Source: Patiria pectinifera
Lineage: Eukaryota; Echinodermata; Asteroidea; Valvatida; Asterinidae
Direction of reading: 5' to 3'
DNA: 64,000 nt
Assembly (NCBI GenBank): GCA_029964075.1
Contig: CM057133.1
Span: 18,562,699-18,626,698, forward strand
Made by a program: the position numbers and the translations under genes. The notes below the pieces were generated by a model, which saw only the letters and a program-made list of their open reading frames with translations, was not told the DNA's origin and searched no databases. This document shows positions 1 to 64,000 of the stretch, piece by piece (position 1 is the first letter of the stretch; each line of letters starts with the position of its first letter).

Positions 1-3000
1 CAGGTCGAATGCGTAGTAAACCCCGATCAGTAAGAGGAATGCATCAACGGCAGTGGTGGGGTTGAAAACGACCTTGACATTGTCCCCACACACAACAACT
101 TGCTGGATTGTGTCGTCGTGGAGAAAAATGACCAGATGAGGCGATTCTAGGGGTTTTGTCGTGGTAGCTTTGTCCACATCAGCAGCATCCTATATGTAAA
201 TAGTTAATGAATGATTTCATTAAGATGTGCTCAATCATACTGGGAAAATCGTGACAGACAGTGAAACTCAATTTCACACATTCATTTCCATCAAGTGCTT
301 TTGGTACAGATATGGGCACCGTGCGTTTTTTTTTCTTAAAAAAAACATAGAATCTTGTCTAAAATCAATTACCTTCGACATAGTGACAAATTCGGCCCAG
401 AATAGGACACAGATGCAAACCCATTTGTGACTTTTTATTAGAAATTGGTGCGTTATAATTATATGAAGTTACACTGTCCTAATGATTGTATATGTTGTGA
501 GAAACAGTCACGTTGATGTTGATTGAATTTTAAGACTGCACAGTGGAAAATCTTTCAATTTTTTTTCGGAAATGTATTTGAGGCATAGAAATAGTTATGC
601 TCATACTATCATTAGAATGATGAATATTTGCTCCCATCATTACGCCAACAGTGGTGCGGAATAAGATTCAGTGTATACGCCTTTTATCAAAGCAGAGTCC
701 AAACCAATAACAGCAACAACATGGATTCAAAGTTCACTTGGGTCCCAAACGGGAAAGGTGGGATCAAGATTTGAGTGACCTTACCCAGACTTGACATCGG
801 AACTCGTCACAATTGTCTGATGAGACTCACTTAAAAGTAGGCTTAAATCAGTGAGGTAGACACCAGGCTGAAATTGTCAAGGGCAAATGTCGACCTTAAA
901 CTTTTTTGAGTGGTATAGTAAGTAATATCATGTTAAAAAGTGAATACCTCGTGAATGGTCAAGACACTCCTTGTTTTAGCTCCTTTGCCTCGGTCGAATT
1001 TTGAATGTTGTTCGATGTACAAAACTGCATCGATCATCTCCAGAGGTCCCTAGTAAATTAAAAACAAACGGAAAATTATAATGGAATAAAAGACTGTAAA
1101 TTATAAACAAAGAGAAAAATATTCTGGAATAAAGAGACCATATTTTATACTTGAGTCACAATCAAGTGACGCGGATAATTAAAGCTCAATTTTAACTTCC
1201 TTAAGCAAGCACTAAACCCTCGGTAATTCAGTTAGCACATATGCGCACAACATTCAATACATGTGAGGTGTATGGTGTAGCACATCGATCCTTCATGAGC
1301 ATTTTTTGTTATTGTTTTAACCTCTGCATTCTGCTCGCCCATGCATCAAATGATACGCATGACATTACTGTTGTTGCCTTTCCTTTTGTAGTCTCTCTGA
1401 AAATGCAACATATAATGGTCAACAAAAAATGGCATGAAACTTGACCCTCACAGAGCTGGGGGGGGGGGGTTAAGGGGGTGGAATCCTTCCCCTTGCATCC
1501 TCAGAACATGGTGCACGGATATTTTGCCAAATAGTGTATAACACCCTTCAATTAATTGAAATGAAAGTTTGAACATCAATTATAATTGGTATCCTAATTT
1601 TCATACTTATTTTTTTTTAAATGCATTACTGTTTGGGGATATTTTGGGACGGGGGCAGAATTTTAATCCCCCCGCCCGGCCAGGAGGAAAAAGAAAAAAA
1701 AAAAAAGCAAACAAACAAAACAACACAGCGCTTTTAGGGCTAAATGCCTGAAAGAACCACATATTCCTTTCGATTACTAAATTGTTTTTACCTGTTGGCC
1801 TTCAGTCATCTTCTGAACTGTATCCAAAAGTGCCATTGCTCGTTTCTGCAGTGTTTCCAGCGGGGTTTTGATAATCATGCAGAACTTGGCAAGAACCTTG
1901 AAAATAAGAACAACATAACTTTTGGCTTTCGTCTTACTTTTCTGAGCCAGGTGTAACATGAACCTAGTAATACGACAATTGCACATAAGGTTTAAATGAC
2001 GTCTGGTGCAACTTGTTTTATTTAACGCTCACATTCAACACCTAATACTGTTACTGAGTAACACGACTTGGTGCAAGCTTGTGGTTGGTCACATAAAAGA
2101 CGTCCAGCATATGTACATCATTAACAGTGGGCAAGAATGGCACAAAGGTATACATCAAACTGGGGGTATCACGTGCCACAGCAACATTATTTAGTCTGGA
2201 GAGTTTAAATGTTGAATGAGAACATGTGAAAAACAGTAAGTGCACCGGACGTTATTCAAACCTTATGGGCAAATGGTTTACTTAATATTTGTTTCTGGTT
2301 TAACGATTCCATATTTGTTTGTGCAAAATCCATGACAGTGACATACAGCAAGCCAAGCTGGGGTTGCTTGTCCTTTTCTTTTTTTACAATTGTGATTGTT
2401 TGTTTCGTTTCCGAAAGTATTTTTAGAAGATGTTTTAGCAGGATAGTATTACTATACATGTAGTTATCAAATAAACAAAACCGGACAGTAGCTAGAAAAT
2501 TTACATAAATTTTTAGAGCAAATAAAGAAAATTGATGCGAGTGGAGATTGAACCAACTGGTTGCAGGTTGTAATCCCATTCTTGTCAATTTTTATTGTTC
2601 ACTCTGAAAATGTAAACAAAAGTAGCAAAAGCATAAGCTGAAAACTTCAACTTACAAATTCTCCCAGTTCAAAGCACGGATATTTCACGACAATTGGCTG
2701 AAGTTGTCCGCTGCCAATGGTGGTCATCCATCTTCTTCTGTCTCCAAAACTCTCCTTTATCAGAAGACGGATGTGGGCCGAGTTTGGATGACCTTTCTCC
2801 ATTTCCATTTGTATGGTATTGGTGTGCTCCTCCAATTCCTTGCTTGATGGTTGTTCTGCTTGCAAGTGGACTGAGTCAGGCATCTCGGCAAATGCACATC
2901 TCTTTTTTGGCTGTTCGTGTGCACTGTCATCACTCTTCCTCTTCAGGGTCCATCTGATATGCCGTATTTTTTGGCTGAGGCATCTGTTAAAGTAGGACTG

Positions 3001-5362
3001 TAACAAAGAGTAGGCCTACTGGATCAATGGTAAAATTCAAGACACAAAAAAGGAGCTTCTTAAAACAAAATTTCCCGAAAACCAAATTTATCTGCACCCT
3101 TGCAAATTCAACAGAGTCAAACAGTAGCAAACTGTGAAGTCCGATGAATCCAATTAATAGAATCCATATCCAGAACAAACATGTAAGTAGGTCCCACTCC
3201 TCTTGTGCAAATATGGCACATATCACTTGACTCCTGATCGGTGTTGTAGTCGAGACCTCTTAACCCTCAAAGAGAGGGGGAGGGGTTGCAAACCTGTTAC
3301 CTATGTCTAGTCTAGTGTCACAGGTCTTGTGATGGTCTTGACTATAACACGTTCAAGTACCGTGAATTGCCGAATTGTAAAGTCCTTTGATACCCAATTC
3401 AAAGTGCTATACATGTATGCCAATATAATACTGTGACTTGATAATTACCCAGGGTTCGTTACCCTCATGCTGTATAGATGGATATGAGGCAAACATCTTC
3501 TGACCAATGGACTTGTAGTTCCCCGCTGAACTGAGTTCCGGGTACTTCGTCATGAAGAAGTGTGCACTCTCATCGATCAGCTTACTCCACACTGCTTTTG
3601 CTTGGCCAGATGCCAGTTTGTCACCCAAAAAGGTACTAAAATCGGGAAGTTTAACATCATCGGAGCTGGATCTATAAGCTGACGAGGAAGAAAAATGTAG
3701 AAATTTCGGACATTTCAGTTCCAAAATAATTTTTTGTTAGGTCTGGAGAAAAACACACTTCCAGTGAAGCCAATAGAATATCTGAATGTTTTCTTTATGC
3801 CCATTACTAATTACCCATCAGAAAGTGATCGTATATGTCCTAAAAGTCAAATTCAGCAGGGAAAATATTGAAGGATAAGTTAATTGAAAAAACATTTAGA
3901 CCAGTCTCATATATGGTTTGTGCACTTGGTAACAAGTGATGGCCAGAAATGGAAATCTTTCCAAAGTTAGTAATTTGGGGGCAGTATTTTAAAAAAAAAA
4001 GTCTTTATTGAAACGACCTTCATTGGAAAGTGATACAAAACTCTACTTTTCTTGAAAATAACAGCACACCGGGTGCCATGATTTCACAGGATGCCTAATA
4101 CTATAATTCACTTCATGCCAGTCACAGTAAAGCAAGGTATTTCAACATAATTAGGTAGTTTTGTTTTTTTATTTTTACAATTGTTGCATATTGCCTTTCA
4201 CCTCTTGCCAATTATTTTCTTTTTTTTTGCTTGGGAAAAAATGCATTTGCTTGAAATTCACATGAAGACGCCCCTGCCTATTAAACTCATGTCTATGCCC
4301 CTCGCCAAAAATAAAAAAGATTTGCTATGCATCCTTAAAATTTTGTTGAGCAATGATTGTGTGCTATTTAAAATTTGTTCAAAACAACACCATGAACTGA
4401 GATAAAACTTACTTGGGCAGATGCTTGGAGGTTTCTCAGTTGATAGGCATGATGCAGTGCTTTCTGTGTGAACACTATTCTGTTGAATGGAGGTGGTCAA
4501 CTCGTCAAATGGCTTTCTAGCAGATGCTGACTCCCACTGCTCCTCACTGCCAAGTAACATCAAGGTTTGCGACTGTACAGCCATGAGTACCTCGTCGTCG
4601 TCTATCTGAGTACCATCTTCTTCCAGAACAACACGACAAGCCCTTACACTCAACTTCGCTCCACCTAGAAGTAACAAGATACTTTAAATGTCAAATTTAA
4701 TAAAGGATGTTATTTTGAACGGATGCTTTGAGTTTGTTTGGAAAGAATGCTTATCTTCAATATAACTCTGCCTTAGTAGGGAAGGACTTTTGGTGTCCCT
4801 ATTACATCTGACATACTATTTTGTTAATTCAGAACACATTCTTTAATGCCTTCTACATCCAACAGTGATATGTAATGCCCGCTAAACAAATAACAAAGTT
4901 TGAAGTCAATTATATTTCCATGTCAAATTGCACTCAGGTTAGGTGCAATAGGGGCACAAAATATCACACTTTTGGACCCCAAGTTTATAAAATGACCCAA
5001 AAGTCTCTAAAAAGAGGACAAAAAGTAATGTCCCCCCAAATTGTAATTCCTAATTGTATTAATGCTGAAGTGCTAATTAATCATTACAGTTTTTACATAT
5101 TATTCCATGAATACCACATACTTTTGTTTGGTGGGATTGGAACTTTTTGAACCCCCACCAAATGGTCCTGCAGAATCGGAGAAATATATCCCTGTCTATT
5201 CCCCACAGGATTTAAACCCATTATTAGACTGTACTTGAACAAAATTTAAAATACCTTTCTGCATTATCTCCTCCATGCTATTGGAAACCACCATGCTCTT
5301 TGTTTGTCTCTTATAATCCCACACCTTGAAAACAGGCATCATGTACTTCTGGTATAGCTGAC
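1..5362 (-). CDS. CIDE-N domain / SAMD3-like protein, 7 exons, 3' end outside the window
   Basis: Seven exons read on the minus strand: 5362-5255, 4664-4413, 3678-3449, 2997-2656, 1896-1792, 1049-948 and 189-1 (continuing). Each has AG/GT borders and the phases agree throughout (1,1,0,0,0,0). The first likely ATG is 5342-5340, giving 436 codons inside the window. Exons 1-2 together make a CIDE-N (DFF/CAD regulatory) domain: MMPVFKVWDYKR in exon 1, then RVVLEEDGTQIDDDEV in exon 2. Exons 3-4 join to give FFMTKYPEL, YPSIQHEGNEPW and SYFNRCLSQKIRHIRW, the hallmark order of the SAMD3-like family common in fish and invertebrate genomes. The PKKRC and FGDRRRW segments also fit, and the last exon has LLLIGVYYAFDL, seen near the end of the family module. 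CIDE-N domains mediate homo- and hetero-oligomerisation; the function of this combination is unknown. Upstream leader exons are inferred separately. Confidence 0.8.
3965..4160 (+). repeat. Dispersed repeat copy (family A) in a CIDE-N gene intron
   Basis: Shares long blocks with 35330-35535 (same orientation) and 24060-24260 (inverted), including TTCTTGAAAAT, CAGCACACC, GGTGCCATGATTT and CAGGATGC in the same order. No coding capacity. Probably a short noncoding mobile element. Confidence 0.6.
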
Positions 5363-5487
5363 CTATGTGGCATACAAACATGTGCAAATTATGGTCATCA
5401 TTTTGTGATTTCTCTGGAGTTTCTTAATTTTGCCCCTATTAAATGTCTTACGGTGGAGGTTGATGAGTTAAGAAAGTATATTGAACT

Positions 5488-7956
5488 TCAAAGATGCGAG
5501 TACTGATTGATGACGGCAAAATGTTTCGAATACTGGTGAAAGCTCAACGGCCATTTTGAACTCAGTTTGTGGTAAGGAACAATGACACGGTTGCCAGAGC
5601 TCCGCAAAACAAAACACAGTGCATGCTCCTCGAAATACTCAACGCACATCTCATCTACAACAAAAAACTTGTCTTGATGAACGACAAGAATTTCCATCAA
5701 TTTTCCAAAACGTGGAACCTCCTCATCATCATAACCGAGCCTCAAACAGCATCCTGGACGAAATCTATGACCATGAATTGTTACATTGTCTGTAAGGTAC
5801 ACTAATGCTGCTGGATCTCTGAGGGCATCCAAACCAGTTTCAGCACACAACTGATTTACAAGCTGAGGAAACCTGTCATGCAATAACACCTCTGATCCTT
5901 CACTCACTGTATCTCCCTCATACAAATAGTTATTTTTATTACTTGACTGTGTGTGACACATGAGCAATTGATGTTTCCTACAGACACTGAGTGGGAGGTT
6001 TTTAAAATTTTTCCACTTCCTTGATTTGGTGTTGGTGTGTTTAGCCTCAAACCGCATACACCAGTGATACCGAGCAGGACCATACTTCAAAATCTGAGAA
6101 GGTATGTGTACACAGTAATGCATCTTGGGTGTGAAAGAGGCCCGTGGATATTCCTCTAGGAATACACTATGATGTGTGTAAATCATTTCCTGCAGTTGGC
6201 CCACTGTGTTACGGTCTGCACATGGACTAAGACACAGAAGCATGATCTTCACCAAACGAAGAAAATTCAACCACTTGACATTTCCTTGAGGAATACAAGG
6301 TCCAATGATAAAGGGCAAAATGACAGAAAGAGTATGCATTGATGCTGCTGTCTGCTTAATATGTTTCTCTCTATGCAAGTGACCTTTATCAAGAGGAATA
6401 ACTTTCGTATCCTCCTCCAAGTATGTGTATTGAAAGTGTGCAAGTTTTCCATTAAGCCATTCCACTGTGAAAATTTCATCAACAACAATGAACTCATACA
6501 GCATAAGCTTCATCTCATAAGGGACCAACCCTTCAAGGAATACATGCATTGGGTCATGGACCAAGGCTGAGCAGAGAGGAAAGTTAGCAATATCGAGCAA
6601 ACAACTGGAAGAATTAATGCCCCACATTTTGCTCCAGTATGTAAAGGCAGCAGGGGTAAGATCTTGCATGAGGCTACATCTTTCCCTATGTACTTCTTCA
6701 ACTCTTAGTGAGACTTCACTTTCATCTAGCTTTCTTTTCATGTCTTCCTTTGAAATGTTGCAGGTTCTACATGCTTTAAATGCAAATCCCACACCCTCTT
6801 TGAAACCACCCAGCCATTGTGCTGCAGGGGTATCGCAAGGACAAATAGCCAGAAATCCTTCCACTAATTGTTTTCGGCCGTTAATTTGCAACAGCACACC
6901 ACCATTTTCAAGGCATTTCACAGCAGCTACAAAGTCTCGCAACAACTTCTTACAACCCGAATTGTTCTGTCTCAGATCCTGTGTTTTTGCAACTGCAAGC
7001 AACTGAATGCTTGTGAGACGGGAACGGTATTCGGGGGGAAGATTTCCCAAGACCCAGTAAAACATAGACAATTTGTGCTTCTTAACATGTACCCCTATGG
7101 GGTTCACAATTTCTATGTCATCACAGTTTAGTATGAAGGTAAGTGCACGAGGGTTTCTTTGTAACATGTTGTGATTACGGATAGCGTCACCATCGCAAAT
7201 ATCATACATCATGTTGTTGTTGCTTTGGTGTGGATTTGCAACAAACCTTTGTACCTCTGGTAAATTCAAAAACTGTTGTAAGTTCTGTATGAAAGGAATA
7301 TAGTATCCAACTCTGTTGACACGTTTTATCCTGCCCTTGGTGTGTACAGTTTTGTGACCAAGAGTTACACCGACTGGTTCAATGAAATCAAACATTTCTT
7401 TATACATTCTCATGCGTCTGCGACGGCTTTGGCAATTGTCAAATATTTCTTCAAATGTTCTATCAAGCAAAGCCATGGTATTTCCATTTTCCTGAACATC
7501 TGCAGGAGCAACAAGTAACTCATTTTGAGCAGCTGAAATAACATCTTTGATAAGAAGTGAAGTTTCAGCAAGAACTGACGTCAGAGCCACATCAGTCAGA
7601 CCATGTCGAGCCTGGAGTGACAGAGAATATTTACCAATCCTTCTTTCAAGAAAGTTTCTGTCATGGCCTATCTCTTGCTCATCATCAACGACATCTCCAT
7701 CAGAGTTCTCACTATCTCCGGCACTGCTACCGGTACTTGAGTTATCTGAAATGTTCCCATCTAATTCTCCACCCTCATTGCTATGTCTACGCCAAACGTG
7801 AGTTCTAAATGCTCCCCAACTCTTTGTAGAATAATTGCACCGACGAACAGAACATGTGACTATGAAGTGGGGATCATTTTTATGTAAACGCACGGTGTGT
7901 TTTTTAAATACTTTGTATGCATCTGACCTATAAAAACACATGCTGCACTGCCACAT
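5488..7956 (-). CDS. Zinc-finger transposase-like protein (DDE type, CACTA/EnSpm-like suspected)
   Basis: Uninterrupted ORF of 822 codons from ATG 7956. The open frame extends 18 codons further upstream but only to a GTG at 8010, so the ATG before WQCSMCFYRS is preferred. The N-terminus holds two C2H2-like fingers (CSMC...H/H and CSVRRC...HVWRRH), then an acidic Ser/Asp/Glu linker. The core contains segments typical of a widespread animal transposase-like family: NCDDIEIVNPIG, HKLSMFYWVLGNLPPEYRS, CRTCNISKEDM, LVHDPMHVFLEG, TPKMHYCVHIPSQILKYGP and CMRFEAKHTN. The His/Asp motif near DPMH and the FEAKH motif resemble those of CACTA/EnSpm transposases, but I cannot assign the superfamily firmly. 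The frame has no stops, so it is young or maintained. The ORF lies wholly inside the inferred intron 7982-5363 of the CIDE-N transcription unit, on the same strand. Confidence 0.85.
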   Translation of the reverse strand: MWQCSMCFYRSDAYKVFKKHTVRLHKNDPHFIVTCSVRRCNYSTKSWGAFRTHVWRRHSNEGGELDGNISDNSSTGSSAGDSENSDGDVVDDEQEIGHDRNFLERRIGKYSLSLQARHGLTDVALTSVLAETSLLIKDVISAAQNELLVAPADVQENGNTMALLDRTFEEIFDNCQSRRRRMRMYKEMFDFIEPVGVTLGHKTVHTKGRIKRVNRVGYYIPFIQNLQQFLNLPEVQRFVANPHQSNNNMMYDICDGDAIRNHNMLQRNPRALTFILNCDDIEIVNPIGVHVKKHKLSMFYWVLGNLPPEYRSRLTSIQLLAVAKTQDLRQNNSGCKKLLRDFVAAVKCLENGGVLLQINGRKQLVEGFLAICPCDTPAAQWLGGFKEGVGFAFKACRTCNISKEDMKRKLDESEVSLRVEEVHRERCSLMQDLTPAAFTYWSKMWGINSSSCLLDIANFPLCSALVHDPMHVFLEGLVPYEMKLMLYEFIVVDEIFTVEWLNGKLAHFQYTYLEEDTKVIPLDKGHLHREKHIKQTAASMHTLSVILPFIIGPCIPQGNVKWLNFLRLVKIMLLCLSPCADRNTVGQLQEMIYTHHSVFLEEYPRASFTPKMHYCVHIPSQILKYGPARYHWCMRFEAKHTNTKSRKWKNFKNLPLSVCRKHQLLMCHTQSSNKNNYLYEGDTVSEGSEVLLHDRFPQLVNQLCAETGLDALRDPAALVYLTDNVTIHGHRFRPGCCLRLGYDDEEVPRFGKLMEILVVHQDKFFVVDEMCVEYFEEHALCFVLRSSGNRVIVPYHKLSSKWPLSFHQYSKHFAVINQYSHL

Positions 7957-7982
7957 GATGGTCAACCCCAAAAGACACTTAC

Positions 7983-8040
7983 TATTTGTTTTCTTTGACG
8001 TATGCTTCACTGAGTTGCAAGGGATTCAGACAAACCAGCT
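7983..8040 (-). other. Candidate 5'-leader exon shared by transposase and CIDE-N transcripts
   Basis: On the minus strand a pyrimidine-rich acceptor (ttggtattttcag) ends at 8041 and a strong donor GTAAGT begins at 7982, defining a 58-nt exon. If this donor is used, the next good acceptor on the strand is that of CIDE-N exon 1 at 5362. If the donor is not used, the transcript runs straight into the transposase ATG 26 nt further on. All frames into the CIDE-N exon close upstream of its ATG pair, so it would be noncoding leader. Splice sites only; no transcript evidence. Confidence 0.45.
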
Positions 8041-8044
8041 CTGA

Positions 8045-9660
8045 AAATACCAAAGACAAAGAAATAATTATTAATCCTGTTTTTATTCAACAGCTACATT
8101 TTTTGTCCATGATGTAGGATAAATATCATCAACTTTGCTACGTACGTGATGGTCAGTGTGCAGCAAAATAAAGTGGATTTTTGTTGCCTCGCTACTACTA
8201 GATTGCCCAAGCTATAAACTTAGGAATTTGGGTCACCTTGCCAGGGTCAACAAAGGTTTGATGTCAAGGGAGCGTCCCTGTCTCCATTGACCAACTTCAC
8301 GGTCCATAGAATGGCGGTAGACCTACATAAACAGGACAATGCAGGCCAAAAAAAAATGCCTCCAAGGAACTACAACTTAGTCTTCCAAACAATTAGCATT
8401 CACACAAATAATTAATGTTTATGCGTTGAGTAGTCCTTTGAAAAAAATGTAGAATGTTGACTCCTGTTTATGTTCAATTTTTACTAATTTTGCAATGCAT
8501 GTGTGGCGGTACGCCAATAAGGAGGTCCGCTCAAATGATTAGATTTAACTTAAGGACACCAAGGACAAATCACAACAAACAGACAAAATCGAAACACCAG
8601 GAGTCAAATTATGATTGGTTTCATGAACTTAATTGTTACACAGTTCCTTATTTACAAAATCAATTACAATCAGGCATGCAACTGGGAATTCACAAAAAAA
8701 GGAGGAAATTCAAATATTTTCAAGACTTTGTACAGTGTTTTTCTATTTTCAATGGCACACATGGGAAGTCAAAAAAGAGGAAATCAGCTGATCCAAGGAA
8801 AAGTTGCATGCCTGTACAATACTAAATAGTTCTCGATCTGAATCTCAATCTAACTCACAAAACAAGTGTTACAAAAAGGCCTTAGGGCTAGGCCTACTTA
8901 GCTTCAACTTCAAGCTCTATAAATTGTAATATTAAAAAAGTTCCCACTGGTAAATTATAATCACAAAGTTTGTATTCTAATGTTGCCAGATTCAAAGTGA
9001 GGGTTTCCTAAGATCATGGAGCTATTATAGCTCCATGCTCACCGGTTCCCTAACGCCTAGCCAGTGTACGGCTGTTGTGAACTAGGCCTCCAAATTGCAC
9101 CAATACATGAAACAGTCGTATTGCAATAAATCAACATGTAACACACGGTGAATAAAACTTTGAGATTGTGAAGACTTATTCACCCCAAAATCACTCCTTT
9201 TGTCAACATGAAATACACTAAAACCTAGCCCAGCGGTAGCAGAGAACTTGCATTATGACATTTGAATGTAAAGATAACACAAATTTTGCTCATTTTAAAC
9301 TAAAATGTTGGTTTTCAAGCACAAAATTGTGCATACGGTACTCACACTTTGGTGTGCAGGCAGAAAAGGGCCGATATTCGCGGTTATGCGTTCACGGCAT
9401 ACTGAGTGCGCGTTTGTATACATTTTTCTGGGCTGTGTGCCAATTGCCAGTACGGTGCCTCGTGAAAGCTAAAGAGTCTCACGACACATGTAGACCAAAT
9501 CCTAAATTCATGCCCCCCCACCCCCAAAAAAATCACCATCAAATTGTTTTAACCTACTCATGCTACTGTTGAAATAAAGTTGAACTTGAAATCCTTCGGT
9601 TAGTGATGCTTGCTAACAGTTGAGTTTACGTTTATAACATTATTAATCAAAGTCTTTCTG
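8045..9660. other. Noncoding stretch, no gene recognised
   Basis: AT-rich intronic or intergenic sequence. Only short unsupported ORFs occur and I see no family motif. The palindrome-like word TAGGCCTA recurs here and elsewhere in the window. Confidence 0.5.
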
Positions 9661-9670
9661 AAAAACTTAC

Positions 9671-9860
9671 CTGAATTGACATGCAAACTGTTGCTAGTGC
9701 TGCACGATCATGACACGTCCGGCCGGGCCGTTAGCTTGCTGCATCCATCCAGTGGAAATTTATTTCGACGTGGCGGTCATTTTTTGCGCGCTTTTCGCCT
9801 GCGCGCCCGTCTTCCCATTGGTCAGTCAAGAAGGCCTGGCGCCAATATAATAGCTGCTTA
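9671..9860 (-). promoter_or_regulatory. Candidate first noncoding exon and promoter of the minus-strand unit
   Basis: This is a CpG-richer patch in AT-rich surroundings. Read on the minus strand it has TATTATATTGG and GGCGCC near 9838-9853, a CCAAT box (GACCAATGGG) near 9816-9825, and then a near-perfect splice donor CAG/GTAAGT whose exon would end at 9671. Together these resemble a short promoter plus a first exon transcribed leftwards towards the leader exon at 8040. The exon holds only a tiny upstream ORF (MSIQ), which stops in the next leader exon. Confidence 0.35.
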
Positions 9861-9869
9861 AGCACACAA

Positions 9870-10860
9870 GTTTACTTAGCACAATAAAGCAATTGCGTAT
9901 AAAAAAATAAAATAACAGTCAAAATTTAACTTCATGCGATTGTCGTGCAAAGCTACCACAGCTATTTACCAGTCACAAACAATATGGTAACATATTTATA
10001 CCAATTAAGACTTTTCATGCTAAGCACATTTTGTGCATAAGCAGCCCTATGAAACTCGCCACGTCAGCTAGTCTTGCGTGACGTTATCATTCATTTTAAA
10101 CACTCTGACGTGTCGCATGTTTATATTGTGTTTAGAATGCGAAACGGAAATGAGTTATCATGACTTGTATTCTTTAATTATTTAATTAAAAACAAAATTT
10201 CAATGTATTGTCAAGGAATAAATACTTGTACTAGCCACTAAAGTTGGAATAAGAGACGTTTTATAAATGGGGATAGGTAAACACCTATACCGAATAAAAA
10301 AATAAACACCACGTGTTTAGTTTATAAACGCTAAATATGATTAATTCTGTCACACTGTGTTTATGCGTTAAACGCACTGTTTATTTTTTAAACGCGTCAC
10401 ACGTCCTTACGTTTTACATTGTCCCGCCCAGGCCCACGGGACGTCGTAGCTAGGTAAAAGGGCGCCCTCTTGAGTTGGCGCATGGAGTCCATAGTCATTT
10501 AAATCCAGAGTTGGTAACCTTTCGACAAATGAGTTTAAAAACGAACGGAAAAATCTGAACACGAAACATTTAAATTGGCAGCTCTTGAGACTAAAACTAG
10601 TTTTATGGCTAGTGTAAAATAAATGTCATACTGTATAAACTGAATCATGAAAGATCCATTTCGAGAAAAAAAAAAAAAGGTTTTATATTATAATAACTTT
10701 TGTGCCGCGTCATCAATTTCAGTTTTAATATTTAGGCCTACACATTTTTTTTTAACAAGTTGTTTATGTACATTAAGGTCCCTTTCACGAATGCTTTCAA
10801 AATGAAACGCAATGTTAGAGGTGGCGAATGACTTACTACAGAGCATAAATCAAAATAATT
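9870..10860. other. Noncoding stretch, no gene recognised
   Basis: AT-rich sequence with several TTTAAACGC/GCGTTTAAA-like words but no exon, RNA gene or repeat that I can support. Confidence 0.45.
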
Positions 10861-10871
10861 AATGTGGCAGT

Positions 10872-10934
10872 ACGTTGCGAACTTAACAAGTACTTCTGTA
10901 GCATCTGAAGAAGAACTTGTTAAGTTCGCAACGT
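10872..10934. repeat. Perfect inverted repeat (hairpin) beside a (TA)n array
   Basis: Arms 10872-10891 and 10915-10934 are exact reverse complements (ACGTTGCGAACTTAACAAGT and its complement). With one mismatch the stem extends to 26 bp around an 11-nt loop. It lies 70 bp from a long (TA)n array and is followed by AACGTCAGGCC and TTCTTTAGAACTATATAT. That layout resembles the 3' termini of some Penelope-like elements, but no coding remnant is adjacent. Confidence 0.85.
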
Positions 10935-11001
10935 CAGGCCGCATTATTTCTTTAGAACTATATATTTCGGGTCATTCTAGCCAGTAGGCAGATTGCAGCA
11001 G

Positions 11002-11184
<183 letters not shown>

Positions 11185-11749
11185 TGCAGAGCATAAGCAA
11201 CAATTACTTCTTTCATGCATAGTGATTAATGCATTCCATGTTTTGCATACCCTATAATAGATTGTACGACTCAGACAATATCACAATCTTCTACATATTA
11301 AAGATAAGGTCAACACACTAGTTGCCTCGGTTTGTTTTTTTGTGGGTTTTTTTCGGAAAAATTATCAATTAAATTCTTGTGAATGAAAACGTTTACTAAT
11401 CAAATACAAAAATACCTATTAATATATTTTCCCGACTATTTTTGACGACGGTTTTGAAACTACTAGGACAATGGGGGTCCAGGATTGGAGATAAGATTTG
11501 AAGGTTTGCCATGGTGAAGGGTAACAATAAGGTAAGATGTTGCGGAGGGTACTCAACGTTTCGGACAGTATGTTCGGCCCGCCGTCACAAAACAATATTA
11601 GTTTAGTCGGAAAAGGGGGTATCGTGCACCCTTGGAAATCAATTTCTAATCAACGTCTCTAGGTCAGAAAAAAAAAATGTGTAGAAAACGATGTGCTATG
11701 TTAAAAAATTCAAAAAATGACCCACGAATTGTTTTTATGCAAATTAGTG

Positions 11750-12275
11750 CCGCCATTACCGAAGAATCTTCTTCTTTTTTTTACTATATGTCACCCAATA
11801 TTGCAGATAACTGAACAAACTAGGTGTCTAGACCCATGTTTTCAAGGTCAGAGATCACAATAAAACTATTCTGGAAGTGACCACATGTGTCTGTGACATA
11901 GGAATATGCAACTTGGTGCCGCTAATACCGGAAAATCATGTTTTGGCATATCTCGGCCAATATAGCACATAACTACACCAGTAAGATGTCTAAACCCATG
12001 TTTTGAGGGTCAAGTATCATTAGAAGACCATTCACGAAGTAACTATTTGTGTCTTTGGCATGAAAATATGTAAATTATAAAGTGTCGGTTTATCAGATAT
12101 TTGATTTTTAGCCAATATCTCGGCCAATATTGCACTTAACTACACAAGTAAGGTGTCTAAACCCATGTTTTGAGGGTCAGGTATCATAAGAAGACCATTC
12201 ACGAAGTAACTTTGTGTGTCTTTGGCATGAAAATATTTAATTTCTAAAGTGTCGGTTTATCAAAAATTTGATTTT
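11750..12275. repeat. Diverged tandem satellite, roughly 150-bp units
   Basis: Successive units share CTCGGCCAATAT, AACTACAC, AAACCCATGTTTTGAGGGTCA, GAAGACCATTCACGAAGTAAC and TGTGTCTTTGGCATGAAAATAT (quoted in pieces). The last two units are closest and the earlier ones are diverged. No coding signal. Confidence 0.8.
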
Positions 12276-12720
12276 GGGTCTGTAGTTGAGGGGTATTCCC
12301 TTTGGAAACTGGACAGCCGCTGCGGCACCCCTCGGGGTGGCCCAGACCACTGGTCCCCGCACTGCACCCAACTGTCACGTCTACCTCCTAGTTGTTGCTG
12401 CTTTGAATACAGCAGGGTAGGCCTCGGGCAACGACCTTAGCTGGTCGGCCAGACGACGTGATGGGAACTGGCCGTCGGGGGTTTCCATTACCCTCCAATA
12501 CTAAGGTATGGTCTTGGGTGTGTAGTGGAGGGGTAGTCCCTTTGGAAACTGGACAGCCGCTGCGGCACCCCTCGGGGTGGCCCAGACCACTGGTCCCCAC
12601 ACTGCACCCAACTGTCACGTCTACCTCCTAGTCGTTGCTGCTTTGAATACAGCAGGGTAGGCCTCGGGCAACGACCTTAGCTGGTCGGCCAGACGAAGTG
12701 AGGGGAACTGGCCGTCGGGG
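12275..12720 (+). repeat. Two tandem 240-bp monomers of a non-LTR retrotransposon 5' region
   Basis: Monomers start at 12275 and 12515 and are nearly identical. They are GC-rich (GGACAGCCGCTGCGGC, GGGTGGCCCAGACCACTGG, GCAACGACCTTAGCTGGTCG) against an AT-rich background. A third copy lies at 15715-15912. They directly precede a fragment of a non-LTR endonuclease ORF, so they are best read as tandem promoter/5'-UTR units of a full-length-start retrotransposon. Confidence 0.7.
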
Positions 12721-13194
12721 GTAACCTCCCCCATTGGCAGTTTTCAACTGTGGAAGTCGGCCACATCAGGGCGGTCTCCTGCTGAACTGCAACATGTATA
12801 CGGCCACCGAGTCTAGCCGCAGACCATCCGTGACTTCCGGTTGTCAACCAGCCAGTCGTATATTGCAAAATGCTTTCCACTGGATTCCCTTGTTGTCTAC
12901 CGAAGGGTGTCAATGTTCCCGCGCAAAGCATGTAGGCACCTAAATTCTGCCCACATTTTCCTCATCCTAATGACAAGTTTCTTCAGAGATAACCGCGGGG
13001 CAGTGTGTAATCCCTCAGGGCATGCTGTTCACTGCGGAGCTGGAGAAGAGACCGCCTCTCGACCTAGATACGTGCCTGATGATGACGCCACTGCTTTAAA
13101 CCACTATTGGAGGGTAGTGTGTGACGGCCTACAAAAGAAGTTAGTAGTTGCTACATGGAATATCAGATCATTACTAAACAATGCCATCGCCTGA
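12721..13194 (+). pseudogene. 5' fragment of a non-LTR retrotransposon with endonuclease start
   Basis: The open frame ends in KLVVATWNIRSLLNNA (13132-13191). It matches the VATWNVRTLL-type start of the apurinic/apyrimidinic endonuclease domain of animal non-LTR elements, and the frame then stops. The element is kept at its 5' end and lost at its 3' end, the reverse of the usual 5' truncation. The remaining endonuclease and the reverse transcriptase are absent, and host lectin-gene sequence begins almost immediately after. Confidence 0.65.
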
Positions 13195-13267
13195 GATTTG
13201 CGAGTCTGCCGTACTGCATTATTCTATTTTATTCTGATACTAAGATTGATTGAATTTTTCTTGGTAG

Positions 13268-14682
13268 CAATTGGTTGCCGGGCGAGCCCAATAATTGGGG
13301 TTGGAAGGAGGATTGTGCTACAATGGATTATGGTACAGGTGGCTGGAATGACGTACCGTGTTTTAGCGCACGTGGTTACCGTGTAGTCTGTGAATTGTCA
13401 CGTAAGTCATATCTGCATATCATGGAAAACGACAGGCGAGTTTAAGTCAGCAATATCCAAGGGTGTCGTAATTTCATGGCGTCAAGTCTAACACAAATCG
13501 AATATCTTACTGGCGTCAGAGCATGAACTTAGAAGTACGAATCTAGCGCAATTACCGGCATTTCGATGCAACTACAGATCCGTCATGGCACTAGTAAATA
13601 AAAAGTCATAACGCACCGTAGTTTTTGTAACTTCTAATAATCAAAGAATTCATTAACGTTAAAGAAAGTAGTCGAGCTAATATTACAATATGATGAAGAG
13701 GTTGCTATCATATTTGCGTTATGACAGCCTGTTATAGTGACAGTGAGGGATCTGATGGAGGTGGGTTATGTCTTGGTGACAGCCCACATTGCTCGTGTGT
13801 TTCAAGCGGGTACTGCTTATATGGTGGCAGGTGCCACTGCTTGAAGAGATTCCATGACATGATGTGTGATAAAGGTTAGTAATTTGATCCCAACCAATTT
13901 AACCTGCCTTACATAATTCTACCAATCGACAAAGTCACAAACGAAAACCTCAACAACAAACAAACTATTTGACTCTGAATTGCCCGCGTTACAATATAAA
14001 AAGTTGGCCAATCGTCTTCGGTCTTTGTGGATAAAATCGGATCAGTCAAATGATTGGTCTGATGAAATCATGGTACAGTCATTTGATGATGACTAGAAAT
14101 ATTCATCACCTTTAAGCTAGATTTTCTTACAACACATTATCTGTTTAGCTGATGTCAGTATGAGTCTGCGCACTGCAAGTCACGTGAAAGAGGGAGAATT
14201 CATCGAATTAAAATGTTACGTGAACATCCCCAAGCATGACTATTCACTTCAAATTGAACACGTGACTGAACACTCCCTGGGTATAGCCCTCTCCCAGAAC
14301 ACAGGACTCGATTTTTTTCTGGATAATGAGGACAATGGCTACTATCAGGTAAGTATACAGACCGACCAACCGAGCGGCTTACATAATAATCCTTTTATTT
14401 AGTTCAGATACACCGTATCATCGGTGTTTAAAGCAACACATTTTGCGAAGGTTTTCTGAAAGCTATTAGATTCGGTGTGAAGTTCGCTCGACTTTTACAT
14501 ACCAAAACCGTCCTGAAGAAGACGCCACAGAATGGACTACGCCCGTCTATCCCGGCAACTGGCTAGGAAATGGGACTTTGCAAGAATCGTTTGCTTTCTT
14601 CAGAACACTTAATAATGAATTCATCATTCGTCATTTTAAGGTGGTGATCAACAATACCACTGCCAACGATATTCTGGTGTAG
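13268..14682 (+). CDS. C-type lectin / EGF-like / Ig-like receptor exons, copy 1
   Basis: Four phase-compatible exons. 13268-13401 encodes the C-terminal half of a C-type lectin domain with the mannose-type EPN motif (WLPGEPNNWGW), the WND calcium motif (GGWNDVPC) and the closing Cys. 13728-13874 encodes a compact Cys-rich EGF-like domain (CYSDSEG...CLGDSPHCSC, YCLYGGRCHC). 14149-14348 and 14470-14682 encode an Ig-like domain: EGEFIELKCYV, then DNEDNGYYQ joined to IRCEV, with Asn-X-Thr sites near the end (LGNGTL, INNTT). Phases run 1,1,1,0. The last exon has an in-frame TAG at 14680; a GT two codons before the stop (CTG/GTGTAG) is a possible donor, so it may be terminal or splice onward. The N-terminal lectin half and a signal peptide were not found; a retroelement fragment sits just upstream. 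Predicted cell-surface or secreted lectin. Confidence 0.75.
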
Positions 14683-14892
14683 TACCCTTGTCAAGAATTG
14701 ACAATGCCTTCGTCACTGTCATACGTGCGTATCATTATTATAAATAAACGCAGTATCACTCGGAACATTCTGAATTAAGTACTTTAAGAGAATTAAAGCC
14801 ATGTTATGTATGCTCAGCCAAAGTGCTTTTCTTTATCATTGTCCTTTAATTCACTCGAATTGACCTTTTCCTTGTATTACTTTTTTCTTTAA

Positions 14893-14939
14893 CAGCCAAC
14901 AATTCATCGCCTCGTGTCCCAAAGCCAACACACAATAAA
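14893..14939 (+). CDS. Candidate short linker exon after the Ig-like exons
   Basis: Pyrimidine-rich acceptor (TTTTTTCTTTAACAG) and a donor AAAG/GTGAGAC bound about 47 nt. In one frame it encodes a Ser/Pro/Asn stalk-like peptide (NNSSPRVPKPTHNK); in another, PTIHRLVSQSQHTIK, which would be in phase with the membrane exon at 20467. Which frame is used cannot be decided by eye. Confidence 0.35.
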
Positions 14940-15229
14940 GGTGAGACAAATGTGGCATTTTGCCTTCGGGTTCCTAATAATTCATTGAACATCTTTCATG
15001 AAATATTTTTCAAAGCTTCAAGTTGTTTTCTTTTTCTTGTCATGAAACAGTAAAAGGAGACACAGAACTTACGACAGGCGGCAATGCTGGCAACTTGTAA
15101 ACCGTACGATACCCATTGTGTTTGACATTATCCACAAGTCGATTGTTTCCTTTTCCTAGTACCGCTTTTTGTCGATCACGCGTCAGTCACGTTCAATTTG
15201 GGGATTAGTTTTACAGGCAAGTTTTTCTC

Positions 15230-15660
15230 TTTTTTTCCTGCCCGGGCAGGATAACCTCAGGCTAGTTTTGGAACACCTCTACGGGCTTCACAGCAACATC
15301 CATTTCACCATGGAACAAGAAAGAGATGGCAACATCTCATTTCTTGATGTTGAGGTTTCCAGAAATGAGATGTTGCCATCTCTTTCAGGACGGCAGGACG
15401 GCAGTCTTACCCGCAGCGTCTACTGTAAACCTACCCACACCGACAGATACCTCTACAGCAGCTCCTTTCATCATCCAAAGATCAAGACTTCAATCAACCG
15501 TGCCCTCGTCCGCACGGCATACAACGTCTGCGACAAGGAACATGTCCCCCAGGAACTCTATCACATCACTGCAACCCTGCAACGCAACGGATGCAAGTCC
15601 AGCCAAGTCAAAATACATTACCCCAGACCCAACCCCGGTCTAAGGATCGCCTATACCCAA
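15230..15660 (+). pseudogene. Penelope-like element reverse-transcriptase fragment
   Basis: The frame carries LEHLYGLHSNIHFTME, ISFLDVEVSR, then SVYCKPTHTDRYL and SSFHHPKIKTSINRALV, the conserved C-terminal palm/thumb order of PLE reverse transcriptases. Between FLDVEVSR and DGSL lies an extra insert created by an inverted duplication (see the repeat entry at 15320). No endonuclease domain follows; the copy breaks into a non-LTR monomer. It lies in the intron of the lectin/Ig locus. Confidence 0.75.
15320..15385. repeat. Perfect 25-bp inverted repeat inside the PLE fragment
   Basis: Arms 15320-15344 and 15361-15385 are exact reverse complements with a 16-nt spacer. The right arm is a templated inverted copy of RT coding sequence that keeps the frame open. 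Confidence 0.95.
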
Positions 15661-15714
15661 AGCCAACAGGTAAGGGCCCCTAGTTCCATTACCCTCCAAT
15701 ACTAAGGTATGGTC

Positions 15715-15912
15715 TTGGGTGTGTAGTGGAGGGGTAGTCCCTTTGGAAACTGGACAGCCGCTGCGCCCCCCCCCCTCCCGGGGTGGCCCAGACCACTGGT
15801 CCCCACACTGCACCAAACTGTCAGTCTACCTCCTAGTCGTTGCTGCTTTGAATACAGCAGGGTAGGCCTCGGGCAACGACCTCGGCAGGTCGGCCAGACG
15901 ACGTGATGGGAA
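15715..15912 (+). repeat. Third copy of the non-LTR 5' monomer
   Basis: Matches the monomers at 12275-12720, with a C-rich expansion replacing part of the GGCACCCCTCGG block. It directly abuts the PLE fragment. Confidence 0.85.
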
Positions 15913-16168
15913 CAAGGGCGGATCCAGAACACAATTTTCGGGGGGACCAACAAAAATGTTGGTCACCCCAAAAAGTGGGTCAAAGAATTACAGCGTTGGG
16001 TTCGGGGCCCGCTTAAGGGCCCTGAACATTTTGGATTCTAGATGCTCTGTGGTGCGATCGGAGGCAATTTCTGAGCACTTTAACCAATTTTTTTTTAGGA
16101 AAAGATGGTAGTGTACTCATTACCTGCCTTTATTGCGATGTCACATTTTTTTAGGGGGGGGGGGCATC
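15913..16168. repeat. Dispersed repeat copy (family B)
   Basis: Begins AAGGGCGGATCC and ends in a poly-G run. It shares GCTCTGTGGTGCGATC, GAGGCAATTTCT and TTTATTGCGATGTCA with 37120-37315, where AAGGGCGGATC is at the other end in inverse orientation. Noncoding. Confidence 0.6.
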
Positions 16169-16334
16169 GATGCAACTACAGATCCATCATGGCACTAGTA
16201 AATAAAAAGTCATCACGCAGCGTCCGTAGTTTTTGTAACGTCTAATAATCAAATAATTCATTAAAGTTAAAGAAAGTAGTCGAGCTAATATTGCGATATA
16301 TGAAGAGGTTGCTTTCATATTTGTGTTATGACAG

Positions 16335-17154
16335 CCTAGCTATTATAGTAACAGTGAAGGATCTGATGGAGGTGGGTTATGTCTTGGTGCCAGCCCACAT
16401 TGCTCGTGTGTATCAAGCGGGTACTGCTTATATGGTGGCAGGTGCCACTGCTTGAAGAGATTCCATGGTATGGTGTGTGATAAAGGTTAGTTGATTCCAA
16501 CCAATTTGATCTACCTTATAATTCCACCAATCGACAAAGTCACAAACGAAAACCTCGACAACAAACAAACCATTTGACCAAAATCAGACAGCTCAATTCG
16601 GAACTGCCCGTGTTACAATACAAACAGTTGGCCAATCGCCGTCGATCTTTGTGGATACGGCCATTATTAAACAATCGGTAAAATGATTGGTCTGACATCA
16701 TGGTATAGTCATTTGATGATGACTACAAATATTCATCGCCTTTAAGCTAGATTTTCTTTCAGCACATTATCTGTTTAGCTGATGTCAGTATGAGTCTGCG
16801 CACTGCGAGTCACGTGAAAGAGGGAGAATTCATCGAATTAAAATGTTACGTGAACATCCCCAAGCATGACTATTCACTTCAAATTGAACACGTGACTGAA
16901 CACTCCCTAGGTAGCCCTCTCCCAGAACACAGGACTCAATTTTACCTGGATAATGAGGACAATGGCTACTATCAGGTAAGTATACAGACCGACCAACCGA
17001 GCGACTTACATAATAATCCTTTTATTTAACTAAGTTCAGATACACCGTATCCTCGGTCTTTAAAGCAACACATTTTGCGAAGGTTTTCTGAAAGCTATTA
17101 GTCTAGGTTCGGTGTGAAGTTCGCCCGAGTTTTACATACCAAAACCGTCCTTAA
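16335..17154 (+). pseudogene. EGF-like / Ig-like exons, copy 2 (broken)
   Basis: Tandem duplicate of 13728-14682, beginning with near-identical intron sequence at about 16168. The EGF-like exon (16335-16485) has a 4-nt insertion near its start that removes the first Cys and breaks the phase at the old acceptor. The first Ig exon (about 16781-16977) is open and has diverged at one loop through compensating indels. The second Ig exon has GAA changed to TAA at 17152-17154, ten or so codons after the Cys (TYQNRP then stop). No lectin half is duplicated. Most likely a pseudogene; a short secreted product is possible. Confidence 0.7.
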
Positions 17155-17840
17155 GAAGACGCCACAGAATGGACTACGCCCGTCTATCCCGGCAACTTGC
17201 TGGAAAATGGGACTTTGCAAGAATCGTTTGCTTTTCTTCAGAACACTTAATATTGAATTCATCATTCTTCGTTTTAAGGTGGTGATCAACAATACCACTA
17301 CCAACGATTTGCTGGTGTAGTACCCTTGTCACCCTCTTGCACAAAGCATGGTTCAATTGTATTAGTAAACGACAGCATTTTTTTTGGGATCAAAAGTATG
17401 ACATGTTCGGTATCATTTTTCCGTACAAATATAGTAAAAATAATGTAATCGCACCTGCTCTGACGCAAAAATAATAGTGACAATTAGCCAGCTGTGGTTA
17501 GGGGGTATTTGAACACTTATTCGTGATATAGCGTGCATGAACGTCGGATTTGAACAGAGCCCCCATTGAAAATATGGTACGACCCCCCCCCCCCCCTCCC
17601 CCCTTTGTTGATTTAATGGATGCAAAGTGTCCGGAGGAAAAAACCTGTCTACTTTTCGGCACTGAATTGCTGAGGAAACTCCTCCCCCCCCCCCCCGCAA
17701 AATTTCCTGGATCCACCCTGCAGTATTTTACGCGGTCCAGAACCGCAAGGTGCGAGTCTATGACACGGGTGTATATGTGACAAGCGTCCGGTGTATACCA
17801 TACTTTATCTGCAAAATGACGTGAACATAACTTGTATAAC

Positions 17841-19817
17841 TACGGAAGCGTAGAAGGGCCAAAAGAAATTAAGAAAAATTTAGTTCCTATCTCGACGCGG
17901 CGAATTACTATCTCGCCGCGGCGAGTTACTATCTCGCCGCGGCGAGTTACTATCTCGCCGCAGGGAGTTACTATCTCGCCGCGGCGAATTACGATATCGC
18001 CGCGGCGAATTACGATATCGCCGCGGCGAATTACGATATCGCCGCGGCGAATTACGATATCGCGAAATGAATTACTATCTCGCCGCGGCGAATTACGATA
18101 TCGCGAAATGAATTACTATCTCGCCGCGGCGAATTACGATATCGCGAAATGAATTACTATCTCGCCGCGGCGAATTACGATATCGCGAAATGAATTACTA
18201 TCTCGCCGCGGCGAATTACGATATCGCGAAATGAATTACTATCTCGCCGCGGCGAATTACGATATCGCGAAATGAAGTATTATCTCGCCGCGGCGAGTTA
18301 CTATCTCGCCGCGGCGAGATCATTGAATAACTCGCCGCGGCGAGATAGTAACCCGCCGCGGCGACTTACTGTTTTGCATCGGCGAACGTCAGGCACGACG
18401 AATAGCGATACTCTTTGGGTCCTATGGAACGCCAAAGAGGCATTTAATGTGACCATCAAATCGGTGATGCACTTTATCGATAGGCAGTGTAGTTTTGCAA
18501 TCGGTGATTGACTGTCACAATCGGTGATGGATTTTCGCGAGTGGTGATGGATTTATGCAATATGTGATCAACTTCTGGCAAAACTAACAACCTCATCACC
18601 GACACAGGGCTGGGTTCTAATTTCTTTAGTTAGTACGTCCGATGAATGAAATAATATATGTAATAATAAAGTTGTCCTTTCTTTTTTTGTTAAGAATAAA
18701 TAAAGAAAGAAAACAAAGTTCAATAGGCGGCAACAGGTGATTTATCCACTTTGAATGCCAGATCCATTAGCGTACGGGATGAGGATGACCCTGCCAACTA
18801 TTCAACATTATAATTGCATCTCTCAGAGAACGGGGAAAGTAATTACTGTAATGTACCGTCTTTCGATCGTTACGACCGATTTGAATGAAATAGCTCAAAT
18901 CACCGTTACAAAGACATTTGGATGTTCGCGGGTTAACTCTTTAAACATCATTTACTCCCGTTTTGAAGGCCGTTATCTCAGAGATCATGATCCTACTATG
19001 TACTAAAAAATCGTTTTGATATGTTCAGTATTTTTCATTACAATTTGAAAAATAGGCTTTGAGTTCGTCATTTTTCAATACTTTCAAGCGTCACGATTAT
19101 TAATAAGGTTCTATCCATATGGAATGCAGTTACAAAGTTTACGACTCCCTCCTTCACGAGTTCTCCACCCAAAAAAAATGTTAACCTTTTTGGTTGTTTT
19201 CGATTGGTCTATACCAAGACCCACTAGAAGGCACGCAGAGTCACGCTAATTAATATGCTAATAACGCGCACGTCATATTTACGTCAACGTTGCGGCAAAA
19301 CCGGCCATGGTATAGTGTCCGGTTGACCGTGTGTTTTAGTTGGTTATCCCGCGAGCGCGAGTGGAACACGGATTAATGTAGAGCATCTATCGTGGCCCGG
19401 CCGAATGGTATGTGGGACACTAGACTAGGGCGGGTATTGGGCGGATATCCGGTGAAGGAACCCTGTCTCACGGCCTTTCAGCTCGGATGAAATTTTGGGT
19501 CGTTCCTCCATTGTAACCTCAAGCCCCCCCCCCCCCTCCACGCCCCCTAGGATGAAAACCCTGGCTACGCCGATGCCTCTTTGGCGTTCCATAGGACCCG
19601 GAGGGATCGCAATTGTTGTGCCCGACGCTCACCGATACAAAATAGTAATTTGCCGCGGCGACGTAGTAACTCGCCGCGGCGGGATAGTAACTCGCCGCGG
19701 CGAGATACTAATTCGCCGCGGCGAGATACTAATTCGCCGCGGCGAGATAGTAACTCGCCGCGGCGAGATAGGAACTAAACTTTTCTTAATTTCTTTTGGC
19801 CCTTCTACGCTTCCGTA
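17841..19817. mobile_element. Foldback-type element with long inverted termini built on TCGCCGCGGCGA arrays
   Basis: The left end (TACGGAAGCGTAGAAGGGCC, then TTAAGAAAAATTTAGTTCCTAT) recurs inverted at 19775-19817. Inside both ends are tandem arrays of the palindrome TCGCCGCGGCGA joined by AATTACTATC/GATAGTAACT-type spacers, about 480 bp on the left (17890-18370) and 130 bp on the right (19650-19772). Further in, GGGTCCTATGGAACGCCAAAGAG (left, 18417-18439) pairs with its complement at 19578-19600. The core (about 18500-19560) has no recognisable ORF. The element separates the Ig exons from the membrane exon of the lectin locus. Confidence 0.85.
17893..18365. repeat. Tandem array, 21-bp then 42-bp higher-order units
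   Basis: Starts as about 21-bp units (AATTACGATATCGCCGCGGCG). From about 18055 it becomes a 42-bp higher-order repeat that alternates a TCGCCGCGGCGA half with an ATATCGCGAAATGA half, in roughly six copies. GC-rich and self-complementary. Confidence 0.9.
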
Positions 19818-19884
19818 TACAACCGTATTTTATTGCAAATGTTTTTCCCAAAGTTTGCTTTTATTTTTGAAACTTGAATGTTAT

Positions 19885-20099
19885 TAACCTTCGCTCAAGT
19901 TGAGTCTTCTGATGTGGGACTCGACTTTAATCAAGTCATTTGCTCGCAGTGACTCGAGTCGAATACAGTCGTTTTTGTATCGTTACTCGAGTCGAGTCAA
20001 GTCGTTTACGTATCGGAACTCGAGTCGAGTGGAGTCACCAAAAACTGTAACTCGAGTCGGACCGGAGTCGAGTCATTGACTCCAGTCATTACAACTCTG
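19885..20099. mobile_element. Remnant end of a hAT-type element with GACTCGAGTC subterminal repeats
   Basis: Irregular repeats of GACTCGAGTC/CGAGTCGAGTC run into the terminus ATTACAACTCTG at 20088-20099. Its reverse complement, CAGAGTTGTAAT, fits the CAGNG start of hAT terminal repeats. No matching left terminus was found, so the copy is truncated. Confidence 0.55.
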
Positions 20100-20466
20100 C
20101 AATTTGCCCGACTTTGCACTGTATCTTTCCCACGTGGTGTTAAACATTTATCAACATACTTTTTATTGAAATTGTACGGTAAAGGCATATTGCCGATCAT
20201 GGGCGTAAATGCGAAAATGTACCTGTAAATATGTGTATACACTTTTGACCAGCGCCCTCCACAGTGAGATGCTATTCCCCCCACCCCACCCCCGAAATTC
20301 CCGAGCCGCTGCCCCTCCCCATCCCTCAAATCAATTGATGACAACAAGTAACCGCTGCTGCACTCGATCACAGTTGGCTGAGTGACTGCCATTGAATTAA
20401 CGCCTGCATACAAACAAGGTTTGGACTTTAATCCTTTCCAACCTTTATGTCTTTTTGCCTTTTTAG
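20100..20466. repeat. Intron sequence paralogous to the NLR loci
   Basis: Words such as TTTGCACTGTAT, TTTTTCCCA-like, GGGCGTAAATG, TTGACCAGCGCCCTC and CTTTCC.ACCT follow the same order as in 37640-37974 and 51550-51864, ahead of the membrane exon. The paralogy therefore extends beyond the exon. Confidence 0.6.
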
Positions 20467-20592
20467 ATCAACCTCATCAACAGAAATGGGTTTCAATTTC
20501 TCCGCATTTCTGCTGTTATGATAGCCCTGCTTGGCATTATGATCTTCCGTTTCTACTCGGTTAAGCCAAAAAAAATGAAGACGTCAAGGTGA
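20467..20592 (+). CDS. Membrane-anchor exon with basic tail, paralogue of the NLR transmembrane exon
   Basis: Acceptor TTTTTGCCTTTTTAG ends at 20466. Read in phase 0 the exon encodes INLINRNGFQFLR, then the hydrophobic ISAVMIALLGIMIFRFY and a basic tail SVKPKKMKTSR with stop TGA at 20590. This is the classic end of a type I membrane protein. The nucleotide sequence and its upstream intron resemble the transmembrane exons at 37975 and 51865. Relative to them it lacks about 5 nt before the hydrophobic part, and its donor GGTAAG has become GGTTAAG, so it now reads through to a stop. If joined to the lectin/EGF/Ig exons it would anchor them with a short tail and no NACHT. Linkage is inferred. In the ancestral phase 1 the exon is not hydrophobic, so it could also be a relic. 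Confidence 0.5.
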   Translation: MNLINRNGFQFLRISAVMIALLGIMIFRFYSVKPKKMKTSR

Positions 20593-20704
20593 ACTATTTC
20601 AGGCAAATAAAACATGAAGATTTTTTTTTCAAATTCTGTTTCATGATACATTTGAGATAAGCCAATCTAATCGAAATGTTTACGAACATGAAGGATTTTG
20701 CTCA

Positions 20705-21010
20705 ATCCATCTTGTATATAAGCGCTCGCCTCTCACCAAGGTGACCACGGTTCGAATCCTGGCCGCGGATCACGTGAGTAGAGTTGTGCGTTAGTTCTCT
20801 CCTGTGGCACAAAGGTTTTTCTCCGGGCCCTCCGGTTTTCCTCCCTCCGGAAAAATCAAACACTTTCGATCTCTGGCTGTGCTCCGTGGTCATTTATGGG
20901 TCGATGTGGCCGGCAGCCATAGGCGCTTTACGTGCCAGCGGCCCGACCACGTTGTAGCCGCGTTCTTCGCAATTCAGCATACTAACTGCGAGTAAGGATG
21001 ATGAGCCTCC
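20705..21010 (+). mobile_element. tRNA-derived SINE
   Basis: The tRNA-like head has a clear RNA polymerase III B box (GGTTCGAATCC at 20750-20760) preceded by GCGCTCGCCTCTCACCAAGG. The conserved body includes TTTTTCTCCGGGCCCTCCGG and TTTTCCTCCCTCCGG, a block shared by SINEs of many marine invertebrates. The tail lies near the AT-rich stretch at 21015. It is not a functional tRNA: the cloverleaf is not intact. Confidence 0.7.
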
Positions 21011-21239
21011 CAAAATATTATTATTTTTGTTATATATGTATACATAATTGACTTTCCGCATAGTTGTGGAAAACCCTTTCTTTTTCTTCCGATTTTTCTT
21101 TCTTCTTTTTCTACTTTTAGGCTACTTCTTCTACTGCTTCTACTTCTTCTGCTTTTTGTTTCCCGGTAATTCCCATAGACTTTGCTTTGTAAACGTCTTT
21201 TCTCAACGCCACTTTTGGCATTAATCGTTGTCATACATT

Positions 21240-22120
21240 ATTCAAAGTTAGCAAAAACTGTGCACTTTTTCATAAAAGTGTGAAACTTGGCACAGATGTT
21301 TATATTCATGCGAGAAAATGTTTTAGATGTGGAGCCATTGCAAATTTACCCTTTTAGGAGCGTGGCAACCATTTAAAAAAAGGTAGGGGGACTCATCATA
21401 CCCACAGGGAAAACGGTTGTGCCCACTTATCACAAAAGCAGAAAACTTCACAAAGAAATAATTAGGCTATATAGATTATAAGTGTTTTCCAGATGTGGAG
21501 CCACCACAAAAGCACCTTTTAGGGGGAGGGAGGGCGTGGCAGCCATTTAAAAATAAAGGGGGTAATTATTATGCCCACCTTGACAAAAATTGTGCCCACA
21601 TTCCGTAAACGAATGAAACTTCCCACAGACGTTTATATTCATGAGGAAAAAAAAACACAGATGTGGAGCCATCTCGAACACACCCTTTCAGGGGCGTGGC
21701 AACCATATTCGAAAAAAGGGGCGGGGTTTTAATTATGCCAAATATGGATTTTTTTCCCCAACATTAATTAAGAAATAAAACTTCCTAAAGACTTTGACAT
21801 TCATGAGAAAAAAAAACAGATTTAGGGGCATGGCACCCATATTGAAAACAAGTGGGGGCTGGGTTCTCATTATGCCCACCATGGAAAAAAATGTACCCAC
21901 AAATTCCGACGTGGAGCAATCGTAAACACACCCTTTTTGCCTACCTTTCATGAACGGATTACAATTCACACAGGCAATATACTCATGAGAATCTTTCTCT
22001 CTTTGAATGTAAAGCCATCACAAACTTACACTTTTAGAGGCGTGGCATCCATTTCTAACTTGGGGAGGTACTCAATATGCCCACCGTGGACAATTTTTGT
22101 CCTTTCATTTAACAACATCC
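21240..22120. repeat. Tandem satellite, about five units of roughly 160-180 bp
   Basis: Each unit contains AAACTTC, TTTATATTCATGAG, GATGTGGAGCCAT, ACACCCTTT, AGGGGCGTGGCA.CCAT and ATTATGCCCAC in order. Units are diverged and contain short indels. No coding capacity. Confidence 0.85.
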
Positions 22121-25100
22121 ACCTTAGATAGCTCTTAAAGGTGGAAGTGACTGTTGGCAAACCCTTGGTTTTTTTTTTAAAACAGTTGCATTCTTGCCTC
22201 ATCTTTATTAACCCAGTTACTGGTTCTGTCGTCTGTATAATTATTGTTAACCTCTCAACTGCAGCAATTTCTGAAGTTTGGGTATAAACTGCTGTTTTTT
22301 AATGGATTTGGTTGGGGTATAACACTCATCAGAGATAATGATGCTATTTTTTAGTGAACAGAAGGGTGATGGCGGTACACAGATTTATTGAATTCGAAGT
22401 CATAGTGGGCCACCACTTTGTGAGGCGAGTGTGATGTGTTGTGACCCGATCTGCTGTCAATGCGGTGCAACGGGTAGGGGTGAGGGGGATTTTGCATCCC
22501 CTCCGAGGGGTCAATGACCTTTCAATACTTTATTTATGCCTATTGTTCTTGAAAACCGCAATTTTTTTTCTTCAAAACCCAAGTCATAATGTTAAGTGGA
22601 TCATGCTATGAATTTTTTTTTATATGTAGGGCATCTCATATCTGACCTCTGATGACCTTAAAGGGGTCAATACACTTTGCATTTCCTATATATAGATAAT
22701 AAGAGTATTAACTATTTAAAATACTAATTTCTTATTACCCATGTATAAATTTTGGTTGTTGTTGCCATGATATGAATTTTCATGTGAACTTTGTGTACTC
22801 TGATTGCTATTATTTATCATGTTTAAATTTTAAATTGCCATTTTTTCATGACCGTAGTCTAATCAAAGGAAAAGGAGTGTATTTTAATAATTATTCCACG
22901 ACGTGACATGAACATTAGAACCCAAGGAATTGTTTTGCGTGACCTTTGATCTCAATTTTCCTTTTTATAAGGGCAGACACAATCGCGAAAGAATATAAGC
23001 GATAAATCGGACAAGCTTCACTCTCTTGCAGTGACCACTGGGCTAGGTAAAAAAAGGTTAAAAACGTGGCTATCCAAGTCCATCTGGATACACAAGGGTG
23101 TAATAAGTACTCAAGAATGAAAATTGCTTGATATATGTACATTTTCCATTACAAAACAGACCCACAGATTTCTTTTCCAATCTCATCATATTGCGTCTGC
23201 CAATAAAACAAGGAGAAACGAGGTCAGAAGTCGCCTCAAAAATGTTTTTTTCGGGGTCTGAATCCATAACATGACTTTAAACTTATAGGTGCAATATCGT
23301 TCTTTGGCACTATATTGACGTTGGGTCACGAAAAAATGGCGTTTTGACGAATAATATGATTAATATCAGCAACTAGGATATCAAAGTTCATTGACCTATC
23401 TAATGGTATCTATACGTCAAATATGATGTCCCCATATCTGCGAATTCTTTTCATGGCACAAAGAGTCAAGCTTTAGACTTTGGGCATGAATTAATGGCAT
23501 TTACAATTGTGTAAATCTTATAAATAGTCATATGTAGGCTACTGTTTTACAAAGGCCATGACCTCTCGTAAGGTCACCAGAGGTTGAATATGAAATGACC
23601 TATGTATGAAAATTCTCTTTATAACATGAACACCTTTCAATTAGACACAAATCATGAAAAAAGATGAGGTTTAAAGTATAAATCTTACAAATAGCTATAT
23701 ACATATTTACAAAGGTTATTGACCTCTCAAAGGTCACCAGAAGTCCGATATGAATTGTTCCCACATCTGATCATTATTTTCATTGTATGAAGGCCTATAA
23801 CACAGACTTGGGTTATAGGAAAGTAAACGTTTGAAGAACAACAGTTATGAATAGAATATGGACAGTTTTTTTACCTCTGAAGGTCACCAGAGTTAAATAA
23901 GAAATTCCTCTATATCTGAACATTTTTGTGTTGGCATGAAGATCAAACATGGGAAGTTTCATGCTTTTATCACAATTTGCACAATCCCTTAGCATATTCG
24001 GGCTATGCCGCACCACTAAAGCCCCAAGTCATAAAGTTAAAGGGAATATACAACATTTGCAAACATCGAAAAATAAAACTATCAAGTTTTTACGAAATAC
24101 CTTACTAGGATGTTGGTAAATGACAGTCTCAAGCATCTTGTAAAATTACGGCACCTGGTATGAAGTCATTTTCGAGAAAATGGTATTTTTGTATACATTT
24201 CCAACGGTGGTCGGCCGACCAGCGTTGGAAAAACCTAACTATTTTTCAACTACTGCTCCAAATTTATCAGTCCAAATTTTGTTTGCTATTGGTTACATGT
24301 TCATGAACGGGTGCAGGCCAGGTAGACTGGTTCCCTTGCCTTACAATTTTCCATCATCTATAAATTGATCCATTTTATCTTTTGTGGAGTCAGGGAACCA
24401 GACTACTTGAACATTTTTGTTTTTCTTGGTTTTTCCAACCTTTTCGAACACAAAACTTCACAAATGTCAGTGTAACAATATTTGATCTATTATACTAACC
24501 CGCCCTTGAATAGTTCATTTCCGAAAATTACAGCAAAAGCCAATGATGAACATTCCCTTTAAGTGGCTCATGGTATGAAAAGAATTTCATATGTAGGGAA
24601 TCTCATATCTGACCTCTGATGGCCTTTAAGGGTTCAGTGAACTTTGCGTATCTTATTTATAGATATTAAGAGCATTAACTATTCAAAACACCACTTTTTA
24701 TAACCCATATCTAAATTTTGGGTATGTAGACTTTCATATTTGACCTCTGATGACCTTTGCGAGGTCAATGAACTTTGTGTAATCTGATTGCCGTTATTTA
24801 TCATGTTTAATCTTCCAAATGCCATTTTTCATGACTGAAGTCTAATAAGAGCAACTTTTTTACCTCATGTTTTCTGATTTTGATAAAAATTGCTGTGCAT
24901 GTAGGTCCTAAAGAGCAATGAATGCACACCAATTTTTAGCCCGATCCGACCAACCATGTGGTCAGGGCAGAAACCACAAAAAACGGACACTTTTAGAGTA
25001 AAATACCACCCTTTTGGTGGAAATATGTCAAAACCGTGTCAATTTTCATCGAATATATGCGAATTTGGTATTAAAATAATAAGAATTGCATGGTCAAATC

Positions 25101-25600
25101 AACTCTTTTGTCAAAATTAAATTTTGTGAAAAGGAGGTCATGTGACCTTAAATATGTTATCGTGACCTTTGACCCAATTTATGTACTAATGTATCATTCC
25201 GAAAATCAACGAAATGAAAATGACCTGATAGAACATGTCTTCTTCTATCAGAATCTACTAAAAATCAATTGGGGTCTTTAAAATTTACAACTTTATGACT
25301 ATTTTTGTACAGTTGGTGGGTTACAAATGAGTTAATTTATAGACTTTACATTAGAAATCCACCCACACGACTTACCATTCTGTTTCTAAAGGTACTTAAA
25401 TTAATCTTGGTTTGGGAATTTCTCATGTTGAGGGCTGATGAGGTATAACCAGACTCATAATATAAATTATCAGCAGTGGATTTTGCTTTTGGGAGAGGGG
25501 GGCTCAAAAAATCAAACAAACAAATTGACAACCTTGGAGGGGGGGGGGTTCAAGTCCCTCGATCCCCCCCTCTCCCCCCCCCCCGTGCCACTGATAATTA
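22121..25600. other. Noncoding region with scattered TGACCT-rich repeats
   Basis: Repeated diverged blocks carry TCTGACCTCTGATGACCTT, AATGAACTTTG and TATCATGTTTAAT (for example 22640, 23560, 24600, 24740). Family A (inverted) lies at 24060-24260. No exon is supported. A C/G-rich simple-sequence patch lies at 25535-25585. Confidence 0.55.
24060..24260 (-). repeat. Dispersed repeat copy (family A), inverted, with near-palindrome
   Basis: Inverse of the blocks at 35330-35535 and 3965-4160. It contains TTCCAACGGTGGTCGGCCGACC followed by AGCGTTGGAA, an almost perfect palindrome whose other copy is at 35374-35404. Confidence 0.6.
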
Positions 25601-25970
25601 GTTATCCCAGGAGCGCGCTTGGAATATTAGAATATGAAACAATGCAATGCTGCTGTGACCAATAATGCCACCGACACACTACATTATTCCGTGTTCCACG
25701 AGCCATAACGAATTTATCTTCAAGCAAACTTGATGTCGAATGCGTACATTGCACGTGGCGAGAGATGTAGGTGCATAGTGTATCGGACCGTTCAGCAGCA
25801 AATAGAAAGAACACAATACATACATGTATATGTACTTTCGATATCTGGGGCGAAATATAGCTGTGCAGTATTATATCAAATTACAATGTTGTTGCTATAG
25901 ATGGACTAATCAGGGTCTAGGATTCAAGGTTGCTTGAAGATAACACTCAATATCGCAATCAAAGTCACCT

Positions 25971-26203
<233 letters not shown>

Positions 26204-26247
26204 TGCAATAAATTCAGAATATGAGTTAAAACTTTGGCATATCTCTC

Positions 26248-26291
26248 TTCTGAACAGACTGTTTCGTACCATAAGGCACTCATCAGCAGAA
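26248..26291 (-). ncRNA. Hammerhead ribozyme, minimal type I (complete core)
   Basis: Read on the minus strand: stem I strand TTCTG, core CTGATGA, stem II GTGCC-TTAT-GGTAC (five pairs, one G-U), core GAAA, a 3-bp stem III with loop GTC, cleavage triplet GTT, then CAGAA closing stem I. Every conserved catalytic-core base is present. The very short stem III is characteristic of hammerheads known from Penelope-like retroelements, which matches the position beside a PLE endonuclease. Predicted cleavage is after GTT (complement of 26253). Confidence 0.85.
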
Positions 26292-26416
26292 TGACTAATA
26301 TATATATATATATATGAAATCGTCTTCTATCACAATTCACAGTGCTCGATATATCTCTGTAGAGCTATAATCATGCAATAAATTCAGAATATGAGTTAAA
26401 CTTTGGCATATCTCTC

Positions 26417-26460
26417 TTCTAGACAGACTGTTTTGTACCATAAGTCACTCATCAGCAGAA
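26417..26460 (-). pseudogene. Second hammerhead copy, core mutated
   Basis: Same arrangement as the first copy, with cleavage triplet GTC, but the conserved GAAA is AAAA (G12 to A) and stem II has a mismatch (GTGAC with GGTAC). Predicted inactive. Confidence 0.8.
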
Positions 26461-26554
26461 TGACGAAAAATAGAATACAAGTAGCATCTTACCTTATTTC
26501 GAATCAAGCGCGCGCACGCGTTACGCGCGTTACGTCATTGAAGTTAGTACGCGT

Positions 26555-27156
26555 TTACGTCACTGAAGTAAGAACACATCTGTCTCGATGCCTGCACTTG
26601 GAGACGATTTCGCTTCTCTTATTCAGTGTACCTAGATCTGGCCTACATATGATTATGTACTTCTCTGCTATACACAAATTGCATCTCTTGTTTACGTAAG
26701 AGTATGGCAGTGCTTTCAGAACAATGTCCCATTTGATTTCATAGTCTTTCCCCTCGTCCTTTAAGTCCCATATATGTTTACTTAGCTCTGTTTGCGCCCT
26801 CTTGCTCTCGGATCTGAATGACTTCTTGTGGTTCGCCAGTCTCGCCTTGAAGGTTGTAGATGTCAGCCCGACGTATGCCTCCTTCCTGCCTTCGCTCGTG
26901 ACGGTGGCCTGGTACACGATGTTCTTGCTGAGGCACTCCCGTTCAGCGGGCATTCGGCATTGCGGGGGCAACTGCATGTTCTACCACCGACGTCGTCCTC
27001 TTGTTTTACCTTCCGTTTGTTGATTGACTGGATCGTTGCCTTCATGTTCGGCATGCAGCTGTAGGATAACTTTACTGTGTTCCGGTTGAGCACTTTGTGT
27101 GTACTGCGTCCGTGCTTTTCCACAGGTTGAAAACAGGTTGAAAACAGGTTTTCCAC
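26555..27156 (-). pseudogene. Penelope-like element, C-terminal RT end and GIY-YIG endonuclease
   Basis: The minus-strand frame from 26977 holds NIVYQATVTSEGRKEAYVGL, FKARLANHKKSF, LSKHIWDLKDEG, RCNLCIAEKYII and LNKRSEIVSKCRH, the GIY-YIG-type endonuclease of PLEs. Upstream, 27114-27010 encodes [15 protein letters not shown] and MPNMKATI, the same segment that ends the plus-strand RT copy at 28170. A frameshift near 26990 separates the two parts. This piece is therefore the 3' half of a PLE lying head-to-head against another copy. Confidence 0.85.
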
Positions 27157-27167
27157 AGGTTTTCCAC

Positions 27168-28500
<1,333 letters not shown>

Positions 28501-29005
28501 TTATATATACAATTTTCATGAAACCATTTTCAAGGTTATTGTAGTGGTTGCTGAATTTTCAAAATTTGAGGAATTTGAATTTGAGTATTAAAAGTATTTT
28601 GCATCTTTACTTTGATGCTTGATTTCTTGGTGAAAGCGTCAGGGCTTTGTGCAGGAATTGACCTTTGAAAAGAAGGAATTGAAGCAATATATTTGTAACA
28701 CTTTGATCTGTCTCTAAGACTCGCTTGTACAATGGTTCCAGATATATGCGCCACTTTGAGGATGTATGCACACGTCCATATTCCAGCTTTTTCAAATTGC
28801 ATTCACAGTTTTTCATAACTCCGATATCAAAATACCACTAGGTAAATAGCCATTCAATCTACCATTGCCGGATTGCATGTTGTATTATTCCAAGTTATAT
28901 AGGCCTACACGCGTACGTACGTGTTGACTTAAGGCTCAAAGGTTAATTAATTAGCATTAAAAGGATGGAGAGCTAAGAATAACACTTGTAAACACTTGAA
29001 ATCGC
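28501..29005. other. Noncoding stretch, no gene recognised
   Basis: No supported exon. Contains one TAGGCCTACACGCGTACG motif only. Confidence 0.4.
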
Positions 29006-29156
29006 GTCATTTGATAAGGAAAGTCACCGAGTGACTCGTCAACTTTGTACATCTTTGCATTGCGTACGGCACATATACTAAAACAAAACACTTCAGTTGG
29101 AACTTTGGGACAATTTGGGAAAACCCAGGTGTATTTGTGCCGGCCTACTAGGACAA
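29006..29156 (+). repeat. 151-bp direct repeat, left copy
   Basis: Highly similar to 30838-30988, starting GTCATTTGATAAGGAAAGTC and ending at GGACAA. Both copies are the same length. Confidence 0.9.
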
Positions 29157-29167
29157 TTATTCCTTAT

Positions 29168-30139
29168 CTATATATATAAGAGAGAGTTTAACTCGGCCTC
29201 CGAGACGATGTTTGCTCATGAAAGGATCCCAGACCGCGGGCTCCCGCGGTGCCAAAATCGCTCCACGTCCGTGGAAAAATGCGGAGGGTGTCTTCCGCCG
29301 GGTCGGACACTTCGGGTCGTCCTGATTTTCCGGTACGGACCAGTGATCCGTTTCGTCCATTTTTCGTGACTGCGTTTTGCGCAGGAATTTGCCGTCGTGT
29401 GCGCTTTCACGTTGACTGCGTGGCCGCCCCCTGTGCTGGCCTTTCTGCATGTCTAGACTGTGCGAAGTCAACGTAGGGGTTTCGTTTACGTGTTCTACTC
29501 GGCCGTACTGCCAAAGCGTTCACCAAACGGTAGCATGGGGTGACCTTGGTAAAATATTTTTTCTCCATGGTGCGTGGCCATCAAGTGTCCCTATTCTTTC
29601 ATATGCTTCGCTTGCCGCCCCTGCGCCGAGTGCAACGAATACTCAGAAGGACTTACACATTAGTATGCCTTGCGCGGTCTGACCAATCGAAAGTCTACAC
29701 TGCGTGGTACTTCCGAGCTATGGGTAAAACTGTCGATGGCAACGCGTACTGCAGCCTGCTACACACCCTGGAAACGAGGTTGGGTCTACGGTGCTCGCTA
29801 TTTGAAGCGCAAGCATGTGACGTCGCGTGATAGAGTGCTGTTGCTTCCATAATGTGTTTACAGCTCCATGCTTCCACCACCACCAAGGCTGAGCGTTGTG
29901 AGTTCGCTGCCCGCCACGTATAATTCAGTGTCGTGTTGTAATTTCGGGGGCCTGTTTGGGGTCAACGAAGGATCGATGCATTGCTTCAAATATCGCGATC
30001 TTAAACGAAGTCACAAAAAAATCGACGAAAAAGTGTCCGACCCGGCGGCAGACACCCACCCACGGACGTGAAGCCGTGGTCTCGGATCCTTTCAGAAGCA
30101 AACATTTCTCGGCTGAGTAAAACTTGCTCTTACATATAG
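29168..30139. mobile_element. Inverted-repeat DNA element between the 151-bp direct repeats
   Basis: The left end (CTATATATATAAGAGAGAGTTT, then AACTCGGCC, TGTTTGCTCATGAAAGGATC and CCGCCGGGTCGGACACTT) is matched inverted at 29995-30139 (CTATATGTAAGAGCAAGTTT on the other strand). Arms are about 140-150 bp and imperfect. The roughly 680-bp core has no recognisable ORF. Confidence 0.75.
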
Positions 30140-30837
30140 ATGGTTGAACCAACTTGAATAAAAGTTGAATAACAGACGGTCTCGCAAATTGTAAGAAGTT
30201 CAAGTTTACGTTTGTTGAAGAGTCCAATACTGAAACTTAATTATGACCTTCCTTCATGATTCAGACCGTTCGTAATTTTTTGGTAACACTCAACATTTTC
30301 ATTTCAAATGACACCTTCAGGTTTTATTGCATTATGATTTATTGTCAAACTGTACAACCAGCCTTCGCCTGTGTACTACAGTAACCTTTTCACTACGTTT
30401 TCCAAATGCGACTGCCTCACAAAAAGTTTACAGACAGTTGCCATGGTACATAATTATCATGTGCGTAAATCGACGGGGGACAGGGGGAACCCCCCCCCCC
30501 CCACACACACACACATTTTGAGGGGGACATTGTTTGGTCTCCCCCCCCCCACACACACACTTTTTCTTCCCCGAATAAAAATATTGTAGCCTACAATAAT
30601 GATTCTATTGCTCAGAATACATGTAGCTGATTCAATTACTCAAAACTCAAAACTTTCACAGATGATCTTTCGCTCAAATTGGTTTTAGTGATTAGAAATT
30701 GCCTCAGATCACACCACAGAAATTGCTATTCTTTAACTGCGTGTCTCCCCAACTATATCCCCCATTTACATTTAACTCCCCACATTTTCATCCCCAACAC
30801 TACGCCCTACCCGATCTATGATCGGGTAAACCAGCTT

Positions 30838-30988
30838 GTCATTTGATAAGGAAAGTCACCGAGTGACTCGTCAACTTTGTACATTTTTGCATTGCGTACG
30901 GCACGTATACCAAAACAAAACACTTCAGTGGGAACTTTGGAACAATTTGGGAAAACCCAGAGGTATTTGTGCCGGCCTACTTGGACAA
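30838..30988 (+). repeat. 151-bp direct repeat, right copy
   Basis: See the left copy at 29006-29156. A few substitutions separate them. Confidence 0.9.
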
Positions 30989-31152
30989 ATGTAGTTTAAA
31001 TATATCGGTGCGCGATTTGCCATGATTTAAAGCAAACAGCTTTTTTGGGGGGGTATAAAACAACTAATTCTTTTTATAAACAGATTGATAAGGACTAGTT
31101 TTAAAGTTGAAAATGCAAAGCTTTAATTATTTCATTTTGTGCAGTTTGCTTA

Positions 31153-31352
31153 CATTTGAGTGGATGCAGAAGTCGGTTGTCAGTCATTCGACCATCAAAA
31201 GCTGTGTTGATGCCATATAAGGAGATTGAACCGGAGATTAATTTGCATAATGTAGTTCCGTCAAGTGGTCATGAGATCGGTGGTCGTAGCTGCTGCAGTG
31301 CGTCAGTGTTGTCTTGGATGTCAGTGAATCAACTCGCTCTGAACTTGACTGT
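31153..31352 (+). CDS. Orphan candidate exon upstream of NLR gene 1
   Basis: Acceptor TTTCATTTTGTGCAG and donor ACT/GTAAGTTTGG enclose an open phase 1 to phase 0 frame containing SRLSVIRPSKAVLMPYKEIE, NVVPSSGHEIGGRS and CCSASVLSW. No family is recognised. Its phase-0 end would fit the acceptor at 35274 (CATGCAG/GAC) of NLR gene 1, but that could be chance. Confidence 0.3.
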
Positions 31353-31399
31353 AAGTTTGGCTACAGCGATAGCTCATTTCCGTCTTCTTTTTTAGTTTC

Positions 31400-33518
31400 A
31401 TGGATTATACTAAACAGTTAGCAATTAATAAGTTTTCTGTTGCATATTTTACCTATCTCACTTGTGACGGTCACTTGTGAGTTGTGACTTATTCCGGTAT
31501 TTCTTCAGCTTTATGAGGCTTGCTTTTCGTGTCACGTAGCATCTATGCAACAAGTGCATTAGTCTGGTGTCGCTTATTCTATTACGAGTGATGACCACGC
31601 TTTTACTTAGCAAATGCCCCTTTTTGGTGATGCCCCCCCCCCATCCAGTTTAAAAACCGTTCCGCCGCCGCTGTTTTTGGGGGTTTGTATAATTCGCATC
31701 AAAAGGCATCTTCTGTCGCTGTGCAGCAGCATATCCAGCATTTGTTTTTTGGAACATCTGTGTTGAAATGCCGACACGTTTTTTTACCAGGCACTTGTCC
31801 TCCGTAAAATCAAATGGGGGAGGGCTGATACCATCTTTCACAATATTTTTTAAAAATATGCAATTTTCTGATATGGTTTGACGAATCACTGGGCGCCCCG
31901 AAAGTGGACATCTAACAATCCTTTCATTCCACTAGCAGAGATATGGGTTTTGGCTGAAAAATTGTAAAATTACAATATCATGTTTTATGCCGCCGTGGAT
32001 AGTTTCCAAGGCGTACATGACGCGCGTTTTGATAGGCGTTATGACTCAATGGTAAGATTGGTTTGATAAAAATTTGATAAAAAAGAACAAAGTTTGTTGA
32101 AACAATTAAAAAATAAGAAGACTTCCTGTATCTGGCTAGCACGGTGTCAATTCAAAGGAAATCAGGATTCTATGTCCAGAAATCTGATTTGAAAAAGTTT
32201 GTCGTTGGGAGCTGTTTTTAGTCTGTTTTACTTTTCCTGGAAAAAAGCAATGAAATACAGTTGTTTATCGCAGACCCTGACCAAAAAGCAGGTCAGACCA
32301 TGGGGCGCTTCCTCCCCCCCCCCAAGGAAATGCAAAAAAAAAATGAGATGCGAAGTCACATTGCTGTTAATTTAATGCCAATTAACAACAACAGCCAAGT
32401 TTGAAGTCCCAATTCGATTCTTGAAGGAAGCTCCTCTTTAACATTTTGCACCTGAGAGTCAGGCCGAGTGATTTCAATGTGAAGACTAAGAGTATGCGGA
32501 AGGAATGTAGTATCAAGAAGCCACTTTTTGGGTTGTGTACAAAGTTTATGGAGAGTCAAGAACATTTTCAAAGTATTTCCTAACAAAAACAAAAATGTTT
32601 CTCGGTCCCACATTCATGTCTATCCAACATTTTTTGCAATGACTGACCTTTATTGAGATATGATGGAAAAATGGTGTCAGGATGCAACATTCTTTCAGAC
32701 TAGACTGGTACATGTCCAACTGTTTGAAAAGATGATCCCTTTAGTGGTCTGGTATCAGACTATGGAGAGATGTGTAGCAAAAGGGACTGGTACCTGATGT
32801 TTCTTTGACTTATTGATTTAAGCAGTACTAAAAGGGTGTTGGACTAGTTGTTTCATGTGCCAGTCTCTTTTTTTGTGTTGCATATTTTAATATCTTACGT
32901 TTTGGGACAGTACTTTTTATTCAGATAAAAAAACAAAACAATTATAAGACTCTTGATCTGTGTGCATAAACTGCTTTGGTTGTTTGTCATCCATACCCAT
33001 GACGCAATACGAATGTCAATCAGGTTAAATGAGAGTCCCACATTTTCAGACGAGGCTTGCCTCGCCCTTTGCCTTGTCAGCGGTCATGGGTGTGTTTCAA
33101 AAATCTGTTAAAATTGTTCACAAGTTTACCTGTGAATGAACATGGGCGTCGCTAGAGGAGGGTGGGGGTGTGGCGAAAGCCATGGTCTATAACATTTGAG
33201 CAGATTTGCTGATTAGTAATGCAAGACAACCGCATCTTGTCCTCTAGATTTTGAACAATCAGCGGGTGCTTCCATATCGGGTCTTCGGTCATTCACCGTT
33301 GTCGCGTCATAGACACGGATAAAAAAAACACCTAGACACAGCAACAGAGGCTGTGGTCACGAGCTATGTATTATGTTACGCGACAAGCGCCCGGCTGTTG
33401 TTGTATTACAAAACATTGCATTCGAATTGACCAATCACAGTTTTAGTCCTGATTTGGGAATCAAATGACGTCACGATTTAGTAAAGTTGACACTGATAGG
33501 CTGAGGCGCGAGATCACA
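31400..33518. other. Noncoding stretch, no gene recognised
   Basis: AT-rich, with simple C/G tracts (31635, 32315). No exon or RNA gene supported. Confidence 0.45.
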
Positions 33519-33526
33519 TAAATCTG

Positions 33527-34835
33527 CAGTGTTGTAGGACTCGGACTCGGGACTCGGACTCGAGTCCGGACTCGAGTCCTTTTTTCAAGGACTCGGACTT
33601 GGACTCGAGTCCTTTGCTCAAGGACTCGGACTCGGACTCGGACTCGGACCCCAAGGACTCGAGGACTCGGCTTCGAGTCCGGCTCGAGTCCGGCAAAATT
33701 GGGTCTTTTTTAGGTGTTTTATTTCAATTATTTTATGTCTTTCACCTTGATTTGGTTTTGCTGTGGAACCGAATTCCGCAGTTCTGCCGCTCGCAAAAAT
33801 AACTTGCCGATTGATCAATGATCAATTGATTCATTCCAACCTAACCTGGCCAATTGCCCACCAAATAAATCGATTCGTCAGTTATTCAGTTGCTTGCCGA
33901 TGTGTTGGACTTTTGGTTCAATATTACTAACATGGTTGACACAATGACAAGGAGCTATCTCAGCCGCATGAAATCAACGCCATACAATTGGGCTCGAATT
34001 CATACCCATTTAGCGCACGTGGGTGCTTTTACACGCCCAATATGATCAATATCGCCCAACGTGCCGCGTATTGATTGTTTTGTTTAACACTCATGATGCT
34101 TATTGTTTACAAGTTTGTTAGTGTTCAACTGTTCATATATTACAGTAGTCTTTTTTAGTTTCTTTACATATTCTGTAGAATTGATCTGTGGCTCGGTTTC
34201 TGTTGATTGTTTTGTTTAACAGTTATGATCTTTACAAGTTTGTTAGTTAGAACTTTTCATATTACAGAAGACTTTTTCATTTTCTTTTAGTCTTTACATA
34301 TTTCGTAGACTTGATCTGTGGCTCTGCCTTCTGTTGATAGTTTGTTTGACAGTTATGCTATTTACAAGTTTTTTCACCTTTACTGTAAGAAAGGGAAATA
34401 AAGAAAAGCAACAAATGTGAAGAATAATTACTGAAGATCATATGCTAATTGTAATTGTCACTTTACTGTAGTATCTGCGTCAATATCTGTAGGCTTCTAC
34501 GCATACTAAGGTAAAAGTTAATGCAAGTTTTTTTTAATGTACATTATAAACATAATGAATGCATTGCATAGTGCATACAGCCAAAACCATTACCCCTTCT
34601 CTATCACCTGACATTTGATAGTGACATTTTGAAAACGTTAATATAGTATTGGTGAACCGCGACTTGAATTTGATACATAAGGACTCGGACTCGGACTCGA
34701 GTCCTTTTTTCAAGGACTCGGACTCGGACTCGGACATCAAAAATTGACAAGGACTCGGACTCGGACTCGAGTCCTTTGCCCAAGGACTCGGACTCGGACT
34801 CGGACTCGGATGAGGAGGACTCGACTACAACACTG
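33527..34835. mobile_element. Complete non-autonomous hAT-type element, 1309 bp
   Basis: Terminal inverted repeats CAGTGTTGTAG (33527-33537) and CTACAACACTG (34825-34835) are exact. They are flanked by an 8-bp target duplication TAAATCTG (33519-33526 and 34836-34843). CAGTG termini and an 8-bp duplication define the hAT superfamily. Both ends carry subterminal arrays of GGACTC with embedded GGACTCGAGTCC palindromes (33535-33690; 34680-34825). The core has no transposase ORF. Confidence 0.93.
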
Positions 34836-35268
34836 TAAATCTGCATGCTTTGAGACGTTATCCAAGAGACTTGGCTCCGTGGATAACAGGTAATTCTCAA
34901 ACATGTCTGGGATCAGTGGACGGACCTGAACAAAGTATGCTCACAGTGACGTACTGAGCGTGTATACGAAAATTTACGACGAGCAAATTTACGACGAGCA
35001 AATAAAAATTTACTTTTTAAGTTGAGTTTATCCCACTGAAAAATTAAATCCATTCAAAGTAACCAACTTAATTAACCATTGATATATTTGAGGAGGAAAT
35101 TAGGAATGGAGTTAATGGGATCATTTCGGATGGAAAGTATCAATTTCACTCATTTTGCGTGACGGTCCGTCGGCAGAGTTTCATGATGACACCCGCCCCC
35201 ATTCAATATGGTCAGAGATGCCTATGTGAATAAACAAAACATTACACCGCTTTTCATTAATCATTGAC

Positions 35269-38073
35269 ATGCAGGACTCCAATGTACTATGGATGCACAA
35301 TCTGCAACAGGTAATTGCAAACAAAACTAAATATGGTAAATTGGGGGTCAGTATTTGTAAAAAGCAAGTTTTTTCCAACGCTAGTCAGCCGACCGGGTTG
35401 GAAATTGATACAATAATATCACTTTTCTTGAAAATGTCAGCACACCAGGTGCCATGATTTTACAGGATGCTTTAACCTGTCATTCACTAACAGTCCAGTA
35501 AGGTATTTCATGATAATTTGGTAGTTCTGTTTTTTATATTTGCAATTTTTTTTATATTTCCTTTAAAGGCAATTTTTTTCCAAGTACAGACGACAATTGG
35601 AGATGGAATCAAGTACATGAATCATTTTCTCGGCCGTTTTTTTAAAGGATATTTTACTTTATGTTTTTGCTTGTAGGTTCCCCACAACCTCGGCAAAATC
35701 AGCGGGAGCAACAATCCTACCATTGTTGGTGCAGTTGGAGTTAGTTTCACTATTAACAGCTACCAGATGGAGGGACCAGGTAAATATAATCTTGTTTGTT
35801 AAGATGAAAGCAATTTTATATCTAAACAAGTGTAAACTATTTTTTTATTGGGGGTGGGGGTGGTTGTGGTGTATTACAAAAACGTGGACACAAAAGACCG
35901 ATTGTCAGTTCCTCGAGCTAGAGAGTCGCCAATTTCTTTGGTGAAAGCTAATAGTGGATACAATAGGAGGGCGCTATTTATAGTGGTTTTAGTCTTGTAA
36001 CTTGTTCCTGTATGTAACCACGACAATTAGGGTCCCCTTTGTTTGACTCATCCGAAAGGGCATTAACATTAATTTGAACATAAACATTAATTTTGCATGT
36101 ATGCATGAATTAATGGAACAGTGAGCTAATAGGAAAAAAGTAAATAATTGTGGTGCAGAAGCCGCAGACAACATCGCCAGCTCAGCCAGAAGTGTCTATA
36201 GCAAACCCACCAACAAAACCACCAATTAAAATTATCAAAAATGTAATCAACGTCAGAATCAGAGAGCAATGGTTACAGCTCTTGGATGATGTAACAACGT
36301 AACATAGTGCAACATAATCAGACATCCAAGCTTGGGGTATGACGATATTTTCGGGTGCTAGAGGATAATCGTTATGCTTGGCGTGTAGATCGTGCGGGTA
36401 TTTTAAATCCACTTCAAATAAGTAACCTTAAGCGTTAATATTCTTTCTTCGGTAAACAGTTTCGAGGTTGTCCATTTAAAATCTCCGTACGGTAGATATT
36501 GACTCATAGCCCAACCGTACAGATTGTTGGCATCTAGATAAGCGATATAACTCGACGGCTTGTTTGAATCGTAGTCATCGAGATATTGATTATTGGCTTT
36601 GTGATGTCTCATCCCGCTAGAAATACCTCCTCGTTTTGCTTTTTTCAAAAAATAAATGTTTGTCGACGTCTTGCAACAATTCGAGTTTAGCTTTCCGAGT
36701 GTTTCAACAGAGCATCCCACGACAATCCGGGTGCTGTGTAATAGTTTTATGGATCTAGCCCATAGTTTTCTATGCACGGCCTTCTAAAGTTTTCAAATAA
36801 GCCAGCAAGTAATAACGTGTCGGTAGTCACGTACAAGTCGTCGTGATATTCTACTAGATTTTGTATATAAAACTCGTCCCACACTCGTTGAGCTTCAGCG
36901 TTTTGATATTTAAAGCTATAGTCCATCATTTGCAGCCATCCGAAAAGTAACTGCCGAGGCCAATTAAGGCCGAGGCCTTGCACCTCCGAGGCCAAGGCCG
37001 AGGCCATGAAAATCGGCCTCGAGGCCAGCCTCGAGGCCGAGGCCGGCCTCGAGACCTCCAACACTGACTTTCAGGCTCTATATTGGGTGGTACATGTGCA
37101 TAAAGTGTCAACTTTCCAATGCTATTAGTTCCTTAAAATATTGGATTCGTGTTGCTCTGTGGTGCGATCTGAGGCAATTTCTAAAAAGATGGTGGTGTAC
37201 TCATTGCCTGCCTTTATTGCGATGTCATTTTAAAAAAAATAATTGGTTTCGTTTTTATTGGGGGGGGGGGGCATTGCCCCCTTTGCCCCCCCCCCCCCGA
37301 TCCGCCCTTGCACGTAATCAAGTTCGCGATTACTTTAACGAGGATGGTAATTTTTGTAACATATTTTAAAAACTTTCTCTCTTTTTTACCCTGAAGTGTT
37401 GGAAGAAGAAGAGACAAATGATTCAACTGACCAAGAGAATCCTCCAACAGGTAAAGCACAAACCATGAATATATAGGCCTATATACGTCAAAGTCAGGGA
37501 GTGATATTAGTCTTGAGTAACTTAGGTTTGACAACATGCTGTATGGCTACCAAACATGGGCATCGGTCCCCTGACGGGGGGGGGGGGCACCAATGGCGAT
37601 TGCCCTCCCCATCAAATAATTTATTGCGTATAAATTTTAACCCAATGTACCTAAGTTTGCACTGTATTTTTCCCAAATGATGTGAGTGCAACACACACGG
37701 AATTTACACAAAATATGCCAATTGTCGATATGGGCGTAAATGAGCATCATCTATTTGCATACATACATCTTTAACCAGCGCCCTCTATGGTTATATTGTT
37801 GTCCCCCTTTTTTTTTTTTAATTTCTCTTGTTGCTGGTAACCCTCACTCACATGTTGCCAATAAATCGCCTCTGCTGCATTTAAACACATTACGTCATCG
37901 TTCTAAAGGTGACTCGAAAAGTTGGCTTTCGTCTATAAACCTTTCCGACCTGTGTGTTATTTTGCCCTATTTAGATCAACCTGATCGATGGAAATGGGTT
38001 TCATTTTCTTGGTCTTGCCTTTTTGCTGTTGTGATAGTCCTAGCTGGCATTCTGTTCTTCAATTTTAACCAAG
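35269..38073 (+). CDS. 5' exons of NLR gene 1: beta-motif exon, acidic linker, transmembrane exon
   Basis: Exons 35269-35310, 35677-35779, 37397-37450 and 37975-38073 (phases 0,1,1,1 out) lead into the NACHT exon at 41222, giving a predicted 840-residue protein. Exon 1 starts MQDSNVLWMHNLQQ and has no signal peptide. Exon 2 encodes VPHNLGKISGSNNP followed by TIVGAVGVSFTINSY, resembling the GNVTGS exon of gene 2. Exon 3 is an acidic linker (VLEEEETNDSTDQENPPT). Exon 4 encodes DQPDRWKWVSF, then one hydrophobic helix WSCLFAVVIVLAGILFF (residues about 78-97). Exons 3-4 have close counterparts upstream of gene 2. The first two exons are less certain; the acceptor-like CATGCAG at 35274 allows an alternative upstream origin. 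Confidence 0.6.
35330..35535 (+). repeat. Dispersed repeat copy (family A) in intron 1 of NLR gene 1
   Basis: See 3965-4160 and 24060-24260; contains CAGCACACCAGGTGCCATGA and TTACAGGATGCTTTA. Confidence 0.6.
36290..36930 (-). pseudogene. Polinton/Maverick family-B DNA polymerase relic
   Basis: Broken minus-strand frames carry, in order, EYHDDLYVTTDTLLLAGLF, ENFRRPCIENYGLDP, KANNQYLDDYDSNKPSSY, YLDANNLYGWAMSQYLPYG and then DLKYPHDL, HNDYPLAPENI. These are segments of the protein-primed polymerase B of Polinton/Maverick elements. At least two frameshifts and an internal deletion separate the segments. No integrase, capsid or terminal repeats are seen. It lies in an intron of NLR gene 1. Confidence 0.85.
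36945..37066. mobile_element. hAT-type end with GAGGCC subterminal repeats
   Basis: A dense GAGGCC/GGCCTC tract ends in GACCTCCAACACTG at 37053-37066. Its reverse complement CAGTGTTGGAGGTC is a hAT-like terminus. The paralogous position in the second NLR unit (about 50508) has ACTTTCAGGCTCTATATT without the insertion, consistent with insertion after the duplication. The partner terminus is not found; the Polinton relic adjoins it. Confidence 0.6.
37120..37315. repeat. Dispersed repeat copy (family B)
   Basis: Shares GCTCTGTGGTGCGATC and TTTATTGCGATGTCA with 15913-16168. Ends in a G/C-tract and GATCCGCCCTT. Confidence 0.6.
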
Positions 38074-38739
38074 GTAAGCCGAAAATGTTTAAATACAGAT
38101 GAGCTATTTAAGACAATTATAAATCAAGGTTTTTTTTGTATCATAAATGTGTAATGATGCATTTCAGATATAAGCAAAATAAGCCATTATGCTGAACAAC
38201 ATTGATCAAACATCTCCACTCCCACAGTCAACATCAATGTATTTTGTGCACTCCATCTCGTGTACATATTTAACTTTTACTCATTAACATTGGCAGCAAC
38301 AACCTTTCTCCGAATAAAAATATCCAAAAGTATGCCAGCTTCAGAATGCTGAAACCAAAAGAAACAGCTTCAGCATGCTGAAACCAAAAGAAAAGGTTTG
38401 GTTTATCTGCTTTCAGTAATAAACGGGAGAAACATCTTATTGGTCAATAACCGCCCTAAAAAGTCGGTTAAATGTCTGATGGGTGGTCAATATCCACCTA
38501 AGAAGTCGGTTAAATATCTGATGGGCGTTTTGGTATGAAACGTCTTGCAAACACTGGCCTGGCAAAACAGTGGGCGCTTTCCGCCCAAATCCGGGCAGTT
38601 GAAGAAGCCTATATAGGCTTTATTCAACTTGATTGGCAATTTTTGATCTTCTAATGGTTAGATTGGTTAAAGAGGTTGTGGAATGCTGAAAATCGTTTTG
38701 TTTTTTATATTTTTATATTGTAGAGTAGACCCATATATA

Positions 38740-41200
38740 GCATAATGACAAACTCCCATTCTTTTCTAATGTGCGTTTATATGTTTATAAAACTGAAATT
38801 CATCGAGTAATTTGTTGGTCGGCGAGCGCATAATTGAAATCAACAGTCGTCGGGCTCTTCGTAAAATCAGAAAAAGCGTGACGTAATAAACAGGACTCGT
38901 TTATACAACGACTGTTTACTGCTGCCCAACCCGCCCCGTCAGCACGTGTGACTCGCAGTCAAGCAGTGAAAAATCATCATTTTGTAAAAGACTCACGGAG
39001 ATTGATATTCCTTCCCATTGCTTAATTTTTGGATGAGTATATTGAAAAAGGACACGGTGACCTCTGAGCTGTTCTTCCGTATAAATTTGAGCCCCAACTG
39101 CTCGAAAAAGAGACCAGCGAAAACACGGATACTGCAACTGGCCAGCTAAAAACGCCAGGCAACGCGGCTCTGATGAGTGGTACGGTCTGCGACGTTCGGC
39201 GTGAAAAAAAACAGCTGCGTTTTATCCAAGGACTCAAAGTATTATGTTCATGATAACATTTTTAGATGAGCATCAACAGTCCTATCGCAACTTTCTTCGT
39301 GTTTTACAGACAATCTCAAACGTTATTCTGGTAAATATTCAGTCCAAAGAGACGACAAATCGTCAGGTTGTTTTCGAATTTTACGCGTACGGCACGCATA
39401 ACGCATCACGGCGGTGGATATGTGGTCGACCGTGTCCAGAACTAATGTTGTACGGTTAGCAGCGTCGCGGGCCCCGGTCAAGTTCCTTGCGTTGCCTGGT
39501 GCTTTTTATGTATACGTTCGCCACAAAAAAATAGTCCTCTTCTCTTTTCTTTCCTTGTGCATTTTAATCCTTGTTTTAACATCCTGAAACGATAATTACG
39601 AATTTACTTGAATTTTGAAATTGTTAACTTTATTGTTTACCAAAAAAAATCCGTAAAACAACGCCAGGAGACCATGTAAACCTCGGCCTGTAAACGTGGC
39701 TACAAAAAAAAAGTACAATTCATAAATCATAGTCATGCTCCGTTCATAGAACAAAAATCTCTGGACTTACGACATGTTCGGGATCCCGGTTGAAAACAAA
39801 ATTCACTGGTCCCGAAATTTAACGAGCACTATCATTATTTTCAGTACCTCATTAAGACTTTATTCAAGAAACTCCAGTGGCAGAGAATTTGTCATTCGAT
39901 CAAAAGAAGTTCTAGGGAAAATGGAGGGTGAGGCCTGTCACATTATTCAGCACTAACGTAAGGAAAACTACGCGGTCCTTTTTCTACGCATTTACCTTCA
40001 ATTTGTGTGTGACAACGCGTGCGCGCGCGTATGCTGCGCAGATAATGGAGGGTCGAGGATACATTTGAACGGGTCTACGGTTCTTCAAGATTGGCAATGG
40101 ACAAATGGTCCAAAACAGTCTTCCCTATAAATCATTAACAAATCATATCTCTATTATTTCTTGTCCATGCAATTTAAACAAATCTCTTGAGAAAAGAAGA
40201 CTCTTGCCGTACGAAATGTACATATACAGTGCATGATCAGCGCTCTATCCGTTAATTTGGCTGAAATCCGATCTCGTGTTTTCGCACGGTACCCTTCGGA
40301 CAAACTGCATGGCTACGGAGGATTCTTATTCCTCCATGCTGACACCCGGACGGGAAAGCTGGAAATTTGTTGCAAACAAAATGTGGTGTGATTACAACCA
40401 GCGACTGACACAATTATAGGCATATAGGTTTGCCTTGGCCTAGTGCGTTCGGTACCCGTACACGTATCAACAACGAATTATTTTGAAATTCCAACACCGT
40501 TTACCGGTGTCAAAATCTACGGTCCCAGCGGCCGGGCCAGCGGCACAAGTACACCCGTGAATTTCCGGCCAGCTTTATATAGCGCGTGTCACGGTGATGC
40601 GATGTGCATATGTGACGTGAACGACCGAACGATGTTGATGTACGCAGACATTTCTTACTATGGTTGGCCGTTAGGGCAAACACAAAAGAATGATCCCCGA
40701 TCTATAAATAAAATGATGTGTAACTATCAAAACACTGAATAACAATAGAAAGTACCAAAAAAGACAATGGAGATATCTTCCTATTAAATTCTGAACTTGC
40801 CCATTAGAATTTCAGGGGTAAAAGCTGTTGCCAACTACGGTTGAATTTATGGAGCATGTGGCTGCCCATACAAAATGTCGCTCAGAGTAATTGTAAACAA
40901 AGTCATGTCGTTGCGCGGAGTGATTTGCAAAAAGTTTCGCTGGAACGACGCTGCATCGGGAGTCCTGTTTATTACGTCAGATTTACTATGTTTTGTTTGC
41001 TGCCCCCAACGACGACTTTTACACAAATTGCACGTTCGGGCCGAAACAGGACCTGAAAAACAGCTCTCAAAAGTACCTTTTGTATTCATTTCATGACAGA
41101 AACAATAGTAGTTTTTATTTCATCACACCCTAGGCTACATATACCCGAAAAATGAAGGAAATGTCTTGGAGCATTCCACAACCTCTTTAAGTTCATGTTT
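38740..41200. other. Intron DNA present only in NLR gene 1
   Basis: About 2.5 kb between the shared intron block (to about 38680) and the NACHT exon, with no counterpart in gene 2. Includes an inverted pair AACGCCAGGCAACGC (near 39148) and GCGTTGCCTGG (39489). No ORF is recognised. Acquisition of this DNA changed the NACHT exon acceptor from the one used in gene 2. Confidence 0.5.
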
Positions 41201-41221
41201 TATGTGTGCATATAATTTCAG

Positions 41222-43446
41222 GGCCTGTGCCGCCCACGCCTTCAGTCCTCACTGATCTGGAATACTGCCAGCAGCAGCTTTTGCAGTTCTACAAGGATAC
41301 AACAAGCACCATCCCTTCACACCCCTTGCTGACCTCCAGGACCGTGGATATTGATGAGTTCTTTGTTAATTTGGAACTCAATAGGGAAGTACCGGGAAAG
41401 ATAATGCCTGGTGAACGCGTGAAACTAACAAGGGAGGAAATGATGTTGGACAACGTACAAACTGTACCGTTAGAGACGTGGGAAGATTTGTTTCAACCAG
41501 AAATTGTAAAAGAGTCCAAAATAATTCTGTCAGGTGGGGCCGGATATGGAAAAACCACAATTTTAGGGAAAATTGCAAATGCTTGGTCGGTAAAAGGTAA
41601 ACTCGCGAAATTCAAGCTCGTGTTCGTGTTGAAGTTGAGGCACATGCGGAATTCGAGTTGTATCATAGATGCAATATTTGACCAAATTTTACCGAAGGAT
41701 ACCGATCTGACAAAATCTAAACTGAAAGACATTATCGCCAATAACCAAGCCGACATAACATTCTTACTGGACGGATTAGATGAGATTCCATCTAATGTTC
41801 TGAAATCTAAGAAGGGTGTGTACACAATCAAAGATGTATTGCACAACAGAGTATTGGTCAATAGCTACGTGTTGGTAACAACGCGACCTCACATGATTGA
41901 GTATGTTCAGAATAGTTACAAGAATTTCGCCAAGGTTAAGATTTTAGGCTTTACAATTGAAAACAGAAACAAATTCATCGAGTCCCACTTTACCGACAAT
42001 ATCACGTCAGGTCAGAGTTTAATTGCACGTTTAGACTCCACCCCATCTTTTCACAGATTGACAGAGATTCCTATCGTTTCCCAAATGGTGTGCATCATTT
42101 GGAGGAATCAGGATTCTTTGCCACATAACATCACAGCGCTCTACTCAGAGTTCGCAGAGGTTCTTGTCAAACGCAGAATTAAAGGTGACCATCACTTGCG
42201 GCAACGAATGAACACTGTCTTGAACGACCTCGGTCGTATTGCATTAAATGGACTGCTAGATTCAACAGACAAACGACTCATTTTCGACAGAGAGGAATTT
42301 TCTGAATGTGCCTCATCTTTGGATGACGGTTGTGAATTTGGTTTCGTGCAGAGGGAAAATTTCACAAGCCGTTTTGATATCAAAGAATTGGTCACCTTTT
42401 ACCACTTGTCCTTTCAAGAATACTCTGCTGCGTATTACCTTGTTTATTTGTATAAATATGATATTGATACTTTCCGCCAAAGATTAGAGCAGATTGATTC
42501 CCATAATCTTCTTGAAATGAAAATGCTGCTCCGGTTTTGTTGTGGTCAGTCAACCAAAGCTGCTCGTGTGATTCTAAAACATGTACAAACACTGCACAAT
42601 GCAGAAAGCGATACATTGTTGCGCTTGTTGCTTTGTGAATCTGGTTCAAAGCAGTTGGCCAAGGAACTGGACAAACAGTGGTATCTGCAATGTGATACCC
42701 AAGAGGATCTGATGGCATTGGATTTTTACTTACGATCAGTTCCCAACACGTCACTGGAAGGCGTTCATTTTGACTTAAGGTGTGGTACGTATGACGATAT
42801 TACACTTGCACTAGGTTTCGTTGTGACTATAAACCTGAATATAGTTGATGCACTTACGGTTCAGTATACTATGTCTGAACAAGGGGACAGAGAGATTCGT
42901 CATTTAGAAGAATTACTTGGATCAGTAGAAGAAACTATTTTTTCCCGGCTGACATTAATGGTGTATATCAACAAAAAGTCAGTGTTTTCTCCGGAGGTAA
43001 TTTCAGAAAGAATGATACGTCTGTCCCAAAATGAATTTCAGATACTTGGTGTAACGATGGTTGAACTATCTCATTATTCTGTGATTCAGCTGGTCGATGC
43101 TTTGAAAGACTGGAGGTTAAATTGGTTTTCGCTACGTAATATCGACATGCATGGTCACGTGAGTACATTAGCTCCTTTAGTCAAAGGCTCGCTGAAGTAT
43201 CTTCGTTGCGACCCATGTTATTTGGATGATGATGACGTCATAGACCTCATCAGAATCCTTCCAGCTGGTCATGTTTTGAAAAAGCTGGTTGTCGGTGGAA
43301 ATGCGTTCAGCTTGGATGGAGTAAAAACATTAGCAAATCATCTCCGGAGCTTTTCTCAGCTGCTCTATTTCAGACTACATAGCTCAAGCCTCAATCAAAC
43401 ACTCGTTGACCAGGTGGTTCATCAGATCCTACCTCAGACTATATAA
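41222..43446 (+). CDS. NACHT-LRR exon of NLR gene 1
   Basis: One large exon, acceptor TATAATTTCAG ending at 41221, phase 1, open to the TAA at 43446 (741 codons). Order: a pre-NACHT segment (DLEYCQQQLLQFY, VDIDEFFVNLELNR), Walker A GGAGYGKTT (about residues 204-212 of the predicted protein), Walker B FLLDGLDEI (about 280-288), sensor TTRPH, a helical middle region, then C-terminal LRR-type repeats (LKKLVVGGNAFSLDGVKTLANHL). Kinase 1a, Walker B and sensor residues are all present, so ATP binding and oligomerisation are predicted. This is the invertebrate NLR-type innate immune architecture. The 5' exons add a membrane segment. The LRR region is short and diverges sharply from gene 2. Confidence 0.95.
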
Positions 43447-46400
43447 TGTATACATAACTTTAATACTCAGATATCCCGACGGGTAGTCACGTCTAAACAG
43501 TTCAAAAAGACACAAATAATATTCAAATTTTGACAAATTGAATTAACATTAGATTGTAACACTAGTAACCCTTTTAAACGCTATAATGCACAGATTTAAC
43601 GTTTAACTACTTATTAAATGCTGTTTTTATATCGTCAACGTCAAGCGGTCGCCTTATAAACCTTGCGGTGAAACTCGCGGTGAAACTAAACATTAATTCT
43701 CATGTGCGGGATAGGTTAAAAAGCTTTCGTAAGTAATTTCTGAGGACATTTAATATTAGCTGACAGATACGGTAAATCGGGTGTAACATTTTGTTTTTCC
43801 AAATATTATTTGTAATTTTTTATTTAATTCAAGGCCAACAAAACAGCTGTTTAAACACGTTTATAAACACAATCTGCGAATGTAACTGAATAGTGTTTCG
43901 AACAAAGGCGGTCAATTATTGAATGGTGCTCAGATAATGCAGATATTCGTCTTTTTGTGAGATTTGATTTTGAAGCTTGTAGCGGATATATTTGCTATTT
44001 TGTCGGTTGCCGTGTGCAACATTTGGTGAATTGTATTTTAGTGTATTAGAGTGTGAAAATGGCCAAACAGTCTTACCCCATTTTCTTGTGTATTTTAAAG
44101 ACATATAATAATTGATAAGTGTACATGTTGCCTTCATCTGTTATGATGTCTGAGCTTTCTAAATGATGAGACTGTGGACACATTGCGTGTGAGAGGGTAG
44201 GAGGGACCCGGGTTTGTGACGATCACTAAAGGACTGTATAGTGTGAATCATAAATCTGAGTGAATTGGACTAAATCACATCGGGTGTAATAAGCACAGAT
44301 GTTTTAATCTTAACCCAACACACCCAACCCCTATACCCCCTACAAAAAAAACACAAAGATATCAATTCCCAGCCGTGGCGTGAGGGGACATCCAACCCAA
44401 CTCCTTCAGTTGTTGGAAATTAAAACAAATTTTGAATGCATCCCCAATAAAAAAACACATATCCCAATGCATGCAGGCCTATTAAACTATCTAATGAACA
44501 GAAAAGTACTTTGGAGATCTCAATTTTGGGATCTCAGGTTCCATCTCCGTAACATCCCAATTCTCATCCCCACCCCCAGATTACATTTATGTTCAAACCA
44601 TACCACAAATAATAATTCAACGTTAGATTGTTTTATTCGTTGAATAATATGTCTCGGTTTTATAAAGTGAGGACTTATGTGCATGCTCGATGTATACATT
44701 TAATGAAAGAATAAAATATAGAGTTGATTGGGGTTTTATTTAAAACAATATTCATGTTTCGAAATTCAAACATCTCTTCGTTAAATTGCAGTCATTCTTT
44801 AATTTTTTTGGAAAAATGGGGGAAAAAAAATCTAAAACTGTCCACCTATTACCTCCCGCCACTAAAAATAAACCCGTATATAAGATCGTTGCCAAAATAT
44901 ACAAGTAAAACTACAAATCTTAAACTAATGCGTTACAGTATTAATGTGTTAAAAGGCATCGTTATTAACGCACTGAAGGGATTTAGGTATGGTATCAGCA
45001 AAAGAAAATAATGGCAGAAAACATCACTGTTTGATATATGCATGCTCGATATACATACATGCACGTCAACCGAACAGTAAACTGAAAGCCAAAACAAGAT
45101 CACCTGAGGCCGTGAACTTATTTGCGTGCTCGATGTATCAGCTCACTGATATCAGCTCGAAGTATCAGCTCACTGATGGCCAAAACAAAATCACTTTTGG
45201 CCGTATATACATGCTTAATGTGCTTATTGGCATGCTCGATGTGTCACCTTACTGATGGCAAAAACTATCCTTTTTTTGCCGTATGAATGCACGATCGATG
45301 TACTTATTTGCATGCTCGATATATCAGCTCAATGACGGTCAAAAACAAAATCACTTTTGGCCGAATATGCACGCTCGATGTACTTTTAAATATTTGTCCA
45401 TAAAGTTTTAGTCGTACCCCGTGCTCTTAAAAAAAAAAATAGATCTAGTTTTCTCCTCACGAAGTTTCAATGTTTGATTTGTTTAAACGTTTTGTTAAAA
45501 AAAAAAATCGTCATCAGCACAACGAACTGAGACTCAGTTGCGCGTGAATGCGCTGTACGCGCGCGTATCAACAGAACCGGAATATTTTAGGTTTCACGAA
45601 CTGACGTCTTCCACAGTGCGGCACTTTTAGAGCGCGACCGCACATTTTTGGTTTCACGAACTGACACTAACTTTAAATTAAAACAATGTCCTGTTAATTG
45701 TTAATGAAGCCACACAAGACAAGTATTCTAACTTCCTATTTTGCGCCGGTGTAATGTGCGCGCACACTCCCGGGTGAAACCAAATTGGTTGGTTATGTGG
45801 TTTTCACGAACGGACACCCCATTGCGCGTGAGTGTCAGTTCGTGGTGTCGATGACGAATTATTGCTTGGCAGTCAAACATTCACACTTTCACGAAATAAT
45901 TCAATAATCAGGTTTTGATGGACTCTTTTCGTTCAATTTCTCATTCAAAAGTGAATCTTTTTTTATATTGCAGTATAATAACTTAATAATATATTGCTGG
46001 GATAATAGAAATTTGACAAACAAATCTATTTTTTCGAGGTGAAACTCGAAACTAAATATTTGAGGAAATAAACATATATAAAATTGTTAATTGATGACCT
46101 CCTCTCACTAAACGAAACTCCATATACGTACTAGCCTTTCAAAAATACAAAAATGAAAATCATAAGTCTCAATAGAATGCTATACGGTTCGCATTGAAAC
46201 GTATTTGCTATTCCCTCTACATAATCAAGCCGTTATATCGGGCCCCCAGTCAGTTCACTTTGGGCAAACAAAAATCACTGTTTGCCGCATATATGGAAAC
46301 TACTATTTTTATATTTATATTTGATGGTTTCTTAATAAGCGCTATTACTCAAAGGCCCTTGTATGGTGCTTTTTGTTAATGTAATTCTTGAAAATACAAC

Positions 46401-49143
46401 TTGTTGTGCCATTCTCCCTCATTTTCTATTTTTATGCTGCTATTTTCATGGGTATTATGGTGCTTTTTTTTTGCTTGTTTAATGTTGGTTTCCATATTCA
46501 TGAGTAAAATTGTGATGTCAATCAGGCAAAAACCTCAATGTTACAGCTATTTCTGCTTCAAAGTTGTCCGAATTTTGGAAAATTTTCAGATTTTTTTTGT
46601 TTGGTGATTTGTTGTTTTGTTAGTACACAGCAGTAGGCCAAAGAGCAAACTTTTCTCGCAAATACACGGTTTTTTTTCAATGAGTACATTTTGGGGTTCC
46701 AAATTTTAACAGAAACGCCTAAACTGAACAATGTCTTCATAAAATGACATCACAGCAGCAGCGCCAAGGAACAGTTTAGAAAGAAATTCAAGGAAAATAT
46801 TTAATATCTAAAGAAGTGCACGTTTCAATAACTTAAATCACTCTCTAAATTCCAAAGAGTGAAATTAAGGACTAGACGTTTTAGAGAGAAAATCACTCTC
46901 ATGTTTAATTGAAATAGTCTGAAGAAAAAAAAAGAATCACTTCAGACGAAGCTCAAGTGAAAACTCGATCTTTACCTTAGAAGGAATTTTACTCTAAAAC
47001 GTCTAGTCCCTAGTTTCCGACTGTGGGAGTGCATCTTCACTCGAATGGAGTGAATTTTCACTCATTGGAATTTAGAGAGCAGTAAGGGATGTCAAATAGT
47101 TTTCATACATTTGTGACAATCTTGAAATTAGGGATTGGAAGCTCTTCAGTTGTAGTATACGTGCAGCGAAATTATTCAGTATAAGTGAATACATGAAGTG
47201 ATGTTACTTCAGTCTTCAGGAAATAGCGAAAAATCACAATTTATTTACAAAATGATAATACAATTAATCAGTAAGATTAAACTAAGATAAATTCCAATTA
47301 CTTTCAGTTCATGAAATAATGATAAGGATTCATTCAAATGATTAAACAATAGTCACGTTTTCCCGCTGAAATTTTAGCGGGGTCAGCCATATTAGATTTC
47401 AACGTTTCAAGAATAAAACTTAGTTAAAATACCATCAAACAAGGATTTAAGGAAATACAAACAGAAATGGGTAGTCAAGGAATTGTGATGTCATGTATAG
47501 GTCATTGATGGAATGATTAAAAACCAAAAAAATAGACAGTATTAATTACCTGCATACGTGAAGACGAATGTACATAAAGTGATGTTACTTCAGTCTTCGG
47601 GAAATAACGAATGAGCTAGTGCCCGATATCAGACGTTGGGGGCGCTAGGTTAATTTGAATTTACATGTAAATAAGGTTGAACCAAAAAATAGCGGGGGTG
47701 TCTTTTTATAACCGTCAGACATTTAAGAGGAGTTGAAAGTTGCACAAAATATGTTCTTTAGAAAAAAAATTGCATAAACCCTATAACAAAACAAACTCGC
47801 AAAGATCAATAACTTCAAAATCCATCCATAACAAGTAAAATGGTCCTAAAATTAAGACTCCACTAGGACATTAGGTTTAAGAGATTTTCCTACAGCACCT
47901 AATAGATCATTAGAAATAACTTATATTCCTTCTTTGCCACCTATGTCATCTGTATCGTAATTGCTGTGTATATTTAACATTTTTACTGGAGATCTTGCGA
48001 GGTAAATATGTTAGTGGGCTTGCCGTAGGCACGCTATCACTCAACCCCCATCACCACAACCCCTCCCCCGTTGCCTGAAAGCTACATCCGTCCCTGCAAC
48101 CCACAACACCAAACCACAACCGCACCCCAAAGCGCAAACCCATAACACCAACCTACTATACCACCCTAACCCACAACACCTTCCCAGACGCAAACTATCA
48201 TCATCATTGACCTTCGCATGTTTTCATTAAGCTTCATCATGTTATCATTGACCTTCCGGGCATATAAAATGGTATTTCAAAAACCGTGAACGGCAATCGC
48301 AACAAAATATGGTAGACTTTGATCCATCGTTGGAGTAGACTTTGACCTGATGTTTTTGATGTGATAAAATACTATGCTAAATACAGGAAAAAACGTTTTT
48401 CTGTAAACAAAATGCTTGAAAGGTCGCAGTCCAGACTCAGCACATGTATAACACAACACTGTACATGTATAACAGTACAGTCTACACGCGAGTTACAATT
48501 TGGTTGTTAGCCACTCAGTAAATAGGAGTGCGATTGTGACGGCTGAATCTTCTTTGATGTACATCGACGGATAAATCACCCAATTGACACAGAAGCCTTA
48601 CCGACCACGCGTCCATTGAGAGACTGTTAAGTATGTTGTGTAGGTACTTCATACTAACTTGTTGTTAAAAATCTACTTATAAGAAACTAGAAGGTAAGAA
48701 CAATTCCCCTATCAACAAAAATGAACATTAACGCATGAGTTCATTGTTTTTGAAACAATTAAAGTCATGGCATTAAAAGTAGAATGTCAGCTTTAGGTCT
48801 GTAAGATAGTACTTTCCTGAATTGGAGCCGTCGCCTATCAAATCCGTACAAGAAAACTTTGAAATTGATGGATTTTATCCTCTATGCAGCATGTTTTTTT
48901 CTTTGATAATTAGTAAGTAGAGTAGATCTTATTTCTTATTAAATGCACAAGACGCATCTATCAGCAACTTCGTGAACACATGCCTACACATAAAACTAAA
49001 TTATGCTTGAGATGCGATAAGATACGAATGACAGCTATCTTAGTTTTAGCAAAGTTTGTGAATGAGATAGAATCCCTTTTTTCTCATGGTTTGAAGCTGC
49101 GAAACATTTCAATCGCGGTGTGTCACTAGAATCGAAGATAATC
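43447..49143. repeat. 3' flank of NLR unit 1, duplicated block up to about 48785
   Basis: From about 43460 to 48785 this matches 55640-60846 with small indels and a few percent divergence by eye. It contains no supported exon. Shared landmarks are GCATGCTCGATGTA repeats (44680-45390), CACGAACTGACAC inverted words (45590-45850), a 240-bp hairpin element (46841-47079) and an ACAACCC-rich tract (48029-48190). From 48786 to 49143 is single-copy sequence leading to exon 1 of gene 2. Confidence 0.85.
46841..47079. mobile_element. Hairpin MITE-like element, unit 1 copy
   Basis: CTCTCTAAATTCCAA at 46841 and TTGGAATTTAGAGAG ending at 47079 are inverted. Inside, GACTAGACGTTTTAGAG pairs with CTCTAAAACGTCTAGTC. 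Another copy lies at about 58924-59160 in the duplicate. No ORF. Confidence 0.75.
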
Positions 49144-51963
49144 ATGGCGTCAAGCAGGAAAGATAGTCATACAATAAAGGACGATGACCAAGACAGCAGA
49201 GACGTCAGGGAGCCACATCCAGCAGGTAAATCATAAGTCTTACGTAATACATCATTTCTTTCCCTATAATTGATTACCTCACTCTTATTTCCGTTAAAGG
49301 GACCACGACATGAATTTTACTTGGGAACGCATTTTGTGCCACTTGCTACTCCTCTTAAATGAATGAAAACTATTTGACATCCCTTTTTGTTCATTTTATT
49401 AAAAAGTACCCTTCTTTAAACGTTTAATTTCGCAAGCTATTCCTGACAAATATGGGCGCTGGATATATTGCAGTGATGTCATTTCAGGAAGACACTGTTC
49501 AGTTAAGAGGTTTTTCTGTTAAAATTCTGAATATTTGTGAGATACCTTTGCTCATTGGCCTACTGTCATGTTCTGAAATAACAAAAAAATCACAAAAGAG
49601 AAGAAACTTTACGACAGCAAACTCTGGCAAAGTTTTAGCTAAAATATCTGTAACAGTAAGGTTTCTGCCTGAAATTACGTCACACTTTTGATTATGCAAT
49701 TTCAAATTCTTATTAGCATAAAATCAAGAAGACAAAATACCCTAAAAATGCCAAAAGGAAACTAAAAATAAGGTTAAATGGCACAAAAATGTACATTTAC
49801 AAGGACTGCAGTTAAAGAAATACATTAAATTGCCCTTTAATCCACAATCAACCGTAATCACCCCAAGAATCATTCATATTGGAATTTTATCTTGGTATTT
49901 CTCAAGAAAGCATGATGAGAAAATCACTTGCAGATGGGTAAAATGCATTTTACTTCCAACCTTTTACTTCCGGCGTTTTCGTTCGTAGGTCTCCTTGTTC
50001 AAATTTGTTTTCACTTCACGAACTTGCGTGAGAATGAAATGTAAAATGACGCACAGATTTACCTACCTACATCAGATGGGTTCTAGATTTAGTCAGGCTG
50101 GCTTGAAAGCAGTCCTCATTATTTTGTTTTGTAAATGCAGATGAGTCCTTCAAGTTTATATTTAATAACAGTAAATCCTTCAAGACATGTTAGTCTCTTA
50201 TTTAAAGTTACGTTTCACCCGATGACCACTCACAATTAGTTAATGAATTTCAATCTGTGTACGAGTGCACCCAGTTTTTCTAGGTATAGGTATACATGTA
50301 ATTTAAGTTTTTATAAGTGAAATTTTGGCACGATATTCCTCTTTCATGTCAAGCGGTTTTTCAGTTTCCATCAACTGAGATGATAGTACAGATTTTACAA
50401 AGAGTATTTTCGAGGAAGAAATCAATGTACCCAAAGTACTTGCAAATTTGACACTTTTTGCATGTTAATTTTTCCCATTCAAGGGTTCCGAAAGCGCGCC
50501 AATAGGGGTGAACTTTCAGGCTCTATATTGAGTGGTATATGTGCATAAAGTGTAAACTTTCCAATGCTATGTTACAATGGTTCCTATAGGGCATGGTAGG
50601 TCAAAGAACATGAAACCGAGAACCAAATTGAATACAAACGTACCTCAACTTGTAAAATCTACTCTCAGAGCATCATGTGCAAGATGAAGTCTCCTCAGCA
50701 TCATCCAGTCCACTATCCTCCAGTGATGCACCGACCTCGTCTGATGCACAGATGAACCCAACAACTTCACGGGCTGGCGCTGGTATAGCTAATCTGGAGT
50801 CCAGAGGCCTTGTCATTGCTGGCAATGTGACTGGGTCACATTTCCATTTCCACGGGAAATCCTCCAAAGAAGGTATACAAGGTATACCTTCAAACGTCCT
50901 GAAATTAATTTGACAATTCAAATAATTTGAATGGATTGAATTCATCCAAATCTTGAGGTATTTACGATTGTGTTTTGGATTGTGATTTTGTTTAACCTTG
51001 CTGTCGCTTGCAATCTCTTTTGAAATAATTAACACCGCGAAGAGCTGAAAGAACAAGAACCAGAAGACTCAACTGACCATGGGAATCCGCCAACACAGAA
51101 TCCTTCCGTAGAAGGTAAAATCACGCTTCATATCCTTTAATTAGTCGTCCTGAAATCAATTTGACTGTTCAAACAATTGATATGATTGAATTTCACGATC
51201 TTAATATTCACGTATTCAAGTTCACTATTACTTTAATGAGGATGGTAATTTTTGTAACATATTTAAAAAACTTTCTCTCTTTTTTACCCTGAAGTGTTGG
51301 AAGAAGAAGAGACAAAGGATTCAACTGACCAAGAGAATCCTCCAATAGGTAAAGCACAAACCATGAATATGTAGGTCTATATACGTCAAAGTCAGCTGAG
51401 TGATATTAGTCTTGAGTAACTTAGGTTTGACAACATGCTGTATGGCACCCCAACATGGGCACCGGTCCCTTGGCAGGGGGGGGGGGGGCGCCAATGGCGA
51501 TTGCCCTCCCCACCAAATAATTCTTTGCTTATAGATTTGAACCCAATGTACCTAGATTTGCATTGTATTTTTCCCAAATGATGTGAGTGCAACACCCTTT
51601 TTACGGAATTTGCACAATATATGCCAATTGCGGATTGTGGGCGTAAATGAGCATAGCTATTTGCATACATACATCTTTGACCAGCGCCCTCTATGGTTAT
51701 ATTGTTATCTTTTTTTCTAATTGCTGGTCACCCTCACTCCCATGTTGCCAACAAATTGCCTCTGCTGCATTTAAGCACATTACATCATCGTTCTAAAGGT
51801 GACCCGAAAGGTTGGTTTTCGTCTATAAACCTTTCCGACCTTTGTGTTATTTTGCCCTATTTAGATCAACCTGATCGATGGAAATGGGATTCATTTTCTT
51901 GGTCTTGCCTTTTTGCTGCTGTGGTAGTCCTGGTTGGCATTCTGTTCTGCATTTTTCCCCCAG
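49144..51963 (+). CDS. 5' exons of NLR gene 2: start, GNVTGS exon, acidic linkers, transmembrane exon
   Basis: Exons 49144-49225, 50669-50881 (or 50872), 51043-51114, 51295-51348 and 51865-51963, all ending in phase 1, lead into the NACHT exon at 53313 for a predicted 929 residues. Exon 1 begins MASSRKDSHTIKDDDQ and lacks a signal peptide. Exon 2 is Ser/Thr-rich, then NLESRGLVIAGNVTGSHFHF. Exons 3-4 are acidic linkers (EQEPEDSTDHGNPPTQ; LEEEETKDSTDQENPP). Exon 5 gives DQPDRWKWDSF and the hydrophobic WSCLFAAVVVLVGILFCIF (about residues 152-171). Phase agreement across five introns strongly supports one gene. With no signal peptide the helix would act as an internal signal-anchor; the orientation is unknown. 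Confidence 0.7.
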
Positions 51964-52361
51964 GTAAGCCGAAAATGTTTAAATACAGATGAACTATTTA
52001 AGACAATTATAAATCAAGGGTTTTTTAATCATAAATGTGTAATGATGCATTTCAGATATAAGCAAAACAAGTCATTATGCTGAACAACATTGATCAAACA
52101 TCTCCACTCCCACGGTTAGCATGAAGGCATTTTTGTGCACTTCACCTCGTGAACATATTTAACTTTTACTCTTAAACATTGGCAGCATTCAACAACAACC
52201 TTTCTCCGAATCAAAATATCCAAAAGTATGCCAGCTTCAGAATACAGAAATAGGTTGATTTGCTTTCAGTGATAGACGGGAGAAACATCTTTTTGATCAT
52301 TATACTCGGACTCACTAATAAATTAAACCCAAAACATCATTATTTGTGTGTCTTCCCACAG

Positions 52362-52561
52362 CTTCAAGCAATTTATTGAAACCTATTTGCCAGATACCGA
52401 ATTTGTTTGGGCAAGCTGGCATCAGGAATAATATATATGGGCAACCAGGCCCAAGCATATCAACCACATTAATCAATGGACACCCAGGTCCAATGTACAT
52501 CGATTACCATTTGGCACCCAGGCCAATTAATGGATGCATGGGCACCCAGGCCCAGGAGTAA
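52362..52561 (+). CDS. Candidate alternative terminal exon of NLR gene 2 (no NACHT)
   Basis: Acceptor GTGTCTTCCCACAG ends at 52361, and the phase-1 frame is open for 66 codons to TAA at 52559. It contains NLFGQAGIRNNIYGQPGPSI, NGHPGPMYIDYHLAPRP and GCMGTQAQ, with repeated Gly/His-Pro-Gly-Pro units. It lies between the transmembrane exon and the NACHT exon and has the phase needed to follow the former. Use would give a membrane protein with a short tail instead of NACHT-LRR. No counterpart is visible in gene 1. Confidence 0.35.
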
Positions 52562-52954
52562 TCACGCTGGAACCAAATTAGCTGGTCAACACTTTGGGGA
52601 CAGCCATGGTTGTGCTATGGAAGATACAGCACACCCAAACCCCTGGGTACATAAGAGAGAGAGAGTGGCTGACCCCTTACAAAGTTCACATCACAGTGTA
52701 ACACTCATCAATACCCGTAACAATATCAACTGGTGACAATAACCACAACAATAATGATACATGTCCAATCATGTATGTATTAGGAGATGGCTGTCTTGGA
52801 ATCCTGTTAAGAGAAGGCAGGAGCTGGGGTGGTGGTGGGCAAATTGATCCAGCTTGCTCAAAGTGCTGTGACAGAATGACCCACACAGTACATGCAGTAC
52901 ATGTACATGCATTGTTTCACTGTTGCATATCATTTGCGCTTCAATCTATCTGCT

Positions 52955-53030
52955 GATTGGTCAAAACTCTTGGCTGTGATTGGTAAAAACTCTTGGCTGT
53001 GATTGGTAAAAACTCTTGGCTGTGATTGGT
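52955..53030. repeat. Short tandem repeat, 23-bp units carrying CCAAT-box complements
   Basis: GATTGGT occurs at 52955, 52978, 53001 and 53024 within TTGGCTGTGATTGGTAAAAAC-type units. Three to four copies, about 280 bp before the NACHT exon of gene 2. Confidence 0.85.
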
Positions 53031-53312
53031 CCGATCTCTTTTAACCATGAGAAATAGCAGACCTGTGTTTGCCAAGTATAAAGGATTTTGTCAAAATACA
53101 TGCATTGTGACAAAATCTCATGCCCGCCCTAAGAAGTCGGTTAAACGTCTGATGAAAGCGCCCACGGTTTTGCCAGGGCCTGCATGGCAAAACCTTGGGC
53201 GCTTTCCGTCGAAATCAGGACAGTTGAAGAAGCTTTTATAGGCGTTCTTCAACTTGATTAGATTCAATATATGATCTGATAAGGGTTCACATTTTATTTG
53301 TACGTTTTTCAG

Positions 53313-55582
53313 AAATACCAGCATCATTACGTGTACAGAGAGAGGAGACTGTGCCCACGCCTAAAGTCCTTAATGACCTGGAATATTGCCAGCTGCAGCT
53401 TGTGAAGTTCTACAAGGATGCAGCAAGCACCATCCCGTCACACCCCTTGCTACCCACCTGGAACGTGGATATTGATGAGTTTTTTGTTAATTTGGAACTC
53501 AATAGGGAAGTACCGGGAAAGATAATGCCTGGTGAACGCGTGAAACTATCAAGGGAGGAAATTATGTTGGACAAAGTACAAACTGTACCGTTAGAGACGT
53601 GGGAAGATTTGTTTAAACCAGAAATTGTAAAAGAGTCCAAAATCATTCTGTCAGGTGGGGCCGGATATGGAAAAACCACAATTTTAGGGAAAATTGCAAA
53701 TGCTTGGTCGGTAAAGGGTAAACTCGCGAAATTCAAGCTCGTGTTCGTGTTGAAGTTGAGGCACATGCGGAATTCGAGTTGTATCATAGATGCAATATTT
53801 GACCAGATTTTACCGAAGGATACCGATCTGACAAAATCTAAAATGAAAGACATTATCGCCCATAACCAAGCCGACATAACATTCTTACTGGACGGATTAG
53901 ATGAGATTCCATCTAATGTTCTGAAATCTAAGAAGGGTGTGTACACAATCAAAGATGTATTGCAAAACAGAGTATTGGTCAATAGCTATGTGTTGGTAAC
54001 AACGCGACCTCACATGATTGAGTATGTTCAGAATAGTTACAAGAATTTCGCCAAGGTTAAGATTTTAGGCTTTACAATTGAAAACAGAAACAAATTCATC
54101 GAGTCCCACTTTACCGACAATATCACGTCAGGTGAGAGTTTAATTGCACGTTTAGACTCCATCCCATCTTTTCACAGATTGACAGAGATTCCTATCGTTT
54201 CCCAAATGGTGTGCATCATTTGGAGGAATCAGGATTCTTTGCCACATAACATCACAGCGCTCTACTCAGAGTTCGCAGAGGTTCTTGTCAAACGCAGAAT
54301 TAAAGGTGACCATCACTTGCGGCAACGAATGAACACTGTCTTGAACGACCTCGGTCGTATTGCATTAAATGGACTGCTAGATTCAACAGACAAACGACTC
54401 ATTTTCGACAGAGAGGAATTTTCTGAATGTGCCTCATCTTTGGATGACGGTTGTGAATTTGGTTTCGTGCAGAGGGAATATTTCACAAGCCGTTTTGATA
54501 TCAAAGAATTGGTCACCTTTTACCACTTGTCCTTTCAAGAATACTCTGCTGCGTATTACCTTGTTTATTTGTATAAATATGATATTGATACTTTCCGCCA
54601 AAGATTAGAGCAGATTGATTCCCATAATCTTCTTGAAATGAAAATGCTGCTCCGGTTTTGTTGTGGTCAGTCAACCAAAGCTGCTCGTGTGATTCTAAAA
54701 CATGTACAAACACTGCACAATGCAGAAAGCGATACATTGTTGCGCTTGTTGCTTTGTGAATCTGGTTCAAAGCAGTTGGCCAAGGAACTGGACAAACAGT
54801 GGTATCTGCAATGTGATACCCAAGAGGATCTGATGGCATTGGATTTTTACTTACGATCAGTTCCCAACACGTCACTGGAAGGCGTTCATTTTGACTTAAG
54901 GTGTGGTACGTATGACGATATTACACTTGCACTAGGTTTCGTTGTGACTATAAACCTGAATATAGTTGATGCACTTACGGTTCAGTATACTATGTCTGAA
55001 CAAGGGGACAGAGAGATTCGTCATTTAGAAGAATTACTTGGATCAGTAGAAGAAACTATTTTTTCCCGGCTGACATTAATGGTGTATATCAACAAAAAGT
55101 CAGTGTTTTCTCCGGAGGTAATTTCAGAAAGAATGATACGTCTGTCCCAAAATGAATTTCAGATACTTGGTGTAACGATGGTTGAACTATCTCATTATTC
55201 TGTCATGCAGGTGGTCGATGCTTTGAAAGACTGCAAGTTAGATGGGTTTGGGTTACGTAATATCGACATGCATGGTCACGTGAGTACATTAGCTCCTTTA
55301 GTCACAGCCTCGCTGAAGTATCTTGGTTGCGAGCCATGTTATTTGAATGATGATGATGTCATAGACTTCATTAGAATCCTTCCAACTGGTCATGTTTTGA
55401 AAGCGCTGTATGTCGGTGGAAATGCATTCAGTTTGGATGGAGTAAAAACATTAGCAAATCATCTCCGGAGCTTTCATCAGCTGGACTATTTCCCACTACA
55501 AAGCTCTGGCCTCGATCAAACACTCGTTGACCAGGTGGTTCATCAGATCCTACCTCAACTTAAAGATGCAACTTCGAGTTAA
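53313..55582 (+). CDS. NACHT-LRR exon of NLR gene 2
   Basis: Phase-1 exon with acceptor TACGTTTTTCAG, open to TAA at 55582 (756 codons from the acceptor). Order as in gene 1: pre-NACHT segment, Walker A GGAGYGKTT (about residues 288-296 of the predicted protein), Walker B FLLDGLDEI (about 363-371), sensor TTRPH, middle helical region, and LRR-type C-terminus (LKALYVGGNAFSLDGVKTLANHL) ending KDATSS. The exon starts 12 codons earlier than in gene 1 (EIPASLRVQREE). NACHT differs from gene 1 at only a handful of residues, while the last ~120 residues differ at about 20 positions. Predicted ATP-binding, membrane-anchored NLR-type immune receptor. Confidence 0.95.
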
Positions 55583-58500
55583 CATATGGGATCTCTGCAA
55601 ATGTATCATTTCCTAACCAAGGATAGGCTTACTGCATTTAAATTAAAATACTCAGATATCCCGACGGGGTGTCACGTGTATACAGTTCAAAAAGACACAA
55701 ATAATATTCAAATTTTAACAAATTGAATTAACATTAGATTGTAACACTTGTAACCCTTTTAAACGCTATAATGCACAGATTTAACGTTTCACTACTTATT
55801 AAACGCTGTTTTTATATCGTCAACGTCAAGCGGTCGCCTTATAAACCTCGCGGTGAAACTAAACGTTAATTCGCATTGCGTATAGGTTAAAAAGCTTTTG
55901 TAATTAATTTCTGAGGACATTTAATATTAGCTGACAGATACGGTAAATGGGTGTAAATCTAAGTGTAATTTTTTATTTAATTCAAGGCCAACAAAACACC
56001 TGTTTAAACACGCTTATAAACACAATCTGAGAATGTAACTGAATAGTGTTTCGAACAAAGGCGTTCAAGTATTGAATGGTGCTCAGATAATGCACATGTT
56101 CGTCTTTTTGTGAGATTTGATTTTGAAATTTGTAGCGGATTCACTTATTTTAGCTATGTTGCCGGTTGCCATGTGCAGCATTTGGTGAACTGTGATTTAG
56201 TGTATTAGAGTGTGAAAATGGCCAAACAGTCTTAACCCATTTATTGATTTCTTGTGTATTTTGAAGACATTGTAAATAAATAATTGATAAGTGTACATTT
56301 TGCCTACATCTGTTATTATGTCAGCGTTCTGAATGATGAGATATGAAACACATTGCGTGTGAGAGGGAAGGAGGGACCAGGGTCTGTGATAATCTCCAAA
56401 GGACTGTATAGTGTGAATCATAAATCTGAGTGAATTGGACTAAATCAGATCGGGTGTAATAAGCACCGATGTTTTAATCTTAACACACCCCACCCCTATA
56501 CCCCTTACAAAAAAAACACAAAGATATCAATTCCCAGCCTTGCGTAAGGGGACATCCATCCCAATCTCCTTCAGTTGTTGAAGGAGAATTTTGAAAGCCA
56601 CCCCAATAAAAAACACAAACCCCGATGCATGCGGACCTATTATCTAATGAATAGAAAAACACTTTGGAGATCTCAATTTTGGGATCTCAGGTTCCACCTC
56701 TGTAACATCCCAATTCTCATCCCCACCCCCAGATTACTTTTATGTTCAACCATGCCACAAATAATAATTCAACGTTAGAATTGTTTATTCGTTGATTAAT
56801 ATGTTTCTGTTTTATAAAGAGAGGACTTATACGCATGCTCGATGTATACATTTAATGAAATAACAAAATATAGAGTTGATTGTTGTTTTTTACAATATTC
56901 ATGTTTTGAAATTTAAACATATTTTCGTTAAATTGAAGTCATTCTTTAAATTTTAAGAAAAAATGGGGGAAAAAACAATCTAAAACTGTCAACCGATTAC
57001 CTCCCTCCACTAAAAATAACCCCCATATAAGATCGTTGCAAAAATATACAAGTAAAACTATCAATCTTAAACTAATGCGTTACAGTATTAACGTGTTGAT
57101 AGGCATCGTTATTAACGCACAGAAGGGATTTAGGTATGGTATCAGCAAAAGAAAATAATGGCAGAAAACATCACTGTTTAATATATGCATGCTCGATATA
57201 CATACATGCTCGTCAACCGAACAGCGAACTGAAAGCCAAAACAAGATTTCTTGAGACCGTGAACTTATTTGCGTGCTCGATGTGTCACCACACTGATGGC
57301 AAAAACTATCCCTTTTTTTGCCGTATGAATGAACGATCGATGTACTTATTTGCATGCTCGATATATCAGCTCAATGAGATATATCAGCTCGATATATCAG
57401 CTCAAAAACAAAATCACTTTTGGCCGTATATGCACGCTCGATGTACTTTTAAATATTTGTCCATAAAGTTTCAGTCGTACCCCGTGCTCTTTAAAAAAAA
57501 AACTAGATCTAGTTTTCTCCTCACGAAGTTTCAATGTTTGTTTTGTTTAAACGTTTTGTTTAAAAAAAATTCGTCATCGGCACAACGAACTGACACTCGG
57601 TTGCGCGTGAATGCGCTGTATGCGCGCGTATTTACAGAACCGGAATATTTTAGGTTTCACGAACTGACGTCCTCCACAGTGTGGCACTTTTAGAGCGCAA
57701 CCGCACATTTTCGGTTTCACGAACTGACACTGACCTTAATTTCACCAATTAAAACAATTTTTGTTCATTTTTAATGAAGCCACACAAGACAAGTACACTA
57801 ACTTCCTATTTTGCGCCGGTGTAATGTGCGCGCGCACTAAAGGGTGTCAGTTCGTGAAACCGAATTGTTTGGTTATGTGGTTTTCACGAACTGACACCCC
57901 ATTGCGCGTGAGTGTCAGTTCGTGGTGCCGATGACAAATTATTGCTTGGCAGCCAAACATTAACACTTTTACGAAATATTTCAATAGTCAAGTTTTGATG
58001 GATTCTTTTCGTTCGATGTCTCATTCAAAAGTGAATATTTTTTATATAGCAGTATAATAGCTTAATAATATATTGCTGGAATAATAGAAATTTGACAAAC
58101 AAATCTATTTTTTCGAGGTGAAACTCGAAACTAAATATTTGAGGAAATAAACAAATATAAAGTTGTTACCTCCTCTCACTTAAAGATTACCTCCTCTCAC
58201 TTAACGAAACTCTGTATACGTACTAACCTTTCAAAATACAAAAATGAAAATTATAAGTCTCAATAGAATGCTATACGGGTGGCATTGAAACGTATTTGAT
58301 ATTACCTCTACATAATCAAGCTGTTATATCGGGCCCCCGATCAGTTCACTGTGGGCAAACAGAAATCACTTTTTGCTGCATATATGGAAACTACTATTTT
58401 CGTATTTATATTTGATGGTTTCTTAATAAGCACCTTTACTCAAATGACCTTGTACGGTACTTTTTGTTAATGCAATTCTTGAAAATACAACTTGTTGTGC

Positions 58501-60846
58501 CATTCTCCCCCATTTTCTATTTTCATGCTGCTATTTTCATGGGGTTATGGTGCTTTTTTTGCTTCTTTAATGTTATTGTCCATGTTCATGAGTAAAATTG
58601 TGATGTCATTCAGGCAGAAACTTCAATGTTACAGCTATTTGTGCTTCAAAGTTGTCCAAATTTTGGAACTTTTTCAGTTTTTTGTTTGTTTGGTGATTCA
58701 TTGTTGTGTTAGTACTCAGCAGCAGGCCAAAGAGCAAACTTTTGTCGCAAATAAATGTATTTTCAATGAGCAAATTTTGGAGTTGCAAATTTTAACAGAA
58801 ACACCTTAACTGATAAATGTCTTCATAAAATGACATCACAGCAACAGCGCCAATGAACAGTTTAGAAAGAAATTCAAGAAAAATATTTAATATCTAAAGA
58901 AGTGCACGTTTCAATACTTTAATTTCTCTCTAAATTCCAAAGAGTTCAATTAGGGACTACACGTTTTGGAGTGAAAATCACTCTCGTGTTCGATTGAAAT
59001 AGTCTCAAAAAAAGAATCACTTTAGACGAAGCACGAGTAAAAACTCGATCTTTACCTTTGACGGAATTTCACTCTAAAACGTCTAGTCCCTAGTTTCCGA
59101 CTGTGGGAGTGCATCTTCTCTCGAAAGGAGTGAATTTTCACTCATTGGAATTTAGAGAGCAGTAAGGGACGTCAAATATTTTTCATACATTTGTGACACT
59201 TGAAATTAGGGATTGGAAGCTCTTCAGTTGTAGTATACGTGCAGGAAATTTATTCATTACAAGTGAATACATGAAGTGATGTTACTTCAGTCTTCAGGAA
59301 ATAGCGAATAATCAAAATATATTTACAAAATGACTAAACAATTAATCAGTAAGATTAAAGCAAGATAAATTCGAATTACTTTCAGTTCATGAATTAATAG
59401 AAAGGATTCATTCAAATGATTAAACAACATTTAGCGGGGTAGGCCATATTGGATTTCAACGTTTCAAGAATAAAACTTAGTTAAAATACGATCAAATAAG
59501 GAATTACGGAAATACAAACAGATATGGGTAGTCAAGAAATTGTGATGTCATGTATAGGTCATTGATGGAATGGTTAAGAACCCCCAAAATAGACAGTATT
59601 AATTACCTGCATACGTGAAGACGAATGTACATAAAGTGATGTTCCTGCAGTCTTCGGGAAATAACGAATGAGCTAGTGTCCAATATCCGACGTTGGGGGC
59701 GCTAGGTTAATTTGAATTTACATGTTAAAAAGGTTGAAACAAAAAAAATATCAGGGATGTCTTTTTTTTAACTTTTTTATAACCGTCAGACATTTAAGAG
59801 GAGTAGAAAGCTGCACAAAATATGTTCTTTACAAAAACAAAATTCCATGAACCCTTTGTAAACAAACTCGCAAAGATCAATAACTTCAAAATTCATCCAT
59901 AACAAAGAAAAATGGTCCTAAACTGAATTAAGATTCCATTCGGACATTAAGTTTAAGAGATTTCCCTACGTCACTCAATAGCTCATCAGAAATAACTTAT
60001 ATTCCTTCTTTGCCACCTAAGTCATCTGTATCGTAATTGTTGTGTGTAGTTAACATTTTTTACTGGAGATCTTGCCAGGTAAATTATGTTAGTGGGCTTG
60101 CCGTAGGCACGCTATCACTCAACCCCCATCACCACAACCCCTCCCCGTTTACTGAAAGCTACAGCCGTCCCTGCAACCCACAACACCAACCCACAACCGC
60201 ACCCCAAAGCGCAAACCCATAACACCAACCTACTATACTACCCTAACCCACAACGCCTTCCCAGACGCAAACTATCATCATCATTGACCTTCGCATGTTT
60301 TTATTAACCTTCGCCATTTTATCATTGACCTTCCTGGCATATAAAATGGTATTTCAAAAACCGTGAACGGCAATCGCAACAAAATACGGTAGACTTTGAT
60401 CCATCGTTGGAGTAGACTTTGATCCGATGCTTTTGATGTGATAAGATACTATGCTAACTACAAGAAAACTATTTTTTCTGTAAACAAAACGCTTGAAAGG
60501 TCGCAGTTCAGACTTACAAAAATCAGCACATCAGAATTGTAAATAACACAACACTCTACATGTATAAACGTACAGTCTACACGCGAGTTACAATTTGGTT
60601 GTTAGCCACTCAGTAAATAAGAGTGCGATTGTGACGGCCGAATCTTCTTTGATGTACATCGACGGATAAATCACCCAATTGACACAGAAGCCTTACCAAC
60701 CACGCGTCCATTGAGAGACTGTTAAGTATGTTGTTAAAAAAAATCTAATAAGAAATTGGAAAGTAAGAACAATTCTTCTCATCAACAAAAAGGAACATTA
60801 ACGCATGAGTTCATTGTTTTTGAAACAATAAAAGTCATGGCATTAA
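55583..60846. repeat. 3' flank of NLR unit 2, duplicate of 43460-48785
   Basis: Same landmarks as unit 1 in the same order. The homology ends abruptly after AAAGTCATGGCATTAAAA at about 60846, defining the right edge of the duplication. No supported exon. Confidence 0.85.
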
Positions 60847-62190
60847 AATAGTCCCTGGGATAGGGCCATTTAATCGCAAAATTTTATGATTAATCTTAAT
60901 ATTATTTTTCGTTGTAGGGTACCTTTGGACATCTGAAAATGGTGCTCTTAAGTTGCACAGCCGGTATTTTTGCCTTCCAGCTCCAAAAAACTGATATTTT
61001 GGGGGCTTATTTTTTGAGAAACGGCTGAAATCATATTTTGGGCCTCTGCTCTCTCCAAAATGGTCCCGTCGTGACCTGTTTGCACTTTTTACCATCCTGA
61101 TAGGATGGGTAAACAAGAAAAAATATGGTTGGTCCCAAGTTTATCCGTTTTCGTGTTCCCAGGGCATATATTGCTTTGCGGACACCCCCCAAATCCTGTG
61201 ACTTTGCCCTGTTTGGGGACAGAAATGAGTTTGAAACTCACTTTTATTCCAAAGATACACACTTTCTTTATAATTTAAAAACTGCCTGAGGCTACAAGCT
61301 TTAATTTAAGTGGTAAATAAGCTTTCTATCTTGAAAATTGGGCTCGCCATGGCCATTTTTGCTTCCCCTACCCCTAAATCACTCAAAACGGCTGTATAGT
61401 GGTTGGCATAGCAAACCTATTGTGCATTTTATGATAACAGTGCCAAATTTGGTACAGAGATAGACCAATATCATATCAACAAATGTGTATATTGGATCAT
61501 CACAGATCTGGCCCTGGACGGCCATGGGAGCCATCATTTTAAAAGTGCTGAGTCATGCTGAGTCAGCACTATTTTGTAATGCGTTTTCTCGTGCAATATG
61601 GAGGCTAACATGTTTTTCTGCCTTTTTTTCTACACGCTTGGATGGGAAACAGGCATAAACAATGGATTTTCTTTCAATACCTTATTAAAAAAAAAACTAA
61701 ATAATGCCTGCCAGGTGATGTCAGGCCTGGCTACACCTGCAAGAACTGTACTGCACTGTAATGTAGAACACAGACGTATATGTTGTCCTACACAAAGTTA
61801 GTTGGGAATTCAAGTTCTGACTCGCCAAAAATGACGTCCTGACAATGTTTAAGACCATCCACTATCATAGCAGAAATGGGTCTGGCAAAAACCATGCCCC
61901 ACAAATAAAAATCAACTGATTTTAGTCACAAAAAATGCTGAATCAGCATTTTGTTTAAATGCAATTCTGTTTCAAGCTTCGGTGGAAAAAAAAAAAAAAT
62001 TCTAGGTCATTTTTATCACCGTTAACCTGAGTTTCCGTATACAGACATGCTTGTAAAATGCAGCGATGGTGATTCTTTGTTATTTATGGGAGGGACAAGC
62101 TGGCTAAAAGTTGAAGGGGGTGGGGGCGGGGTTTGGACTGTCAACAATATCTAGGCACATTCCTAATATGTTGCGTTTGTTGTCTATTAG
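60847..62190. other. Noncoding stretch right of the duplication
   Basis: AT-rich single-copy-looking sequence with no supported exon. ORFs here are short and lack family motifs. Confidence 0.5.
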
Positions 62191-62198
62191 GCAAACAA

Positions 62199-62542
62199 AA
62201 AAGTCTCCGGTTTCTGGTATGCGCGCGCGTCGCCGTAGCCATGCGCGTCAACAAAATGAAAAAGTTTATTTTTCAATGAAAGATGATGTCTCAAAACCGC
62301 CAAACTCACTGGTTTGACTGGAATCCTGCTGCTGCTGAATTTTAACGGGTTTTTAGATGGGGTTATGATCGAGAATAAGCTTTATGTGGCCCCTCTGGTC
62401 TCCCATAATATTTGCACTAAGTTTAGTCGGGCACCATTTGCAGTCATCAGCCGACATTTGAAGCAAAAAAAACAGGTAAAAAAAAAGCCGCGTTGCCGCA
62501 CCACTTTTTTGGCAAGCTCCATACCAGAAACCGGAGACTTTT
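62199..62542. repeat. Inverted repeat, perfect 22-bp arms
   Basis: AAAAGTCTCCGGTTTCTGGT(AT) at 62199-62220 is exactly inverted at 62521-62542. The roughly 300-bp interior is noncoding. Likely a small DNA element. Confidence 0.8.
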
Positions 62543-62653
62543 TTTTTTGGCCTTACGTACAACTAAGTGAAAATATGTCATGGGAACACCATTTGGGGAA
62601 AACTTACGGAGCACATTTATAACAATATATATTTGCTAAAAGAAAAGGCCTGT

Positions 62654-63117
62654 ATGGTTGCAGACCAGTAAATAAACTTCCACAGACCCCAATGGTAAAT
62701 GCTCCCACTTCAGAAATTCAGGAAAAATACTCACAACTCTCCAAGGTGTTCGAGACATCAAATTAAAGCTTATTTCATTATCTTTCATTTTCTTTTCAAT
62801 TTTTGGGGGGTCATCGGATGACTTTTAGGAGAAATTTCTATCCGAAGATGATCACCACTGAAAACAGTCCTGAAGCCCATCGCCATTATGAAAAACGATG
62901 CCTACACTCCATTGCAAAATAGAGCGCTTTGCCCCAATTTATCCAAATTGAACGGAACTACAAGCTCACAGTCCTGTGCACGGCTTCCACCCATATTTTG
63001 TACAAACACTCAAGTTCATGACCCACAGCATGCTCAAATACTGAAGATTTTGAGGGCATGCAAATCGTGATTTGGCCGGCGTAGGCAATTTCGGACGATT
63101 TACTGGTCTGCAACCAT
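62654..63117. repeat. Inverted repeat, perfect 20-bp arms
   Basis: ATGGTTGCAGACCAGTAAAT at 62654-62673 is exactly inverted at 63098-63117. Interior noncoding. Confidence 0.8.
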
Positions 63118-63306
63118 GCACCGGGATAATTGTTTCGGGGGGGGGGGGGGCAGAACACGACCCCGCCTCCCCCACGATCCTCCCTCCCCCGGGGCCAAAT
63201 CCAAAATTCTTGGATTGGTTTGTATAATGTATTTCATTAATTACACGTTTTTAGTGCAGCCCGGGCATGTTGGTCAGTGACAGGTCCAACTTAACGAGGT
63301 CTTACA

Positions 63307-63990
63307 GCTACAGAAACTTTTTAAAATTGCTTCCACACAACGAAATAAGCAAAACGAATACAACCAATGGATTATGATATTTTAGTTGGTTTGGGAAAAA
63401 CGGATGACAAAATGTGGCATAGTAGGGACCCCCTGCAAACTGACCTCCCCCAACGGTGGATTAAAGAGGGAGGGCGGGGGGGGGGGACAACGGGGCCACG
63501 CCCCCTTTGTTTTTAGTTACGTCGCTCAAAAAGGCAGCTATTGCGTACACTGCCCACAAAACTCAACAAAAACAATAAACCTGTGCCCACTCCCCTTGTT
63601 TTCCATTTTAAACACCAATTTTTTTTTTGGGGGGGGGGATCTAGTTGAAGAAATAAATGTGTCCAAAAATTTCCGCCCCAAATTTAATAGAAAAACATGG
63701 GGAGGAGGTGCACATTTATTGTTTTTGTTGAGTTTTGTGGGTGATGTATGCAATAGCTGCCTTTTTAGCGAAGTTACTAGAAAGAAAGAGGGGCGTGGCC
63801 CATTGCCCCCCCCCGCCCTCCCCCTTTAATCCGCCGTTGGGGGAGGTCAGTTTATGGGGCTTCACCCCACTATACCACTTTTTGTCATCCGTTTTTTTCC
63901 CAAACCAACAGAAATGTCATATCTCTAATTCATTGGTATCATTTTGCTTATTGTGTTGTGTGGAAGCAATTTCAAAAAGTTTCTATAGCT
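63307..63990. mobile_element. Large palindrome / foldback element
   Basis: Arms of about 280 bp (63307-63590 and 63712-63990) are imperfect inverted copies sharing TTGCTTCCACACAAC, GGTTTGGGAAAAA, CGGATGACAAAA, CTGACCTCCCCCAACGG, GGGCCACGCCCC and AAGGCAGCTATTG. The roughly 120-bp centre is unpaired. It carries no gene. A strong cruciform or hairpin is expected. Confidence 0.85.
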
Positions 63991-64000
63991 ATATAAGACT

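What the first reader, a model, noticed from the sequence alone, without database searches (positions are those of the whole stretch)
35269..55582. Two NLR genes predicted to be membrane-anchored (TM exon spliced to NACHT-LRR)
In both copies, exons encoding an acidic linker and then a single ~18-residue hydrophobic helix precede the NACHT exon in the same splice phase (phase 1 at every junction). Canonical animal NLRs are cytosolic; a built-in helix between an N-terminal segment and NACHT would create a membrane-tethered NLR. Exon borders and phases are seen directly; the joined protein is inferred.
Basis: partly seen in the sequence, partly recalled or inferred. Interest (0 to 1): 0.85.

Follow-up and report, generated by a model that had tools for sequence, protein, structure and literature searches.

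The report
Membrane-helix exon in NLR gene cluster
A tandem family of immune-receptor (NLR) genes in this animal carries a small exon that encodes a membrane-spanning helix just before the receptor's ATP-switch domain, so a sensor that is usually cytosolic can probably be made as a membrane-anchored protein; similar membrane NLRs are already known from a sea cucumber.

Summary
The helix exon is not a chance ORF. Of 12 closely related NACHT places in a C5 cluster, 10 have an intact helix exon upstream on the same strand (8 read in DNA, 2 by translated hit only). Two sequence types keep phase, near-equal length and hydrophobicity although residues drift (dN/dS 0.57-2.81, mostly about 1). Two copies (m2, m3) keep an open NACHT but have a broken helix exon, so the helix is dispensable. 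The exon is symmetric, so skipping it would give a cytosolic NLR. One related C22 gene has no helix. Gene B has a complete exon set; gene A has a different 5' end and no confirmed start exon. LRRs are only weakly supported. No transcript data were available: the splice join is inferred. Membrane NLRs are already reported in a sea cucumber (Ig-TM-NACHT, tested) and proposed in sponges, so this is a new variant of a known kind. A short beta-type motif exon that recurs before NACHT in this genome deserves its own look.

The parts
35677..35779 (+). Gene A: candidate N-terminal exon with a beta-type motif (VPHNLGKISGSNNPTIVGAVGVSFTINSYQMEGP), donor phase 1
   Evidence: 50 other places match at E up to 1; 20 of 50 lie within 12 kb of a NACHT listed, 19 of these upstream of it on the same strand. 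A's start exon and the incoming phase were not resolved.
37397..37450 (+). Gene A acidic linker exon, 54 nt, phase 1-1
   Evidence: paralogous linker exons
37975..38073 (+). Gene A helix exon, 99 nt, phase 1-1
38667..41190 (.). Insert with 32-nt inverted ends (84% complementary) that begin and end in TTAA, inside gene A's helix-NACHT intron; absent from paralogue C
41222..43446 (+). Gene A NACHT exon, open to the stop codon
   Evidence: Pfam NACHT 2.2e-23; acceptor like paralogue C's
49144..49225 (+). Gene B first coding exon (MASSRKDSHTIKDDDQDSRDVREPHPA), donor phase 1
   Evidence: paralogues
50669..50872 (+). Gene B exon 2, 204 nt, ends ...GLVIAGNVTGSHFHFHGKSSKE
51043..51114 (+). Gene B extra acidic linker exon, 72 nt (borders read)
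51295..51348 (+). Gene B acidic linker exon, 54 nt
51865..51963 (+). Gene B helix exon, 99 nt, phase 1-1
53313..55582 (+). Gene B NACHT exon to the stop codon; Walker A GGAGYGKTT and Walker B FLLDGLDE (motif names recalled)
   Evidence: Pfam NACHT 7e-24; NLRP3 2.1e-18 and NLRC4 8.5e-17 among PDB sequences
20467..20559 (+). Decayed helix-exon relic, 93 nt: AG and GT remain and no stop lies inside, but indels have shifted the frame so that the helix is lost; no NACHT between it and gene A

Best explanation
A C5 cluster of about 12 NLR genes carries, between a short N-terminal region and the NACHT exon, one or more small acidic linker exons and a 32- or 33-codon exon for a single hydrophobic helix, joined by phase-1 borders where read. 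When the helix exon is spliced in, the receptor should be anchored in a membrane by one helix, with an acidic, low-complexity N-terminal segment on one side and the NACHT switch on the other (cytosolic NACHT most likely, since it needs ATP). When it is skipped, the frame is kept and the receptor should be soluble. Shown: the exons, phases, hydrophobicity and their presence in most paralogues. Inferred: the splice join, membrane insertion, orientation, and signalling by NACHT oligomerisation at the membrane.
For: Exact exon borders and phases in A and B. Intact helix exon on the same strand upstream of NACHT in A, B, C, m1, D, G, F and H, re-checked, plus translated hits for I and J: 10 of the 12 NACHT places of the cluster. 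Two diverged helix types (A to D 43% DNA identity) keep phase, length (99 nt in seven, 96 in F), open frame and KD19 2.49-2.83 in seven of the eight read copies, 2.09 in F. Substitution simulations give an open, hydrophobic exon in 7.1% (A to m1), 5.6% (A to G), 0.3% (A to D) and 3.5% (H to D) of runs. NACHT acceptors fit phase 1 in 9 of 9 copies checked (H, I, J not read). The A and B NACHT exons have no ATG before the conserved pre-NACHT block, so they need upstream exons. NACHT dN/dS is 0.22-0.55 in the 28 pairs of 8 copies.
Against: No transcript evidence. Helix dN/dS is 0.57-2.81 (14 of 15 pairs defined, most near 1), so residue-level purifying selection is not shown; the simulations are not independent, model no indels and leave out the four copies that did decay. 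D was found by eye and F and H with looser cut-offs than the main scan. m2 and m3 keep an open NACHT with a broken helix exon, while C, D, F, I and J keep an intact helix before a truncated or stop-bearing NACHT, so retention of the two is not coupled. No signal-peptide or topology program was run; the charge rule gives only +1.
Confidence: 0.68

Rival explanations
1. The helix exon is a fading relic: it once anchored the ancestor, is now mostly skipped, and the working NLRs are cytosolic.
For: Helix dN/dS near 1 in most pairs. Broken in m2 and m3, whose NACHT frames are open, and in relics at window 20467 and C19:31024207.
Against: 8 read copies of two diverged types keep frame, splice sites and hydrophobicity (F least, KD19 2.09), and 2 more are open by translated hit. 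Simulations make this unlikely for the diverged copies.
Confidence: 0.17
2. The helix exon is a cassette whose inclusion is regulated, so each intact gene makes both a membrane-anchored and a soluble receptor.
For: Symmetric phase 1-1 exon of 99 nt (96 nt in F) beside symmetric linker exons; loss of the exon is tolerated in m2 and m3. Compatible with the best explanation, so its odds are not exclusive of it.
Against: No isoform data. The exons read here are all phase 1, so symmetry alone says little.
Confidence: 0.3
3. The helix is not a membrane anchor but a buried or amphipathic oligomerisation or effector helix that inserts in membranes only after activation, as plant CNL alpha-1 helices do (recalled).
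For: It lies N-terminal to the NACHT switch, in the effector position.
Against: KD19 2.5-2.8 over 19 uncharged residues fits a constitutive anchor better.
Confidence: 0.1
4. The helix belongs to separate short transcripts and NACHT to others.
For: About 0.5 to 10 kb lie between helix and NACHT, and the orphan copy on C19 has no match to A's NACHT exon in the 40 kb read.
Against: Order and strand are kept in 10 of 12 places, the A and B NACHT exons lack their own start before the conserved block, and the C19 copy has lost its acceptor AG and frame.
Confidence: 0.06

Closest known systems
AjNLRC4 of the sea cucumber Apostichopus japonicus (PMC8699970; abstract, outline and passages read)
   Same: NACHT protein with a transmembrane helix N-terminal to NACHT; predicted TM at 483-503, NACHT 600-757 intracellular; seen at the coelomocyte membrane.
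   Different: It has Ig domains outside, a second TM at 776-795 and no LRR. Here the N-terminus is short and acidic, no Ig was found (Pfam on B's N-terminal 240 aa: 0 families), and the helix is a symmetric exon broken in some paralogues.
AjNLR-new (PMC13133943; passages read, among them part of the abstract)
   Same: TM plus NACHT in an echinoderm NLR-related protein.
   Different: An Ig domain between two TMs; NACHT reported as extracellular.
Putative membrane-bound sponge NLRs (Dysidea avara PMC12909245, passages read; it credits Amphimedon, Yuen et al. 2014, which is not held here)
   Same: TM domains noted in NLR architectures.
   Different: Computational statement only; position and exon structure not seen by me.
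NLRP3 / NLRC4
   Same: Best solved-structure sequence relatives of the NACHT exon. NLRP3 also meets membranes through the segment just before NACHT (polybasic region, recalled).
   Different: No membrane-spanning helix in NLRP3 (recalled); no PYD or CARD was found in gene B's N-terminus.
Sea-urchin NLRs with N-terminal 2A-like signal sequences (PMC4981915, passages read)
   Same: NLRs linked to the secretory pathway by an N-terminal element.
   Different: No 2A-like D(V/I)ExNPGP in the 239 kb scanned here, six frames; the helix is internal.

Membership tests
NLR (NACHT STAND ATPase receptor) | NACHT domain with NLR-type helical and winged-helix regions | tested here: met
   Pfam NACHT 2.2e-23 and 7e-24; NLRC4_HD 5.4e-05 and 7.5e-05, just under its cut-off. 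PDB sequence hits to NLRP3/NLRC4 span residues 50-469.
NLR (NACHT STAND ATPase receptor) | C-terminal leucine-rich repeats | tested here: inconclusive
   No Pfam LRR; NLRP3 LRR region only at E 0.19; structure prediction switched off.
NLR (NACHT STAND ATPase receptor) | N-terminal effector domain (CARD, PYD, DEATH and the like) | tested here: not met
   0 Pfam families on B's N-terminal 240 aa. The membership claim here is 'NACHT family, NLR-type', not CARD/PYD NLR.
Membrane-anchored NLR (AjNLRC4 kind) | Transmembrane helix N-terminal to NACHT in the same protein | tested here: inconclusive
   Helix exon in frame with NACHT by phase; joined transcript not testable.
Membrane-anchored NLR (AjNLRC4 kind) | Extracellular Ig domains | tested here: not met
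   None found in B's N-terminus; gene A's 5' end unresolved.
Membrane-anchored NLR (AjNLRC4 kind) | Location at the cell membrane | not testable with these tools
   Needs protein work.

The most novel reading that the evidence does not exclude
A single-chain membrane signalosome: a short beta-type motif, recurrent before NACHT in this genome's NLRs and a candidate animal signalling amyloid other than RHIM, is joined through acidic linkers to a skippable membrane helix and then to a NACHT switch. Activation would cluster the motif at a membrane, and splicing of the helix exon would choose membrane or cytosolic action. The amyloid part is a resemblance recalled from bacterial NLR motifs and was not tested.
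Probability: 0.07. Interest if true: 0.82.

Novelty: new variant of a known kind. Interest (0 to 1): 0.48.

Why it matters
NLRs are taught as cytosolic. Sea-cucumber work shows that some echinoderm NACHT proteins sit in the membrane. Here a tandem family carries the anchor as one small, symmetric exon, intact in most copies and broken in two with an open NACHT. That makes the step between cytosolic and membrane NLR a single-exon change that can be tested within one genome, by comparing m2 and m3 with A, B, G, H and m1.

Tried and rejected
Chance hydrophobic ORF: rejected. Helix exon as mobile DNA: disfavoured; apart from the cluster I found only the relics at window 20467 and C19 and weak hits on C5 15.2 Mb, C803 and C11 (short queries, candidates capped). 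2A-like signal sequence: motif absent in the regions scanned. Naming the species by COX1: no match; I suspect an echinoderm from memory (613 Mb, about 22 large contigs) but did not show it. Structure prediction: switched off. Papers looked into by passages that did not change the picture: PMC9646362, PMC11797021, PMC5485727, PMC12261475, PMC8086366.
Full report
CHECK. The helices score KD19 2.49 (A) and 2.74 (B). The two genes are a recent tandem duplicate (NACHT exons 94% identical in protein; 89.5% DNA identity over the 1061 bp around linker and helix), so their agreement alone proves little. I therefore looked for diverged copies.

FAMILY. The window lies at C5:18562699-18626698 of a 613.5-Mb genome in which 101 NACHT places were scored of 439 candidates (a lower bound). 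A search with A's first 191 NACHT-exon residues (151 matches, 150 of 417 candidates scored) listed 12 close places in C5:18.43-18.78 Mb at 64-100% identity; the next subfamilies (C5 12.1 Mb, C560, C18, C22) are at 58% or less. I label the 12: G, D, H, m1, m2, m3, A, B, C, F, I, J. NACHT open frames: A 751, B 774, G 812, H 852, m1 824, m2 793, m3 778 residues. Truncated or stopped: C 306, D 331, F 219, I 222, J with five stops.

HELIX EXONS. Intact and read in DNA: A, B, C, m1, D (found by eye), G, F and H (found with looser cut-offs); all eight re-checked for AG, GT, length and frame. Open by translated hit only: I and J. Broken: m3 (stop codon in the helix) and m2 (61 nt, not a multiple of three). 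Two orphan relics: window 20467 (helix lost by frame change) and C19:31024207 (acceptor and frame lost). So 10 of 12 places have an intact helix exon upstream on the same strand. Both open: A, B, G, H, m1 (5 of 12). NACHT open, helix broken: m2, m3. Helix open, NACHT broken: C, D, F, I, J. There are two types: DQ-type (A, B, C, G, m1) and GQRH...AVE-type (D, F, H and, by hit, I, J). A and D share 43% DNA in this exon although their NACHT dS is only 0.32, so the two helix types are older than, or were exchanged independently of, the NACHT exons.

SELECTION. Helix dN/dS is 0.57-2.81 in 14 of 15 pairs, most near 1, one undefined; NACHT N-terminal dN/dS is 0.22-0.55 in 28 pairs and exon 2 dN/dS is 0.33-1.12 in 21 pairs. 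Thus helix residues drift, but length (99 nt; 96 in F), phase, open frame and hydrophobicity (KD19 2.49-2.83; F 2.09) persist in the intact copies. Substitution-only simulation gives an open and hydrophobic exon in 7.1% (A to m1), 5.6% (A to G), 0.3% (A to D) and 3.5% (H to D) of runs. The runs are not independent and ignore indels and the copies that decayed.

CHANCE. In 239 kb, both strands, strict criteria gave 4 symmetric phase-1 helix exons (A, B, C, m1) and 0 in phases 0 and 2. Relaxing the pyrimidine tract gave 8 phase-1 rows, all helix exons of this family (D added, plus upstream alternative acceptors for A, B and C), 3 phase-0 rows at one place (34247-34384) and 0 in phase 2. Looser donors gave 10, 15 and 5 rows in phases 0, 1 and 2. 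The criteria were set after seeing the exons.

GENE ANATOMY. B has a complete set: exon 1 (49144-49225), exon 2 (50669-50872), two acidic linkers, helix, NACHT; exons 1 and 2 recur in paralogues. A lacks B-like exons 1-3; homology to B starts at 37067. Instead A has an exon at 35677-35779 with 50 other matching places at E up to 1. Of these, 20 lie within 12 kb of a NACHT listed: 19 upstream of it on the same strand, 1 only downstream of it on the same strand, none on the opposite strand only (NLR genes often run in same-strand arrays, which favours this). A's own start exon is unresolved. A's helix-NACHT intron carries an insert with 32-nt inverted ends at a TTAA site, absent from C; its splice acceptor is like C's. 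NACHT acceptors read in phase 1 in 9 of 9 copies checked. In one C22 NLR the motif exon is followed after about 0.8 kb by NACHT, with no 19-residue stretch of KD19 above 2.0 in the three sense frames of the 951 bp read, so the helix is not general to this genome's NLRs; only one such gene was read.

DOMAINS. The NACHT exon matches NLRP3 (2.1e-18) and NLRC4 (8.5e-17) chains. LRRs: no Pfam match, E 0.19 to NLRP3's LRR. B's N-terminus has no Pfam match.

MECHANISM. Most likely the helix exon anchors the receptor in a membrane before activation and NACHT oligomerises there; skipping or loss of the exon frees it. Shown: exons, phases, presence in paralogues. Inferred: join, insertion, orientation (charge difference +1 only), signalling.

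KNOWN. Membrane NLRs exist in a sea cucumber (PMC8699970; PMC13133943) and are proposed in sponges (PMC12909245). A search for 'transmembrane NLR' and five like phrases found two papers, one of them a sea-cucumber paper and one on plants; other searches. I saw no report of a helix as a symmetric exon in an NLR tandem family in these listings, but most papers were seen as listings only and the library lacks most subscription journals.

Noticed in passing
35677-35779: A short exon with a beta-type motif (..SGSNNPTIVGAVGVSFTINSY..) has 50 other matching places at E up to 1, 19 of 50 upstream of a listed NACHT on the same strand within 12 kb. It may be a common N-terminal module of this genome's NLRs. 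By recalled resemblance to bacterial NLR motifs it could be a signalling amyloid; a review asks whether RHIM is the only one in animals (PMC7889193, passages read).
   Followed up: partly
50669-50872: Gene B exon 2 ends ..GLVIAGNVTGSHFHFHGKSSKE; all 11 hits in the genome (itself and three weak ones included) lie on C5 18.43-18.79 Mb. Possibly a diverged form of the same motif.
   Followed up: partly
38667-41190: About 2.5-kb insert with 32-nt inverted ends and TTAA at both sides in gene A's intron, absent in paralogue C.
   Followed up: partly
36403-37070: Minus-strand ORFs that look like a protein-primed DNA polymerase fragment of a Polinton-type element (recognised from memory, translation).
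   Followed up: no
35325-35566: Part of a high-copy interspersed repeat: 38 of the 39 other places scored match this part at 84-89%; 3335 candidates.
   Followed up: no
5488-8025: 845-codon minus-strand ORF, transposase-like in look; not searched.
   Followed up: no
26555-28176: Reverse-transcriptase-like and GIY-YIG-like ORFs, Penelope-like in look (recalled).
   Followed up: no
17887-18370 and 19642-19776: Tandem arrays of 21- and 41-bp units rich in CGCCGCGG.
   Followed up: no
L016 (paralogue D) and L025 (paralogue C): C and D both lack about 45 NACHT residues (near 279-325 of A) with a frame shift at about the same place; shared ancestry or gene conversion is possible.
   Followed up: no
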